From contig JACRDN010000014.1 of NCBI GenBank assembly GCA_016218575.1, positions 62,001-126,000 on the forward strand: a DNA stretch of 64,000 nt, in the 5' to 3' direction. Every line of letters starts with the position of its first letter. Position 1 is the stretch's first letter. Below, in pieces: positions 1 to 64,000 of this stretch. The notes under the pieces were generated by a model. The model did no database searches and was not told where the DNA came from. It saw nothing but the letters and a program-made list of their open reading frames with translations. This DNA is from Elusimicrobiota bacterium (GTDB taxonomy: Bacteria > Elusimicrobiota > Elusimicrobia > UBA1565 > UBA9628). The translations under genes and the position numbers were made by a program.

Positions 1-257
1 CGAAGGGCTTTGATCAGCGCCTGGCCTGGAAAATCGTGCTTAATCACGGCCCCAAGACTTCCGGATGGATGGAGCGCGCGCGCCCGGTGGTCGAGCGCCT
101 GGGCAAGATCGTGCCCGGAGAGGATCTTTCCTGGGAGATCGCCAACCAGGAAGGCTTGCGCGACGCCATGGCTTGGGCCGAGTCACGCAAGCAAGAGTTG
201 GGCGAGCGGCGCGGTTCTCGCAATGCTTGGCGAGGGGTCCTGCACGGGGAACAATGA
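1..257 (+). CDS. C-terminal part of an unrecognised protein
   Basis: An open frame enters from the left edge (first full codon at position 3) and stops with TGA, giving about 84 visible residues. The visible part is charged and helical, with several Trp residues, and shows no motif I recognise. A GTG at 36 could be a start, but the frame is open up to the edge, so this is more likely the end of a longer gene. It is read in the same direction as the GAF-PAS gene that follows. Confidence 0.5.
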   Translation, partial: KGFDQRLAWKIVLNHGPKTSGWMERARPVVERLGKIVPGEDLSWEIANQEGLRDAMAWAESRKQELGERRGSRNAWRGVLHGEQ

Positions 258-313
258 CGGGTTGGCCGCGTTGGAGCCTCTTCACGCTCCGGGAAATATG
301 CTAAAAATGAGCT

Positions 314-1189
314 ATGGCGTTGGGGATTTTTCATTTTCAAGTGCTCACCGACGTCATCGAGAAAACCCACCACCTTTCCTCCGAGACTGAGCTGGCCGAC
401 GTCGTCTTAAGCACCATCTCCAAGGCCTTCGACGCCGAGGCCGGGAGCATTTTTAAGGTCCGCCCGGACGAGACTTTGGAGCCCTTGGCCTCCTACGGTG
501 TTACCGTGGAGGTCCTGCGCCAGGCCAAGTTCAAGGTGGGGGAGGGGGTGGCCGGCTGGGTCGCGCTTTTCTCCCGCGCGGTCCGGGTCGAAAATCCCCA
601 GAAGGACCCCAGGTTCATGGGCAGGGTGGACGTCGCGACGGGCTTCAAGACCCGGGGTCTTGTCGCCGCCCCCATCCTCTCGGGGGGCAAGTGCATCGGC
701 GTCATCGAGTTTTTGAACCGCCGGGGCGGCGCATTCAGCGACGCCGATCTTGATCTTGTCACCATGGTCGGGCGGGTGGTGGGAACCGTTTTCGAGAACG
801 CATCCCTAATAGACCAGCTCGAGGCCAAGGCCGCCTTCCAGGAAGCCATCATCTCAAGCCTCTCGGCGGGAGTGATGGTGGTGGACCCGCAGGGAAGCCT
901 CGTCGAGATGAACCCGGTGGCGGAGAGAATTCTCCGCCCGGACGCCGCCTTGCCCATGGGGAAGTTCTTCCCGGTCTCTCGGATATTTCCGAACCTGCCT
1001 CAATGGACCGCGGCGGTGGAGCGCGTGGCGCGCTCCGAAGAGCCGATCGCCGGGCAGGAGGCGCGCCTTGTCATCCATGGCCAGAACGTAGTCATCGGCT
1101 TCTCCGGCATGCCCATCCGGGACAAGCAGAACAAGCGCCTGGGTTCGGTCCTGCTGTTCCAGGACATCACCGCGAAAGCCGCGGGTTGA
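314..1189 (+). CDS. GAF-PAS sensory protein without an output domain
   Basis: The 291-residue protein has an N-terminal GAF domain (about residues 8-165, with the typical VGEGVAGWV and later IGVIEF segments). A PAS domain follows (about 172-288, with the DPQGSLVEMNPVAERIL and VLLFQDIT signatures). No histidine-kinase, GGDEF, HTH or phosphatase domain follows, and the stop is directly after the PAS domain. It would bind a small ligand or cofactor and act through partner contacts. It has no signal peptide or membrane segment, so it is predicted to be cytoplasmic. No clear ribosome-binding site precedes the ATG. Domain assignment is firm; the role is unknown. Confidence 0.8.
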   Translation: MALGIFHFQVLTDVIEKTHHLSSETELADVVLSTISKAFDAEAGSIFKVRPDETLEPLASYGVTVEVLRQAKFKVGEGVAGWVALFSRAVRVENPQKDPRFMGRVDVATGFKTRGLVAAPILSGGKCIGVIEFLNRRGGAFSDADLDLVTMVGRVVGTVFENASLIDQLEAKAAFQEAIISSLSAGVMVVDPQGSLVEMNPVAERILRPDAALPMGKFFPVSRIFPNLPQWTAAVERVARSEEPIAGQEARLVIHGQNVVIGFSGMPIRDKQNKRLGSVLLFQDITAKAAG

Positions 1190-1332
1190 CGGCCGCTTTT
1201 ATCCTGAGGCTTCTTTCCCGGATGAGGAGACGGCTTCCTCGGAGGGGAAGGCTATTTGCCCACAGCCATCTCGTTAACAGGCCTTGCCGTTGGCGTCAAG
1301 GTCTGTTAACCTCTTGCCAGGAGGTGCATTCC

Positions 1333-1800
1333 ATGAAAAAGGCGGTCTATTTCGTCGCAGCTTTTCTGGCGTTGAGCTTGGTCGGCGCGGCTTGGGCCGA
1401 GGGCCCGGAGGAGGCCCGGGACCTGGGCAAGCATAAGATGTTCAAGGAGGAATTTCTCAAGAAGCTCACGGATAAGCTCGAGCTTTCCGAGGACCAGCAG
1501 AAGAAGATCAAAGCGGTCCTGGACAAGTCCCGGCCGGAGGTGGAGAAGCTGCATTCCGAGATGAAGGCCTTGGGCCAGAAAATGAAGGGAATGATGGCCG
1601 AGACCAGGGAAAGCATCCGACAGTCCCTGGACCCTCGGCAGAAGGAGAAATTCGACGAGCTGATGGTGCGCATGAAGGAGCGGGCCCGCGGGCCCAAGGG
1701 GCGCATGCCCATGGGAATGGGGCCGCGGGGCCGAATGCCGACCCAGGGCGAAGGCGGCGCAGATGAGGGCCAGGAGCCTGACGAGGCTCCCGGAGAATAG
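1333..1800 (+). CDS. Spy/CpxP-like (LTxxQ) periplasmic protein
   Basis: The 155-residue protein starts at an ATG with a strong AGGAGGTG site 7 nt upstream. It has a signal peptide (MKKAVYF...AWA, cleavage near residue 22) and then a highly charged all-helical body. That body contains LELSEDQQKKIKAVL, a form of the LTxxQ repeat of the Spy/CpxP chaperone family, and a second helix LDPRQKEKFDEL. The tail is rich in Met, Gly, Arg and Pro. By family it would be an envelope-stress chaperone or metal-responsive protein. It converges with mgtE with no spacer: its TAG is next to the mgtE stop. Confidence 0.7.
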   Translation: MKKAVYFVAAFLALSLVGAAWAEGPEEARDLGKHKMFKEEFLKKLTDKLELSEDQQKKIKAVLDKSRPEVEKLHSEMKALGQKMKGMMAETRESIRQSLDPRQKEKFDELMVRMKERARGPKGRMPMGMGPRGRMPTQGEGGADEGQEPDEAPGE

Positions 1801-3159
1801 TCACATTAAGAGGTAGGTCGCCAGCGAAAAGTAGACGATCGTGCTCAAAAGATCCGTGAACGTCGTGATGAGGGGGCCCGTGGCGGTGGCCGGATCTATG
1901 CCGAGCCTGCGGAAGATGAGCGGCTCTATGGACCCGGCCGTGGCGGCCGAGGTCATGGACACGAACATCCCGATTCCCACCACCCAGGCGAATTTCCAGC
2001 CGTAGCGGCCTCCGTAAAAAATCTCGGCGGACATTCCCACGAGAAGGCCGTACACCGCCCCGATCATCATTCCGACGGCCACCTCCTTTAGAATGGTGCC
2101 CGTCTCGTCGTCTTCCTTGACCTCGCCCGTGGCCAGTCCCCGCACCATCACGGTCGCGGTTTGGGCCCCGACGTTTCCTCCCATGGCCGCGATCAAGGGG
2201 ATGAAGGTGGCCAAGGCCACCACTTTGGAGAGGGTGAGCTCGTAATGCTTGATGATGGCCGAGACCAAAAGCTCGCCCACGCAGGTCGCCACGAGCCACG
2301 GCAGGCGCACCCGGGCGATGTCGAAGGCGGAGTGCGACAAGAGCCCGGCCTGGGAGCCGACCATCTTGGCGAAGTCCTCTTCCACCTCCTCTCGGGCCAC
2401 CTCGAATATGTCGCGGTAGACCACGACTCCCATGAGCTTGCCCTCCGAGGTCGTGACCGGCGCGCTTTTGAGCTTGTACTTGCCGAAGAGTTTGACCGCC
2501 TCTTCCTGGTCCATCTCCGGGGACAAGGTCGCCGGGGAGGGATCCATGAGCTCCCGCACTGGCATATCCCGCGGGGCCACGACCAGGGACTTGAGGCTCA
2601 CCGTTCCCAGGAGCTGGCCCTCGGCGTCGGCCACCATCAAGGTGTCGAGGTAAGTCTCCTCGATGCGGCGCAGGCGCGTGGAGAACTGCACGCGCTCCAG
2701 GGCCTGCTTGCAGTTCCATTTGGGGTCGAGCACGATGTAGCGCCCGCGCATGAGGGCCCCGACGGTCTTGGGGGGGTACTCGAGGTACTTCTGCACGAGC
2801 TCCTGGCTTCCCTTCTGCATGATCCCGGTCAAGTGCCGGATAAGATGGGGGGGCAGGCCGCGGACCATGCGGCTGGTCTGGCTCGGGTCTAGCTCCTGCA
2901 GGAGCTTTTCGGCGTCCTCCTTTTGAAGGTGGTTGATAAGATCCACCTGCTCCTCCTTGTCGAGCTCCTCGAAGAGCTGTATGGCCCTCTGGCGCGTGCA
3001 GAGGCGGAACAAGGCCACCCGCTCATCCGGCGAGAAATGCTGCCAGCCCTCGGCGAGGTCGATCGGGCTGATTTCCTTGAGGCAGGTGCGCGCCGAGATG
3101 AACTCATTGCTTTGAAGGAGCTCCTTTAAGTCCGAGAGGTAGAGCTGCAGCGTCTTCAT
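1801..3159 (-). CDS. mgtE: Magnesium transporter MgtE
   Basis: At 452 residues this matches MgtE. It has an N-terminal helical superhelix domain (about 20-130), two CBS domains (about 135-255) that sense cytoplasmic Mg2+, a connecting helix, and a C-terminal membrane domain of five helices (about 285-450). The membrane domain includes the conserved stretch IPLIAAMGGNVGAQT that lines the ion pore. The family forms an inner-membrane dimeric Mg2+ channel. The gene stands alone and diverges from phoB. A TATTAT box 8 nt before the ATG and the lack of a ribosome-binding site suggest a leaderless transcript. Confidence 0.95.
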   Translation of the reverse strand: MKTLQLYLSDLKELLQSNEFISARTCLKEISPIDLAEGWQHFSPDERVALFRLCTRQRAIQLFEELDKEEQVDLINHLQKEDAEKLLQELDPSQTSRMVRGLPPHLIRHLTGIMQKGSQELVQKYLEYPPKTVGALMRGRYIVLDPKWNCKQALERVQFSTRLRRIEETYLDTLMVADAEGQLLGTVSLKSLVVAPRDMPVRELMDPSPATLSPEMDQEEAVKLFGKYKLKSAPVTTSEGKLMGVVVYRDIFEVAREEVEEDFAKMVGSQAGLLSHSAFDIARVRLPWLVATCVGELLVSAIIKHYELTLSKVVALATFIPLIAAMGGNVGAQTATVMVRGLATGEVKEDDETGTILKEVAVGMMIGAVYGLLVGMSAEIFYGGRYGWKFAWVVGIGMFVSMTSAATAGSIEPLIFRRLGIDPATATGPLITTFTDLLSTIVYFSLATYLLM

Positions 3160-3167
3160 CGGCTGTA

Positions 3168-3173
3168 ATAATA
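3168..3173 (-). promoter_or_regulatory. Predicted -10 box of mgtE (leaderless)
   Basis: On the minus strand TATTAT lies 8 nt before the mgtE ATG, so transcription should begin at or within a base or two of the start codon. No Shine-Dalgarno motif is present. The box shares the short divergent region with the phoB promoter. Confidence 0.5.
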
Positions 3174-3208
3174 TGAAATTAACGCGCCTCGCCGCCTCTT
3201 GGAGAGGC

Positions 3209-3242
3209 GTGTCATGGGCGTGTCATTTAAATGGTATATAGT
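3209..3242 (+). promoter_or_regulatory. Pho box and -10 element of phoB
   Basis: Two GTGTCAT units start at 3209 and 3220, exactly 11 nt apart, matching the 11-bp direct-repeat form of the PhoB site (CTGTCAT type). Ten bases after the 18-bp box lies TATAGT (3237-3242), the spacing known for PhoB-activated promoters where the box replaces the -35 element. The predicted start point falls at the phoB ATG (3250). This implies phosphate-starvation autoregulation. Confidence 0.75.
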
Positions 3243-3249
3243 TTTCAAT

Positions 3250-3933
3250 ATGTCCAAGGCGAAAATCCTGGTCGTGGAGGACGATAGGAACATCGCCAAG
3301 GTCCTGCGCTACAATCTTGAGAAAGAGGGGTACGCGGTCGTTTCATGTTTCGACGGCGAGGCGGGCCTGGAGGCATTCCGCAAGGAGAATCCCGATCTCG
3401 CCATATTGGACTTGATGCTTCCAAAACTCAACGGCTTTGAGTTCTGCAAGGCCGCGCGGCAAGGCTCCCGGACCCCCATCCTGATGCTCACGGCCCGCAA
3501 GGAGGAGGTGGACCGGATACTGGGCCTGGAGATGGGCGCCGACGACTACGTCACCAAGCCTTTCAGCGTCCGCGAGCTATTGGCCCGGGTCAAGGCCATC
3601 CTCAGGCGTGCCTCGGTGGCGGATCTGCCCGCGGACGTCCTGAGGGTGGGTAAGCTCGAGCTCGACTTGGGCAAGCGCGAGTGCCGCCTGGGCGGCAGGC
3701 CCCTGGCCCTGCGCTTCAAGGAGTTTGAGTTTCTACATTGCCTTTTCCAGGCCCGGGGCAAGGTCCTGACCAGGGACCAGCTCCTGGAGAAGGTTTGGAG
3801 CTACGACCAATCCATGGAGATAGACACCCGCACCGTGGACCAGCATATCACGCGCCTGCGCGATAAGCTGGGCCCCGAGGCCAAGAGGGTCGTCACGGTC
3901 AAGGGCGTGGGCTACCGGCTTGACGTCGACTAA
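3250..3933 (+). CDS. phoB: Phosphate regulon response regulator PhoB
   Basis: The 227-residue OmpR/PhoB-type regulator has a receiver domain (residues 1-120) with acidic pocket E10-D11-D12, phosphoacceptor D54, T81 and K103. A winged-helix DNA-binding domain follows (about 130-227), ending in the usual VKGVGYRL. The ATG at 3250 is preferred over an upstream in-frame TTG (3199) because the receiver fold begins there and the TTG lies inside the Pho box. There is no ribosome-binding site; with TATAGT 7 nt upstream the mRNA is probably leaderless. phoR begins directly after the stop. It is predicted to activate this locus when phosphate is low. Confidence 0.93.
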   Translation: MSKAKILVVEDDRNIAKVLRYNLEKEGYAVVSCFDGEAGLEAFRKENPDLAILDLMLPKLNGFEFCKAARQGSRTPILMLTARKEEVDRILGLEMGADDYVTKPFSVRELLARVKAILRRASVADLPADVLRVGKLELDLGKRECRLGGRPLALRFKEFEFLHCLFQARGKVLTRDQLLEKVWSYDQSMEIDTRTVDQHITRLRDKLGPEAKRVVTVKGVGYRLDVD

Positions 3934-5265
3934 ATGACGGCGCCCACCTTGGGCCGATTCAAGGCCCGGATCGGGATCCTTCTATGCCTCATCCTGGCCG
4001 CGGCCTCTGCGTTCCTGCCTTTGTTTTGGCTGGGCCTCCTGGGAGCCTGCGCGCTTGGGATATGGCGGCACTGTTCTTCCTTGGCCGCTTCTTTGCGCGA
4101 GATATTCGGGGTGGTCGAGCGCCTGGGTCTCGGCGACCGATCGGCTCGGGTGAGGCGCCTGCCCGCCGGCGACCCCGAGCTCGGGGAGTTGATCAATAAT
4201 CTGGCCGAGAAAATCTCGGTTTCCTGGTCCGAGTTCTCCAAGGAGCGGCTCCAGCTTTCCGCTGTGCTTTCCAATATAGCCGAGGCCATAGTGGGGGTGG
4301 ACTCCCACGGTCTCATCATCGCACTGAACCCCGCCCTCGCCGCGCTTTTCTCGGCGGATCGCGGAGCGGCTCTGGGGCGGCCCTTCGTGGAGATTTTGCG
4401 CCACGCCCGCTTGCAGGAGCTGCTCTCGGAGGTTATGAAGGAAGGGACCGGGAGAAGCGAGGAGGTGACGGTTTTCACACCAGAGGAGAAGATTTTCGAG
4501 GCCCATGCCGTGGCCTTGGTACTCGAGGGCCAAGGCCGCGGCGCCTTGATCGTCCTTCATGATATTACCCGTTTGCGTCGTTTGGAGAGGATGCGCCGGG
4601 AATTCGTGGCCAATGTGTCTCACGAGCTCAGGACTCCGCTTGCCGCGATCCGAGGCTTTGCCGAAACTTTGCGCGAGGGGGGGCTTAAGGACTCCGAGCA
4701 CGGGCCGGAGTTCGTGGAGGGCATCGAGAGGGAGGCGGAACGCCTCTCGGCCTTGGTGGAGGATCTGCTGGATTTGTCCGCCATCGAAGCCGGTCACCGC
4801 TTGCCGGTCAAGGTGCCTGTCTCGATCCTGGTCCTGGCCTGCGAGGCCGCGGCGAGCCTGGCCCCCATGGCCGAGCGAAGAAAAATCCGAGTGCATGTGG
4901 AGGCCGAGGCGGTTCCCATCGAGGTCAGGGCGGACCGTTCCCAGATAAAGCAGGTGCTTGCCAACCTCATCGACAACGCCATCAAGTTCAACCGCGAGCG
5001 AGGTCGGGTTGAAATTTCCGCGGCCGTGGAGGGGAAGTTCCTCAAGGTCGTGGTTTCGGATACCGGCCCCGGCATGGCCCGCGAGCATCTCCCGCGCGTC
5101 TTCGAGCGCTTCTACCGAGCGGACGACGCGCGCTCCCGGGAATTGGGAGGGACGGGCCTGGGCCTTGCCATCGTCAAGCACATCGTAGAGAGCCACGGCG
5201 GCTCGGCCGGGGTGGAAAGCGCTCCGGGAGAGGGCTCCTCGTTTTTCTTCACCCTTCCTCTGTAG
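3934..5265 (+). CDS. phoR: Phosphate regulon sensor kinase PhoR
   Basis: The 443-residue protein has two N-terminal hydrophobic segments (about residues 12-45) with almost no periplasmic loop, as in PhoR. A short linker, a PAS domain (about 105-215), a HisKA domain with H230 in the motif NVSHELRTPL, and a HATPase_c domain with the N box (NLIDNAIKFN), DTGPGMA and GTGLGLAIV follow. The small loop fits sensing through the Pst transporter and PhoU rather than a periplasmic ligand. The start codon abuts the phoB stop, so the two are co-translated. Confidence 0.92.
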   Translation: MTAPTLGRFKARIGILLCLILAAASAFLPLFWLGLLGACALGIWRHCSSLAASLREIFGVVERLGLGDRSARVRRLPAGDPELGELINNLAEKISVSWSEFSKERLQLSAVLSNIAEAIVGVDSHGLIIALNPALAALFSADRGAALGRPFVEILRHARLQELLSEVMKEGTGRSEEVTVFTPEEKIFEAHAVALVLEGQGRGALIVLHDITRLRRLERMRREFVANVSHELRTPLAAIRGFAETLREGGLKDSEHGPEFVEGIEREAERLSALVEDLLDLSAIEAGHRLPVKVPVSILVLACEAAASLAPMAERRKIRVHVEAEAVPIEVRADRSQIKQVLANLIDNAIKFNRERGRVEISAAVEGKFLKVVVSDTGPGMAREHLPRVFERFYRADDARSRELGGTGLGLAIVKHIVESHGGSAGVESAPGEGSSFFFTLPL

Positions 5266-5266
5266 C

Positions 5267-5301
5267 GTGTCACGCTCCTGTCACGCGCAAATAACTATCC
5301 T
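5267..5301 (+). promoter_or_regulatory. Pho box upstream of the porin gene
   Basis: GTGTCAC (5267) and CTGTCAC (5278) form a direct repeat with an 11-nt period, just after the phoR stop. TATCCT (5296-5301) lies 11 nt beyond the 18-bp box and can serve as the -10 element. This gives a second PhoB-activated start, for the porin and probably the pst operon behind it. Confidence 0.72.
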
Positions 5302-5333
5302 GATATGGATGCCTTAGGTTCGCTTCGCGTATC

Positions 5334-6542
5334 ATGTATGCCATGAATAAAACGCAAAAAAGACCGGCGGGGATTTTCCTGGCGTGGTTCGCCCTCTGGG
5401 CCGCCTCGACCGGGGCTTACGCTCAAGCGGACAAGATCAAGCTGAGCGAGCATATCCAGTCCATCAAGTTCGGCGGCGACCTGCGCCTGCGCCATGAGAA
5501 CTTCAACAAGCGAGGCCTGGGCACCACGGACCGCAACCGCAACCGCCTGCGCCTGCGCTTGGGTGCTGAGATGCAACTGCCCCATGATCTCTCGGCCAAG
5601 CTCCGCCTGGCCTCCGGCACCGGCGAGCAGGTCTCCACCAACCAGACCTACACCGGGATGTCGAGCCAGAAGAATATCTTCATAGACCAGGCCTTCCTTC
5701 ATTGGACCCCGGCGGTCTCGGAGCGGGGCTCCGCGTACCTGGCCTCGGGCAAGATGCAGAATCTGCTCTGGAGGACTTACTCATCGGATCTTATCTGGGA
5801 CGATGACGTGAGCCCCGAGGGATTTGCCGAGGGAGGGGAGTGGCTCTTTGCCGAGGCGGGCGTGACGGTCTTCGGCAACGCCCTTCAAATGGCCGTGAGC
5901 GAGAACGGCAACACGAGCAAGAACCCATGGCTTTTCTCCCAGCAATTGGGAGCCGAGACGCGCCTGCCCTTGGAGAGCCGCATGAGGCTCGCCGGGACCT
6001 ACCATAAGTGGTCCAACGAGAACCGCGGCAATCTGGGCGCTGCCGCGGTGCAGGACGGCAACCGGCGTGCGGGAACCCTCCAGGCCAACCGCTTCGGCGT
6101 GGGGGAGCTCACCGGAGAGTTTTCGAGTTGGATCGGCCGAATGCCGATAAGCTTCCAGGCCACAGTGGCCCGCAACTTCAGGGCCCGGGGCGATTTGTCC
6201 TCGGTGGCCGCGGTTTGCCCGGCGGGAACCCCCTGCCCTCAAGCCCGCGACGGCTATCAAATCGGAGCCGTTCTCGGAAGAGCCAAGGCGGCAGGCACCT
6301 GGGAGGCCGCTTGGTTCAAGAAATACGCGCAGACCGACGCGACCATGGCCGACATCGCCGATTCCGACTTTGGCGACGGCGGGACCAACCGCAGAGGGCA
6401 CATCTTCTGGGCCGCCTATGCGCCGACCGACTGGATGCAGCTCAAGGCCAAGTATTTCGTCACCGAGACCATAGACACCCAGTTCAATCCCGGGGACAAG
6501 GCCGTCAACCGACTCCAGATAGACATGTCGGTCAAATTCTAG
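5334..6542 (+). CDS. Outer-membrane porin, phosphate-regulated
   Basis: The 402-residue protein (399 if the ATG at 5343 is used) has a signal peptide ending near AYAQ and a short helical or coiled stretch. A long run of alternating hydrophobic and polar strands typical of a 16-18-strand barrel follows, ending in MSVKF with the C-terminal Phe read by the BAM machinery. It resembles the 'putative porin' families rather than E. coli PhoE. Its position between phoR and pstS, directly behind a Pho box, suggests it lets phosphate or phosphate esters across the outer membrane during starvation. Substrate preference is inferred from context only. Confidence 0.78.
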   Translation: MYAMNKTQKRPAGIFLAWFALWAASTGAYAQADKIKLSEHIQSIKFGGDLRLRHENFNKRGLGTTDRNRNRLRLRLGAEMQLPHDLSAKLRLASGTGEQVSTNQTYTGMSSQKNIFIDQAFLHWTPAVSERGSAYLASGKMQNLLWRTYSSDLIWDDDVSPEGFAEGGEWLFAEAGVTVFGNALQMAVSENGNTSKNPWLFSQQLGAETRLPLESRMRLAGTYHKWSNENRGNLGAAAVQDGNRRAGTLQANRFGVGELTGEFSSWIGRMPISFQATVARNFRARGDLSSVAAVCPAGTPCPQARDGYQIGAVLGRAKAAGTWEAAWFKKYAQTDATMADIADSDFGDGGTNRRGHIFWAAYAPTDWMQLKAKYFVTETIDTQFNPGDKAVNRLQIDMSVKF

Positions 6543-6569
6543 GCGAATATATAATCTAGGAGAAATTCG

Positions 6570-7592
6570 ATGAGAAGAATGACGATAAAAAAAGCGGGCC
6601 TGTGGCTGGCCGTTTTGTCCTGCGCCGCGATGGCCTCCGCCGAAAGCGTCACCACCTTGAACGGGGCCGGGGCGACCTTCCCGTACCCCATCTACTCCAA
6701 GTGGTTCGACGAGTACCATAAGCTCAAGCCCGACCTCCAGATCAACTACCAGTCCATCGGCTCGGGGGGCGGCATCCGCCAGATCACGGAACGCACCGTG
6801 GACTTCGGCGCCACGGACGGCCCCATGGCCGACAAGCAGCTCTTCAAGGTGGACGGCAAACTCCTGCACATCCCCACGGTGCTGGGCGCTGTGGTGCCGG
6901 TGTACAACATAAAGGGAATCTCGGGCTTGAAGCTGGGCGGAGACGTTTTGGCCGACGTTTTCCTCGGCAAGATCAAGCGCTGGAACGATCCCGCCCTGGC
7001 CAAGCTCAACCCGGACCTGGAGCTCCCCGACGCGCCGATTGCCGTGGTGCGCCGCGCGGACGGCTCGGGCACGACCTATTGCTTCGTGGACTATCTGTCC
7101 AAGGTCAGCCCGGAGTGGAAAAAGAAAGTGGGCCTCGGGACCTCGGTCAATTGGCCCGCGGGCTTGGGCGGCAAGGGCAACGAGGGGGTGGCGGGGCTGG
7201 TCAAGCAGACGCCCAACAGCATCGGCTACGTGGAGCTCATCTACGCCAAGCAAAACGATTTGGAGTACGCTTCTATGCGCAACAAGGCCGGGAAGTTCGT
7301 CAAGGCCGATCTTCCCTCGGTGAGCGCGGCCGCGGCCGGAGCCGCCAAGACCATGCCCAAGGATTACCGCGTCTCCATCACGGACGCCCCCGGCGATGGG
7401 GCGTACCCCATCTCGACCTTCACCTGGCTCCTCATCTATCAGAATAATTCGGCAGGCAAGGGGAAGCTTCTGAAAAACTTCCTGCGCTGGATGCTCAAGG
7501 ACGGCCAGGGCATGGCGCCTAACCTGGGTTACGCACCCCTGCCGGATTCCGTGAAAAAGATGGTCGAGGGAACTATTGAAACCATCAAGTGA
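6570..7592 (+). CDS. pstS: Phosphate-binding protein PstS
   Basis: The 340-residue periplasmic protein has a signal peptide (cleaved near ASA-ES). Its mature start, LNGAGATFPYPIYSKW, is the PstS hallmark. Phosphate-contact segments follow: SIGSGGGI, DFGATDGPM and RRADGSGTTY. A good AGGAG lies 6-7 nt before the ATG, and TATAAT at about 6549 may provide an extra internal promoter. It delivers phosphate to PstCA. The last 17 nt overlap the pstC start. Confidence 0.96.
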   Translation: MRRMTIKKAGLWLAVLSCAAMASAESVTTLNGAGATFPYPIYSKWFDEYHKLKPDLQINYQSIGSGGGIRQITERTVDFGATDGPMADKQLFKVDGKLLHIPTVLGAVVPVYNIKGISGLKLGGDVLADVFLGKIKRWNDPALAKLNPDLELPDAPIAVVRRADGSGTTYCFVDYLSKVSPEWKKKVGLGTSVNWPAGLGGKGNEGVAGLVKQTPNSIGYVELIYAKQNDLEYASMRNKAGKFVKADLPSVSAAAAGAAKTMPKDYRVSITDAPGDGAYPISTFTWLLIYQNNSAGKGKLLKNFLRWMLKDGQGMAPNLGYAPLPDSVKKMVEGTIETIK

Positions 7593-8529
7593 CGGTCTCG
7601 AAAGCGGCGCCGGCCCGCGCGAGCAGGCCGGCGATCGGCTTTTCAAGCTCCTGCTCCTGGGCTTCGGGCTTTTCGTTGTCGCCCTGGCGCTGGCCCTGGC
7701 CTGCGAGCTGGCCGCCAAGTCCCTGAAGATATGGAAGGAGTTCGGCTTCTCCTTCCTATGGACCTCGGTCTGGGACCCGGTCGCTGAGCAGTTCGGGGCT
7801 CTCCCCTTCATTTACGGAACATTAATGTCCTCGGCTTTGGCCCTGGCCATCGCCGCTCCCTTGGGCATCGGCTCGGCCATCTTTCTGGCGGAGCTGGCCC
7901 CGAGGAAAATCTCGGACATATGCTGCTTTTTTATCGAGCTTCTGGCGGCCGTGCCGAGCGTGATCTTGGGGCTCATGGGCATCTTCATTCTGGTGCCCGC
8001 GGTGCGTTCGATCGAGCCGACGCTCACCCGGTTCCTGGGCTTTCTCCCATTCTTCCGCGGGGAGCCCTACGGCGTGGGACTGCTGACGGCCGGGGGCATA
8101 CTTGCCTTGATGATACTGCCTTATATCACGAGCATCACCCGGGAAGTCCTCTTGAGCGTGCCCCGGCCTCTCAAGGAGGGTATGCTGGCCCTTGGCGCCA
8201 CCCATTGGGAGACCGTGCGCCGCGTGAGCCTGCCCTACGCCCGCTCCGGCATCGCCGGGGCCGTGTTTTTGTCCCTGGGCCGCGCCTTGGGGGAGACCAT
8301 GGCCGTTACCATGGTGATCGGCAATGTTCCCCGCGTCTCCGCCTCGCTTTTGGATCCAGCCTACAGCATGGCCTCGGTGATCGCCAACGAGCTCTCCGAG
8401 GCCGTGGGGGACCTTCATTTGGAGGCCCTCATCGCGATGGGCTTGGCGCTCCTGGCGATCACGATCGTCATGAACGGTTTGGCCCGGCTTCTCATTGACC
8501 AGGCGGTCAAAAAGGGGGAGAGGGCCTGA
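7576..8529 (+). CDS. pstC: Phosphate ABC transporter permease PstC
   Basis: The 317-residue permease has six membrane helices and the permease EAA-type loop around LKEGMLALGATHWETV, which docks PstB. The chosen start is a TTG inside the end of pstS, with GAGGGA 5 nt upstream; the frame has no ATG before the first membrane helix. It ends in TGATG, sharing one base with the pstA start, which indicates coupled translation. It forms the inner-membrane channel with PstA. Confidence 0.94.
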   Translation: MKPSSDGLESGAGPREQAGDRLFKLLLLGFGLFVVALALALACELAAKSLKIWKEFGFSFLWTSVWDPVAEQFGALPFIYGTLMSSALALAIAAPLGIGSAIFLAELAPRKISDICCFFIELLAAVPSVILGLMGIFILVPAVRSIEPTLTRFLGFLPFFRGEPYGVGLLTAGGILALMILPYITSITREVLLSVPRPLKEGMLALGATHWETVRRVSLPYARSGIAGAVFLSLGRALGETMAVTMVIGNVPRVSASLLDPAYSMASVIANELSEAVGDLHLEALIAMGLALLAITIVMNGLARLLIDQAVKKGERA

Positions 8530-9383
8530 TGCCCGTCCGGGACTCGTTGAAAAAACGCCAGAGAGTCAACAAGATCATGTTCGCGGCCACGGCCGTTTGC
8601 GCCGGAGTCTCCATACTCAGTCTGTTCTGTATCCTGGGCTACATCGCTTATAAAGGCTTCTCCTCGCTCAGTTGGAGCTTCTTTACCCGCCTGCCCAAGC
8701 CCGTGGGGGAGACCGGAGGCGGCATCGCCAACTCCATCCTGGGCTCGGTCAAGATCGTGGGCTTGGCGAGCGCCCTGGGAATTCCGGTGGGGATCCTTGG
8801 CGGGGTTTACTTGGCCGAGTACGGCCGAGGCCTCGCGGGCTTCTGTATCCGCTACGCCGCGGACGTCTTGAGCGGCGTTCCCTCGATAGTCATAGGCATC
8901 TTCGCCTACGCATTGATCGTCATGCCCATGAAGCGCTTCAGCGCCTTGTCGGCAAGCGCGGCTCTTGCCGCCATCATGATCCCGATCGTTCTGCGCAACA
9001 CCGAGGAGTTCGTGCGCCTGGTGCCCCTGTCCATCCGGGAGGCGGGATTGGCCCTGGGCATCCCGCGCTGGAGAGTCATCCTCTTCATCGTCATCCCCAC
9101 GGCCGGCCGGGGCCTCATCACGGGAGCCCTCTTGGCTGTTTCCCGCATCGCGGGCGAGACAGCGCCCCTCATCTTCACCGCCTTCGGCAACCGCTTCTGG
9201 GACAACGGCTTGCTTGAACCTATGGCTTCGCTCCCGCACACCATATTCACCTACGCCATAGCCCCTTACGAGGACTGGCACCGCCAGGCCTGGGCCGCGG
9301 CCCTGATCCTCATGGGCTTGGTCCTGGCTATCAACGCCGGAGCCCGCTATTTTCTAAAGCCTTCCACGGGAGTTTCGCATTAA
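8529..9383 (+). CDS. pstA: Phosphate ABC transporter permease PstA
   Basis: The 284-residue second permease has six predicted helices and an EAA loop at SIREAGLALGIPRWRVI. Conserved PstA features are SILGSVKIVG near the start and SRIAGETAPLIFTAFGN in the second half. Its stop TAA is followed at once by the pstB ATG. With PstC it forms the heterodimeric translocation path. Confidence 0.94.
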   Translation: MPVRDSLKKRQRVNKIMFAATAVCAGVSILSLFCILGYIAYKGFSSLSWSFFTRLPKPVGETGGGIANSILGSVKIVGLASALGIPVGILGGVYLAEYGRGLAGFCIRYAADVLSGVPSIVIGIFAYALIVMPMKRFSALSASAALAAIMIPIVLRNTEEFVRLVPLSIREAGLALGIPRWRVILFIVIPTAGRGLITGALLAVSRIAGETAPLIFTAFGNRFWDNGLLEPMASLPHTIFTYAIAPYEDWHRQAWAAALILMGLVLAINAGARYFLKPSTGVSH

Positions 9384-10157
9384 ATGCCGATGATCCCAGA
9401 AGATAGAACTGTTTCCATGGAGGTCAAGGCGCTTCGGGCCGGATACGGCGCGCACGCCGTGATCAAGGACGTGAGCCTTTCGTTTTACGGCAAGCAGGTG
9501 ACCGCCATTATCGGGCCCTCGGGCCGCGGCAAATCCACCTTGATCCGGTGCCTCAACCGCATGCATGAGAACGTCCCCGGGGCCACGATGGGGGGGAAGA
9601 TACTCCTTGAAGGGAGAAGCGTCCTATCCCTCGACCCCGCGGTCTTGCGCCGCAAGGTGGGAATGGTCTTCCAGCGCCCCAACCCTTTCCCCACCATGAG
9701 TATTTCCGAGAACGTGGCCGCGGGCTTGGTCTTGAACGGGATCGGGGACCGCGGCAGGATCGCCGAGAAAGTCGAGGATAGCTTGCGCAAGGCCGCTCTC
9801 TGGGACGAGGTGAAGGATAAGCTCTCCGAGCCGGGCCTGGGCCTCTCCGGAGGCCAACAGCAGAGGCTTTGCATCGCCCGGGCCCTGGCTGTCGAGCCCC
9901 AAGTCCTTCTTCTAGACGAGCCCTGCTCGGCCCTCGATCCCATCGCGACCGCCCGCATCGAGGAGCTTCTGCTCGCGCTCAAGCCGCATTTGACCATAGT
10001 CATCGTCACCCACAACATGCAGCAGGCGGCCCGGGTGTCCGATTCCACCGCCTTCCTGCTCATGGGCGATTTGATAGAATTGAACCGTACGCACCAGCTG
10101 TTCACCAAGCCCTCCGACAAGAGGACAGAGGACTACATCACGGGCCGCTTCGGGTAA
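9384..10157 (+). CDS. pstB: Phosphate ABC transporter ATPase PstB
   Basis: The 257-residue ABC ATPase has Walker [10 protein letters not shown] (residues 44-52), a Q-loop in VFQRPNPFP, the signature LSGGQQQR (from residue 154), Walker B VLLLDEP and the switch His in VTHNMQQA. These are diagnostic of PstB (PNPFP after the Q-loop, NMQQA). The usual Cys in Walker A (GCGKST) is Arg here, which should be tolerated. It powers phosphate import and, with PhoU, signals to PhoR. Confidence 0.96.
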
Positions 10158-10160
10158 ATC

Positions 10161-10850
10161 ATGACGCTCAAAAGGCATTTCGACGAGGACTTGGAGGGGC
10201 TTCGGGCGAGCCTGCTCGAGATGGGATCGCTCTGCGAGGAGATGATCCATTATGCTGTCAAGGAGCTCACCGAGCGCCAGGAGTCCTACGCCCAGGACGT
10301 GCTCCGCGGCGAGGAGAAGGTCAACCGCCTCCACATAGAGATAGACGAGCTCTGCCTGCGGCTCATCGCGCTCCACCAGCCCGCGGCCGGGGACCTGCGC
10401 CTCATCGCCGCGGCCTTGAAGATCAACTCGGACCTCGAGCGCATCGGAGACCAGGCCGTCAACATCTCGGAGACCGCCGCCTATCTCTGCCGCCTTCCCA
10501 AGATCAAGCCGGGGGACATTCCCCGCATGGTGGAGCTAGCCGTCGAGATGCTCAAGGACAGCCTCGACGCCTTCTCCCGCCGCGACGTGGAGCTGGCCCG
10601 GTCGGTCATCGGCCGCGACGACGAGGAGGACCGCCTCAAGAGTCAGACCTTCAACGAGCTCGTCGCGCTCATGCAGTCCGACGCCTCCACCATCCAAAGG
10701 GCCCTCGACGTGATCCTCATCGCCAGGAACCTCGAGCGCATCGCCGACCACGCCACCAACATAGCCGAGGACGTGATCTTCATGGTCCTGGGCAAGGACA
10801 TTCGTCACCACGCCGAGGAGCAGGAAAGCGGAGGGGCTTCCATCGGCTAG
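10161..10850 (+). CDS. phoU: Phosphate signalling protein PhoU
   Basis: The 229-residue all-helical protein has the tandem PhoU repeat: two three-helix bundles, each with the E/DxxxD metal-binding pattern. Examples are IAAALKINSDLERIGDQAVN in the first half and RNLERIADHATNIAEDV in the second. It starts 3 nt after pstB and closes the operon. The family links Pst transport state to PhoR and keeps the regulon off when phosphate is plentiful. Confidence 0.95.
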   Translation: MTLKRHFDEDLEGLRASLLEMGSLCEEMIHYAVKELTERQESYAQDVLRGEEKVNRLHIEIDELCLRLIALHQPAAGDLRLIAAALKINSDLERIGDQAVNISETAAYLCRLPKIKPGDIPRMVELAVEMLKDSLDAFSRRDVELARSVIGRDDEEDRLKSQTFNELVALMQSDASTIQRALDVILIARNLERIADHATNIAEDVIFMVLGKDIRHHAEEQESGGASIG

Positions 10851-10863
10851 CCATGCGAGCTCG

Positions 10864-10899
10864 ATGACGGTCAAATACTATTTTCACACCTTCGGGAGC
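10864..10899 (+). repeat. Left boundary repeat: displaced native 5' end of mtaB
   Basis: Reading from the ATG gives MTVKYYFHTFG, the start of a MiaB/MtaB-type methylthiotransferase, which then runs into unrelated sequence and stops at 10960-10962. It aligns with 20037-20072 at 28 of 36 bases, with 14 bases identical in a row. It probably marks the left attachment site. A second open frame ending at the TAG of 10994-10996 (ending RGNNVMLA) may be another gene scrap that I cannot identify. Confidence 0.65.
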
Positions 10900-10992
10900 G
10901 GGACGCACTCCACTGCGGCGGGAACGTCAGTTTCTGCTGCGCCTGAAGCTCGACCGCGTTAAGACCACGCGCGGCAACAACGTGATGCTCGC

Positions 10993-11496
10993 CTAGGGCC
11001 TGCTGTGGGAGGGCTCTCCGATGGTCACGATGCCTTCTTTGACCAAGAGGTCGAAGATTGAGATCTGGGGTAGATGGAACGAGTCGCAGATGAGCTTGAC
11101 GGCCTTGTTGTCCTCGCTGACGACGATTGCCTTCTCGGACGCTACCAAGAGGCCCTGCTGCTCTTCGGCGTGATTCAAGGCAAAGGCGCCCAGCCACGGA
11201 TCGGAATCGTAGGGTCTATTCACTGTCGCCGCGTCGGGGAGCTTCGTCAGAATGCGCGTCAGTGCGTCTACCTCTTTTAGGCTCGGGTGTCGAAATGTCG
11301 CCTTGTGGTCCTGAGCCCAGTCCTTCATCCCGAAGTTCAGGCACAATTCGTTGTACACTTCGTGCGGGCTGATGATTCGGCCATCGGAGATAAGCCTCTC
11401 GATCGCTTTGCTGATTGCGGGATACTTGGACGTGGAATAGCGCCTGATGAGCTCAGACCAAGAGCAGGCGTCGATGAAGTAGATTGTTTTGGTCAC
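10993..11496 (-). CDS. DUF4411 PIN-like toxin
   Basis: The 167-residue protein begins IYFIDACSW, with the first acidic residue (D9) of a PIN-like nuclease. The later DPWLGAFAL and VSEDNKAVKLI segments supply the other conserved acidic positions of the DUF4411 family. Such proteins are predicted RNases and typically pair with an XRE-ImmA protein, as here. Translation starts with GTG, overlapping the upstream partner's stop (GTGA), so the toxin depends on translation of the antitoxin. It acts in the cytoplasm. Toxic activity is inferred from family and context. Confidence 0.72.
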   Translation of the reverse strand: MTKTIYFIDACSWSELIRRYSTSKYPAISKAIERLISDGRIISPHEVYNELCLNFGMKDWAQDHKATFRHPSLKEVDALTRILTKLPDAATVNRPYDSDPWLGAFALNHAEEQQGLLVASEKAIVVSEDNKAVKLICDSFHLPQISIFDLLVKEGIVTIGEPSHSRP

Positions 11497-12650
11497 CGGG
11501 CTAAGAGCCTACCAAGCGTCGAGAGATGCTCGGGCTTCGTTCCAAGAAAGGACGACGCTGAGCCGATGTCGAGAACACCCTTTCTTAGCCCACCCAGAAC
11601 CGTGCTGACAAAATGGTTCCCACAGCGGTTCAGGCACCGCTTCGCGGAGATTGCCTCCGCCGGACTTCGACCGAAACTCTTTTCTGGCTTGGCCAACTGC
11701 ATGAACTCAACCAAGTCGGAGTATTGCTGCCGCTGAATCCAACCGAGCACGAGCAGCCTGGTCATTAGAGCGTAACGGCTGACCTTGAAGGAACGTGCGG
11801 TCTTCTCAATGACAGGAGCGGCAGCATTGGGGCTAGCAGGCAGCCGCTTTAAGGTGGCTTCTTGAGCGGCCAGCAACTCAGGTGGCATGAGGACGGCGCC
11901 CGCAAACGTGTTACACCAGCCCTCAATCTGTTGCTGGTCTGTGCCCTCTAGGAACGGGTTGCACAAGCTTGACTGGTGCAGCGCCAGATGCGCGGCCTCG
12001 TGGAAGAGGGTGAAAGCCTTGCCAGTTGCCGAGTCGCCCGTGCCGATAACGATGCACGTCGGGTGATCGCTAATAGAAAGCCCGCGAAACTCATCATTGG
12101 GCAGCTTCAGTTGAAAGACAGCCGCCCCCAGCCCTTCAATCCTCGCTCTCCACTGCTTCAGAGCAACGTTCTCGTTCACCCAGCCGAGCTGTTCGGCTAC
12201 AGATACGCCAAGCGCTTCCCGTGCGCTGGCCGCGGCGCGAGCCGGGTTCACGTTCAAATGAGCGGAAAGGCCGAACTTGGGCGGGGTCTCACCGGTGGCC
12301 GAGAGCGCCTCGCCCAAGAGATATTGCAGCCGCCTTGCGGTGGCGATGGCCTCACGGCCGAGCAGCGAGATGTCCCCGGCCGGCTTCGAGGACCTCCTGT
12401 CAGGGGGGGTCTTCTTTGTTGGCGGAGTCTTGCTGCGAAAGAAAGCCGATATCGGCTGCCGGTACTTTTCCGCGATCTTTATGAGGTCGCTGTAAGTAAG
12501 GTCGGCCTGACCCTGTTCCAGGGCGTATAGGTGGCTATCGGGGATCTCAAGCTTCGATGCCGCGTCAGGCACCGTCCAACCCTGTTGTTCTCGCGCCCAC
12601 CGGAGCATGTCCGAGGAAAGACGTACCGAAAAGGAGGGGGCCCTAGCCAT
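11493..12650 (-). CDS. XRE-ImmA/IrrE metallopeptidase antitoxin
   Basis: The 385-residue protein has an N-terminal XRE helix-turn-helix (about residues 12-70, with EQQGWTVPDAASKLEIP) and a central ImmA/IrrE zinc peptidase domain. The HExxH motif is H217-E-A-A-H221 in LFHEAAHLAL, and a downstream acidic ligand lies in QQIEGWCNTFAGAVLMP. The family cleaves or controls a repressor or partner, and as the upstream gene of a DUF4411 toxin it is the likely antitoxin and autorepressor. A small N-terminal linker is rich in Lys, Pro and Arg. Confidence 0.8.
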   Translation of the reverse strand: MARAPSFSVRLSSDMLRWAREQQGWTVPDAASKLEIPDSHLYALEQGQADLTYSDLIKIAEKYRQPISAFFRSKTPPTKKTPPDRRSSKPAGDISLLGREAIATARRLQYLLGEALSATGETPPKFGLSAHLNVNPARAAASAREALGVSVAEQLGWVNENVALKQWRARIEGLGAAVFQLKLPNDEFRGLSISDHPTCIVIGTGDSATGKAFTLFHEAAHLALHQSSLCNPFLEGTDQQQIEGWCNTFAGAVLMPPELLAAQEATLKRLPASPNAAAPVIEKTARSFKVSRYALMTRLLVLGWIQRQQYSDLVEFMQLAKPEKSFGRSPAEAISAKRCLNRCGNHFVSTVLGGLRKGVLDIGSASSFLGTKPEHLSTLGRLLAR

Positions 12651-12746
12651 GTGAAGGGACCGCCAGGCCGTGGCTGTATCGAATCGCTTTTGCGATATCG
12701 TGCTGTTGTGCTGCTCGGGACGCGGTCTCCATGAACGGCTTTATTC

Positions 12747-14243
12747 CTATCGCTCCTTGCGCATCTTGGCGATAAAATCAGCAAGCAAATCATTTATCTG
12801 GTCAAAGTTTTCGTGCGCGATGATCAAGAAGGGGATATTGTTTTCCTTCGCATATTCTGCCTTAACCCGATCCCTTTCCAAACCGCCTTTGTAATCCGAG
12901 GTATCCCCGCCAAAACTAATGGGCTTATAATGCTGCACCCCGTGATACTCGATTAGACCAATACGGCCATTGATCTTAACGCAAAAATCGTAATGCAGCT
13001 TTCTTTTCGCGGGTAGTCCGACCGGGGAGTACTGCCATTCATAATCAATCCCGTTCTCTTTCAAATGGGATTCAATGACACCCTCGCCACGGGGCATACG
13101 ACACCTTTTGCAGCCCTGTCCCTGGAGATGATGCCCCGCCGATTGCAGAAAATCTCCATGAAATTTGCACGTTATGACGACCCGGTCGCGCATTGTTGTG
13201 AATACGGTTTTTTCATAGGAGTATTTATTCCCGTGGACCCTTTTGGCACGACTTGCAAATGTTTCGGTATTGGTTAATTTCCCAGCGCACCGTGGACAAC
13301 CAGCTCCGAGACGCCAATGATTTCCCGGAGCTTGGTTAAAATCGCCATGGATGGGACAGGTTATTATGACCTTTGTTTTCGAATCCACATAGTTAACTTT
13401 TTCGTAAGAATACTTTGGCCCATGCCTATCGCGCGCTTTTTTCAAAAACTCGTCGAGAGTCGATCGTTTTTTGTCAGCCTGTTTTTCTCTTGCACATTTA
13501 TCACATCCCCGCCCTCGCAAGTGATCGGTGGGACGCTGCTGAAAATCCCCATGCTGAGAGCAGGTTATTGCGATAGCGGTCCGCTGGTTGACATAGACTG
13601 CATTCTGGTAGGAGTATAGTTCCCCATGTATGGCTCTTGCCCTCGTGATAAATTCTATTTGGGTTAGCCGTACAATACCCGCACACTTCGGGCAACCGCT
13701 TCCTCCAAGATGTGATTTAGGGGTCTGCAAGAAATCCCCGTGCTTTTGGCAGGTTATATATGCCTTTGCCCGTAACCCTCTGTAGTTGACGTTCCGATAT
13801 GAATATTTTTCTCCATGCTCGATTTTTGCTCTGGCAATAAAATCTTCTTTCTTCCCCAGCTTCGCGTTGTTGGCACATTGCGGGCACCCACACCCTGAAA
13901 AGTGGTCGCGCGGAGTTTGGGGAAAGTCTCCATGCCCGGTGCAGGTAATGACGACGTTCTTCTCAATACTTACGTATTGAACCTTGTCGTATTTATACCT
14001 GTCGCCATGAATTTGGCGTGCGCGTTTTATAAATGTATCGGTATCGATTATTCTCCCGGCACACCGTGGGCATCCCTGCCCACGCAGATGAGCGATAGGC
14101 CTCTGTTGAAAGACTCCGTGATTGGGACAAATAATCGGCAATTTCTCCTGGGCGTAAACATGAGTTACCTTGGAGTAATTGTACTTATCCCCATGCCGTG
14201 CCTTGGCTCTCTCGATAAATTCGTCAGGTGTTAGTCGCCGCAT
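12747..14243 (-). CDS. Six-repeat zinc-finger protein with C-terminal PD-(D/E)xK-like nuclease
   Basis: The 498-residue protein is built from six tandem units of about 60 residues. Each has a helix (FI.RA...HG.KY.Y..V) and a probable zinc knuckle of the form ITCxxHGDFxQxPxxHxxGxGCPxCA, with conserved C, H, H, C, C. Such units resemble DUF723-type modules found in phage and giant-virus nucleases. The last 110 residues contain HYDFCVKINGRIGLIEYHG, a D-x(n)-ExhG pattern typical of Vsr-like and related PD-(D/E)xK nucleases, then a Lys/Arg-rich helix. I start it at the ATG, not the TTG three codons upstream. It is AT-richer than its neighbours and so probably transferred. A DNA-targeting homing or defence nuclease is inferred. 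Confidence 0.65.
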   Translation of the reverse strand: MRRLTPDEFIERAKARHGDKYNYSKVTHVYAQEKLPIICPNHGVFQQRPIAHLRGQGCPRCAGRIIDTDTFIKRARQIHGDRYKYDKVQYVSIEKNVVITCTGHGDFPQTPRDHFSGCGCPQCANNAKLGKKEDFIARAKIEHGEKYSYRNVNYRGLRAKAYITCQKHGDFLQTPKSHLGGSGCPKCAGIVRLTQIEFITRARAIHGELYSYQNAVYVNQRTAIAITCSQHGDFQQRPTDHLRGRGCDKCAREKQADKKRSTLDEFLKKARDRHGPKYSYEKVNYVDSKTKVIITCPIHGDFNQAPGNHWRLGAGCPRCAGKLTNTETFASRAKRVHGNKYSYEKTVFTTMRDRVVITCKFHGDFLQSAGHHLQGQGCKRCRMPRGEGVIESHLKENGIDYEWQYSPVGLPAKRKLHYDFCVKINGRIGLIEYHGVQHYKPISFGGDTSDYKGGLERDRVKAEYAKENNIPFLIIAHENFDQINDLLADFIAKMRKER

Positions 14244-14363
14244 AGAAACCAACTTACTTCAATCAAATCCTCGCATTGACCAGAAATTCTTAAACGCTGC
14301 TCCGCTCTGCTGTCCACCGCCGCCTCGTCGAGTGATTATGCTGGCCAGCCGTAATGCTGTCTC

Positions 14364-14636
14364 TCAAAGTTCTGACCATCTCGGCCGACCGGGGATAGGC
14401 CGGTCCTTCAAGCCGTCGATGCCCTCGCGAGCGAAGCGGGAGCGCCACTGCTTGACCGTGTTGCGGCTGATCTCAAGCCGTTGCGCGATGTAGAGATTGG
14501 ACTGTCCGGCGTCGGCCCGGAGCACGATCTCGGCGCGTAGCCAGTAGCGCCTTTTCGGATGATACTCGCGGATTTGGCGAAGCTCTCGCCGTTCTGGGAT
14601 GCTGAGCTTGATCTGAACCAACGGGAGCCGGGGCAT
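14364..14636 (-). pseudogene. Truncated IS630-family transposase (N-terminal HTH only)
   Basis: About 90 residues from MPRLPLVQIKLS remain, with the helix-turn-helix NLYIAQRLEISRNTVKQWR followed by EGIDGLKDRPIPGRP, the typical N-terminal domain of IS630/Tc1-like transposases. A stop comes soon after GRPRW, and the DDE catalytic domain is missing. I see no matching terminal inverted repeats nearby, so this is a scrap of an insertion sequence. Confidence 0.7.
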
Positions 14637-14886
14637 AAGGTATTCAATTCTACATCTAATGGTCAAATCTTTTCCAGGTTTTTGGAGTTTGCGGGGCTGA
14701 GTTCCATTGGTTTTTCCATGCTTCCCGTCTCGAGAGTGCGAGTTGATCGGGGCGTTTTCGCGGGGTTTGTCGAATAGGAAGTGGGGGAGGCCGATGTCTT
14801 GGCGGGAAATTGCCCGGCCCAAGCACATGTCTAAGTGACGGCTTGTCTTGGAGGGGAAATAGGCCTGTGAAAAGGGGTGATTCAAA

Positions 14887-15332
14887 CGGATAGCTTAGTA
14901 GCGGGAGCTGCGAACGAACGGGTGGCGACCATCTGGCAAAGCCTCTGGCGTGTCAGAACACCGGCGATCGGAGTGGTGAAAATGAAAAGCGTTGGAAACT
15001 TTGAGCCTTATTCGCCCGCCTCTCAGTCCGCTTCGCGGGCTTCGCCTCCCGACCCCGCTCCCTCAACCATGAGGGTTGATGGACCGGGGTCGGGAGGACG
15101 GCGGGCGAAACGGCGGGAGTGAACGTCGGAAAAGGGAGGGCTGGAGCACATATATAAGTGAGGGGAACTTGGTTTAGATAGGGGACTTAAAAAATGAGGC
15201 AGCGTAAGCTTCTCGATGAGAAATCGGAAAAAAATGACCGGAAAAGGCGGTGCGAAATGGCGGGGTGAAACGATTAGTAAGTGGAGGGTTGTCCCGGAAA
15301 TGGACGGCTGGATCGCATTATAGAGTGGGGAG
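14887..15332. other. Gene-poor spacer within the island
   Basis: I see no convincing gene here. An 81-codon frame at 14877-15122 has no recognisable content and is crossed by a long hairpin. Two loosely similar 40-base stretches (near 15127 and 15293) share GGCTGGA, CAT, ATA and AGTG.GGGA blocks, the second lying just before the replication-relaxation start; they may be diverged promoter repeats. The sequence is purine-rich on the plus strand. Confidence 0.4.
15011..15109. repeat. Long imperfect inverted repeat (hairpin)
   Basis: The outer arms TTCGCCCGCC (15011-15020) and GGCGGGCGAA (15100-15109) are fully complementary. A second perfect 13-bp stem pairs CCTCCCGACCCCG (15045-15057) with CGGGGTCGGGAGG (15085-15097), and TCAACC/GGTTGA closes the tip. 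A small CCGC-TTC-GCGG hairpin sits in the 5' side bulge. No T-run follows. It could be a structured RNA, an element end or a replication/transfer structure; I cannot tell which. Confidence 0.6.
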
Positions 15333-16174
15333 GTGCTGAGCTTGGGAATCGGGAAATCGGCGAGGGTGGAGCTTCGGGAACGAGACCTTGAAATCCTATC
15401 GGCGCTGGAGAAATGGGGCGTCCTGGGGCTGGCTCAATTGGACGGCCTGGCGTTCAAGGAAGACGCTCCGGCCGAGGAAAGGGTCAGGCTATTTTTCAAC
15501 GGAATGGACCGGCGGATGTACACGTTGGCCTGCTACAAAAGGCTCCGGGGCCTGGAACGCGCGGGCCTGATCCGGGCACATTCCTACCTCAACCACCCCA
15601 GGATTTACGGCTTGGCGGAGCGCGGCCATCGGCTGCTCTTGGAACGCGGCCGGGCCAAGCTCTTGGGCTTCCGACGCGGCATCTCGGAGACGCTCTTGAC
15701 GCATGAGCTGACGGTCAATGCAGTCGGTCTCATGATCGAACAGTTCCTGGGGCTGCTCGCGCGACCGGAGCACGAGCGCAAGGTCCGGTCGGCCGATCCG
15801 CAGGCCAAAGGCAAGCCGGTCCGCGCGACTGTTTCCGATCTCTGGATCCCGGACCAGGAGCATCCCAGGCCGATCGAGGTCGAGCTGAGCCAGAAGGCTG
15901 AGGCTCGCTACAAGGAGCTTTGGGCAGTTTTCGCGACAAGTATCCTCACGGCAGTCAGGTGCTCTACCTCGTGGGCTGGCTAATCTACGTGACGAGCCTG
16001 AAGGCGTTCCGCGAGTCGCTTGGGCGCTGCGCGTTCATCAACCAGTCGTACTATTGGCCTCGCAGCATTCGCTTGGCGTCGCCGGCTTCAGAGCCCTTGC
16101 CCGTGGGGCTGGCCGCGGCGGCCACTCCGGCGGCTGGCGTACCGGTCATCGCCTCGGAGGTGCCGCGGGTCTGA
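15333..16174 (+). pseudogene. Replication-relaxation family protein, frameshifted
   Basis: The first 196 codons encode a winged-helix protein of the replication-relaxation (Replic_Relax) type: DLEILSALEKWGVLGLAQL, then an RRMYTLACYKRLRGLERAGLI helix pair, and the IEVELSQKAEARYKELW segment near the end. At about 15920 the frame is lost. The next reading frame continues with GSFRDKYPHGSQVLYLVGW, which restores the family pattern if one G is added to the TTTGGGCAG run. Without repair the product ends after 216 residues; with it, about 280. Such genes sit in conjugative and plasmid replication modules. A sequencing error is the alternative. Confidence 0.65.
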
Positions 16175-16389
16175 TGGATCAGCGCCCCGTGGACGCCGGA
16201 ATCGAGGACGCGCGGCAATTCGCCGCGCGCCTTGAGGTCGGCGACACCTACGGCCAGAAGGAAGCGTCCCTTGAGGACCTTGCCCTGCTACTGGCGCTCT
16301 TTGCCCGCGCCAGGACGCGCTTGGATGCCGAACATGATAATTCCCCTATCAAGTCAGTATTAAGCTCGACGGAGGAACTTGATAATTGA
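16174..16389 (+). CDS. Small hypothetical protein coupled to the replication-relaxation gene
   Basis: The 71-residue frame starts in TGATG, sharing a base with the stop of the preceding gene, a sign of translational coupling. It is rich in Ala, Leu, Asp and Arg and contains EDLALLLALFARARTRL, which should be helical. There is no signal peptide or known motif. Its last codons overlap a direct repeat, so its 3' end may be regulatory DNA. Confidence that it is expressed is modest. Confidence 0.4.
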   Translation: MDQRPVDAGIEDARQFAARLEVGDTYGQKEASLEDLALLLALFARARTRLDAEHDNSPIKSVLSSTEELDN

Positions 16390-16400
16390 CCCCTATCAAG
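16343..16400. repeat. CCCCTATCAAG direct repeats with an inverted repeat
   Basis: CCCCTATCAAG occurs at 16343-16353 and 16390-16400, 47 bp apart. The second copy forms an inverted repeat with CTTGATA (16378-16384) across a 9-nt gap. This looks like a regulator-binding region or a pair of replication iterons ahead of the XRE/Fic operon. Confidence 0.45.
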
Positions 16401-16461
16401 CTATAGCAAGTCTCATATATCCATGGTCAGTTTAGATATTTAAAGTCATATTAATTAACCA

Positions 16462-16490
16462 TTGACAAATATATGTTCGTATATTAAACT
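16462..16490 (+). promoter_or_regulatory. Promoter with overlapping operator for the XRE/Fic operon
   Basis: TTGACA (16462-16467) and TAAACT (16485-16490) are 17 nt apart. Between them AATATA (16468-16473) and TATATT (16480-16485) form an inverted repeat around TGTTCG. This is the layout expected for autorepression by the XRE protein encoded next. Confidence 0.55.
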
Positions 16491-16519
16491 TATGGTGCGG
16501 ATCGGGAGCGAAGCGCGCC

Positions 16520-16987
16520 ATGAGAAAAGAACAACTGCCCATTTCCAGCGAACACAAGCTGGATCAGATAATGTCCTACGGACGGAGAGCCCCGGAGGGG
16601 CTGGAAGCCATGCCGGTTCATGCTTTCATCCGTATGGCACGGCATGCGCTCCGGATGACGCAGGCCCAGCTTGCCAAGCGAGCCGGCATTCCGCAATCGC
16701 ATTTAGCCGTGATCGAGACCGGGAAGCGGGACTTCAAACTAACGACTCTGCGGAAGATCTATTCGGCTTTGGGCGGCAACCTGATGGTCGTCGGCAGGTT
16801 CCGTAAGAAGCCCGCTACCCTAGTCTCGGAACGAATTCGCGAGGTCGCGCGTAAAAAGATCATGCGCGTTGCCGGGTCCATGGCGCTGGAAAAGCAGCTT
16901 CCCGATGACGCGATGATCAACAAGTTCATCAAGGCGGAGGAAGATAAGCTGCTCCGTGAAGCTTCGACCGATATCTGGGAGGATTGA
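16520..16987 (+). CDS. Mobile mystery protein A, XRE-type antitoxin/regulator
   Basis: The 155-residue protein has a central XRE helix-turn-helix (about residues 35-92: ALRMTQAQLAKRAGIPQSHLAVIETG) and a basic helical C-terminus. This is the organisation of mobile mystery protein A (TIGR02612-type), which always precedes a Fic-domain protein on mobile elements. The stop overlaps the next start (TGATG). It probably represses the operon and neutralises the Fic partner. A homologous stand-alone XRE gene occurs at about 35.5 kb. Confidence 0.78.
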   Translation: MRKEQLPISSEHKLDQIMSYGRRAPEGLEAMPVHAFIRMARHALRMTQAQLAKRAGIPQSHLAVIETGKRDFKLTTLRKIYSALGGNLMVVGRFRKKPATLVSERIREVARKKIMRVAGSMALEKQLPDDAMINKFIKAEEDKLLREASTDIWED

Positions 16988-17598
16988 TGGTTCGATTTGA
17001 CACACCGGAGGGAGCGACGCCTATCGAAGACGCTTCGGGCTTACTCGTCGAAGGGGTTGTCACCTACGCGGACTTGAGCGAGAAGGAAACCGAAAATATC
17101 ATAAGGGCTGTCGATGAGCATTTGCGTCTCCGAAAACGGCGCATGGATGTCTGGCTGACGGAGGATTATGTCCGCCTCGTGCATCGGGACATGTTCGACC
17201 GAGTTTGGGAATGGGCAGGCCGCTACAGGGACGCGGAGTTGAACATCGGTGTCGCGGCGTCCCGCGTCAGGGAGGAGATCGCCAAGCTTTGCCAGGACGT
17301 GGCCTTCTGGGACGGTCAGAAGGAGAATCCCTTGCCCGTCTTGGAACGCGCCGTGCGGCTGCATCACCGGCTCGCTTGGATACACCCGTTCCCGAACGGG
17401 AACGGCCGCCACGCGCGCCTCATGTCCGATATCTATCTGCGCGTCTACCGCCATAAGCTTCCGGATTGGCCGAGTTCGGCGCTGGGCGGGCCGGGCGACC
17501 TCCGTGCAGCTTATCTCGACGCCTTGCGGAAGGCAGACAGCGGCGACTTCGGGTCGCTTGTTGAATACACCAAGAGGTTCTTGCCAACTGCAAAGTGA
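16987..17598 (+). CDS. Mobile mystery protein B, Fic-domain protein
   Basis: The 203-residue protein carries the Fic motif HPFPNGNGRHAR with catalytic H133, the signature of AMP-transferases that modify Ser, Thr or Tyr hydroxyls. The N-terminus, with GATPIEDASGLLVEGVVTYADL, matches the conserved start of mobile mystery protein B (TIGR02613-type). No clear inhibitory (S/T)xxxE(G/N) helix is visible inside the chain, which would leave inhibition to the XRE partner. It acts in the cytoplasm; the target is unknown. I use the ATG that overlaps the upstream stop. Confidence 0.82.
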   Translation: MVRFDTPEGATPIEDASGLLVEGVVTYADLSEKETENIIRAVDEHLRLRKRRMDVWLTEDYVRLVHRDMFDRVWEWAGRYRDAELNIGVAASRVREEIAKLCQDVAFWDGQKENPLPVLERAVRLHHRLAWIHPFPNGNGRHARLMSDIYLRVYRHKLPDWPSSALGGPGDLRAAYLDALRKADSGDFGSLVEYTKRFLPTAK

Positions 17599-17608
17599 GA
17601 GCGGAAAA

Positions 17609-18214
17609 GTGAAAGGCATCGAGAGTCTGACGAAGTTCATGCGGCTGGGGTGCGTCTACCGACGCGAGGAACTTGAGGGCGTCTCGAAATCCCTTAGCCG
17701 GGACCTCAAGGGCCTCATCGAGAGTCGGAAGTTGCTGAGAGTGGGTCCAGGCATCTATTGTCGGCCAAGAAAGAACGTTATCGGCCTGACACCCCCTAAA
17801 CATCGTGACGTGATCCGTGTTTTTCTACGGACGGACGATTTTCTCATCACCTCGTATAATTGGTTCACCAACCTGGGGCTGGGCTTGACGCAGATGTACA
17901 ACTGCGACCTTGTCTACAACCACAAGCGAGGCGGTTACTTCGTCCTCGGCAATCTGCGGTACCACTTCCGTGTCATTCGTGCTTATCCCAAGAAATTGAG
18001 CATCGAATACCTCGTGGTGGACCTCCTGAACCACGTCAGGAAACTGCCCGACGATACTGGGCGCGCGGTCAAGAATCTGCCCTCGAACATGAACAGGTTC
18101 AATCGCAAGAAGCTTTCGACTTGTCTCGAACGGTATGGGAATTTTCATGCCAAGAGAATTCTTGGGCCGATGCTGCGAAGTAATGGATCGGCGGGGAAGC
18201 CAGAAGGGGAATAG
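17609..18214 (+). CDS. AbiEi/DUF6088-like winged-helix regulator
   Basis: The 201-residue frame (GTG start 10 nt after the Fic gene; an ATG at 17639 is the alternative) has an N-terminal winged-helix region, ELEGVSKSLSRDLKGLIESRKLLRVGPGIYCRPR, typical of AbiEi-type type IV antitoxins and DUF6088 proteins. A mixed domain follows that contains FLITSYNWFTNLGLGLTQ and LSIEYLVVDLLNHV. The usual nucleotidyltransferase toxin (AbiEii) is not next to it; instead a recombinase fragment follows. It may regulate another gene or be an orphan left by deletion. Confidence 0.55.
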   Translation: MKGIESLTKFMRLGCVYRREELEGVSKSLSRDLKGLIESRKLLRVGPGIYCRPRKNVIGLTPPKHRDVIRVFLRTDDFLITSYNWFTNLGLGLTQMYNCDLVYNHKRGGYFVLGNLRYHFRVIRAYPKKLSIEYLVVDLLNHVRKLPDDTGRAVKNLPSNMNRFNRKKLSTCLERYGNFHAKRILGPMLRSNGSAGKPEGE

Positions 18215-18216
18215 CC

Positions 18217-18282
18217 ATGAGCACGATGATTTGGGCGGCGTATGAGCGCGTCTCGACCGAGGAGCATACAGAGGAAGGTTGA
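18217..18282 (+). pseudogene. N-terminal fragment of a large serine recombinase
   Basis: Twenty-one codons encode MSTMIWAAYERVSTEEHTEEG and then stop. This is the first strand and catalytic-serine loop of a resolvase/invertase domain (YxRVSTEEQ pattern; nucleophile S13). The rest of the catalytic domain is gone. It starts 3 nt after the AbiEi-like gene, the normal arrangement in an element operon. It pairs with a C-terminal fragment about 1.6 kb downstream. Confidence 0.68.
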
Positions 18283-18309
18283 TTTTGTACAATCGTTCCT
18301 CACCTACGA

Positions 18310-19056
18310 ATGAAATTCCTAGTCCTCGTTTCCTCCATCATTTTTCTCCTGGCCTGCACGGTGTTTGGCGAGCTTCTGGTCAAACGACTTGGAAGAAACA
18401 TAGGGACAACCCTGATCCTGACCTGCCTCGGCGTGCTCCTCTCAGGTTCGTTTCTAAGGGTGCTCCGGGGATTCGCTGAACGGACATCCACTCCACGTCC
18501 AAGACTGGGATCTTTCTGGGGACTTGGGGTCGGACTAGCGTTTGGATTGCTGGCGAGTCTTCTCTCGGGACTCGCATTCTCTTGGGCACTCGGTCACCAC
18601 GTCGATTACTCGCAGTTCTCGGATAACTTTGGATTGAAGGCCTTGGGAAATATCTTTCCTGCTGCAGTCGAGGAGACTGCCTTTCGAGCGGGGGTGGTTC
18701 ACTTCGTCTCTGCTTTCTTCAGCCCAAGCCTAGGCCTGGCTGCGGGGAGTGTTCCCTTTGGAGTGATCCATTTCTTTGGGATGCTCTTTGGAAATCCGGC
18801 GACGATTCAACACGCTCTCGGCGTGAGCGTGGCAGGACTTCTCCTCTCTCTCCTCTATCTTCGATTTGGCATCACTGCCGCGGTCGGGTGTCATTGGCTT
18901 TGGAACACGCTTTGCGGCTCATGGGTAAAAGCACTGGAACTTCCAAAATCCGGTGGAGTCCAAATATTCGAAGGCGCTTGGACCACGATCATTGTTCTAT
19001 CCGCGCTCTCATTTGCTCTTTGGAAGACTTCTCGGCCTGCCTGTTTCTCGCGATAA
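18310..19056 (+). CDS. CPBP (CAAX/Abi) intramembrane metalloprotease
   Basis: The 248-residue membrane protein has about seven helices and all CPBP motifs: E121-E122-T-A-F-R126 (EExxxR), FGVIHF with H154 (FxxxH), and H195-W-L-W-N199 (HxxxN). The family includes Rce1-type CAAX proteases and bacteriocin-immunity or abortive-infection proteins. It sits where the middle of the serine recombinase should be, followed 3 nt later by a second membrane protein, so both probably came in together. The substrate is unknown. Confidence 0.75.
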   Translation: MKFLVLVSSIIFLLACTVFGELLVKRLGRNIGTTLILTCLGVLLSGSFLRVLRGFAERTSTPRPRLGSFWGLGVGLAFGLLASLLSGLAFSWALGHHVDYSQFSDNFGLKALGNIFPAAVEETAFRAGVVHFVSAFFSPSLGLAAGSVPFGVIHFFGMLFGNPATIQHALGVSVAGLLLSLLYLRFGITAAVGCHWLWNTLCGSWVKALELPKSGGVQIFEGAWTTIIVLSALSFALWKTSRPACFSR

Positions 19057-19059
19057 AAA

Positions 19060-19767
19060 ATGCGAGCTCCTGATCCCGGAATGGCCAGACGAGTGGACTG
19101 GGAAAGTTTCGGAAGACTTTTTGTCCTCAGCGCCCTGCTTCTTGTTCCTCTGCTGATCGCTGCCGCCACCCATGGCGGGTTCTTATGGTTCGCCGCTGGA
19201 GCCATCGTCTGGGTTATGTCGGTGGCAGCCAAGATCCCCCTTGCCAGATTCCTCCATAGGGGACTGGGAGAGTCGGCGACGCCCGAGACGCGAGGCGCCG
19301 CGCACGGCGTTCTGTCCGCGGCATGCGAGCTTGGCTGCGCGGCAGCATGTTTCGTATGGCTTCTTGCCGATGGAAGCGCATGGACTGCCGCTGCCTTTGG
19401 CGCAGGGGCGGGGTGGATTGAGGTGGTGGCGCTTCTTATCCTGAGTATTCGTTCAGGAGCCAAGGGTCCCGAGAGCGACGCAGAGCCGCCATGGCATGTG
19501 CGATGGACCTTCCTCATCGAGAGAGCCGGCGCAATTATAGGTCATACGGGCTCCAGGGGGCTCATATGGCTTGCTGTCATTCGAAACCCGTGGTTCGCCC
19601 TTCCCGCTGGCATAGGCTTCGCCATCGTGGACGGCTTGGCCGTCTATGGCTCAGTCCAAAAATGGGAGTGGCTTGAGTGGGAAACTTGGAGCCGCTTCTA
19701 CGGAATGATCACGGCTATAAGCGTGCTCGAGCTACTGCTTTTCATCGCATTCGCCCAAGGAACATAG
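19060..19767 (+). CDS. YhfC-like putative intramembrane metalloprotease
   Basis: The 235-residue protein has about seven hydrophobic helices. Polar residues inside helices match the YhfC pattern: E121 in AGAGWIEVVALL, E154-R155 with H162 in ERAGAIIGHTGSRGLIW, and Asp in GFAIVDGLAVYG. YhfC proteins are distant relatives of CPBP and similar membrane peptidases. An ATG at 19081 is an alternative start. Adjacency to the CPBP gene suggests a functional pair. The peptidase activity is a prediction. Confidence 0.5.
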   Translation: MRAPDPGMARRVDWESFGRLFVLSALLLVPLLIAAATHGGFLWFAAGAIVWVMSVAAKIPLARFLHRGLGESATPETRGAAHGVLSAACELGCAAACFVWLLADGSAWTAAAFGAGAGWIEVVALLILSIRSGAKGPESDAEPPWHVRWTFLIERAGAIIGHTGSRGLIWLAVIRNPWFALPAGIGFAIVDGLAVYGSVQKWEWLEWETWSRFYGMITAISVLELLLFIAFAQGT

Positions 19768-19892
19768 GAGATCACGGGCTGATGATGCAAGAAGAGTAGA
19801 CCTGAAGTTCCGTGCTCAGAGACGCGCTGGATCATGCGCTACGAGTCCCAAAACGTTCCACTGATTTCGGCGACAGGCCAGGAGTCCTGAAC

Positions 19893-20018
19893 TTGTATAA
19901 TACGGCGCCCGGCATGAGCGCCGCGGAGCGCCAGGAGTGTCTCAAGCTCCTAGGTTCCCGGGTCGAGATTCGGGCCAGCGGGGATGTGCGCTTTATTGGG
20001 ACGCTTCCCCTTTTATAA
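19893..20018 (+). pseudogene. C-terminal fragment of a large serine recombinase
   Basis: The end of an open frame reads MSAAERQECLKLLGSRVEI, then a short strand, Gly-Asp-Val and a strand ending GTLPL before TAA. This helix-strand-Gly-strand pattern is the usual tail of large serine recombinases (coiled coil, then ...LL..RV.....G.V...G.LP). It lies immediately before the right boundary of the island, where an integrase gene normally sits. About 400 central residues are missing between this and the N-terminal fragment. Confidence 0.5.
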
Positions 20019-20036
20019 GTCGCCCAACGGGAGGAC

Positions 20037-20072
20037 ATTACAGTCAAGTATTTCTTTCACACCTTCGGCTGC
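20037..20072 (+). repeat. Right boundary repeat: element-borne 5' end of mtaB
   Basis: This copy encodes TVKYFFHTFGC and is in frame with the rest of mtaB. Relative to the left copy most codon differences are synonymous (ACG/ACA, AAA/AAG, TAC/TAT) with one Tyr-to-Phe change, and the ATG position is ATT. It is the predicted right attachment site. Confidence 0.6.
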
Positions 20073-21299
20073 CGGGTCAACCAGTACGAGACCCAGGCCT
20101 TGCGTGAGCGCCTTCTAGCGGGAGGCCCCTCCGAGGGGGTCGAGCGTTGGAGCGCGGCGGACGTCTGTCTCATCAACACCTGCACCGTGACCCGGGAGGC
20201 CGACCGGGACGCCTTGAGGCTTATCCGCCAGATCGCACGGCGAAATCCCGGGGCGCGCCTGGTGGTGACGGGGTGCCTGGCCTCGCGCGATCCTGAGCTA
20301 ATCCTTCGGGAGGCTCCCGCGGCCCAGGTCGTGGCAAACAAGGACAAGGACTTGATCCCGTCCATGCTCGGCTGTCAGAGCGCCCCGGCCTTGGCCGGCC
20401 TGAGCGGCTTTCACGGGCGCAGCCGGGCTTTTGTCAAGATCCAAGACGGCTGCAATATGCACTGCGCCTATTGCATTATCCCCTCGGTTCGGTCCGAGCT
20501 TTCCTGCAAGCCATGGGAAAGCCTCGAGGCCGAGGCCGCGGCCCTAGTCCGAAACGGCTACCGGGAGCTGGTTCTCTGCGGCATCCGTTTGGGCCGCTAC
20601 CTTGTGCAGGACCGGTCGGGCAGGCGAGTGGACTTCGTGGAGATGTTGAAGAGGCTCCTGGCCTTTCCCGGCGATTTCCGCGTAAGGCTCTCTTCCATCG
20701 AGGTGACGGATATTACCGACCGGTTCATCGCCCTCATGGCCGAGTCGCAAGGAAAGCTTTGCCCCTCCCTCCATGTCCCGATTCAGTCTGCCTCAGAGGC
20801 GGTTTTGAAAAGGATGGGGCGCTGGTACTCTGCGGCCTTCTACGCCCGGCGCGCGGCGGCGGTGCGCGATCGCCTGCCCCGGGTCGGGCTTTTCACCGAC
20901 GTGATGGCGGGGTTTCCGGGGGAGACGGAGGCAGAGTTTGAGGAGAGCATGGCATTCGTTCGCGCCATGGGCTACGCCGGGCTTCACGTTTTCCGCTATT
21001 CCAGGCGCGCTGGGACTCCGGCGTCCCGGCTCAAGGATCAGGTTCCGGAGCCAGTCATCCTCGAGCGCGCCGAGAGGATGCGTGGCCTCGACCGGGAGCT
21101 TCGGTCGCGCTTCGCCGAGCGAGCCGTGGGCTCCCGGCGCCGGGTGCTCTTGGAGGGGGAAGGGTCCGAGGAGGGGTTGGCCGAGGATTTCCTGGCGCTC
21201 AAGCTCGATTTCCGTCCAGGCCCGGGGTTTCATGACGTTCTCGTGACCAGCGCTTCCGGTCCCAGGGCCTACGCCTGCGTCCAGGGACTTAAGTCCTAG
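20037..21299 (+). CDS. mtaB: tRNA methylthiotransferase, MtaB/MiaB-like
   Basis: The protein of about 420 residues has an N-terminal MTTase domain with cluster ligands C12, C49 and C80, a radical-SAM domain with C139-x3-C143-x2-C146 (CNMHCAYC), and a C-terminal TRAM-like region. The family adds a methylthio group to N6-threonylcarbamoyladenosine at position 37 of tRNA. C12 is required, yet the first standard start codon (TTG at 20100) lies after it. The only plausible start before C12, after the in-frame stop at 20016, is ATT at 20037, aligned with the ATG of the displaced copy; GGGAGG ends only 2 nt before it. Function is firm, the start is not. Confidence 0.85.
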   Translation: MTVKYFFHTFGCRVNQYETQALRERLLAGGPSEGVERWSAADVCLINTCTVTREADRDALRLIRQIARRNPGARLVVTGCLASRDPELILREAPAAQVVANKDKDLIPSMLGCQSAPALAGLSGFHGRSRAFVKIQDGCNMHCAYCIIPSVRSELSCKPWESLEAEAAALVRNGYRELVLCGIRLGRYLVQDRSGRRVDFVEMLKRLLAFPGDFRVRLSSIEVTDITDRFIALMAESQGKLCPSLHVPIQSASEAVLKRMGRWYSAAFYARRAAAVRDRLPRVGLFTDVMAGFPGETEAEFEESMAFVRAMGYAGLHVFRYSRRAGTPASRLKDQVPEPVILERAERMRGLDRELRSRFAERAVGSRRRVLLEGEGSEEGLAEDFLALKLDFRPGPGFHDVLVTSASGPRAYACVQGLKS

Positions 21300-21321
21300 C
21301 GGATTTCGGGCTTTAAGGCCC

Positions 21322-21351
21322 TTGCGCGGCCGCGGGCAATATCCATATAAT
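21322..21351 (+). promoter_or_regulatory. Promoter for the HIT gene
   Basis: TTGCGC (21322-21327) and TATAAT (21346-21351) are separated by 18 nt. The predicted transcript begins about 29 nt before the HIT start codon. A weak GGGC-TTTAA-GGCCC hairpin just before may end the mtaB transcript. Confidence 0.5.
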
Positions 21352-21386
21352 GTTGGCAGGCTTGACGCCGGTCGTCAGCTCTTTCA

Positions 21387-21728
21387 ATGCCCGATTGCCT
21401 GTTTTGTAGAATAATTCAAAAGGAAATTCCCGCTCAGCTGGTTTTTGAGGATGACCGGACCGTTGCCTTCAAGGATGTCAATCCCCAGGCTCCGACCCAT
21501 CTCCTCATCGTGCCCAAAAGGCACATCGCCGGCCTTTCGGATTCCACGGACGAGGACGCGGCTTTGCTGGGTCATATCCAGAGGGTGGCGGCGCGCCTGG
21601 CCCGAGAGGGGAATTTGACAGCGGGTTTCCGGGTAGTGGTCAACAACGGCCGTGGCGCCGGGCAGAGCGTGGATCATCTGCACTACCATCTCCTGGGCGG
21701 CCGCGGCATGAAGTGGCCGCCGGGATGA
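21387..21728 (+). CDS. HIT-family nucleotide hydrolase (HinT type)
   Basis: At 113 residues it has the normal HinT length. It begins CLFCRIIQKEIPA and ends with the catalytic histidine triad in DHLHYHLLGGRGMKWPPG. HinT-like enzymes hydrolyse purine nucleoside phosphoramidates and aminoacyl-adenylates in the cytoplasm. The CxxC near the N-terminus can bind zinc in related proteins. No ribosome-binding site is obvious. Confidence 0.92.
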   Translation: MPDCLFCRIIQKEIPAQLVFEDDRTVAFKDVNPQAPTHLLIVPKRHIAGLSDSTDEDAALLGHIQRVAARLAREGNLTAGFRVVVNNGRGAGQSVDHLHYHLLGGRGMKWPPG

Positions 21729-21777
21729 ATTCGGTAACTGTCACCAAAATAGCGAAAAAAGGTGGTGAACGAGCTTA

Positions 21778-21975
21778 ATGGTATTTGTGAAATTGCGGGA
21801 AGGAGAGGGCGTCGAGGAGGCCCTCCGCCGTTTCAAGCGCGAATGCGAGCGCAACGGCGTCTTGAAAGAGATCAAGAGACGGGAGTTTTACGTTTCCCCC
21901 GGCATCAAGCGCAAATTGAAGGCCGCGGAAGCGCGCCGCAAGATGCGCCGGGCCAAGAGGCGGCGAGTCCCCTAG
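21778..21975 (+). CDS. rpsU: Ribosomal protein bS21
   Basis: The 65-residue protein is very basic and matches bS21 from start (VKLREGEGVEEALRRFKREC) to its Arg/Lys-rich tail. It binds the 30S platform near the anti-Shine-Dalgarno helix. It opens the macromolecular-synthesis operon rpsU-dnaG-rpoD; dnaG starts 4 nt after its stop. An upstream GGTGGTG may act as ribosome-binding site. Confidence 0.95.
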   Translation: MVFVKLREGEGVEEALRRFKRECERNGVLKEIKRREFYVSPGIKRKLKAAEARRKMRRAKRRRVP

Positions 21976-21979
21976 GAGC

Positions 21980-23722
21980 GTGATCCAGGGGCATGTCCTT
22001 GAAACGATCCGTGGAAAGCTCGACATAGTCGAGCTGGTCTCCCAGTACGTGCCGCAAGTGCAGCGCGCCGGACGCAACATGAAGGCGCGCTGTCCTTTTC
22101 ATCAGGAGCGGACCCCATCCTTCGTGGTGAACCCGGAGCGGCAGACCTTCCATTGCTTCGGCTGCGGCGAGGGCGGCGACGCGTTCTCGTTCCTCATGAA
22201 GATCGAGAACTTAAGCTTTCATGAGGCGGCCCAGAAGCTAGCCGAACGGGTGGGAGTGCCCCTGGCCGAGGCCGAAGGGCCGGTGGGGCCGGAAGAGAAG
22301 CTGCGGCTGAGGCTTAAGGAGCTGTTGGACTTCGCTTCTCGCTTTTATCACGAGAAGCTCAAGTCGCCGCAGGGGGCCCAAGCCCTGGGCTATTTGAAAG
22401 GGAGGCATGTTTCCGAGGCCTCGATCGATGCCTTCCGCTTGGGGTTGGCACCGAGGTCGGCGGGCTTCTTGGAAGCCGCGGCGCGCAAGGGATATTCCCG
22501 AGAGGAACTGGCCAAGGCGGGCCTGGCGGCCCCGAGCCGCGAGGCCGGAAGGCTCAGGGACTATTTTTACGATCGGATCCTGTTTCCGATCTGGGACGCG
22601 AAGGGAGCGGTGGTGGGCTTCGGGGCCAGGGCCATGGGCGATGCCCAGCCCAAGTACCTCAACTCCCCGGATTCCCCGGTGTTTACCAAGGGGCGTGTCC
22701 TGTACGGGCTGTTTCAGGGGCTTGCCGCAGTGCGCAAGGCCCGCAAGGCGATTTTGATGGAAGGATACATGGATGTGATAGCGGCCCATCAGCATGGGGT
22801 GAATCTGGCCTGCGCTCCCTTGGGGACGGCCTTGACCCAGGAGCAGTCGGGCCTGATCAAGCGCTATGCCTCGGAGGCGACCATCGTCTTCGACTCGGAC
22901 AGCGCGGGCCTCGCCGCGGCCATCCGGGGGGCCGAGGTGCTTCTAGCCGCCGGGCTTTCGGTGCGCATCGCGACGGTTCCTCAGGGCAAGGACCCGGATG
23001 AACATTTGCACAACTTCGGTGTCTCCTCTTTTGAGAAATGCCTGGCCGCGGCCGTGGACCTCGTGGAATTCAAGACGGAGCGGCTGTTGGCGGGAGAGGC
23101 AGCACCTTTGAGGGCGGAGGCGAAATCCAGGATAGCCAAGCAGGTGCTTGCGACCATCGAGCAGTGCCCCGACGAGATATTGAAGGGCGAGTGGGCTTCG
23201 CGGCTGGCCCAGAGACTTTCCATCAGCGAGGAATCCTTGCGCCGGGAGATGGGGAAAACCGAGCCTGCGAACAGGCGGCCGGGTATGCTTTCCCGATCGC
23301 CCCGCCCGGAGGCGGTGCTCCCTGAAATCGACCAGCAGATGCTGATCCTCATTTTCAAGGAACCAAGGCTTGCGGGCCTGGTCCGGGCCGAGGATTTCAC
23401 CTCGGCCGCCGCGCGCCGGATTTGGCAGGATTTGGCGGCGATGAATCCGCTTGCCTCGGACTGGGCGGCGCGGCTCTTGGAGGGGCTTGCCCAGCCCGTC
23501 AAAACCGAGGCGTCGCGGCTCATGATTTTGATGGCGGAGATGGAGAGCTCCGACCCCGAGGGAGTCTTGAAGGCGGTCCTTTCGCGCAGAAGGGGGCTTG
23601 CCCGTCTCAAGGAGATCGAGCCCCAGGTGCTGGCGATGGGCTACGGCCGGGCCATGGACCCCGGCCTGCAGGATGAGTACCGCAGGCTTTTATTGGAATT
23701 GAAAGGTTCCAGGCGTTCATAG
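21980..23722 (+). CDS. dnaG: DNA primase
   Basis: The 580-residue primase has an N-terminal CHC2 zinc finger (C38, H41, C59, C62), then the RNA polymerase core and a TOPRIM domain with E261 (LMEGYMDV) and D305/D307 (FDSDSAG). A C-terminal helical domain contacts DnaB. The start is GTG, preceded by TAGGAG formed from the rpsU stop only 2 nt away; no other start keeps the zinc finger intact. It makes primers for replication. Confidence 0.95.
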   Translation: MIQGHVLETIRGKLDIVELVSQYVPQVQRAGRNMKARCPFHQERTPSFVVNPERQTFHCFGCGEGGDAFSFLMKIENLSFHEAAQKLAERVGVPLAEAEGPVGPEEKLRLRLKELLDFASRFYHEKLKSPQGAQALGYLKGRHVSEASIDAFRLGLAPRSAGFLEAAARKGYSREELAKAGLAAPSREAGRLRDYFYDRILFPIWDAKGAVVGFGARAMGDAQPKYLNSPDSPVFTKGRVLYGLFQGLAAVRKARKAILMEGYMDVIAAHQHGVNLACAPLGTALTQEQSGLIKRYASEATIVFDSDSAGLAAAIRGAEVLLAAGLSVRIATVPQGKDPDEHLHNFGVSSFEKCLAAAVDLVEFKTERLLAGEAAPLRAEAKSRIAKQVLATIEQCPDEILKGEWASRLAQRLSISEESLRREMGKTEPANRRPGMLSRSPRPEAVLPEIDQQMLILIFKEPRLAGLVRAEDFTSAAARRIWQDLAAMNPLASDWAARLLEGLAQPVKTEASRLMILMAEMESSDPEGVLKAVLSRRRGLARLKEIEPQVLAMGYGRAMDPGLQDEYRRLLLELKGSRRS

Positions 23723-23731
23723 GAGAGGACA

Positions 23732-25447
<1,716 letters not shown>

Positions 25448-25449
25448 CC

Positions 25450-25752
25450 ATGGGAAGACGGCGGGGCGAGAGAGGGCGGCACCCTATTTTCGAGGGATTG
25501 GTCTTCGGGCTGGCCCTCATCCTCTTCTTGATCATCGGCTATTACGGGATTAATGAGATGTTGGCTAGGCCAGAGGCTCCCGCTGACCTCTCCGGGAAAA
25601 CTCCGCTAACCGAACCTCTCCTTCCGGATCGGCCCAGCCCCTTGACGGCCTCGCGCACGCAAGGCGCGGTGGGCACGCTTCCTGCGCCCGCGCGCAAGCT
25701 TCCCCCGCGCAAGGGGCCTCCTGAAGTGCCCGCGCCTCTAAAGAAGAACTAA
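25450..25752 (+). CDS. Small single-helix membrane protein
   Basis: The 100-residue protein has a basic N-terminus, one hydrophobic helix (about residues 14-36, GLVFGLALILFLIIGYYG) and a Pro-rich tail. It starts 2 nt after rpoD and so is probably the last gene of that operon. No family is recognised. Its stop overlaps the end of the convergent channel-like gene by 4 nt. Confidence 0.6.
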   Translation: MGRRRGERGRHPIFEGLVFGLALILFLIIGYYGINEMLARPEAPADLSGKTPLTEPLLPDRPSPLTASRTQGAVGTLPAPARKLPPRKGPPEVPAPLKKN

Positions 25753-26429
25753 GGCTGCTTTCGCCTGGTTAGGTCGCGGATGATTTCCGCGGCCACCTCT
25801 TTGCCGCCCAGGCCGAAGGCCAGGGCCGCGGCAAGCCCCATGGAGCCGAGCAATATCTGTATGGCCGCCGAGACGAAGGACATCTTCATGCCGAGCTGCT
25901 CCAGGGCCGTCATGGCCGAGAAGAGCACGACCACGGCGTAGCTCGCCCGGGAGAGGATTTTGCCGCCGCGGATGTTGTTGGCGGTGGCCGCGTTCTCGAC
26001 CACCTCGGAGAGGAATCTCGCGAACAGGAGCCCCCCGAACAGGATGAGGAGCGAAGCCACCAGCACTGGTAGGAAGAGCGCGAATCTCTCCAGGAGCTCC
26101 GAGACCACGGTCATGTTGACCGTGTTGGCCGCGGCCACGATGAAGATGAACAGGACGAACCAGTAGACGAGAAAGCCCAAGACGTAGGAGGGGGACTTCC
26201 CGAGACCCAGGCGCGCCAGGATCTCGTTGATCCCGACGCGGGCCGTGTGCTCGTCCAAGCGCGCCTTATGCATGAAGCGCTCCACCAAGGTCCTGAGTCC
26301 CCGGGCCAGGAACATGCCCAAGAGCAGCAGGAGGAGGGCGGCCACCAGACTGGGGACTTGGGCGGCGAAACGCTGGGTGGCGCTCACGAACGGGTCCGTC
26401 AAGACGGCGACGAGCTCTGTGTTTGTCAT
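25749..26429 (-). CDS. TM-helix repeat protein, MscS/CmpX-like channel relative
   Basis: The 226-residue protein has an N-terminal helix pair and then two copies of the conserved TM-helix motif (PF05552 type): ALLLLLLGMFLARGLRTLVERF near residue 35 and LILFGGLLFARFLSEVVEN near 135. The C-terminal stretch, MGLAAALAFGLGGKEVAAEII, resembles the pore helix of small-conductance mechanosensitive channels. No MscS beta domain follows. The start lacks a ribosome-binding site and has TATAAT just 6 nt upstream. Confidence 0.75.
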   Translation of the reverse strand: MTNTELVAVLTDPFVSATQRFAAQVPSLVAALLLLLLGMFLARGLRTLVERFMHKARLDEHTARVGINEILARLGLGKSPSYVLGFLVYWFVLFIFIVAAANTVNMTVVSELLERFALFLPVLVASLLILFGGLLFARFLSEVVENAATANNIRGGKILSRASYAVVVLFSAMTALEQLGMKMSFVSAAIQILLGSMGLAAALAFGLGGKEVAAEIIRDLTRRKQP

Positions 26430-26435
26430 GGCGCC

Positions 26436-26444
26436 ATTATATCA
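26436..26444 (-). promoter_or_regulatory. Extended -10 of the channel-like gene (leaderless)
   Basis: On the minus strand TGATATAAT (a TGn-extended -10) is followed by GGCGCC and then the ATG, so the predicted start point coincides with the start codon. Confidence 0.6.
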
Positions 26445-26471
26445 GAATGACGCCGGCGCCGATTATGCTAT

Positions 26472-26843
26472 TTACTGAATGGACCTGCGGCCGAGGTCGC
26501 GGTGGATTCTCCTGAGCTGCTCCGCGGCTTTTTTTGGAGAGTTCCCCTTGGCGCCGGCCTTGGGCGTTTCTGCATTCAAGCCGGGGGCGGGATTTAGGGC
26601 CGGCAGCTGGATGGGCACTTTGCGCCCGTCCTTGGTCACGACCCAAATGTAGCTGATGACCCCGCCGTCCGGGGATTTCATCTGGCTTTCCCGGATGGCT
26701 TGGGTGAGCCCGTCTTGTCCCTTGCTCGCGTAGTCGAGGGGAATGGTGAGCACGCCGTTCTGCAGGCTCACGCCGCTTTCCGCCCAGGACCAGGAGGCTC
26801 CGGCGGCCAGAAGCAGAAAAACCGCGAGCGCTTTCCTCGCCAT
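26472..26843 (-). CDS. Small exported protein, unknown
   Basis: The 123-residue protein has a clear signal peptide (MARKALAVFLLLAAGASWSWA, cleaved before ES), then a short beta-like domain and a basic, Pro/Ala-rich tail. No motif is recognised. It is separated from the channel-like gene by about 40 nt on the same strand. A TATAGT box 8 nt before the ATG and the absence of a ribosome-binding site suggest a leaderless mRNA. Confidence 0.6.
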   Translation of the reverse strand: MARKALAVFLLLAAGASWSWAESGVSLQNGVLTIPLDYASKGQDGLTQAIRESQMKSPDGGVISYIWVVTKDGRKVPIQLPALNPAPGLNAETPKAGAKGNSPKKAAEQLRRIHRDLGRRSIQ

Positions 26844-26851
26844 TGGCGCAT

Positions 26852-26857
26852 ACTATA
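26852..26857 (-). promoter_or_regulatory. -10 box of the small exported protein gene
   Basis: TATAGT on the minus strand is separated from the ATG by 8 nt (ATGCGCCA). The predicted transcript begins at or next to the start codon. Confidence 0.45.
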
Positions 26858-26896
26858 CGCAAATGGGGAAAAGACTAGAAGGGTCCGAAGACCTAA

Positions 26897-26926
26897 ATCA
26901 AAATAGGCCAAAAGGCCTATTTTGAT
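26897..26926. terminator. Strong hairpin terminator, usable in both directions
   Basis: ATCAAAATAGGCC and GGCCTATTTTGAT form a perfect 13-bp stem around AAAA. On the minus strand it lies about 20 nt after the stop of the exported Cys-containing protein, with the AT-rich stem base serving as the T-tract. It separates that gene from the next minus-strand gene. Confidence 0.7.
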
Positions 26927-26947
26927 GAAGCGTTCCGATAGAGAGTT

Positions 26948-27466
26948 TTAATTGGAAGACATCTGCTTGCTGCCTTTGAAGACTTCCTTGATTTTTTCCG
27001 TGTCAATGTTCTGCAGCGGGCCTTGCTTGAGCTTCACTTTGTCGAAAGGGTCGGGTCCGGCGGGCTTGGCCTTGGGCTCCAGCGCCGCCATCTCTGGCTT
27101 GCGGCTGGGCTGGACCCCCTGGGTTTGCGGGGCGGATAGGCTGAAATTGTAGCCCAGAACGCCGATTAAGGCCTGGGCGGCGCGATCGGCCTCACGCCGG
27201 GAGCTCTCGGCCCGGGATGGCTGTCCGGCGCGGGCGCCCTTGCCCCCCGGAGCCGGCAGGTCCAAGCGCTTGGCGCAGTCTGGACCCGGGTAAAGGCAGG
27301 CCTTGATGGCGGGGTCCACGGCCGGCAGCGCTTCCAGCGCCATGCTCAGGCAGTTGTCCGGCCCGCAATTCCACGCTTCGGGCTGGGCCGGCGCCAGGGC
27401 CGCCGCGGGTGCTGCTGCCGTCACGAGGGCGGCGGCCGAAAGTAAGGCTTTCCGAAGACTCTTCAT
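26948..27466 (-). CDS. Exported Cys-containing protein, unknown
   Basis: The 172-residue protein begins MKSLRKALLSAAALVTAAAPAAA, a signal peptide. The mature N-terminus has four Cys residues within 40 positions (NCGPDNC, then ACLYPGPDC), likely two disulphides, followed by a low-complexity Pro/Lys/Ala-rich tail. I do not recognise a family. The start is the internal ATG, not an upstream one, because the signal peptide begins there. It has its own consensus promoter. Confidence 0.6.
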   Translation of the reverse strand: MKSLRKALLSAAALVTAAAPAAALAPAQPEAWNCGPDNCLSMALEALPAVDPAIKACLYPGPDCAKRLDLPAPGGKGARAGQPSRAESSRREADRAAQALIGVLGYNFSLSAPQTQGVQPSRKPEMAALEPKAKPAGPDPFDKVKLKQGPLQNIDTEKIKEVFKGSKQMSSN

Positions 27467-27479
27467 GGGGGACTCTGGA

Positions 27480-27508
27480 AGTATGAGCCCGGGGCCTAGG
27501 TTTGTCAA
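27480..27508 (-). promoter_or_regulatory. Promoter of the exported Cys-containing protein
   Basis: Minus-strand TTGACA (27503-27508) and CATACT (27480-27485) are exactly 17 nt apart, and the start codon follows 13 nt after the -10 box. The TTGACA is part of a repeated CCTATTGACA unit. Confidence 0.6.
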
Positions 27509-27549
27509 TAGGTTGATAGGCTTGTTATGTCAATAGGCATGTCAATAGG
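27503..27549. repeat. Three TGTCAATAGG direct repeats
   Basis: TGTCAATAGG occurs at 27503, 27528 and 27540, with a degenerate GTTGATAGG between the first two. On the minus strand each reads CCTATTGACA, and the first holds the -35 box of the neighbouring promoter. The array lies between divergent exported-protein genes and could bind a shared regulator. Confidence 0.55.
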
Positions 27550-27620
27550 CCTTGATTTATTCCTAATGATCTCCAATACTAAGCGGCCGGGCGGCGAGTC
27601 TCCCGGCGGGGGGTACACGC

Positions 27621-28358
27621 ATGAAGCGATTGAAAGGAGCCCTGATAGCGGGAGCCGTGCTTCTCGGCCGGCCGGCGTCGTCTGAAATTAATATAAGCCC
27701 GCAGAGCGCGGCGGTGCTCGACCGACTGCAGAAGATAACGGCGGCCGGCTCGGAGAAGATTTACGGCAACATGTTCCGCCTGTCTTCAACGGGAAACTTC
27801 GTTATTATAGACCTCGACACTTGGGACGTGTCGAGGCGGGCTTCAGAGCAAAGCAGCCCTTTCCCCGTGCAAGGCAGCGACCTGGCCGAGTTCGTGTTTT
27901 CCAAGGGGGGCGTCAGGCTTGTTGACCTCTCGGAGGATCTTCCCGAGCCCGTCAAGCTTAAAAGGGCTTTGGAAGGAGATTTATCCGATGAACCTGGAAG
28001 CGGCAAGGAATTGGATCCATTTGGCACGACCCAGTCGGGGGAGCCGAAGGTGCGTTTCAAGCTGACGACTGGCGTTAAGGGAAAGGTCGAGACAGTCAAG
28101 CAAAAGACGGCGAGCGTGACGTCCATTCCGACGCCGGACGGCGAACCTGATCCGAAGGGCGTGGTTCGGCTGGCCATAATTCCCATCCCTGGAGGGTCGC
28201 CCAGCAGGATCATCATTCAAAGCGAGGAAGACGCCGGAGGCAAGCGGCTCACGACTGTATTCATTTGCCGTGAGAAATTAATGGACGTTATCGTTTCCGA
28301 TAAATCGGAAAAAAGGGATATCCCGGTTCGAGAGCCATGCCCCACTCCGCGTGATTAG
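27621..28358 (+). CDS. Exported protein, unknown
   Basis: The 245-residue protein has a signal peptide (MKRLKGALIAGAVLLGRPASS). The mature part shows mixed alpha/beta content with a late Cys pair (FICREKLMD, PCPTPRD) and a Gly/Pro-rich linker. A G-rich stretch ends 8 nt before the ATG. It leads a three-gene set: the next gene starts 3 nt after its stop. Function is not recognised. Confidence 0.55.
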   Translation: MKRLKGALIAGAVLLGRPASSEINISPQSAAVLDRLQKITAAGSEKIYGNMFRLSSTGNFVIIDLDTWDVSRRASEQSSPFPVQGSDLAEFVFSKGGVRLVDLSEDLPEPVKLKRALEGDLSDEPGSGKELDPFGTTQSGEPKVRFKLTTGVKGKVETVKQKTASVTSIPTPDGEPDPKGVVRLAIIPIPGGSPSRIIIQSEEDAGGKRLTTVFICREKLMDVIVSDKSEKRDIPVREPCPTPRD

Positions 28359-28361
28359 CCG

Positions 28362-29192
28362 ATGCCTTTCAGGTTCCTGATTGTCGCGGTGTTGACCGCC
28401 CCGGCGTTGGTCAATGGCACCGAAAGCATCCTGGCGCCGATTCCCGTGGAAATGTTGCGGCGCTGGACGGCCATTTCTAATCAAGAACGCGTCCAGGTGA
28501 AACGCGTCCTGCGGGCTTGGCTGGGGATTCAGGGCGACTTGGATCTGAGGCTGGTCCCGGATAATGGCGGCGATGCGCTGTTGGAGGGGTTGGCCCTCAA
28601 CATGAATTTCGAGGCTACCTGGGGCAATCCCGGCATGCTTGTCCAGCTCCAGGAGCGGCCTTGGGTCGGTTTTTTGGTCCCAACCATTAGAGTGAACAAC
28701 GAGGACGGCGTCGCGATGAACCAGGACGGCGTTTTATTCGGCGGTTCCGGTGCAATTGCCATGCGGGAGGGATTGGGCCTTGAGCGGCTCATCCGCGGCA
28801 TCATGGCGCACAGCAATTTCAGGGAGAAGATCGCCTACCTTGGCGTGACCGGACCTGCCGTCAACGGTTCAGGAACCATGATTTTGGTCACCGAAGTCAG
28901 CCGTCAAAAGGCGAGGGTCGTCTATCAGGCGGAGTGCTATTGGCGGGGCGGCTGGGGGCTGGAGAGTTGCGAGGACTTCAAAGAGAGATTCCTTGTCGCC
29001 GTTATCGGCGGGAAAGCGCTCGTCGCCCCCGTTTGGGCCTCGGATAAGGGCAAAAACTTCGCGGCGGAGCCGTCTAGCGAAGGGCTGTCCATTGAGCCGA
29101 TTCTGAGCGTTCATTTCAAGCGCGATTCTGGCGACTCCTACGACGGACAGCCTCTGCGTCGCATGGCCCCTGTCGCTCTGGATGACTTATGA
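28362..29192 (+). CDS. Exported protein, unknown
   Basis: The 276-residue protein has a signal peptide (MPFRFLIVAVLTAPALVNG) and a compact alpha/beta body with two Cys (QAECYWRGGWGLESCEDF) that could form a disulphide. Its stop shares ATGA with the next start. I find no family; its role may be tied to the caspase-like neighbour it is co-translated with. Confidence 0.55.
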   Translation: MPFRFLIVAVLTAPALVNGTESILAPIPVEMLRRWTAISNQERVQVKRVLRAWLGIQGDLDLRLVPDNGGDALLEGLALNMNFEATWGNPGMLVQLQERPWVGFLVPTIRVNNEDGVAMNQDGVLFGGSGAIAMREGLGLERLIRGIMAHSNFREKIAYLGVTGPAVNGSGTMILVTEVSRQKARVVYQAECYWRGGWGLESCEDFKERFLVAVIGGKALVAPVWASDKGKNFAAEPSSEGLSIEPILSVHFKRDSGDSYDGQPLRRMAPVALDDL

Positions 29193-30139
29193 CCCGAAGG
29201 ACGGGCGTATTTTGCGCGATGTGCCTGTTCTCGCTCTTTGGCAAGGCGCCCGCATATGGGGGCATTCAAGAGGGCGATTCTGGAACATCCGAGCCGACGT
29301 CGCTTTCGTCGCAGTTTCCAAAGCGCATTTTGATCGCCGGCGGCAGCGAATCTATAGAGGTTCGCTCTGAAAAAGTCTTTGCTGGACTTCCATCCTCGGA
29401 CAAGGAAATGACCGTTTTCATCCTAGATACGGCCGGGGATAAAGGCTTTGTAGAGAATCTGGGTTTATTTGAAAAAAGAATTTTAAGTCCTGAAGAATTC
29501 CCGGCCGGAACGAGCAGCGGACTTAAAGTCCTCATTGAAGCGCAAAACCCCGAGACCTTCGCCGGAGGCCTGCGTCAGGTTCAAAGACTGGGAAAGATCC
29601 GTCTGCTCATTGTTTACTCCCACATGGGGCCGGGCAGGATCAAGATGAACGGAGAGGGAATCGAAACGCCATTCTTTGAAGACTTCATCAATCCCCAGCG
29701 TCTAGCCGATCAGGCGCGCATCGTGTTCGCGGGCTGCGAGTTCACAAAAGGGCGAACGGGCCTGCGCGCCATGGAGTTCTTGGGCTATAAGTGGCTCAGC
29801 GGCGTCGGGGGATCGCTGGGGGCCTTCGACCGTTACAGCGTCAATGACCAGGATTCTCCCGTCGGGACATCCTCCGATCCCGACGACCCCGCGCGGCTTC
29901 GCTTGAAGGCCGACCAGACGGGCGCGACCGTCCACGACGACTTTCAGAAGCACTTTATCCGGTTCTCGATGGCTCGCTTGGGCCGCAACGGCGTTTTCGA
30001 GCTCGGAGGCGCGAAGAGGGTCGTGCTTCCGCCCGAAAGAAAGAAATGCGCGGAAGGAAAGACTTTTGCAGAGTGGATCGCCTGCATCGAAGGTCTCGCC
30101 CCGCGGCTTATGAATCTCAATCCAGCCGCCGCGCGGTAG
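29189..30139 (+). CDS. Exported clan-CD (caspase/DUF4347-like) putative cysteine peptidase
   Basis: The 316-residue protein starts with a hydrophobic leader (VFCAMCLFSLFGKAPAYG). The core contains IRLLIVYSHMGPGRIKMN with H145 and ARIVFAGCEFTKGRTGLRA with C183. A hydrophobic strand ending in SH-x-G and a second strand ending in GC, about 35 residues apart, is the His/Cys dyad layout of caspase-like clan-CD folds, close in wording to DUF4347 (SHG..G / YGC..A.G..G). Conserved GVGGSLGAF follows. Substrate and activation are unknown. The dyad is visible; enzymatic activity is inferred. Confidence 0.5.
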   Translation: MTRRTGVFCAMCLFSLFGKAPAYGGIQEGDSGTSEPTSLSSQFPKRILIAGGSESIEVRSEKVFAGLPSSDKEMTVFILDTAGDKGFVENLGLFEKRILSPEEFPAGTSSGLKVLIEAQNPETFAGGLRQVQRLGKIRLLIVYSHMGPGRIKMNGEGIETPFFEDFINPQRLADQARIVFAGCEFTKGRTGLRAMEFLGYKWLSGVGGSLGAFDRYSVNDQDSPVGTSSDPDDPARLRLKADQTGATVHDDFQKHFIRFSMARLGRNGVFELGGAKRVVLPPERKKCAEGKTFAEWIACIEGLAPRLMNLNPAAAR

Positions 30140-30215
30140 AGTTTTCTCCCGCAGTTTGCATTGTTTATTAGCCATTTTTGTTGTATCATTGCCCGCCAGT
30201 TTAAAGGATAACCAC

Positions 30216-33293
<3,078 letters not shown>

Positions 33294-33294
<1 letters not shown>

Positions 33295-34088
33295 TGCATC
33301 CTATTTTGATAGGCTGGGGCTCGTGGCACATCTCCACCTACGGGTTCTTCGTGGCTTTGGGCTACCTCACCGTGGTTTTTTGGCTGAAGGGCCGGATGTC
33401 CGAGATAGCCGGCATGACCGAGGACAAATTCTGGATCATGATTTACTCGATGTTCTTCGGGGGCGTTTTGGGCGGCAAACTCATGTTCGTGGCCCTCAAT
33501 TGGCGCTCGTACGCCTCGGGCCAGCTTCATTGGCTCAAGGATTTCCGCTATGGCTTCGTTTATTTCGGGGGCTTCTTGGGGTCGTGGCTGGCCACCAGCC
33601 TCGCCCTCCGGAGGATCCGCGTGCCGTATTGGATCGCGGCGGACTATATCGGCGCGGCCATTCCCTTGGGCCATTGGATCGGACGCCTGGGCTGTTTCGG
33701 GGTGGGCTGCTGCTACGGCAAGCCGACGACTTCCCCCTGGGGCGTCGTCTTCCACGGAAGCCCTTTTTGCGCCGTTCCCCCGAGGCTTTGGGGCGTTCCC
33801 CTTCATCCCACACAGCTCTACGAGGCGGCCGGCGATTTGGCGATAGCGGGGGCACTCCTCTACGGGGTCCTTCCCAAGGTCAAGCAAGGCAGGCTTCGCC
33901 CCGGGACGGTTTTCCTTGCCTACCTCGTCCTCTACAGCGCGACGCGCTTCGGGGTCGAGTTTCTCCGCGGAGACGACAGGGGCGGGGTCTTCGCCTCGCT
34001 CTTCATTTCCCAATGGATATCCTTGGCTCTTCTCGCCGCGGCCGCGGCTCTTCTCGCCGTTCGGGGGCTCTATGAGCGCAGGCCCTGA
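33294..34088 (+). CDS. lgt: Prolipoprotein diacylglyceryl transferase
   Basis: The 264-residue integral membrane enzyme has about seven helices. It carries the Lgt signature GRLGCFGVGCCYGKPT, the HPTQLYEA motif, and the conserved Arg/Glu/Arg of TRFGVEFLRGD. It transfers diacylglycerol to the lipobox Cys of prolipoproteins. It shares one base with ftsB (TGATG) and overlaps the next gene by 17 nt. Confidence 0.95.
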
Positions 34089-35013
34089 GCCCGTCCTCAT
34101 CCAGGGGGACCTCCCGGGGATGCGCCTGGACCGGTTCCTGGTCGAGCGCCTGCCAGGCTACAGCCGCTCCGATCTCAAGGACTTCATCGAGCGGGGCCTG
34201 GTCAGCGTCAACGGCGGTCCGGCTCGGGCCGACTACCGTTTGAAGGGAGGGGAGGCCATTGAGATCCTGGTTTTGGCCGGGGGCTGGCCCGAGATCGAGA
34301 ATTTCGAGAGTTGGGTGATCGCCGAGGATCGGGACATACTGGTCCTCAATAAGCCCTCTGGGCTCCTCATGCACCCCCTGGGCACGAGTTGGCTCTCGGC
34401 TCCCGAGGCGGCTCTCGCCGAAAGGGAGCCCAACCTCGCCGGAATTCTCCAGCGGGAGCGCCCGGGAATTCTCGCGGCCGGAGTGGCCCGGTGCGGGATC
34501 GTGCATCGCCTGGACCGGCAGACCAGCGGTGTCCTCCTGGTCGCCAAGAGTCCGCGGGCCCAGGAGGGTCTCCTCTCCGGCTTCAAGGAGCGGCTCATCC
34601 GGAAATATTACCGGGCCATAGTCCGGGGCGCTCCCAAGTCCCGCAAGTCCAAGATCTCGGCGCCCATCGGAAGAAAGCCCGGGCACAGGAGGATTCTCGT
34701 GACTCCCTTCGGCAAGGCCGCCCAGACCGAGATTTCGGTGCTGAAATCCGCTACCGGAGCCTCCTTGGTCGAGGCCAAGCCATTGACCGGGCGAACCCAC
34801 CAGATTAGGGCGCATTTGGCATTCCTCGGCCATCCCGTTATGGGGGATCCGGAGCATGACGCGCCCGCGGCTGGGGAGCCGGCTCCCGCTCGGACCATGC
34901 TCCACGCCTACCGCATCGAGCTCGAGCATCCGGGCACCGGCCGCCTCGCCGTTTTCACAGCACCCCTGCCCAGGGATTTCCTGGACTTCTGGCGGACTTT
35001 AAGCGGGAGGTAG
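34072..35013 (+). CDS. RluD-family 23S rRNA/tRNA pseudouridine synthase
   Basis: The 313-residue protein has an N-terminal S4 RNA-binding domain (about 10-75: MRLDRFLVERLPGYSRSDLK) and a catalytic domain with D148 in HRLDRQTSG, plus the conserved LTGRTHQIRAHL. This marks the RluA/RluD family. The exact uridine target is not determinable. It starts inside the end of lgt. A frame extension upstream exists but lacks family similarity. Confidence 0.88.
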   Translation: MSAGPEPVLIQGDLPGMRLDRFLVERLPGYSRSDLKDFIERGLVSVNGGPARADYRLKGGEAIEILVLAGGWPEIENFESWVIAEDRDILVLNKPSGLLMHPLGTSWLSAPEAALAEREPNLAGILQRERPGILAAGVARCGIVHRLDRQTSGVLLVAKSPRAQEGLLSGFKERLIRKYYRAIVRGAPKSRKSKISAPIGRKPGHRRILVTPFGKAAQTEISVLKSATGASLVEAKPLTGRTHQIRAHLAFLGHPVMGDPEHDAPAAGEPAPARTMLHAYRIELEHPGTGRLAVFTAPLPRDFLDFWRTLSGR

Positions 35014-35016
35014 GAC

Positions 35017-35385
35017 ATGGACGCGATTTTCTGGGCTCGCGCCGGGGCCCTCCTCATGTTCATGGCCGTGGGGCTGGGGGCCTTCGGCGCCCACGGGCTC
35101 AAGGACGTGCTTTCTCCGGAGATGAAGGCGGTCTTCGAGACGGGGGTGCGCTACCACGCCTACCATGCCCTCGGCCTCTTCGCCGCGGCCTGGGCCGCGG
35201 AGCGGGTCGGCAGGTCGGCCGCGGGTTGGGCCGGCTGGTGCTTCATTCTCGGAATTCTCTTGTTCTCGGGCAGCCTCTACGCCCTAAGTCTTACCGGCCT
35301 GCGCAAGTTCGGCGCCTTCACGCCCTTGGGGGGTCTTTCTTTCCTGGCCGGCTGGCTCTTCCTTTTCTGGGCTTGCCGCAAGTGA
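35017..35385 (+). CDS. DUF423 membrane protein
   Basis: The 122-residue protein with four hydrophobic helices carries the DUF423 hallmarks: VGLGAFGAHGLKD near the start, a central YHAYHALGL, and GSLYALSLTG followed by TPLGGLSFLAGW. The family (YgdD-like) has no settled function. It is the last gene of the operon that starts with the phosphohexomutase. Confidence 0.88.
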   Translation: MDAIFWARAGALLMFMAVGLGAFGAHGLKDVLSPEMKAVFETGVRYHAYHALGLFAAAWAAERVGRSAAGWAGWCFILGILLFSGSLYALSLTGLRKFGAFTPLGGLSFLAGWLFLFWACRK

Positions 35386-35431
35386 TTTCGGCTGGCGGGC
35401 ACGAGGGTCAGGAGACCCGGTACACCTTGCC

Positions 35432-35481
35432 GATCCCCTGTATTTTTGATTAGAATATTCTAATCAAAAATACAGGGGATC
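35432..35481. repeat. Perfect 50-bp palindrome abutting an XRE start codon
   Basis: The left arm GATCCCCTGTATTTTTGATT followed by AGAAT is matched base for base by its reverse complement, with no loop (25 bp per arm). It ends 1 nt before the ATG of the XRE gene and contains the only candidate ribosome-binding site (AGGGG). It may be an autorepression operator, an RNA hairpin hiding that site, and a terminator for the preceding operon. Confidence 0.85.
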
Positions 35482-35482
35482 C

Positions 35483-35851
35483 ATGCCCAAGCTCAGCGGC
35501 GTGCCCATCGCTCACCGGCGAGCCCTCAACCGGCTGCAAGTCGCGGGAACTCTGCCCGAGGCGGCCCTGCGCCTTGAACCCGGGGTTTGGGTTCGCACCT
35601 TGCGCCTGGCCCTTCATATGACGCAGCGCCAGCTCGCCGCGCGCGCGGGAATTTCCCAGGCGCATCTTGCCCTTATCGAAAGTGGCCGCTCCGAGCCGCG
35701 GCTTTCGCACTTGCGCAAGGTATTCGACGCCATCTACTGCGACATGATCGTTTTGCCGATTCCGCGAAAACGGATCGCAGCCATTATCGCGGAGAAGACG
35801 CTGGGGATTCCGACTCGGCGCATGTGGGATTCTTCCAAGGCAATAAGGTAA
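35483..35851 (+). CDS. Stand-alone XRE regulator related to mobile mystery protein A
   Basis: The 122-residue protein has a central XRE domain: LRLALHMTQRQLAARAGISQ followed by AHLALIESGRSEP. It aligns with the island's mobile mystery protein A across the domain (ALxMTQxQLAxRAGIxQxHLAxIExG...LRK). No Fic gene follows; the next gene is proline dehydrogenase. It is likely an orphan antitoxin or autoregulator, and its start is enclosed by a 50-bp palindrome. Confidence 0.7.
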   Translation: MPKLSGVPIAHRRALNRLQVAGTLPEAALRLEPGVWVRTLRLALHMTQRQLAARAGISQAHLALIESGRSEPRLSHLRKVFDAIYCDMIVLPIPRKRIAAIIAEKTLGIPTRRMWDSSKAIR

Positions 35852-35878
35852 AATACGGCTCTAGCTCTGCTTCATGGC

Positions 35879-36721
35879 ATGAAAGCCCTTACTTTCCTGG
35901 CTCGGCGCTTTGTGGCGGGAGACACCATTTCGGAGGCTGTGTCGGCGGTGCTCGCCTTGAACCGGGAAGGCATCAAATGCACTTTGGACAACCTGGGCGA
36001 GGAGTGCCGCTCCCGCGAGCAGGCCGAGGCGGCGCGCGACGAGTACCTGCTCATGCTCCGGCGCTTGGCCGAGGCGGAGGCGGACTGCAACGTCTCCCTC
36101 AAGCTCACGCAATTCGGCTTGAGCTTGGACGAGGGCCTGGCCCGCGACAACCTCATGACAGTGGCCGAGGCCGCCAAAAGGCTCGGCAATTTTGTGCGCA
36201 TAGACATGGAGGGCTCGCCGTACACCCAGAAAACATTGGATATCTTCTATTCCCTGCAGGGCGAGTTCCCGAACACCGGCGTCGTGATCCAGGCGTATTT
36301 GAGGCGCAGCGAGCGGGACGTGGAGGAGCTGGTGCGGCGCCGGGCCAAAGTGCGCCTTTGCAAGGGCGCCTACAAGGAGCCACCTGAAATCGCATTCGCG
36401 ACCAAGGAGGAAGTCAACGCCAGCTACGATAGGCTCGCAAGCCTCCTTGTGAAGGCCCCGCTTCCGGCCTTCGCCACCCACGACGATGAGCGCATCGAGA
36501 AGGCCGCCGCCGCCGCCGAGAAGGCGGGCCTCAAGAAAAGCGAGTACGAGATACAGATGCTCTACGGCCTTCGAGCCAAGCGTTGGCGGAAGCTCGTGAG
36601 CGCCGGGCACGCGGTGCGGGTCTACATCCCTTACGGGACCCATTGGTTCCCTTATTTCTACCGTCGCCTGAGGGAGCGCAAGGAAAACCTCATGTTCGTG
36701 GTGAAGAACCTCTTCAATTGA
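35879..36721 (+). CDS. Proline dehydrogenase
   Basis: The 280-residue TIM-barrel flavoenzyme is a short monofunctional proline dehydrogenase: RLCKGAYKEP in the middle, FATHDDERI, and the C-terminal substrate loop IPYGTHWFPYFYRRLRERKEN with the paired Arg that binds proline's carboxylate. It oxidises proline to pyrroline-5-carboxylate and passes electrons to quinones. No P5C dehydrogenase is in the window. Its stop overlaps the tdh start by one base. Confidence 0.9.
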   Translation: MKALTFLARRFVAGDTISEAVSAVLALNREGIKCTLDNLGEECRSREQAEAARDEYLLMLRRLAEAEADCNVSLKLTQFGLSLDEGLARDNLMTVAEAAKRLGNFVRIDMEGSPYTQKTLDIFYSLQGEFPNTGVVIQAYLRRSERDVEELVRRRAKVRLCKGAYKEPPEIAFATKEEVNASYDRLASLLVKAPLPAFATHDDERIEKAAAAAEKAGLKKSEYEIQMLYGLRAKRWRKLVSAGHAVRVYIPYGTHWFPYFYRRLRERKENLMFVVKNLFN

Positions 36722-37758
36722 TGAAGGCGATATTCAAGGCCTCCCCGTCCCCAGGGGCCCTCTACGGCGAGGTCGCCGATCTGGCCCCCAAGGAAGACGA
36801 ACTCCTCATCAAGGTGCACCGCGCCTCCATCTGCGGCTCGGACCTTCCCATCTACCAATGGAATTCCTGGGCGCCGGAGCGGATCAAGGTTCCCATGGTT
36901 TTCGGCCACGAGTTCTGCGGCACGGTAGAGTCCTGGGGTTCGGGGGTCTCGGGCTTTGCCAAGGGAGACTTCGTTTCGGTGGAGTCCCACATCTACTGCA
37001 GGCGGTGCCTCCAATGCCGCCAGGGGCAGAGCCATGTCTGCCAGAGCATGAAAATCATCGGCTTGGACGGCCCGGGAGGCTTCTCGGAGCGGGCGGCGAT
37101 TCCGGCTAGATGCGCCTGGAAGCACCGGGGGGATAAGTTCAAGGATTTGGGCTCCCTCATGGAGCCGCTCGGCAACGCCGTGTACTCGGCCTTGGTCGAG
37201 GACGTGGCCGGCAAGACCGTGCTTGTCCTCGGCTGCGGTCCGCAGGGGCTTTTCGCGACGGCCGTGGCCGCGGCGTCCGGAGCCGCGTCCGTGGTCGCGG
37301 TGGAAAGCTCGAGCTTCCGGGCAGGTCTTGCCCGGCGCATGGGGGCCAAGGAGGTGGCCGCTCCAGGCGACGCCGATCTTATCGGCAAGCTCCTCAAGGC
37401 CGGCAAATGCCCGGGGGGCTTCGACGCGGTTCTTGAGATGTCCGGATCTCCCCAGGCCATCTCGCTTGCCTTCAAGGCCGTGAGAAAGGGGGGTCGTATC
37501 ACGGCCTTCGGCATCCCCTCCAAGAAAGTTGAGCTTGACTGGGCCAACGACCTCATCTTCAAGGGCGTGCGGGTTTACGGCATCGTGGGGCGCCGGATAT
37601 TCGGCACCTGGGAGAAGATGCAGGAGCTCCTCGACTCCGGGGCCATAGACATCGCCCCGGTCGTGACCCATTCCTATCCCATGAAGGATTTCGCTGATGC
37701 CTTCTCGGCCATGGTCGCCCCAGAGAAGAATTGCGGCAAGGTCCTGCTCATACCATGA
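36721..37758 (+). CDS. tdh: L-threonine 3-dehydrogenase
   Basis: The 345-residue zinc-dependent MDR enzyme has catalytic C38 in ASICGSDLPIYQWNSW, GHEFCGTV, a structural zinc site (HIYCRRCLQCRQGQSHVC), the NAD-binding LVLGCGPQGLFA, and MEPLGNAV. The W-N-S-W stretch and VESHIYC are typical of threonine dehydrogenase. It oxidises threonine to 2-amino-3-ketobutyrate. kbl follows with an ATGA overlap, which supports the assignment. Confidence 0.88.
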   Translation: MKAIFKASPSPGALYGEVADLAPKEDELLIKVHRASICGSDLPIYQWNSWAPERIKVPMVFGHEFCGTVESWGSGVSGFAKGDFVSVESHIYCRRCLQCRQGQSHVCQSMKIIGLDGPGGFSERAAIPARCAWKHRGDKFKDLGSLMEPLGNAVYSALVEDVAGKTVLVLGCGPQGLFATAVAAASGAASVVAVESSSFRAGLARRMGAKEVAAPGDADLIGKLLKAGKCPGGFDAVLEMSGSPQAISLAFKAVRKGGRITAFGIPSKKVELDWANDLIFKGVRVYGIVGRRIFGTWEKMQELLDSGAIDIAPVVTHSYPMKDFADAFSAMVAPEKNCGKVLLIP

Positions 37759-38948
37759 TAAAAAATGAATTGATGGGATTTCTGGACGAGGAGCTTTCCA
37801 AGATCAAGGCCGAGGGGCGTTCTCCCAAACTGCGCATCCTCTCATCGCCCCAAGGGCCGGTGTCCGTGATTGACGGCAAGACCGTGGTGAACCTTACCTC
37901 CAACAATTACCTGGATCTCGCCAACCACCCGGCCTTGAAAAAGGCGGCCTGCGAGGCGGTGGAGAAATACGGGGTGGGAACGGCGGCGGTGCGCACCATC
38001 ATCGGGACCATGGACATCCACCGGGATCTGGAGAGGGAGCTCGCCCGCTTCAAGGGAACCGAGGCGGCCCTCGTGTTCCAGTCGGGATTCACCGTGAACG
38101 TGGCCTGCTGCCAGAGCCTTATGACCGACGAAAACGACCTTCTCGTTTCCGACGAGCTCAACCACGCCTCCATCATAGACGGGGCCAGGCTTGCCAAAGC
38201 CCGGCGCAGGGTATATCCTCACAAGGACATGGGCGCCTTGAAGGCGATTCTGGAGTCTGCCGAGTCCCGCGCGGCCCGGCGCAAAATGATCGTGACCGAC
38301 GGGGTGTTCAGCATGGACGGGGACATCGCGCCTCTGCCCGAGATCATGGACCTGGCCGACCGGCACGGGGCCTTCGTCATGGTGGATGACGCCCACGCCT
38401 CGGGGGTCCTCGGCAAAAACGGGCGCGGCACCCCCGACCATTTCGGCCTGACCCAAAGGGTCCAGATACAGATCGGGACCTTGTCCAAGGCCATCGCCGC
38501 GATCGGGGGCTACGTGGCCGGGTCTCGGGAGCTGCGCGACTACCTCGTCTGCACGGGGCGGCCCTTCGGCTTCTCGAGCTCTCACCCGCCCTCGGTCGTG
38601 GCCACCTGCCGCGCGGCCTTGGAGCTTCTCCTCTCCGAGCCCCAGCGCATCGAGAGGCTGTGGTCCAACGCCAGGCATTTTAAGGAAGGCTTGAAAGGAC
38701 TCGGCTTCGACACGGGAGCCAGCGAAACCCCAATCACCCCGGTCATGGTCGGGAACACCGCCAAGGCCCAGGCCTTCTCGGCGCGTCTCTTCGAGGAGGG
38801 GGTGTTCGCCTTGGCCATCTGCTATCCCACCGTGGCGCGCGGAAAAGAGCGCCTGCGCACTATCGTGAGCGCGGGGCATACGGCCCAGGACTTGGATTTT
38901 GCCTTGGAGAAATTCCGGAAAGTCGGGCTGGAGCTGGGAATCATATGA
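37755..38948 (+). CDS. kbl: 2-amino-3-ketobutyrate CoA ligase (glycine C-acetyltransferase)
   Basis: The 397-residue PLP enzyme of the alpha-oxoamine synthase family contains NLTSNNYLDLANHP, DELNHASIIDG, the DDAHASGVLG PLP pocket and the Schiff-base Lys K245 in QIGTLSKAIAAIGGY. With Tdh it splits threonine to glycine and acetyl-CoA. Other members of the family (biotin, sphingolipid, haem enzymes) are less likely given the tdh neighbour. The end overlaps the next start (ATGA). Confidence 0.9.
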   Translation: MIKNELMGFLDEELSKIKAEGRSPKLRILSSPQGPVSVIDGKTVVNLTSNNYLDLANHPALKKAACEAVEKYGVGTAAVRTIIGTMDIHRDLERELARFKGTEAALVFQSGFTVNVACCQSLMTDENDLLVSDELNHASIIDGARLAKARRRVYPHKDMGALKAILESAESRAARRKMIVTDGVFSMDGDIAPLPEIMDLADRHGAFVMVDDAHASGVLGKNGRGTPDHFGLTQRVQIQIGTLSKAIAAIGGYVAGSRELRDYLVCTGRPFGFSSSHPPSVVATCRAALELLLSEPQRIERLWSNARHFKEGLKGLGFDTGASETPITPVMVGNTAKAQAFSARLFEEGVFALAICYPTVARGKERLRTIVSAGHTAQDLDFALEKFRKVGLELGII

Positions 38949-39721
38949 GGCTATTGGCCATCCTGGCCTTGAGCGGCGCATTCGCGGCTCCGGCTGGATC
39001 CGCGAATGCGATCTTATGCCTGTACACGGGACCGGGGGATCCGGGAAAAGCTCCTCCAAACGTCTATTTCGATTTCGCCCAGATTTCATTCAATCATGAA
39101 CTCCGGGGATCCGGGAAGGCCCGGCTTTCCTATCGGAAAATGCTGCCGCGCAATGAGGCGGCTGAGAAAGGACGGTTTCCTAAGGAGGGAATCTTCGGTT
39201 ACGACGCCAAGCAAAAGAGGTGGACCGGCTTCTGGCAGGACTCGCTAGGGACGGCCCAAATGGAGCTCAAGAAGCCGGAGAATCCCTACGTTTCGCAAGA
39301 GGTTCCGGACGACGCGCCAAGGGCCCTGTTCGGGCGCTTGATCTTGAAGTATAAAAAGGGGGGATCATTGGAGAGCTGGCTTTTCAATTGCTCGGTCAAT
39401 GATGCTCTCACAGGCGACTGCCGGCTTTACGCGCCGACGCTCCTCGATCCCACCTACAACGACGAATCCTTTCATAGGCGCTGCCAGTCGCCCCACCGCT
39501 TCGAGGAGATGAAATGGGTGCATAGCCCGGACGGCGTGCCCTATTATTTTTCCGGCGTGTACTCGAGCCAATGGGACGCGCGCGAGGGCTACCGTCTTTT
39601 CAGCGTGGCCGGCGGCAGGGATCCCGATCAGCACGTTTCGTCCACCTCCATCTGCCAGGACGCGCAGGGGGCCTGGCGCTTCCTCATCCAATACCACGTC
39701 TACCGCCTTGACTGTCGGTAG
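38945..39721 (+). CDS. Exported Cys-rich protein, unknown
   Basis: The 258-residue protein has a signal peptide (MRLLAILALSGAFAAPAGSANA) and a mature part with six Cys (ILCLY, FNCSVN, GDCRLY, RRCQSP, SICQDA, LDCR), probably disulphide-bonded. It is rich in aromatic residues and likely a beta fold. Translationally coupled to kbl, though a metabolic link is doubtful. I recognise no family. Confidence 0.6.
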   Translation: MRLLAILALSGAFAAPAGSANAILCLYTGPGDPGKAPPNVYFDFAQISFNHELRGSGKARLSYRKMLPRNEAAEKGRFPKEGIFGYDAKQKRWTGFWQDSLGTAQMELKKPENPYVSQEVPDDAPRALFGRLILKYKKGGSLESWLFNCSVNDALTGDCRLYAPTLLDPTYNDESFHRRCQSPHRFEEMKWVHSPDGVPYYFSGVYSSQWDAREGYRLFSVAGGRDPDQHVSSTSICQDAQGAWRFLIQYHVYRLDCR

Positions 39722-39801
39722 TCCGGGCCTAGAAAACCCTAGGACCTAAGACCAGCCCCGGGCGGGACCAAAGGCCCTGAGCTCCGCCAGGCCGCATAAA
39801 T

Positions 39802-39807
39802 TAAAAT
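39802..39807 (+). promoter_or_regulatory. -10 box before the triple-repeat exported protein
   Basis: TAAAAT is followed by GGCTTC and then GTG, a 6-nt gap, so the transcript should begin at that GTG. No ribosome-binding site is present. Confidence 0.45.
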
Positions 39808-39813
39808 GGCTTC

Positions 39814-41685
39814 GTGATGCGGGTTATTTTGGCTTTATTTCTTGGCGCCAATGCCGGCCATGCGGCCGTGGCGGCGGCTCCGCCTCTTGCTCGCTCCATT
39901 ATTCCCGGCGTGGTGATTCATGAGACGGCTGTTTCCATGGGCCGCGTGGCCCTGCCGCGGATTCGGCCGCTCCTCCTCGGGCTTGAGCGCTCATCCATCT
40001 CCCTTCAGAACGCCCAGTTCAAGGAGAGTCCCGTCCAGGAGGCTCGGATACTGGATTCGGTCTTTGGCGACGGTGGCCGGACCTCCGCGCGGTCCGGCCT
40101 GCCGGAGATTCTCAAGCCGTCCGCGATTCGCGGCGGCTCCGGCGCGGGAGGCGCGGATATCCCGCCTCCCCCGGAGGCAAAGGGCCGACCCGATAATGGG
40201 GGCGAGGAGGAGCGCTATTTCCGTGAGATGCGAAAAGCCTCCTTGGAGGGGGTCGAGGCCTACCAGCAGATGATCTCCTATCCGATCGCTAACGGCGATT
40301 TGCCACCGGACTCGCCGGTCCCCGAGTTCCATGAGCAGGTCATGGAGCTCTACGGCATGTCCGTGGACTCCCTTCGCTCCGAGGTGAAGCTTTTGCCGGC
40401 CGGCCCGGAGAAGGACATGGCCCTTCTGGTTTTGAGATATTTCATGCCGGCCTTGAAGCAGGGCTTGGATCCCGGCCGGGAGATCATAGGCGGCCCCTTC
40501 GGGGCTTATGTCCAGGCCGTGGCGGCGCGCCTTGCGCGCGTGCACCGGGCGGTGGAGGCCTCCGCGAGTCCGAAGGAATACAAAGAACGGCTCAAGGCCT
40601 TATCCGCTTTCGAGCGCCTGCGCGAGGATTCTCTTGAGGCCGTTGAGAATCTCCGGATGGAGGCCTTGATAAAGGCAAAGAACCTGGGGTCGGCTAGGGA
40701 CGTTTATCGCAGGGCCCTGGCCTTGCTCCGGCGTTCGGCACCCCCGCGGGGCTCAGCCCCCTTGGCGGCGTTGTACTCTGTCTTGAGAAGGGCCTTGAAT
40801 CCCGGGCAGGACGTGATTTTGAAAGGTTTTGGCGCCTACTATGCAGCGGTTTACTCGCGCTTGGACCATATTCAGGGCATCATCGAATCCTCGGACTCCC
40901 TTGAGGATTACCGGAGCCGCCTAGAAGGCGCCTTCCCAACGCCCCTGGTTCCGGTTCCCGCCGAGGGCTCCGCGTTGGAGCGGTCCCTTGAGATCATTCA
41001 AGGCTTTCAGAAAATCATCAACGCCGCTATGGACCGCGACGGCTTCATCCCCTCGGACTCGGCCCGCGAGCTCCATGCCCAGGTCCAGGAGGTTTACGCC
41101 GCCTTGGAGAAGGGATTGGAAGGCGATTTGCGCCGCGACCTCCTTCCGGTTTTGCGAAAAGCGCTCAGGCCCGGCAGGGAGACGGTCAACGGCCCGGTGC
41201 TTGGCTATGTCGATGCGGTATCTTATGGTTTGCGTCAGGCCAAAAATTTCACCGAGGGGGGAGGGGCTCCTCCGAAGGGTCTTGACCTTGAGAGGGCGAT
41301 GAAGGCACATCCGGCCCTGGCCAGGATATTGGAAACCCCGAGGCGGCTCATCGTCACCTCTTACGCCGCTTACGACGGTTTGCAGGCAGGCGCGGTTTCA
41401 GGATTCAAAGATAAAAATTTTATTTCCCTTAAACTGTGGGTTTTGCGCGGGATATTTATATTCCTCAATCCCGACGGCAGCTACTTGAAGGGGGAGCTCA
41501 ATCTTGGCGCTCTTCGCCTGGTCGAGGCTTCGCAGGCTACGTATCGCTTCGAGGCCGAGAGCCGGGCTGGCGGGCGCAAGGGAGTCATGGTCATTTCCGT
41601 GATTGATGAGAAGGAGGGCAAGATCCGCCTGAGGTTCGAGAAGCACGAGGGCAAGGTGATGCGCTTCTTCGAGGCGGAGGGCTGA
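39814..41685 (+). CDS. Large exported protein with three internal helical repeats
   Basis: The 623-residue protein (GTG start; next codon is ATG) has a signal peptide (VILALFLGANAGHAAVA). Three units of roughly 140-200 residues each contain a shared block: LKQGLDPGREIIGGPFGAYV, LRRALNPGQDVILKGFGAYY and LRKALRPGRETVNGPVLGYV, each followed by a helix of the form AVxxRLxx. A C-terminal beta domain (about 510-623) ends in KGVMVISVIDEKEGKIRLRF. The family is unknown to me. No Cys is apparent in the mature chain, unlike its neighbours. It is followed after 1 nt by another exported protein. Confidence 0.6.
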   Translation: MMRVILALFLGANAGHAAVAAAPPLARSIIPGVVIHETAVSMGRVALPRIRPLLLGLERSSISLQNAQFKESPVQEARILDSVFGDGGRTSARSGLPEILKPSAIRGGSGAGGADIPPPPEAKGRPDNGGEEERYFREMRKASLEGVEAYQQMISYPIANGDLPPDSPVPEFHEQVMELYGMSVDSLRSEVKLLPAGPEKDMALLVLRYFMPALKQGLDPGREIIGGPFGAYVQAVAARLARVHRAVEASASPKEYKERLKALSAFERLREDSLEAVENLRMEALIKAKNLGSARDVYRRALALLRRSAPPRGSAPLAALYSVLRRALNPGQDVILKGFGAYYAAVYSRLDHIQGIIESSDSLEDYRSRLEGAFPTPLVPVPAEGSALERSLEIIQGFQKIINAAMDRDGFIPSDSARELHAQVQEVYAALEKGLEGDLRRDLLPVLRKALRPGRETVNGPVLGYVDAVSYGLRQAKNFTEGGGAPPKGLDLERAMKAHPALARILETPRRLIVTSYAAYDGLQAGAVSGFKDKNFISLKLWVLRGIFIFLNPDGSYLKGELNLGALRLVEASQATYRFEAESRAGGRKGVMVISVIDEKEGKIRLRFEKHEGKVMRFFEAEG

Positions 41686-41686
41686 T

Positions 41687-42328
41687 ATGAGGAAAGCGAT
41701 TTTATTGTCCGGCTTGCTTCTCCTGGGGCAATCCGCTGCCGCTGGGGAGATGTCCGATTTTTTCCGGCATTGGCGGCTGTCTTACGAGCACGACTACTCC
41801 GCCTGCCCATACCCTTACTCGAGCGTGATCGGCTCGGCCTTCCTGCGCGGCGCGGCGTTGAGGCTCGAGTTTTACCGGGGCCGTATGTCCGCGGGATTTA
41901 CCCTCGAGCCAGGAGAGAGAGAGGTCGCCTGCGAGGCCGGGAGATGCCGCGAGAAGGTGGAGTTCTCGGGCTCCAGGATTCTTCAGACTATCGCCGACCT
42001 GTCCGGGCGCTTGGAGAGGCTCTCGTCCTTCGCTCTGGACTCCGAGGGCAGGCTCAGCGTGCGCCATGAGCGGCCGGGCGCTGTCCCCGAGTCCTGCCTC
42101 TATGTCCCGGACGCCATCGAAGTCCAAGTGGGAGCCCCCAAAAGCCCAGGCTATTGGCACGGCTACAACGCCGAGCTCGGCTACGTCACCGTCTATTCGC
42201 CCAACGTGGAGCTCTATGGAGGCATCGTCCTGCGCGCGGAATGGACGATGGAAAACACATGGAGGGCGCTGTATTTCGGGCGCTACGTCTGGGTTTACCT
42301 TGCGCGGAGCACGATTTCGCTTCCTTGA
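41687..42328 (+). CDS. Exported protein, unknown
   Basis: The 213-residue protein has a signal peptide (MRKAILLSGLLLLGQSAAAG). The mature part has Cys residues at SACPYPYS, VACEAGRC and ESCLYVP, and an aromatic-rich C-terminal half likely to be beta. It starts immediately after the triple-repeat protein. Its last 34 nt overlap the 3' end of the convergent gene. No family recognised. Confidence 0.55.
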   Translation: MRKAILLSGLLLLGQSAAAGEMSDFFRHWRLSYEHDYSACPYPYSSVIGSAFLRGAALRLEFYRGRMSAGFTLEPGEREVACEAGRCREKVEFSGSRILQTIADLSGRLERLSSFALDSEGRLSVRHERPGAVPESCLYVPDAIEVQVGAPKSPGYWHGYNAELGYVTVYSPNVELYGGIVLRAEWTMENTWRALYFGRYVWVYLARSTISLP

Positions 42329-42759
42329 GATGATCTCACCTCGTTTAAATTGAAGCTTGGCCGCGCATCTATGCGGCCCGTCGCGTTGTTCTGCTCAAAG
42401 TCAACTTGCCATGCATATTCACCCACCCGTGGAACCTGACGCCAACAAGTCGCTTCATAGCGCTGACCCTTCTTGAGGAGGCAGATATTGCTCACGGTCA
42501 TGCGTCCTCGCTTGTCCGGAGAGGAGGCATAAGATCCGTAAATTTGCCACACTCCCGTTCCGGGCCAATCGAGGCAGTAAACATGTGCCGGAGGGGATTG
42601 CGACACCTGCGCCATTGGGAAAGGTGCCGCCGAGAGTTCTAGGCACGATTCATATTGAGCCTTTAAATCTTTTTGACTGGGAACGTTGCCTTGCGCGCCA
42701 AGCGCTTCCGCCGTGAGGAATTCGTTTAAGAGCAACGCTAAAACTGTTAAGGACCTCAT
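42295..42759 (-). CDS. Exported protein, unknown
   Basis: The 154-residue protein (ATG with a signal-like start, MRSLTVLALLLNEFLTAEALG) has four Cys (ESCLEL, VYCLDW, NICLLK, ATCWRQ) and a beta-rich pattern. The repertoire of short Cys-containing beta segments resembles the gene it converges with. The frame is open further upstream, but the leader fixes the start here. Function unknown. Confidence 0.55.
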   Translation of the reverse strand: MRSLTVLALLLNEFLTAEALGAQGNVPSQKDLKAQYESCLELSAAPFPMAQVSQSPPAHVYCLDWPGTGVWQIYGSYASSPDKRGRMTVSNICLLKKGQRYEATCWRQVPRVGEYAWQVDFEQNNATGRIDARPSFNLNEVRSSQGSEIVLRAR

Positions 42760-42833
42760 TATTTGAAGTGTGCGGCCAGGCCGGTTTCCTGTCAAGGGCC
42801 CCCTCTTGGGGGGATGCGGTTCCCCGGTTGCCG

Positions 42834-43385
42834 CTAATTTGCCTGCGGGGTCAGCGGCTGGTAGGCCCTGTTCAAATTCTGCATCAGTTCGGCCTTCACC
42901 TTGCCCCCGGCGGACGGGGCCAGATGACCCAAAAGCATGGTGTAGGCGTCCGGGGCCAACCGATCGAGGCAGTTCATTAAGGCCCCCTCGTCCGTGTCGT
43001 TGCCTACGTTTACCGGCTGGCCTGAGGGATTGCTGATGGGGCACGCCCCGCTCGGCGACATTCGGCAAACCCGCAGTCGAAACCTCGGATTTTTCTCCGG
43101 GTCCTTGGGGTCGCTCAACCTTAGCTCGATGGACAGTTTTTCAGCCTGTTGACCGACCGCCCCCATACCCTCCGTTTGAAGGGACAGGCATTTGTACTGC
43201 TCCGGGCCGCTTGTCTGGGCGTTATACCGGGCTTTCAATATCTTCGGCGGGGCGATTACGGTCTTCCTCGCTCCTTGTCCGGCTTCCGTCGCTTTCTCGA
43301 TTTCAATGTCGTTGAACGGCCAAGTTTGAGCCCGCAACGGAAGGGCGGACAGGGCAGCCGCCAAGAAAATCAGCTGGTATTTCAT
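42834..43385 (-). CDS. Exported protein, unknown
   Basis: The 183-residue protein has a signal peptide (MKYQLIFLAAALSALPLRA) and a good ribosome-binding site (GGAGGT, 5 nt before the ATG). The mature part has four Cys (YKCLSL, RVCRMS, GACPIS, MNCLDR). The last 60 residues are helical. Probably in one unit with the next minus-strand gene 75 nt downstream. No family recognised. Confidence 0.58.
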   Translation of the reverse strand: MKYQLIFLAAALSALPLRAQTWPFNDIEIEKATEAGQGARKTVIAPPKILKARYNAQTSGPEQYKCLSLQTEGMGAVGQQAEKLSIELRLSDPKDPEKNPRFRLRVCRMSPSGACPISNPSGQPVNVGNDTDEGALMNCLDRLAPDAYTMLLGHLAPSAGGKVKAELMQNLNRAYQPLTPQAN

Positions 43386-43489
43386 CGGAACCTCCGTTAG
43401 TCGCCGATTTGCAGTTTAAGTCCTCTTTCCAATTCTGTCAATGGCGAATAAGTGGCATAGGTCTTGACAGGAGTTAGTAGTCCTGTTAA

Positions 43490-44155
43490 ATGGTTGTCAT
43501 GAAATGGATTTTCCCAATTTTCATTCTGGCCGCCTCGGCCCATGCCAAGGATTACCCCGACCCGAGGACCGTCCACGATTGGCCCGCCTCCGAGGCGCGC
43601 GAGGCTTTTGCCAAGGCGGGGCCGGTGACCCGCGACATGATTTTCGGCCCGGCCGACGGGGTGGGGGAGTGGGAGCTCGAGGCCGAGACCAAGACCGACG
43701 GGACCGGCGTCCGCGAGGAAATAGACGCCTGGGCGCAGACGTTCGAGTTCTACCATAAGAAGGATCCCTACACCAAGCGGGAATTCGACTTCGTCGTCAG
43801 AAAGCACGTATTCCTTCTGCCTCCGCCGGCGTCCCAATACACCCAAGAAAGCGAGTGCCGCTCTGCTTTCCTCCTCAAGGTCGGCGCCTTGGTCATGGAC
43901 GACTCCAATTTCGCGGGGCACGAGTATTCCAGGCATATCCCTATCACCAATTTCAATCGACGCTCCCTCAGCCACCACTTCCTCTGCCGCAAGGGCGCCG
44001 ACGCGAAGCACATCCTATGCCGGGTGACTTTGAAGCAGTGGTCCAAGCCCATCCTGGCCAGCGGCTCGTGGCGCCCGGAGGGCGAACCGTCCGTTTTCTA
44101 CCAAGGCTACCGGCGGAAGTATTCGGGACCAGGTAAAGCGAGGCTTAGACAGTGA
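43490..44155 (+). CDS. Exported protein, unknown
   Basis: The 221-residue protein (ATG at 43490 or 43499) has a signal peptide (MKWIFPIFILAASAHA). The mature chain is rich in Trp, Phe, His and Asp, with Cys at SECRSA, FLCRKG and ILCRVT. AGGAG lies about 15 nt upstream inside a CAGGA/TCCTG inverted repeat. Followed by two AT-rich exported-protein genes on the same strand. No family recognised. Confidence 0.55.
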   Translation: MVVMKWIFPIFILAASAHAKDYPDPRTVHDWPASEAREAFAKAGPVTRDMIFGPADGVGEWELEAETKTDGTGVREEIDAWAQTFEFYHKKDPYTKREFDFVVRKHVFLLPPPASQYTQESECRSAFLLKVGALVMDDSNFAGHEYSRHIPITNFNRRSLSHHFLCRKGADAKHILCRVTLKQWSKPILASGSWRPEGEPSVFYQGYRRKYSGPGKARLRQ

Positions 44156-44167
44156 TGAGGAGGAGTT

Positions 44168-45205
44168 ATGTACATCAACCACAAATTTGTCCTTAAAACT
44201 TTGGCGATATTTTCTGTCCATATAGTGCTGGTTTCAATTTGCCGTGCCGATATTTCAGGGCGGGGAAAGGCAAGACTGCCTGCGATTGGAAATTTAAATT
44301 GTTCTCTTTATGACGCGCAACGAAAATGGCCAATAAATTTCGCAGTGATTGAATCTATGCATAACGGAAGACAAAACCTTTTTAAAATTACTCCTATCAG
44401 TGAATCATGCAGAGGCGATTCGACTACCTTGGCCGATCGAATTTCTAAAGCCAGTTCTTTAGATATCTGTGAACCAATAATTAAAGAACGCTTCCTTAAT
44501 TACATTCAAAAGAAATATAAAAAACAATTTTATGGGGAGCATGCTTATTATTTAATCCCGTACTTGTTAGGCGCGAATATTTGTCCTAACAAGAATGAAA
44601 GGTATAAATGTTTATCTAAAGAATGGAATCAAATAGGATCGTCTAAACAATTGGAATGGATCTGGAAATGGGAACCGCACAGCAAAGATGGCAAGCGTTA
44701 TAATCGAGTCGCGGAGAAAATTAAAGGCGCAAAAAATGAAGATATACATATCAACACTTGGGATGCTAAATTTAAGAAGGAAGTATTTTTGAAATTCCTG
44801 AGCCAATATCAGGCTGGAGTGCGGGAAGATTTGGAGGCTTTCAATAGGCTGGAAGAGATATACCTGCAAGCTGAAATTACATGCAATGATACTAAGAAAA
44901 CAATGGAAGTTAAACAAAAGGAGTTGTCAGAAAAGGCCATTTTATTTGTTAAGGAGAGATTTGATAAATTGGCGCCGAAACAGAAGAAACAGTCAGGAAA
45001 TCCTATTTCTGCAAATGACTACATTAAGAAATACAAGCCAGACAGCTGCGAAAATCGGCTGATTGCGCTTTTAAACAAGCCAGAGCAAAAGGCAGCTTTT
45101 CCTTACTTATTAAGAGTCCAAGCTGAAACCATTCAGCATTGGGCGGATCAGGCGGCCGATATCCTTGGAAATCGTAAAGAGAGGCTCGTTGTTCCTGCTC
45201 CTTAG
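44168..45205 (+). CDS. AT-rich exported protein, unknown
   Basis: The 345-residue protein has an N-terminal hydrophobic leader (about residues 7-26) and a Lys/Asn/Glu-rich helical body with scattered Cys. GAGGAG precedes the ATG. The coding sequence is visibly AT-richer, with A/T-ending codons, than nearly everything else in the window, which points to recent transfer or relaxed codon use. No motif recognised. It overlaps the untranslated lead of the next gene on the same strand. Confidence 0.55.
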   Translation: MYINHKFVLKTLAIFSVHIVLVSICRADISGRGKARLPAIGNLNCSLYDAQRKWPINFAVIESMHNGRQNLFKITPISESCRGDSTTLADRISKASSLDICEPIIKERFLNYIQKKYKKQFYGEHAYYLIPYLLGANICPNKNERYKCLSKEWNQIGSSKQLEWIWKWEPHSKDGKRYNRVAEKIKGAKNEDIHINTWDAKFKKEVFLKFLSQYQAGVREDLEAFNRLEEIYLQAEITCNDTKKTMEVKQKELSEKAILFVKERFDKLAPKQKKQSGNPISANDYIKKYKPDSCENRLIALLNKPEQKAAFPYLLRVQAETIQHWADQAADILGNRKERLVVPAP

Positions 45206-45233
45206 TTTTCAGGTTATCGAGGAGGTGCAAGGT

Positions 45234-46580
45234 ATGGCCGCAAGATTGCTGAGGCATCAATTCGTTGTGGCCGCAGTCTTAATGCTCAGCCTGATGGTGA
45301 ATTTTGTACAAGCTGCTGAAAACCCTCCTACGGATCAGGTATCTCTTGGGAACCTGAAGTTGGCTAAAGAGGGAATTGATGCGGCGCCTCCTCTCCCTGA
45401 AATGACCGATATTAAGCAGTCAGTAGATAAACTAAAGTCAGCGCTTCAAAATATCCAAGAAAGGACTGAGATGCTTAATAAGCATCTGGAAATGGCAAAA
45501 AAGATTTTTGATGCGTTAGACAGGCCGGCTAACCGAATTGATTGCGTCAGCCGAAAGCATAATGCTCCCCTGGGCGAAATTGTCTGCGATGACGACGTTA
45601 CTTCCAAACAGCCTGCGGCACGGCAGGTCATGTTCGCCGAGAAGGCATTGGTGCTTATTGGAAACAGCCTCGGCAGGGTTAGGGGTGAATTGAGCGGATT
45701 TGAGGAGCCGGAATATTGCCAGAATCAAAACGGCTCAAGCGTTCTGAAGCCGATAGTCGCCATCCGGAACGCATTCTATGATCCGACTCTTAAAAATAGG
45801 CTCAGTTTCAGTTATGCTGAATGGAATGTGGGTCGGCTTGCGGGTAATGAGGGAATCTTCGAGCGTGCGGCAAAGAGATGGAAGACCTCTTTTATGGATT
45901 CGAAGCTAATTCCAAAACAGAAGGAAGCATGGACGAAGCGCAAGGACATGTTGTCCGCCAATATCTCAAGGCTGGGCCAAATCGGTTCATTCTGCAGGAC
46001 ATATTTAGATGCGGTCAAGGCGGTGAGGGGTCGTTTTGAGGCGCTTGAACAGGAGAATGGGATCCTGGTTCAAATGGTGGGGTATTATCGGACTGGAAAG
46101 GCCGATGGTGAATATCAGGTCTCTGACAGGAGCGGGCTTTCCCCGTTTAGTGCTCCCCAAAAAAAGGACGCAACTCTTCAAGGACTGGCTCGAGATTTTC
46201 AAGACAAGCGAGCAAAGGTGAAAGACATGCTTGCACAGGAACTCCCGTCGTATGCTTTGTCTCCCAAAAATGCGGGGGAGCCATTATTTCTGGCGCCGCC
46301 TCCGTTGGACAAACCGGAAGCGCCTAAATTGGAGGAGATTTATAAGACCGAATTCAGCTGCGATAAGAAATGGAGTCCGGATACCTTGGGATTTACGGAT
46401 CAATATGGCAGAGATTTCGTCTTGAGCGTCAGGGAGGGTCAGGATCAGAAGGGCTGGCTGCGCAAGCCCGAGAAAGGGAGATATTCAGGGCGAAACTGGC
46501 CGGACCGACCCGTGGGTTCCAACCTTACGCAAACAACGATATTCCCCGATGTCGAGTATAAACTTAAGGGCTGTCAGTAA
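45234..46580 (+). CDS. Exported coiled-coil protein, unknown
   Basis: The 448-residue protein uses the ATG with GGAGG 8 nt upstream; longer frames lack a leader. It has a signal peptide (VVAAVLMLSLMVNFVQA), then long helices (SVDKLKSALQNIQERTEM and onward) that should form a coiled coil. A Pro-rich linker (FLAPPPLDKPEAPKLEE) and a small C-terminal domain with two Cys (EFSCDKKW, LKGCQ) follow. Composition is intermediate between the AT-rich gene upstream and the GC-rich bulk. No family recognised. Confidence 0.58.
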   Translation: MAARLLRHQFVVAAVLMLSLMVNFVQAAENPPTDQVSLGNLKLAKEGIDAAPPLPEMTDIKQSVDKLKSALQNIQERTEMLNKHLEMAKKIFDALDRPANRIDCVSRKHNAPLGEIVCDDDVTSKQPAARQVMFAEKALVLIGNSLGRVRGELSGFEEPEYCQNQNGSSVLKPIVAIRNAFYDPTLKNRLSFSYAEWNVGRLAGNEGIFERAAKRWKTSFMDSKLIPKQKEAWTKRKDMLSANISRLGQIGSFCRTYLDAVKAVRGRFEALEQENGILVQMVGYYRTGKADGEYQVSDRSGLSPFSAPQKKDATLQGLARDFQDKRAKVKDMLAQELPSYALSPKNAGEPLFLAPPPLDKPEAPKLEEIYKTEFSCDKKWSPDTLGFTDQYGRDFVLSVREGQDQKGWLRKPEKGRYSGRNWPDRPVGSNLTQTTIFPDVEYKLKGCQ

Positions 46581-46594
46581 GGCTGAGCCCCGCT

Positions 46595-48148
46595 TCAATG
46601 CCTAAAATGCCGCACGCCGGTAAATACCATCGCGACACCTTTCTGATCGCAGGCCTCTATTGAGTCCTTGTCCTCGCTCGATCCTCCGGGCTGGATGACG
46701 GCGGTAATGCCCGCGGCGGCCGATTCGAGGACGACCTCGGCCGATAGCGCGCCGTCGGAGGCCAGCACCATGGGAAGTCCGGCCGGGATGATGGGGTGGC
46801 GCTCCTGGCTTTTGACGAGGGCGAGCCTGACCGCATCGAGCCTGGAGGTTTGGCCGCTTCCGATGCCTATGGTGTGGGGCCCCCGGCAGATGACGGCGGC
46901 GTAAGTGCGGGCGTGCTTGGCCACGTGCCAGGCAAGACGCAGGGCCTTGAACTCGAACTCGGCTGGGGGCCTCCTGGTGACTACCTTTAGCTCTCCCAAG
47001 AGCGGCTGCTGATCCTTCTCCTGCACCAGGACCCCGCCGGCCACGGCCCTAAAGTCCATCTCGTGGGCCGAGATCAGAGTGGAAGGCAGGCTTACCAGGC
47101 GAATGTCCTTCTTGGTCTTTAATATGGTCAAAGCCTTGGGGGAGAATTGGGGGGCCGCGATCAGGCTCACGTACTCTGCGGCGAAGAACGCCGCGGCCTC
47201 CTCGTCGAGCTCCCGGTTGATCGCCGCGGTGCCGCGAAAGCAGCTCCGAGGGTCGCCGCGGTAGGCGAGCTTGGCCGCCTCGGAGAGCTTGTCCGAGGCC
47301 GCGGCCCCGGCCGGGACCGCGAGCTTGACGATGGCGCAGGCCGGGTCTCCTATATCGGTCACGAGATCCCAGGCCACCTCCAAGTCCAGGTAATGGTTGT
47401 AGGAAAGGGGCTTGCCGTAGACGAGGTTTGCCGCGTTGATGCCCCAGGACCGTGAGCCGCTCAGAGCGTAAAGGGCGCCCTGCTGCTGGGGGTTTTCTCC
47501 GTAGGGAAGCTCCGCGGTTTTTTTGAGTCCGATCACGAGCTCGTCGGGGAGCTGGTCCCATTTGCCGCCCAGGTACTGGGCCACCGTGCTGTCGTAGTAA
47601 GCGCAGTAGTGGAAGGCCTTGGCTGCCAAGGCCTGGCGGCGCTCAAGATTGATTTTCCCATACTGCTTCAAGGAATCAATTATTCCCTGATAATCATCAG
47701 GATCGCAGAGGCCGATCACATGCCGGAAATTCCTGGCCGCCGCGCGCAGAAGGGCCGAGCTCGCCAGATCCAGGTAGTCCATGATTTCGGCCTGGCTCAG
47801 GTTGGGCTCGGCCAATATTTGGGCCAGGGGGTAGAGGTTCACGGCCACGAGATCTATGGCTTGGGCGCGCAGGCGCTCCAAGGCGTGCATTTGCCCCGTC
47901 TGGTCGCGGTCGGCCGATATGCCGGCCAGTATCTTCGGATGGAGAAGTCCCTGCGGCCCCTCGAGAAGCACGGGGCTCGCCAGGAAATCCTTAAGCTCGA
48001 TGATCGCAAGCTCCGACTGCCGCAAGGCCGCGGCCGTCCCGCCGTAGGAGATGATTTTATAGCCCAGGGCCGAGAGCGCATAGGCGAACTCGATGATCCC
48101 GGTCTTGTCCGTGACGTTTAGAAGGGCGAAGCGCTCGGGAGCGGGCAT
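46595..48148 (-). CDS. purH: PurH-like protein with altered active-site motifs
   Basis: The 517-residue length and both domains fit bifunctional PurH: an N-terminal MGS-like IMP cyclohydrolase domain (about 1-190: NVTDKTGIIEFA, VNLYPL) and a C-terminal AICAR formyltransferase domain ending in the hallmark AMVFTGVRHFRH. Key motifs differ from what I expect. The KHxNPCG loop reads K275-L276-AVPAG, so the catalytic His is Leu. The DAFFPFxD loop reads DGALSAEV, and the cyclohydrolase GRVKTLHPKI reads GPQGLLHPKI. Either a divergent enzyme or one with lost transformylase activity. It is downstream of relBE on the same strand. Confidence 0.8.
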   Translation of the reverse strand: MPAPERFALLNVTDKTGIIEFAYALSALGYKIISYGGTAAALRQSELAIIELKDFLASPVLLEGPQGLLHPKILAGISADRDQTGQMHALERLRAQAIDLVAVNLYPLAQILAEPNLSQAEIMDYLDLASSALLRAAARNFRHVIGLCDPDDYQGIIDSLKQYGKINLERRQALAAKAFHYCAYYDSTVAQYLGGKWDQLPDELVIGLKKTAELPYGENPQQQGALYALSGSRSWGINAANLVYGKPLSYNHYLDLEVAWDLVTDIGDPACAIVKLAVPAGAAASDKLSEAAKLAYRGDPRSCFRGTAAINRELDEEAAAFFAAEYVSLIAAPQFSPKALTILKTKKDIRLVSLPSTLISAHEMDFRAVAGGVLVQEKDQQPLLGELKVVTRRPPAEFEFKALRLAWHVAKHARTYAAVICRGPHTIGIGSGQTSRLDAVRLALVKSQERHPIIPAGLPMVLASDGALSAEVVLESAAAGITAVIQPGGSSEDKDSIEACDQKGVAMVFTGVRHFRH

Positions 48149-48165
48149 GAGGAAAGTATTTTATA

Positions 48166-48456
48166 TTAATGCGAACGCAGGCGGGTCTCCATCTCCCTGT
48201 AGACGTCCTTGCGGTGCCTGACGGCCCAAATGATCACCGAATATCCCTTGACCTGGTAAACGATTCTGTAGTCTCCCGTGCGTATTCTTCTAAGACCGCT
48301 CAAAGTCCCTCCCAGGGGCTTGCCGTAAAGGTCGGGATGCTCCGCCAGGCGCTTGGATATTCCGTCCAGGATTCTGGCCCGCAGATTCCCGGGAATGGGG
48401 CGCAGGTCATCCTCGATTTCGGCCCGGAAAAGGATGCGGTAGGGCTCAGCGGCCAA
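48166..48456 (-). CDS. relE: RelE/ParE-family toxin
   Basis: The 96-residue protein has the RelE fold pattern: PYRILFRAEIEDDL at the start, KPLGGTLSGLRRIRTGDYRIVYQV in the centre, and AVRHRKDVYRE at the end. Members cleave mRNA on the ribosome or, as ParE, poison gyrase; RelE is favoured by the basic C-terminus. Its start overlaps the antitoxin end by 11 nt. Confidence 0.85.
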   Translation of the reverse strand: MAAEPYRILFRAEIEDDLRPIPGNLRARILDGISKRLAEHPDLYGKPLGGTLSGLRRIRTGDYRIVYQVKGYSVIIWAVRHRKDVYREMETRLRSH

Positions 48457-48679
48457 GCCGTCTCTCGAGTTCCTTGAGGCTTAGGAGCTTGGCGGGGCGC
48501 TTGGAGCGCTCCTCAACCAGGCGCGCCAGGGAGAGGTCCTCCAGATGCTCCAGGGCCTCGTGGATGAGGTCCCTCGCCTTGGTGGACAGGGAGACATTGT
48601 CCTCCTCGGCCAGGAACGCCAAGGCGTCGTAAAGAGGCTTTTCCAACATTACTTGAAGGCGCGGGTTCTTGGTGGGCAT
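48446..48679 (-). CDS. Ribbon-helix-helix antitoxin (RelB-like)
   Basis: The 77-residue protein begins with a beta strand and two helices of RHH type (NPRLQVMLEKPLYDALAFLA, then NVSLSTKARDLIHEAL) and ends in a charged tail that would wrap the toxin. I use the ATG, since the upstream TTG adds only two residues. The ACCA-TAAG-TGGT inverted repeat just upstream may be its operator. It is 38 nt downstream of ligA on the same strand. Confidence 0.78.
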   Translation of the reverse strand: MPTKNPRLQVMLEKPLYDALAFLAEEDNVSLSTKARDLIHEALEHLEDLSLARLVEERSKRPAKLLSLKELERRLGR

Positions 48680-48717
48680 GAGCAAAGTGTACCATAAGTG
48701 GTGAACTCTGTCAAGGC

Positions 48718-51130
<2,413 letters not shown>

Positions 51131-51131
51131 G

Positions 51132-51638
51132 TTATCGGCCTCCTCGACGAGGAGGCCGATTCTGAGGTTTTTCCTTTGGCTGTTCTTGTATTCGTTTCTG
51201 AGAGTGTTGTCGCAATTGTTTTCGCACCACGATCATCTCCAACGCGGCCAAAGCCGCTTCCTTGCCGCGGTCGAGGCTGCCCTTGGTCCTGGCCAGGGCC
51301 TGGGCCTCCGTGTTCGGGGTGATGACCCCCAGGATGCATGGGACTTTGGTTTTGAGGGAAACCTCGTGAAGGCTCGCGATGACCGAGCGCGAGATATGCT
51401 CGTTTTGCGGCGTGCTTCCCTTGAGGATGCAGCCCAAGGCGATAACGGCATCGAATTTCCCGGAGAGAGCCAGCTCCTGGGCGGCCCAGGGGATCTCGTA
51501 GCCTCCTGACACTCGAACCACGGCGATTCGCGATTGCGCGACTCCATGACTATTGAGTGTGGTCAGGCAGCTCCCAAGCAGGCGCGAAGTGACTTTCTCA
51601 TTGAAGCGCGAGACTACGACGGCGACGCGAGGCTTCAT
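51132..51638 (-). CDS. ribH: 6,7-dimethyl-8-ribityllumazine synthase
   Basis: The 168-residue enzyme contains VVVSRFNEKVTSRLL, GGYEIPWAAQELA and GCILKGSTPQNEHI, matching lumazine synthase, the penultimate step of riboflavin synthesis. The catalytic His region reads STPQNEHI rather than the usual GxTxHxxxV, so the active-site His may be shifted. The basic tail (about the last 20 residues) is longer than usual and encodes the hairpin for nusB. It overlaps ribBA by ATGA. Confidence 0.9.
   Translation of the reverse strand: MKPRVAVVVSRFNEKVTSRLLGSCLTTLNSHGVAQSRIAVVRVSGGYEIPWAAQELALSGKFDAVIALGCILKGSTPQNEHISRSVIASLHEVSLKTKVPCILGVITPNTEAQALARTKGSLDRGKEAALAALEMIVVRKQLRQHSQKRIQEQPKEKPQNRPPRRGGR
51134..51160. 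promoter_or_regulatory. Perfect hairpin hiding the nusB ribosome-binding site
   Basis: ATCGGCCTCCTCG and CGAGGAGGCCGAT form a 13-bp perfect stem around a single base. It covers the last ribH codons and the nusB GGAGG. Ribosomes finishing ribH would melt it, so nusB translation should depend on ribH translation. Confidence 0.65.
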
Positions 51639-52861
51639 GGCAGAGATTCCTCCAGCCAATGCCCGAGCTTGAGCCTCTTGGCCTTGAGGTAGCGGGCGTT
51701 GTGCTTGTTGGGCGTCATCTGGATGGGGATGCGCTCGGTGACCTTGAGCCCGTAGCCTTCGATGCCCACGATCTTTCGCGGGTTGTTGGTGAGGATCCTG
51801 ATCGTGGAAAGCCCCAAGTCCGACAGGATTTGGGCCCCGATCCCGTACTCGCGGAGATCCGGCTTGAACCCCAGGGCGATGTTGGCCTGGACCGTGTCCA
51901 GGCCCTTGTCCTGCAGGCCGTAGGCGCGGATCTTGTTCAGGAGCCCGATCCCGCGTCCTTCCTGGGAAAGGTAGAGAAGGACCCCGCGCCCGGTCTGCGC
52001 GATCTGCCCTAGGGCGGCCTCGAGCTGGGCTCCGCAGTCGCAGCGGGCCGAGAAAAGGGTGTCGCCGGTGATGCAGGAGCTGTGGACTCGGACCAGGACG
52101 TTCTTCACGCCCTCGACCAGGCCCTTGACCAAGGCCAAATGCTGCTTGCCGGTGAGCGTTTCCTCGTAGAGGTGGATGAGAAATTCTCCGTGCCGGGTAG
52201 GCAGGCGCGCGCTGGCCAGCCTCTTGACCAGCCTCTCCTTGCTCCTGCGGTACTCGATCAAATTCTTGATGGTGATGAGAATCAGGCCGTGGCGCCTGGC
52301 GAATCGCCGGAGCTGGGGGGTGCGGGCCATGCTCCCGTTGGGATTTAAAATCTCGCAGATGACCCCGGCGGGGGAAAGCCCCGCCAGGCGCGCCAGGTCC
52401 ACCGCGGCCTCGGTATGCCCGGCCCTGACCAAAACGCCTCCCTCCTTGGAGCGCAGTGGGAACACGTGTCCCGGCCGCATCAAGTTCTGGGGCCCGGCCT
52501 TGGGGTCGAGCAAAGTCTTGACCGTAAGCGCGCGGTCATGGGCCGAGATTCCGGTGGTGGTCCCCTCCTTGGCGTCAACCGACACCGAGAAGGCCGTGTC
52601 GCGGCCGGGTCCGGGCCCGGCCGCGTTCGAAGTATCCACCATGGGATGGAGCTTGAGTTCGTCGAGGCGAGAGCCCAGCATCGGCACGCAAATGAGCCCC
52701 CGCCCGTGCTGGGCCATGAAATTGACGGCCCTCTCCGTGCACTTCTCGGCCGCGATCACGAGGTCTCCCTCGTTCTCCCGGGCCGGATCGTCGATCACGA
52801 CGATCATCCTGCCGCGCCGGACGGCCGAGATTGCGTCATCGATCGAGTCGAAGCCCTTCAT
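51635..52861 (-). CDS. ribBA: Bifunctional DHBP synthase / GTP cyclohydrolase II
   Basis: The 408-residue fusion has an N-terminal RibB domain (about 1-205) with the acidic loop DDPARENEGDLV and the Cys-less RPGHVFPLRSKEGGVLVRAGHTEAAVDL region given in parts. The C-terminal RibA domain (about 210-408) has zinc ligands CITGDTLFSARCDCG and LYLSQEGRGIGL. It makes both precursors of riboflavin, from ribulose 5-phosphate and GTP. It overlaps ribE at the start and ribH at the end. Confidence 0.95.
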   Translation of the reverse strand: MKGFDSIDDAISAVRRGRMIVVIDDPARENEGDLVIAAEKCTERAVNFMAQHGRGLICVPMLGSRLDELKLHPMVDTSNAAGPGPGRDTAFSVSVDAKEGTTTGISAHDRALTVKTLLDPKAGPQNLMRPGHVFPLRSKEGGVLVRAGHTEAAVDLARLAGLSPAGVICEILNPNGSMARTPQLRRFARRHGLILITIKNLIEYRRSKERLVKRLASARLPTRHGEFLIHLYEETLTGKQHLALVKGLVEGVKNVLVRVHSSCITGDTLFSARCDCGAQLEAALGQIAQTGRGVLLYLSQEGRGIGLLNKIRAYGLQDKGLDTVQANIALGFKPDLREYGIGAQILSDLGLSTIRILTNNPRKIVGIEGYGLKVTERIPIQMTPNKHNARYLKAKRLKLGHWLEESLP

Positions 52862-53454
52862 CGCGGGCTCCCCGCCCCGGCGCGAGCGCCGGCCAAGACC
52901 GAGCGCACGTAGCGCGCGATGAGGTCGGCCTCGAGGTTGACGCGCTCGCCCGGCCGGCGGCTTGCGAGGTTGGTGCTCTTTAACGTGTGAGGGACCAGGA
53001 CGGTCTCGAAATGAGACGCCTTCACCGCGGTCACGGTGAGGCTCACCCCGTCCACGGCGACCGAGCCTTTGAGCGCCAGCAGCCCTTTGAGGGCCGGCGG
53101 CAGTTCTACCCTCAAGAGGGAGAATCCGTCATCCGATGGCTTTATGGCGAGTATCCTGGCGCGGGCGTCCACGTGGCCGCTCACCAGGTGCCCGCCCAAG
53201 GCGTCGCCCGCCTTCAAGGCCGGCTCGAGGTTCACGGCCGCGCCGAGCTCGAGATCGGAAAGGCTGGTCCTGCCCCAGGTCTCGCGGCTTACGTCGAACT
53301 TGAGCTTCCGAGGCCTGACGGAGGCGACGGTGAGGCAGGCGCCGTTGACCGCCACGCTTTCGCCCAAGCGGGCCTTGAGCCCGCTCGTGATTTCGAGAGT
53401 CGAGCCCATCAGGGAACGGACTACGCCGATCTCTTGGATGATGCCAGTAAACAT
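52858..53454 (-). CDS. ribE: Riboflavin synthase alpha chain
   Basis: The 198-residue protein has two lumazine-binding repeats. The first begins MFTGIIQEIGVV and holds SVAVNGACLTV; the second holds GHVDARARIL and SVAVDGVSLTVTAV. This is the classic homotrimeric riboflavin synthase. It begins 21 nt after ribD and overlaps ribBA by 4 nt. Confidence 0.94.
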   Translation of the reverse strand: MFTGIIQEIGVVRSLMGSTLEITSGLKARLGESVAVNGACLTVASVRPRKLKFDVSRETWGRTSLSDLELGAAVNLEPALKAGDALGGHLVSGHVDARARILAIKPSDDGFSLLRVELPPALKGLLALKGSVAVDGVSLTVTAVKASHFETVLVPHTLKSTNLASRRPGERVNLEADLIARYVRSVLAGARAGAGSPR

Positions 53455-53475
53455 AAAGAACTCGCCCCGGCCCGC

Positions 53476-54540
53476 CTAACGAGGCGGATCGACGCTCCCA
53501 TAGAATAGAAAATCCGGGCCTATCTTTTTAAGCCGAACCGCCTTGAGGCGCGGGGCCTGCCCGGGATCGCTGGCGCCGGAGATGAGCTTCGGGGCGAGGA
53601 AAACCCGGGCCTCGTCCACGGCCCCCGCGGACAAGAACGAGGCGTGCACGGTGGGTCCTCCCTCCACGAGCACGGTCCTGATCCCGCGCGCCAGAAGCTC
53701 GCGCAGGACGGCGCCGAGATCGAGTCCCCCGCCTTTGGCGGGAACTCGGATAACCTCGGCCAGTCGGGGGGGCGAGCGCAGGATTTTTCGGGATCGGGTG
53801 AAGATCAAGGTCGGAGCTTTCCCTTCGAGGATACGGGCCTTGGCCGGGGTGCGTAAGCGGCTGTCGAGGACCACCTTGACCGGGTCGCGCCCAGCCCCGT
53901 GCGCGGTCAAAGCCGGGTCGTCGGCCAGCACCGTCTTGATGCCAACCAAGACCGCGTCGCAGCGCGCGCGCAGGAGATGGGCCTCTCGGCGCGCGCGCGG
54001 CCCGGTGATCCAGCGGGATGCCCCTCCCGTGCAGTAGGCGCGGCCGTCGAGGCTTAGGGCGGTTTTCAGTATGACATATGGGCGCTTTGCGCCCATATGT
54101 CGGAAAAATTCCTTGTTCAAAGTTAGGGCCTCTCTGGCAAGAAGCCCCACCTCGACTTCAATCCCGGCGTGGCGCAGGGCTAAAAATCCAGCGCCGCGCA
54201 TACTAGGATTAAGATCCTTGCTGGCCGCGACCACGCGGGCGACCCCGGCCTTGGCCAGGGCTTGGGCGCAGGGCGGTGTTTTCTTGCCCTGGTGGGCCAC
54301 GCAAGGCTCGAGCGTGACATAGGCCGTGGCCCCCTTGGCTTGGGATCCGGCCCGCGACAAGGCTGCGGCCTCGGCGTGGGGCCCGCCGCAGGTTCGGTGC
54401 CAGCCCTCTGACACGACTTTCCCGCCTTTGACCAGCACGCAGCCGACTTTGGGATTGGGGCGGACCGCGGCCCCGCCGCGCCGGGCCAGAGCCAGGGCCC
54501 GGGCCATGAAGCGGCGGTCTTCGGCTGTGAAGCGCGTCAA
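53476..54540 (-). CDS. ribD: Bifunctional riboflavin deaminase/reductase RibD
   Basis: The 354-residue protein has an N-terminal deaminase domain (about 1-145) with zinc ligands in GPHAEAAAL and TLEPCVAHQGKKTPPC, and a C-terminal reductase domain (about 150-354: LKTALSLDGR, ASRWITG, VLVEGGPTVHASFL). I choose the TTG start that overlaps the upstream dehydrogenase stop as TTGA. The next ATG, 11 codons in, would cut the RFTAEDRRFM helix. It carries out the second and third steps from GTP. Confidence 0.9.
   Translation of the reverse strand: MTRFTAEDRRFMARALALARRGGAAVRPNPKVGCVLVKGGKVVSEGWHRTCGGPHAEAAALSRAGSQAKGATAYVTLEPCVAHQGKKTPPCAQALAKAGVARVVAASKDLNPSMRGAGFLALRHAGIEVEVGLLAREALTLNKEFFRHMGAKRPYVILKTALSLDGRAYCTGGASRWITGPRARREAHLLRARCDAVLVGIKTVLADDPALTAHGAGRDPVKVVLDSRLRTPAKARILEGKAPTLIFTRSRKILRSPPRLAEVIRVPAKGGGLDLGAVLRELLARGIRTVLVEGGPTVHASFLSAGAVDEARVFLAPKLISGASDPGQAPRLKAVRLKKIGPDFLFYGSVDPPR
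54073..54101. repeat. Perfect hairpin inside ribD
   Basis: GACATATGGGCGC and GCGCCCATATGTC form a perfect 13-bp stem around TTT, within codons for FRHMGAKRPYV. The peptide is a conserved part of the domain linker, so the hairpin is made by codon choice. It could slow ribosomes or end some transcripts. Confidence 0.7.
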
Positions 54541-55571
54541 GGGATCACGGCGGCCTTGGGATTGGACTGCCGGTGCTTGAGCTCGAAGTAGGAGGGCAAA
54601 TCGTCCAGTCGTATGCTTTCCGGGACGAGGAGCGAGGCCTTGATCTGCCCCGAGGCGATCAGCTCCACCGCGGCCTTGAAATAGCGGGGAGTGTGGTGGA
54701 AGACCCCGTGCAGGGAAATTTGGCTGTAATGGATGCGGTGGGCGTCCAGGGGAACCATAGTCCCCGAGGCGCAGCCTCCGAACAGACAGACCCGTCCGCC
54801 CTTGCGCACGAGATCCAGGCTCATCTGCCAGGTCTCGGTCTTGCCCACGGCCTCGAAGACGCAGTCCGCTCCCCGGCCCTCGGTGACGCGCCTGACCTCC
54901 GCGACCGGATCGCTCTCGAGCGCGCTCACCACCGAGTGGGCGCCCGCGGCTTGGGCGTTTTTCAAGTGCTCGAGGTTGCGTCCGACCACGATGACTTGGG
55001 CGCGCCGCGCGGCCAGGGCCTGGATGAGGAGCAGAGACATTGAGCCCGCCCCCAGGATGGCCACGGACTCCCCAGCCCGGACTCCCAGCATCTCCACGGC
55101 GTGGATGGCGCAGGCCAATGGTTCGGCCAGGGCCGCCTCGGTGAAGTTCACGTGGCCTTCGAGGACGTAGAGGTTCCTCCTCACGATATGAGCCGGGATC
55201 AGGTTGTACTCGGCGTAGGCCCCGTTGTGGAGCTTTAAGTTGTCGCAGAGCTGGCTTTGCCCGTGGGCGCAGAAGTAGCAAGCCTCGCATGGAGCGGAAT
55301 TGCCGGCCACCACGCGCTGGCCCGCCCGGAAATTCTCGACGCCGGCGCCTGCCGCCATGATGGTTCCGGACATTTCGTGCCCGAAGAGGGAGGGGGTCGA
55401 GGCCAGCATCACTTTGTGCCCCTGACGGTAGGCCTTAAAGTCCGTGCCGCAGGTAAGAGCCGCCCCGATCTTGATGAGGACTTCCCCCGGACCGGGCCTG
55501 GGGAGGGGAACCTCCTCGATTCGGATTTCCTTCGGGGCGTAGAACAGCACGGCGCGCATGGTCTCTTTCAT
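54537..55571 (-). CDS. Zinc-dependent medium-chain dehydrogenase (second of pair)
   Basis: The 344-residue MDR enzyme has catalytic zinc ligand Cys in ALTCGTDFKAY, GHEMSGTI, a structural zinc motif (CEACYFCAHGQSQLC), and the Rossmann loop ILGAGSMSLLLIQ. It is of the sorbitol/threonine dehydrogenase type. Substrate cannot be assigned. It follows a second MDR gene with an ATGA overlap and overlaps ribD, so it is co-translated with riboflavin synthesis genes. The pair might act on a ribitol- or sugar-like compound, which is speculation. Confidence 0.78.
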   Translation of the reverse strand: MKETMRAVLFYAPKEIRIEEVPLPRPGPGEVLIKIGAALTCGTDFKAYRQGHKVMLASTPSLFGHEMSGTIMAAGAGVENFRAGQRVVAGNSAPCEACYFCAHGQSQLCDNLKLHNGAYAEYNLIPAHIVRRNLYVLEGHVNFTEAALAEPLACAIHAVEMLGVRAGESVAILGAGSMSLLLIQALAARRAQVIVVGRNLEHLKNAQAAGAHSVVSALESDPVAEVRRVTEGRGADCVFEAVGKTETWQMSLDLVRKGGRVCLFGGCASGTMVPLDAHRIHYSQISLHGVFHHTPRYFKAAVELIASGQIKASLLVPESIRLDDLPSYFELKHRQSNPKAAVIP

Positions 55572-56578
55572 GGTCCTCTCGGGACGAGCACGGCCTTCAT
55601 GGCGGCCCGCGCGCGCAAGTCGCGCGCGGCCTGGGGGAAATCCTCGAGGCGGTAGGCCTTGGGCCTCAAGGGGGCGATCTTAACCGAGCCATCCGCCAGG
55701 AGCTCCAAGGCTTGGCGCAGGTCCGCCAAGGAGGGGGAGTAGCTGCTCATGACCGTCAGCTCGCGGTGGTATAGCTGGTTTAAGTCGAGCTCGGCTTGGG
55801 GCGGGTGGACGCTCGCGAATATGTTGAGAGTGCCGCCGTCGCGCAGCCAGGAAAGCCTCTCGGCCGCCAGTCGCGCGCTGCCGGCGCAGAAAATGAGGGC
55901 ATCGAGGCCGCGGCCAGTCGTCTTGCGGCTGATCGCCTCCTCCATGGCCGGGGGAGCGACGAAGCCCTCTCCCCAGGGGGAAAGGGCTTGCGCCCGGGAC
56001 TCGTCCAAGTCGAGTCCCAGGACCGAGGCCCCGGCGCGCTTCAAGAGCTGAGCCATGAGGATGCCGATGGCGCCGAGACCGACGATTCCGACCGCGGCGC
56101 CGGGGCCAACTCCCAGGCGCCTCACGTTGCGCAGGCAGCAGGCCGTGGGCTCCATTTGGCTGGCCGAAAGGAAGTCGAGGCTCTCGGGGATCTTGAACAC
56201 CGTGGAACCGAGGTGGGCCTGGGGGATCCTCACGTACTCGGCGAAGCCGCAGGGATCAATGTTGCTCGCCTTGAAATCCCGGCACATGGACTCATGCCCC
56301 TCGGCGCAATAGCGGCATTTGAGGCAGGGCACGTGATGGGCCAGGGCCACGCGGTCGCCTTCCCGGAACCCCAGGACCGCGGCCCCCACCTTGACCAAGC
56401 GCCCGGAGAGCTCATGGCCGAGCACGGCGCGCTCGGCCCGGGTCTCGAGCTTCATGAGGTCCGTGCCGCAAACCCCGCAGGCCTCGACCTCGAGCAGGGC
56501 CTCGCTCTCGGAGATTCCGGGAACCGGGACTTCCTGCAGGGCCGCGCCTAGGCGGGGTTCGTAAAGGATGGCTTTCAC
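55568..56578 (-). CDS. Zinc-dependent medium-chain dehydrogenase (first of pair)
   Basis: The 336-residue MDR enzyme has EACGVCGTDLMKLET, GHELSGRL, the structural zinc motif CLKCRYCAEGHESMC and the Rossmann loop GIVGLGAIGILMAQLL. I use the GTG start (MKAILYEP), since the upstream TTG lies within the -10 box. It is similar in design to the next gene but clearly diverged from it. First gene of the long minus-strand run leading into ribD. Confidence 0.78.
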   Translation of the reverse strand: MKAILYEPRLGAALQEVPVPGISESEALLEVEACGVCGTDLMKLETRAERAVLGHELSGRLVKVGAAVLGFREGDRVALAHHVPCLKCRYCAEGHESMCRDFKASNIDPCGFAEYVRIPQAHLGSTVFKIPESLDFLSASQMEPTACCLRNVRRLGVGPGAAVGIVGLGAIGILMAQLLKRAGASVLGLDLDESRAQALSPWGEGFVAPPAMEEAISRKTTGRGLDALIFCAGSARLAAERLSWLRDGGTLNIFASVHPPQAELDLNQLYHRELTVMSSYSPSLADLRQALELLADGSVKIAPLRPKAYRLEDFPQAARDLRARAAMKAVLVPRGP

Positions 56579-56596
56579 GCAAATTAGTCTTTTTTG

Positions 56597-56602
56597 ATTA
56601 TA
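56597..56602 (-). promoter_or_regulatory. -10 box of the dehydrogenase-riboflavin-ligA run
   Basis: Minus-strand TATAAT lies 18 nt before the GTG start. No convincing -35 and no ribosome-binding site are visible. The divergent histidine-kinase gene begins 30 nt away on the other strand. Confidence 0.45.
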
Positions 56603-56631
56603 CAAAATCAGCGAGGCCGGCCTTGATTTTT

Positions 56632-57921
56632 ATGGCCGGGCGGGCCATACTTCAGTCAGTGAAACGGGAAAGGCTGGGAACGGGGCTCTTGAGCATGGAC
56701 AGCGCCGCGTTCTCTCTCATGATGGCCATCGCGGCCTACCTAGGCCGGGAAAATCCTGATTTCATTTATCCAGAGATACTGTGGAGCTTCGTGGCTCTCC
56801 TGGGCTTCAACCTGATCAATTTCACCGTGCTCTCCAAGCGCATTCCCGCGTTCACCCGGGCGCGTCTTGCCGTCCTGGCTAATACCGCGCTGGTCACTGG
56901 GGTGATCCATTATTCCGGCGGGCCCTACTCCTATTTTTGGGTGATGTATCTTCTGCCCATCTTCACGGCCGCCCTGGCCTTGGAAGGGGGGGGGATCTTC
57001 ACGACGGTATTCGGGATATTCGCGCTCCTGGGCTTCTTCTACCGGGATTCGTTCCGCATGGGGCTTTGGGTCGAGATCCTGGAGTGGGCGATCAAGGTGC
57101 TGACCTTGCTCACCGCGGCCGGGGTCATGGTGCGCGTGGCTTTCAACGAGAGAAGGCTCGCCCGCAAGCTCATGGCCGAGCGCGAGAAGGCCGCGCAGGA
57201 GCACTTGGCGGCTCGCGAGAAGATTCAGCACATGGATCGCCTCGCCACCTTGGGCACCTTGGCCGCCAGCCTCACCCATGAGCTCAAGGGGCCGCTCACC
57301 TCCATCATCGGGTTCACGGACTTGGCCTTGGAGGGCCCATCCACCCGCGACAGCCTGGGCGAGTCCATGCGCTACATAGACAAGGCGGCCCGGCGCTGCA
57401 AGACCGTGATAGACGATATGCTTTCCTTCGCGCGCCATCAGCAGGGCGACCGCAAGGTCGCCGATCTCAACGCGCTCATCAAGGAGTGCGTGCGCTTGAA
57501 GAACTCCGATCTCCAGGGCTCGGAGATCCAACTCGATGAGGAGTACGCGGAGAATCTGCCCCATATCTCGGTCAACCCCGCGGAGTTCCAGCAGGTGATT
57601 TTCAACCTCCTTACCAACGCGGAGCAGGCCGTCCGGGTCAACCGCGAGGGCGGGGGTCTTATCCGGATTCGCACCCAAGACGCGGCCCGGAGCGTGCTGG
57701 TTTCGGTGGAGGACAACGGCCCGGGCATCCCGGAGAATAATCTCGATAAGATATGGGAGCCGTTCTTTACCACCAAGCCCGCGGGCGTTGGGACGGGTTT
57801 GGGCCTTCCCATTTGCCGGCAAATCGTGGAGAATCACTCCGGCCGCATCTGGGTCGAGCCGGGTTCAGAAAGCGGGGCCGCCTTCCGACTGGAATTTCCC
57901 AAGAGTCCTGCCGTCCAATAG
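56632..57921 (+). CDS. Membrane histidine kinase (orphan)
   Basis: The 429-residue protein has about six N-terminal membrane helices (about 15-170) and a cytoplasmic coiled linker (RLARKLMAEREKAAQEHLA). A HisKA domain with H216 in SLTHELKGPLTSIIGF and a HATPase_c domain (NLLTNAEQAV, DNGPGIPE, GTGLGLPICRQIV) follow. No response regulator is adjacent. Family: NtrB/AtoS-like kinases. I use the ATG, not the upstream TTG. What it senses is unknown. Confidence 0.85.
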   Translation: MAGRAILQSVKRERLGTGLLSMDSAAFSLMMAIAAYLGRENPDFIYPEILWSFVALLGFNLINFTVLSKRIPAFTRARLAVLANTALVTGVIHYSGGPYSYFWVMYLLPIFTAALALEGGGIFTTVFGIFALLGFFYRDSFRMGLWVEILEWAIKVLTLLTAAGVMVRVAFNERRLARKLMAEREKAAQEHLAAREKIQHMDRLATLGTLAASLTHELKGPLTSIIGFTDLALEGPSTRDSLGESMRYIDKAARRCKTVIDDMLSFARHQQGDRKVADLNALIKECVRLKNSDLQGSEIQLDEEYAENLPHISVNPAEFQQVIFNLLTNAEQAVRVNREGGGLIRIRTQDAARSVLVSVEDNGPGIPENNLDKIWEPFFTTKPAGVGTGLGLPICRQIVENHSGRIWVEPGSESGAAFRLEFPKSPAVQ

Positions 57922-57941
57922 TCCGAAAGTTCTAATAATCC

Positions 57942-57970
57942 TTGTGTCGAGGCCGCTAATTTTTTAATAT
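57942..57970 (+). promoter_or_regulatory. Promoter of the glycine-zipper/EEP/oxidoreductase/nitrilase operon
   Basis: TTGTGT (57942-57947) and TAATAT (57965-57970) are exactly 17 nt apart. The ATG follows after CGGGGC (6 nt), so the start point should fall on the start codon. Confidence 0.6.
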
Positions 57971-57976
57971 CGGGGC

Positions 57977-58501
57977 ATGCGAGTTGCATTGAGATTTATT
58001 CTCATTTCGGGCCTCGCCTGGGCCCCTTCGGGGCTCCTGGCCCAAAACATCCGGTTCACACAGGGCCCGGCGGCCGACAGCCTCACGGCCGCGGCCGCGA
58101 TGGACTTGACGGCGAGCCTCGATGAAGTGAAATCGCAATCCGGGGACGCTTTCCATGGCCCGGAGATCATGCGGATATTGATGGGAAAGAAGGGCGGCGC
58201 GGGCCGCTCTGGCCTGCCGGTCAATTACGTCGAGCCGGCCCGGGTCAGGCGCTTCGCATGGGGCGGGGCGATCCTGGGGGCGGCGGCGGGCTTTTTCTTC
58301 CTGGGCCCGCTGGGCGCTGTGGCCGGGGCTTTGGCGGGGGCCGCGGCCGGGGCTTACGCCGGGCATAAAATTTACCAACCCTCCATCGGCATCCTCGTGG
58401 GCGCGGCAGCGGCCGTGGCCCTCGGCTTCGGCATCCCGGGCTTGATTCTTGGGGCCATTTTGGGCGGGTTGTTGGGGCTGACTCTGACTTTCCTTCTATG
58501 A
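57977..58501 (+). CDS. Exported glycine-zipper membrane protein
   Basis: The 174-residue protein has a signal peptide (MRVALRFILISGLAWAPSGLLA) and a polar stretch. The second half is almost entirely Gly/Ala-rich hydrophobic helices (GAVAGALAGAAAGAYAGHK and GIPGLILGAILGGLLGLTL), the glycine-zipper pattern of membrane-inserting oligomers. It overlaps the next gene by ATGA. Localisation is probably the inner or outer membrane; role unknown. Confidence 0.6.
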   Translation: MRVALRFILISGLAWAPSGLLAQNIRFTQGPAADSLTAAAAMDLTASLDEVKSQSGDAFHGPEIMRILMGKKGGAGRSGLPVNYVEPARVRRFAWGGAILGAAAGFFFLGPLGAVAGALAGAAAGAYAGHKIYQPSIGILVGAAAAVALGFGIPGLILGAILGGLLGLTLTFLL

Positions 58502-59520
58502 ATGGAGCGCTTCTCGCCTTGGCGCTGGCGGCGGTGCCGCCGCCAGCGTACGGGGTAGAAGCGGCTTTCCCTCCTTTTCGCCTGGAAGTCCCTCCGATTC
58601 CTGCTCGGCCCTCGCTCCGAGCCCTGGCGAGAGCGGCGGCGGGCTCGGTTCCTTTGAACGTCGTCCAAATCAATTTGGGGCTTCTGCGCGTTCCCGGCGT
58701 CGGAGACATCGTGGCCTACGTGGACCGCCGGGCCCGGCTCATGCCCCGAGTCGTGGGCGAGCTTTCCCTGGAGAAAGATGTGGACGTTTTCGTTTTTGAG
58801 GAACTTTGGGAGGAGGGCCACGCCAAAATCTTGGCCGCGGAGCTCGAGGGCCGCGGCTACACCGTGATCCGGCCCAGCCGCAAGCCTTTTCCCTTCCTGC
58901 AGGGCTCCGGCATGATGGTCGCGGTCAAGGAGTGGATACCGATCCTGGAGGCTTATTACTACCTTTTCGAGGACCGGGCCAATTACGAGCGGAATGTATA
59001 TAAAGGAATGGTATTGTTGACCCTCAAACCCCTTGAGGATGCGCCGCCCATGGTTCTCGTAGGCGCCCACCTTCAATCCGTGCCCGACCCGCGGGCCGAC
59101 GATTCCATCGCGGCGCAAAAGGGGCAGATCAGGCAAATCGGGAGGATTATTGGCGAGCACGCCCGGAAAGGCGCCGAAAGCCTCGTTCTTCTCTGCGACT
59201 GCAATCTCCAGGACGACCAGGAGAACTACAAATCCTTAACGGAGGGGCTGGGGCTTGCGGACGTCATGAGCCTGCTCTACCCCGGCCGGGAGGCGCCCAG
59301 CATGTCGCCGGAAAACCCATTGAACCGCATGGGGCCACAGCCTTTGGACCGGGACATCCGCATAGACTACGTGTGGGCGCGGGGAGGCGCCAAGGCGGGA
59401 GTGACTCCGGTGGAGGCCCAGGCCGTATTCAACAGACCGTACGCCACTTCCGAGGGGCCCCTCTATCTTTCCGATCACTACGGGGTGTATGCCCGATTAT
59501 CCTACGGAGTGGAACCATGA
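58498..59520 (+). CDS. Exported endonuclease/exonuclease/phosphatase-family protein
   Basis: The 340-residue protein has a signal-like start (LLALALAAVPPPAYG) and the EEP catalytic set: E101 in FVFEELWE, H191 in GAHLQS, D234 and N236 in LCDCNLQDD, D290 in RIDYVWA, and D326-H327 in LSDHYGV. This matches secreted sphingomyelinase/phosphodiesterase and DNase-I-like enzymes. Metal-dependent phosphodiester cleavage in the envelope or outside is predicted; the substrate (lipid headgroup or nucleic acid) is open. Coupled to the genes on both sides. Confidence 0.7.
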   Translation: MNGALLALALAAVPPPAYGVEAAFPPFRLEVPPIPARPSLRALARAAAGSVPLNVVQINLGLLRVPGVGDIVAYVDRRARLMPRVVGELSLEKDVDVFVFEELWEEGHAKILAAELEGRGYTVIRPSRKPFPFLQGSGMMVAVKEWIPILEAYYYLFEDRANYERNVYKGMVLLTLKPLEDAPPMVLVGAHLQSVPDPRADDSIAAQKGQIRQIGRIIGEHARKGAESLVLLCDCNLQDDQENYKSLTEGLGLADVMSLLYPGREAPSMSPENPLNRMGPQPLDRDIRIDYVWARGGAKAGVTPVEAQAVFNRPYATSEGPLYLSDHYGVYARLSYGVEP

Positions 59521-60842
59521 GCTCATTTTGGCTTGAGACCGCGCCGCCGTACCAGCCGGGCCCTTCCCTAAAGAAAGCCATTGAAGCGGACGTGGCCGTC
59601 GTGGGTGGGGGATTGGCCGGAGTTTCCACGGCTTACCACCTTAAGAAAGAGGCCCCGCGCCTGCGCGTGGCCGTGCTCGAGAGCGAGCATGTGGGCTTCG
59701 GGGCCAGCGGCCGCAACGCTGGATTTGCCATGACTCTCTTCGGCCTGGCCCTCCCCATCACTGCGCTGCGCTTCGGCAAGGCCAACGCCGCCGCGGCCTA
59801 CCGCTTCATGGCCGGGGCCGTGGATTACGTCTGGAACCTGTGCCGGGAGCTCGGCATCGATGCCCAGGCGGAGCGCACCGGGCTCTTGGTCGTGGCCACC
59901 AACCTGGCACAGGTCAAACGCCTGCGCCACGAGATGTCGCTGGCGCGCGAGCTGGGGCTCTCTGATCTGCGCTGGCTTGAAGCCGGCGAGGTGCGCCGGG
60001 AGGTAAATTCCCCGACGTATCTCGGGGCCAAGTATGACCCCTTCTGCGTGCTCGTCAATCCCGCCAGGCTCGTGCGCGGCCTTAAAGAGGCCGCGATGAA
60101 GCTGGGCGTCGAGTTTTACGAGGGCACGCCGGTCTCAAGCCTTCGTTGCGGGACGGACCTGGTCCTTGAGACACCCGAGGGCTCGGTGCGGGCGGCGAAG
60201 GCCGTGCTGGCCACCAACGCTTATTCCCAGGGATTTCCTCTGTTGAGCTCCAAGGCCGCGCCGGTGCACACCTATATCTCGCTCACCCGGCCGTTGACGG
60301 CCGCGGAGCTTGCGGCCATCGGCTGGCGCCGCCGCCAGGGCATAGAGGACGCGCGCAACCTCGTGCATTACTACCGGCTGACCCCGGACAACCGCCTCCT
60401 CATGGGTGGGGGTCAGGCGCACTACTACCGCGGCGGGGGCCTGGGCCGGGACACCCACCAGGGGAACCTTGAGCATGTGCGCTCGCATATCGCCGAGGCG
60501 TTCCCGGTCTTGAGGGGAATCGAGATCACTCACCACTGGGGCGGTCCGGTGTCGGGCACCTTGGACTTGGCGCCGGCCTTCGGCTACGCCGGTGAACAGA
60601 AGAAGGTCATTTACGCGCTGGGCTGCGTCGGGCACGGGGTTTCCCTCATGACCATGGCCGGGCAAATCCTGCGCGACCTGGCCTTGGAGCGGGACACGGA
60701 GCTTTCGCGCCTTTTCTTCGTCAACCGCCGGACGGTCTGGGTGCCGTGGGAGCCGGTGAGAGCGGCGGTGATCAACGGCATCATCTCCGGGCTCAAGCTG
60801 CAGGATAAGTTCGACGAATGGCGCGCCTCTACCCCCGCATGA
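59517..60842 (+). CDS. FAD-dependent amino acid/amine oxidoreductase (DAO family)
   Basis: The 441-residue flavoenzyme has the dinucleotide-binding motif VAVVGGGLAGVSTAYHLKK near residue 28, then the ESEHVGFGASGRNAGF loop typical of PuuB/OrdL-like DAO oxidases. The C-terminal GCVGHGVSLMTMAGQI contacts FAD. The family oxidises amines or secondary amino acids such as gamma-glutamylputrescine. It has an ATGA overlap with both neighbours. Closeness to speA hints at polyamine chemistry, but this is inference. Confidence 0.8.
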   Translation: MSSFWLETAPPYQPGPSLKKAIEADVAVVGGGLAGVSTAYHLKKEAPRLRVAVLESEHVGFGASGRNAGFAMTLFGLALPITALRFGKANAAAAYRFMAGAVDYVWNLCRELGIDAQAERTGLLVVATNLAQVKRLRHEMSLARELGLSDLRWLEAGEVRREVNSPTYLGAKYDPFCVLVNPARLVRGLKEAAMKLGVEFYEGTPVSSLRCGTDLVLETPEGSVRAAKAVLATNAYSQGFPLLSSKAAPVHTYISLTRPLTAAELAAIGWRRRQGIEDARNLVHYYRLTPDNRLLMGGGQAHYYRGGGLGRDTHQGNLEHVRSHIAEAFPVLRGIEITHHWGGPVSGTLDLAPAFGYAGEQKKVIYALGCVGHGVSLMTMAGQILRDLALERDTELSRLFFVNRRTVWVPWEPVRAAVINGIISGLKLQDKFDEWRASTPA

Positions 60843-61930
60843 GGAACACGGCGGCCCTCGCCGCGCTTTTGATTTCGGCGAGCGCTTCCGCGCAGAGGCC
60901 GGCGCAGAAATGGCTCATCGGCGTCCAGGCCAGGGTCGCGGCCCAGGATTACCGGGACCAGGAGTCCTTTAAGAAGAGGATGTCGGAGGCCTTGGAGGGG
61001 GCTCTCAAGGACCCGCGGCTCAAGCCTGGAGATCCCAAGCTTGTCGTCTTTCCCGAGCACATCGGGACGTGGCTCGCGGTGGCCGAGGAGTCCGGATCGG
61101 TTTACGAGGCCGCGAGCAAGCAGGGGGCGATCACCCGGCTCATCCTCGGAAATCCCCCATTTCTCTTCTACCTTCTCCGGCAGGCTTGGAAAGACCGGCG
61201 CTGGCGCTTCTACGAGCCCCATTACGTGTTTGGGCATCTCCTTCGCTACAAGTCCCCTGTGGTCTGGAAGATTTACCAGGAGACCTTCAGCAGGCTGGCC
61301 AAGGCCAAGGGGGCGACCATAGTGGCCGGGTCCGTGGCCTTGCCTGCCCTGTCCGACCTGGGTTCGGCGGCCTCGGCCTTGCGCAACGTCTCATATATTT
61401 TCGGGCCGGACGGCCGGGTCCTACACCAGTCCGGGAAGGTTTACCTGGTGCCGAGCGAGCAAAAATTCCTAAGCCCCGCGCCTGCGGAGGAACTGGGCGC
61501 GGTACGGACTCCCTTCGGCAAGGTGGGGGACATGGTCTGCGCCGACGGGTGGTACCCTGAGGTGTACGAGCGCCTCGGCGACTCGCAGATTCTGGTCCAG
61601 CCCAGCTTCGGCGAGTACGGGCTTGCAGCCTTCGACAAGCCCTGGCGCGGCTATATCGAGGGCACCGAGCCGGAGAGCGAGGACAATCCCGGCCAGCATG
61701 TCATCACGGAGAAGGAGGCTTGGCGCAAGTACTCGCTGGCGACAAGGATCCGCCGGACCAAGGCCGTCGCCGGGATGAACCCCTTCCTCTCCGGAAAGCT
61801 CTGGGACATGCAGCCCGGAGGCTGGGGGATGGCCGTGATCCGAAACGGTCGCTCCTGGCTCGTCTACGAAACCCCCACCGACCCCGCCAAGGACACCTTC
61901 CTCATTGTCCGACTGGTGTCAGACTACTAA
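60839..61930 (+). CDS. Exported carbon-nitrogen hydrolase (nitrilase superfamily)
   Basis: The 363-residue protein has a signal peptide (MRNTAALAALLISASASAQ), which is unusual for this family. The catalytic triad is visible: E73 in VFPEH, K200 in HQSGKVYLVPSE and C234 in DMVCADGWYPEVY. It would cleave amide or nitrile bonds outside the cytoplasm, for example of a carbamoyl or acyl amine. Long inserts make it bigger than the typical 270-residue amidase. It closes the operon just before speA. Confidence 0.75.
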   Translation: MRNTAALAALLISASASAQRPAQKWLIGVQARVAAQDYRDQESFKKRMSEALEGALKDPRLKPGDPKLVVFPEHIGTWLAVAEESGSVYEAASKQGAITRLILGNPPFLFYLLRQAWKDRRWRFYEPHYVFGHLLRYKSPVVWKIYQETFSRLAKAKGATIVAGSVALPALSDLGSAASALRNVSYIFGPDGRVLHQSGKVYLVPSEQKFLSPAPAEELGAVRTPFGKVGDMVCADGWYPEVYERLGDSQILVQPSFGEYGLAAFDKPWRGYIEGTEPESEDNPGQHVITEKEAWRKYSLATRIRRTKAVAGMNPFLSGKLWDMQPGGWGMAVIRNGRSWLVYETPTDPAKDTFLIVRLVSDY

Positions 61931-62024
61931 CTTTTGCAACTTATGCAGTCTGCACTCCGCGGCCAAGGCGCGGCTCGCGGTTCCTTTCCGAGGGCGCGCG
62001 CCCGGCCCCATCCCTCCTCCCGCG

Positions 62025-62033
62025 TGATATAAT
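62025..62033 (+). promoter_or_regulatory. Extended -10 promoter of speA
   Basis: TGATATAAT is a perfect TGn-extended -10 box. The predicted start point lies about 6-7 nt before the ATG, leaving no room for a ribosome-binding site. Confidence 0.6.
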
Positions 62034-62046
62034 GTATCCAAGATAA

Positions 62047-64000
62047 ATGGGAAGTAAGCCATGGACCATCGAGGATTCGGCCAACCTTTATAATCTCAAG
62101 GGCTGGGGGTTGAAATACTTCGGTGTCAACGAGGCGGGCGATCTCACGCTCCATCCGCGGCGCTCCCCCGATGGGGCCATCGATATCAAGAAAATCATCG
62201 ATGACGTGGTCGCCCGCGGCATCAAGCTCCCGGTTCTCTTCCGCTTCCAGGACGTCCTGCGCCACCGCGTGGTCCAGTTGAACGAGACCTTCCAAAAAGT
62301 CATCTCCGAAAGCAAGTACCAGGGCCGCTACCTGGGAGTCTACCCCATCAAGGTCAACCAGCTGAGGGAAGTAGTCGAGGAAATCGTGGACGCGGGCGAG
62401 CCTTATCAATTCGGGCTCGAGGCCGGGAGTAAGGGGGAGCTCATGGCTGTGCTCGCCATGAACGGCCCCGAGGCACTGACGATAGTCAACGGCTACAAGG
62501 ACGAGTCTATGATGCGCCTGGCCCTGCTCGGGGCCAAGATCGGCAGGAAGGTGATCGTCGTCATCGAAAAGCCGAGCGAGCTCGGGCTTCTCATCAAGGC
62601 CGGCAAGGAGCTGGGCGTGCGCCCCGCCATCGGGCTTCGCGCCAAGTTGCAGACGCAGGGCAGCGGCAAGTGGAAGTACTCGACAGGGTCTGCCGCGAAG
62701 TTCGGGCTGACCACGCCAGAGATCCTCGATGCGGTCCATCAGATAGACGCCGCCGGCATGCGCGACTGCTTTAAGCTCCTCCATTTTCACATCGGCTCGC
62801 AGGTTACCGATATACAGACCATCAAGGATTCGGTAAAGGAAGGCGCCCGGATTTACGCCAAGCTCGCCAATATGGGGCTCAAGATCGAGTATCTTGATTG
62901 CGGGGGAGGGCTTGGCGTCGACTACGACGGGACCCATACCGCGGTTGACAGCTCCATGAATTACAATCTGCGCGAGTATGTCAACGGCGTGGTCTACACG
63001 ATCCAGGAGGTCTGCAAGCAGGAGAAGGTGCGAGAGCCCCACATCGTCACCGAGTCGGGCCGATCGGCGGTGGCCCACCACTCGCTCCTGGTGGTCAACG
63101 TTTTTGGAAGTATCGAGGCCGGGGACACCCCCATTGATTTCAAAGAGGCTCCCGGCGAGAACGAAGTCGTCTCCCAGATGCGGGAGATCATCAAGGGCCT
63201 GGACCCCAAGAACCTGGACGAAAGCTACCACGACGGGGTCCAGAGGCGGGATGAGGCCTTCTCGCTCTTTAAACTGGGGTATCTCAGCTTGGAGGACAAG
63301 GCCAAGATCGAGAACCTGTTCTGGGCCTTGTGCCTCGAGATCGGCAAGATGATGTCCAAGGCCAAGTACGTTCCCGAGGAGCTGCAGGAAATGACGAAGA
63401 TGCTCCGGGACCAGTATCTCTGCAATTTTTCGCTCTTCCAGTCCCTGCCGGACAGCTGGGCCATCGGTCAGCTTTTCCCGATCATGCCGCTGCACCGCTT
63501 GAACGAGGAGCCCCTGCGCCGCACCGCGCTCGTGGACATCACATGCGACTCGGACGGGAAGATATCGCAGTTCTCCTGCCACCGCAAGGCGGGAGGGACC
63601 TTGCCCCTGCACTCCTTGAAGCCGGGGGAGCCCTATTACCTCGGAATATTCCTCATGGGAGCCTACCAGGCCACCATGGGCGACATCCACAACCTCTTCG
63701 GCAGGGTCAACGAGGTCCATGTCTTCCAGGACGATGAGGAGCCGGGCGGCTACTATGTCGAGGAGATCATCCAAGGCCAGGCCGTCCGCGACGTTCTGGC
63801 CAGCATCCAGTACAACGAGTTCGAGCTCGCCAAGATGATCAAGGCTTCCATCGACGCCCAGGTCAAGGCCGGAAATATCAAGCCCCGGGAAGGCGTGGAC
63901 CTTCTCAACCAATACGAGGCCGTCATGGCCGAGTACACCTACATAGACCACAACGGCGTTCCCGCCCCTTCTCCCGCCGTTCTCGACGCGAATTGCCCTT
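62047..64000 (+). CDS. speA: Biosynthetic arginine decarboxylase (runs off the window)
   Basis: The frame is open to the right edge (651 codons seen, close to the usual 630-660). It begins MGSKPWTIEDSANLYNLKGW, contains the PLP-lysine segment GVYPIKVNQLREVV, the glycine-rich LLHFHIGSQ and YLDCGGGLGVDYDG, and the CDSDGK(I) loop late on. This is the SpeA fold III decarboxylase, turning arginine into agmatine for polyamines. Only the last few residues are missing. Leaderless or nearly so. Confidence 0.93.
   Translation, partial: MGSKPWTIEDSANLYNLKGWGLKYFGVNEAGDLTLHPRRSPDGAIDIKKIIDDVVARGIKLPVLFRFQDVLRHRVVQLNETFQKVISESKYQGRYLGVYPIKVNQLREVVEEIVDAGEPYQFGLEAGSKGELMAVLAMNGPEALTIVNGYKDESMMRLALLGAKIGRKVIVVIEKPSELGLLIKAGKELGVRPAIGLRAKLQTQGSGKWKYSTGSAAKFGLTTPEILDAVHQIDAAGMRDCFKLLHFHIGSQVTDIQTIKDSVKEGARIYAKLANMGLKIEYLDCGGGLGVDYDGTHTAVDSSMNYNLREYVNGVVYTIQEVCKQEKVREPHIVTESGRSAVAHHSLLVVNVFGSIEAGDTPIDFKEAPGENEVVSQMREIIKGLDPKNLDESYHDGVQRRDEAFSLFKLGYLSLEDKAKIENLFWALCLEIGKMMSKAKYVPEELQEMTKMLRDQYLCNFSLFQSLPDSWAIGQLFPIMPLHRLNEEPLRRTALVDITCDSDGKISQFSCHRKAGGTLPLHSLKPGEPYYLGIFLMGAYQATMGDIHNLFGRVNEVHVFQDDEEPGGYYVEEIIQGQAVRDVLASIQYNEFELAKMIKASIDAQVKAGNIKPREGVDLLNQYEAVMAEYTYIDHNGVPAPSPAVLDANCP

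Follow-up and report, generated by a model that had tools for sequence, protein, structure and literature searches.

A probable free-standing homing endonuclease gene with six treble-clef zinc repeats and a Vsr-like nuclease domain in a variable island of an Elusimicrobiota genome

The analyzed window, a stretch of 64,000 nucleotides from an Elusimicrobiota bacterium (contig JACRDN010000014.1), contains a variable island in which a protein of 501 amino acids with an array of zinc repeats and a C-terminal nuclease domain is encoded (Table 1). The open reading frame is full length and possibly starts with a TTG codon at position 14252, or else with an in-frame ATG at 14243, which corresponds to residue 4. 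An earlier, sequence-only reading of this DNA had given the span 12747-14243; the open reading frame exists as described, but the upper end of this span is the internal ATG. The same reading had described the gene as AT-richer than its surroundings, which holds with a GC content of 0.48 at positions 13001-14000 compared to about 0.62 outside the island.

Table 1. Positions of the nuclease gene, its predicted domains, and its genomic context in the window
Feature	Position	Strand	Description or basis
Variable island, about 9.2 kb, holding the gene (context)	10851..20099	.	from phoU (ends at 10850) to the miaB-like/dnaG/rpoD block
Toxin-antitoxin-like pair	10993..12650	minus	Pfam; DUF4411 protein (10993-11496) and HTH + M78/IrrE protein (11493-12650)
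Probable free-standing homing endonuclease gene	12747..14252	minus	six treble-clef repeats and Vsr/EDxHD-like nuclease, 501 aa
Repeat 1 (aa 7-68)	14049..14234	minus	repeat alignment and profile match
Repeat 2 (aa 69-132)	13857..14048	minus	repeat alignment and profile match
Repeat 3 (aa 133-195)	13668..13856	minus	repeat alignment and profile match
Repeat 4 (aa 196-263)	13464..13667	minus	profile match and AlphaFold2 model of aa 196-501
Repeat 5 (aa 264-326)	13275..13463	minus	profile match and AlphaFold2 model of aa 196-501
Repeat 6 (aa 327-390)	13083..13274	minus	profile match and AlphaFold2 model of aa 196-501
Nuclease domain (aa 383-501) with E390, D422, E435, H441, D461, and K464	12750..13106	minus	AlphaFold2, Foldseek, conservation

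In relatives whose flanking regions were fetched, phoU and miaB/dnaG are kept, and the genes of the island are absent beside them except for one mmpA homolog. Among the 44 family genomes, phoU is present in 24 and dnaG in 40. A search for an empty site or a gene-free allele with the same flanks found none, as the family genomes do not carry the neighboring genes and no genome of the same genus is among the matches. The pair beside the gene, noticed earlier as a toxin-antitoxin pair, is toxin-antitoxin-like according to Pfam. Over their length, homologs of its M78 protein do not exceed 31% identity, and none of them marks a syntenic allele. A nucleotide search with the island yielded no match in plasmids. 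Further contents of the island are partial open reading frames and a weak DUF6088 match. On the minus strand at 14364-14885, an IS630-type transposase is represented by its N-terminal (HTH) portion, with no catalytic part following; this fragment lies upstream of the nuclease gene at a distance of 112 bases. At 16520-17598, the island encodes the mobile mystery proteins A and B, an HTH and a Fic protein, with TIGR02612 below and TIGR02613 above the cut-off; an mmpA homolog with 51% identity adjoins miaB in one relative (locus L091:4792-5256).

Residues 7-390 of the protein consist of six repeats of about 62 amino acids each with pairwise identities of 42-56%. A profile made from these repeats has exactly six matches in the protein and thereby recovers all of the six units of about 60 residues that had been recognized before. 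The Pfam family DUF4379, a probable treble clef zinc finger, matches five stretches of the array (E 3.4e-12), and DUF723 matches three repeats (E 1.8e-5). The repeats follow the pattern CxxH...H...GCxxC. Over 304 distinct repeats of relatives, the Cys and the His of the CxxH motif are conserved in 89% and 84%, respectively, and both Cys residues of the CxxC motif in 100%. The likely zinc ligands predicted from these alignments are the CxxH motif between two strands and the GCxxC motif at the N-terminus of the next helix. This predicted set is complete in all six repeats, which is consistent with the formation of zinc sites. The C-H-H-C-C positions originally proposed stand as a conserved Cys/His set, but one His, which is found in 87% of the 304 repeats, probably has a structural role outside the ligand set. 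An AlphaFold2 model of residues 196-501 has a mean pLDDT of 87 and a pTM of 0.43, the placement of the domains relative to each other being uncertain. Each modeled repeat consists of a helix, two strands with the CxxH motif between them, a short helix, and the CxxC motif opening the next helix. This order is as expected for a treble clef, and the original label 'zinc knuckle' is therefore too narrow; the model together with the CxxH and GCxxC motifs points to fingers of the treble-clef type instead.

The nuclease domain was modeled alone together with 11 relatives using AlphaFold2 (pLDDT 88, pTM 0.81). In a Foldseek comparison of this model with the PDB, Vsr has the highest TM-scores among the listed matches (1cw0, 0.66; 1vsr, 0.59; both with a probability of 1.00) at a modest E-value of 7e-3; the next matches are Bax1 and Holliday-junction resolvases, which belong to the PD-(D/E)xK superfamily. 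The model thus supports the C-terminal nuclease fold suggested at the outset as well as the modular fusion of a repeat array with a Vsr-like nuclease. Vsr itself is a stand-alone mismatch repair enzyme and does not have this repeat array. Fold comparison of the four-domain model yielded only general PD-(D/E)xK matches (Hjc, TnsA), and no PDB chain was matched by sequence with either the whole protein or nuclease profiles. Given these empty sequence searches and the modest Foldseek E-values, the designation 'Vsr-like' rests on the fold and the active-site residues.

The residues E390, D422, H441, and D461 occur in the order E-D-x-H-D. Of 99 non-redundant relatives, 91 have the complete set, and E435 and K464 are conserved to the same degree. 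The nuclease core had first been described as D...ExHG. This core is present, but its His (H437) is not conserved, as the same column in relatives is mostly occupied by Asp (71%) or Gln (23%); the His that is conserved, H441, belongs to the following 'xQH'. The E-D-x-H-D pattern is shared with the founding EDxHD homing endonuclease I-Bth0305I (3R3P), in which a Vsr-like nuclease is combined with an extended region for DNA binding (PMC3943268); the correspondence of residues is by pattern, without a structural superposition or a sequence match.

Relatives of the protein are found mainly in phages. The best PHROG matches are phrog_559 (3.8e-95), 681 (endonuclease), 9084 (homing endonuclease), and 7140 (intron encoded nuclease). 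A nucleotide search with the gene gave no match in phages. The repeats were matched in 1014 out of 50,697 phage records, and 383 records have the nuclease domain; the family is thus large, and it has hardly been touched by biochemistry. Within the phylum, the nuclease domain is sporadic and was matched in three other genomes of 341. A search for homologs with differing repeat counts, proposed in the sequence-only reading, was successful: for 99 non-redundant nuclease domains, array size ranges from one to seven detected repeats with three as the commonest number, some of the open reading frames being partial. A full-length relative with seven repeats is encoded on an Azospirillum plasmid, where its gene adjoins a site-specific integrase. 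The array also occurs in fusion with T5orf172/GIY-YIG domains (loci L018 and L042, above the T5orf172 cut-off) and with other PD-(D/E)xK-like domains (loci L017 and L048). Occurring with several nuclease types, the array is a portable module; in the 501-aa protein, Pfam gave no match to a T5orf172 or GIY-YIG domain. Two five-repeat members that lie side by side in a phage contig (locus L121:2492-3745 and 3797-5083) look like a recent tandem duplication, with differences between their repeats mainly at the variable positions, and four successive open reading frames of the family, all bearing the nuclease, form a cluster of duplicates in one viral contig (locus L099:837-4343).

Several relatives are located in introns or between gene pieces. 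The gene for the terminase large subunit of Staphylococcus phage Quidividi is interrupted by an intron and harbors a three-repeat member; both the intron and a 'VSR homing endonuclease' are annotated in the record. In Bacillus phage BSP9, a three-repeat gene with the nuclease is flanked by pieces of the terminase large-subunit gene, and the same holds in phage PSU4 for a relative with a nuclease match only. In PMBT8, a nuclease-matching gene is located between two pieces of the tape-measure gene, where a match to a group I intron stayed below the threshold. Proteins of phrog_559, the best-matching PHROG, have been described as VSR-domain proteins encoded in group I introns that interrupt genes for the terminase large subunit (PMC11878797). 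An Rfam intron search at positions 8000-22000 of the window gave no match; this is a weak negative, as the search also missed annotated phage introns and gave a match only at locus L223.

The closest described architecture is that of homing endonucleases encoded in phage group II introns, which carry 3-5 domains similar to CapR, DUF4379, and DUF723 followed by an EDxHD/Vsr-like domain. These proteins, with UniProt hits in the thousands, were reported in 2025 as a large outgroup of EDxHD/Vsr homing endonucleases that had gone unrecognized (PMC12350094). Repeat domains of about 60 amino acids and a C-terminal nuclease domain of about 100 amino acids are common to these proteins and the one described here. 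In contrast, the present gene has six repeats, is free-standing in a bacterial chromosome, and has no detected intron. The architecture has thus already been described and is abundant, which makes it less unusual than first assumed. The Vsr endonucleases of phrog_559 share the nuclease residues with the 501-aa protein, but the members in Quidividi and BSP9 are intron-encoded and have three, more degenerate repeats. Related CapR/DUF723/DUF4379 arrays with varying repeat number are also found in T5orf172 (GIY-YIG) homing endonucleases, whose nuclease domain is unrelated; these arrays have been described as recombining, DNA-binding 'beads on a string' (PMC10448857).

The gene is likely a free-standing member of the EDxHD/Vsr-like outgroup of homing endonuclease genes. 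A homing function had been one of two alternatives offered earlier, and it is supported by the intron-located relatives in phage terminase genes and by the two studies on such proteins (PMC12350094, PMC11878797). In the proposed mechanism, the six treble-clef repeats would bind successively along an extended DNA site; contact with DNA repeat by repeat is suggested by analogy with the family. The Vsr-fold nuclease would then cut or nick beside the bound site, the E-D-x-H-D residues acting as a metal-dependent active site. With the gene-bearing allele as the template for repair of the break, the gene would be copied into alleles without it, provided that this copy is active. The gene would most likely have arrived in the chromosome with a phage or another mobile element, and its seat among toxin-antitoxin genes may reflect a variable region that tolerates insertions.

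An alternative that appears unlikely is that the gene is left over from a decayed prophage or mobile element, as a homing endonuclease gene that is no longer homing. This possibility fits the location in a variable island, where partial open reading frames and the N-terminal fragment of the IS630 transposase are found, whereas the full-length reading frame with all ligands and active-site residues intact argues against it. The second function offered in the sequence-only reading was defense, in which the host would keep the protein as a domesticated nuclease cutting incoming phage or plasmid DNA with a target that is absent from its own genome. The protein would then act in a defense island, similar to a restriction factor with sequence specificity. 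Toxin-antitoxin genes adjoin the intact reading frame, and nucleases derived from homing endonuclease genes are known to act against rival elements in ICP1/PLE (PMC10448857). However, PADLOC gives no family match for the 501-aa protein, no conserved partner genes were seen, and the nuclease is sporadic in bacteria but common in phages, from which most of the relatives found originate. A role in defense is therefore considered very unlikely. A DNA-binding regulator that uses the repeats and has an inactive nuclease domain has precedents on both sides of the fusion: the Vsr-like RAP domain of FASTKD4 has the Vsr fold, and nuclease function was not detected (PMC11879112), and CapR, which is a related finger, is a repressor (PMC10448857). 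Nevertheless, all four E-D-H-D residues are present, and this explanation is regarded as extremely improbable.

For the homing endonuclease, the array might be a modular reader, in which each repeat reads a short DNA segment via a few variable residues (42, 44, 46, 47, 50, and 52) and the number of repeats determines the length of the site. These residues would, in this hypothesis, sit on the second strand and the following turn. The most variable repeat positions were identical in two halves of the data (52, 46, 50, and 42, with 58, 27, 28, and 40). Positions 42-52 are richer in Asn, Ser, Thr, and His than the exposed positions of helix 1, where Lys and Glu prevail. Clustering of the eight most variable positions was not significant, with at most four per 11-residue window (p 0.43). 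The two adjacent five-repeat genes of locus L121 differ at 23 of 30 variable positions compared to 79 of 264 others, with the variable positions selected on these very data. For this reason, a comparison of repeats between genes at the same and at different places was partly circular, and it was also too small. Overall, modular reading is judged to be quite unlikely. If true, the variable residues would set the recognized sequence, and the family would amount to a natural zinc-repeat nuclease that can be re-coded. The coexistence of long arrays, with six repeats in the present protein and seven in the Azospirillum relative, and short ones with two to three repeats makes the family well suited for testing site length against repeat number and for finding the residues that set specificity.

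Two minor features of the window lie apart from the gene. A low-GC patch (0.41-0.48) at 44001-46000 coincides with open reading frames at 44168-45205 and 45165-46580, to which no function was assigned. Within the island, a near-perfect 24-base hairpin with 92% complementarity and a 5-base loop is located at 15045-15097. Related sequences occur elsewhere in the contig and in the genomes of several relatives, and the hairpin possibly represents a small dispersed repeat element.
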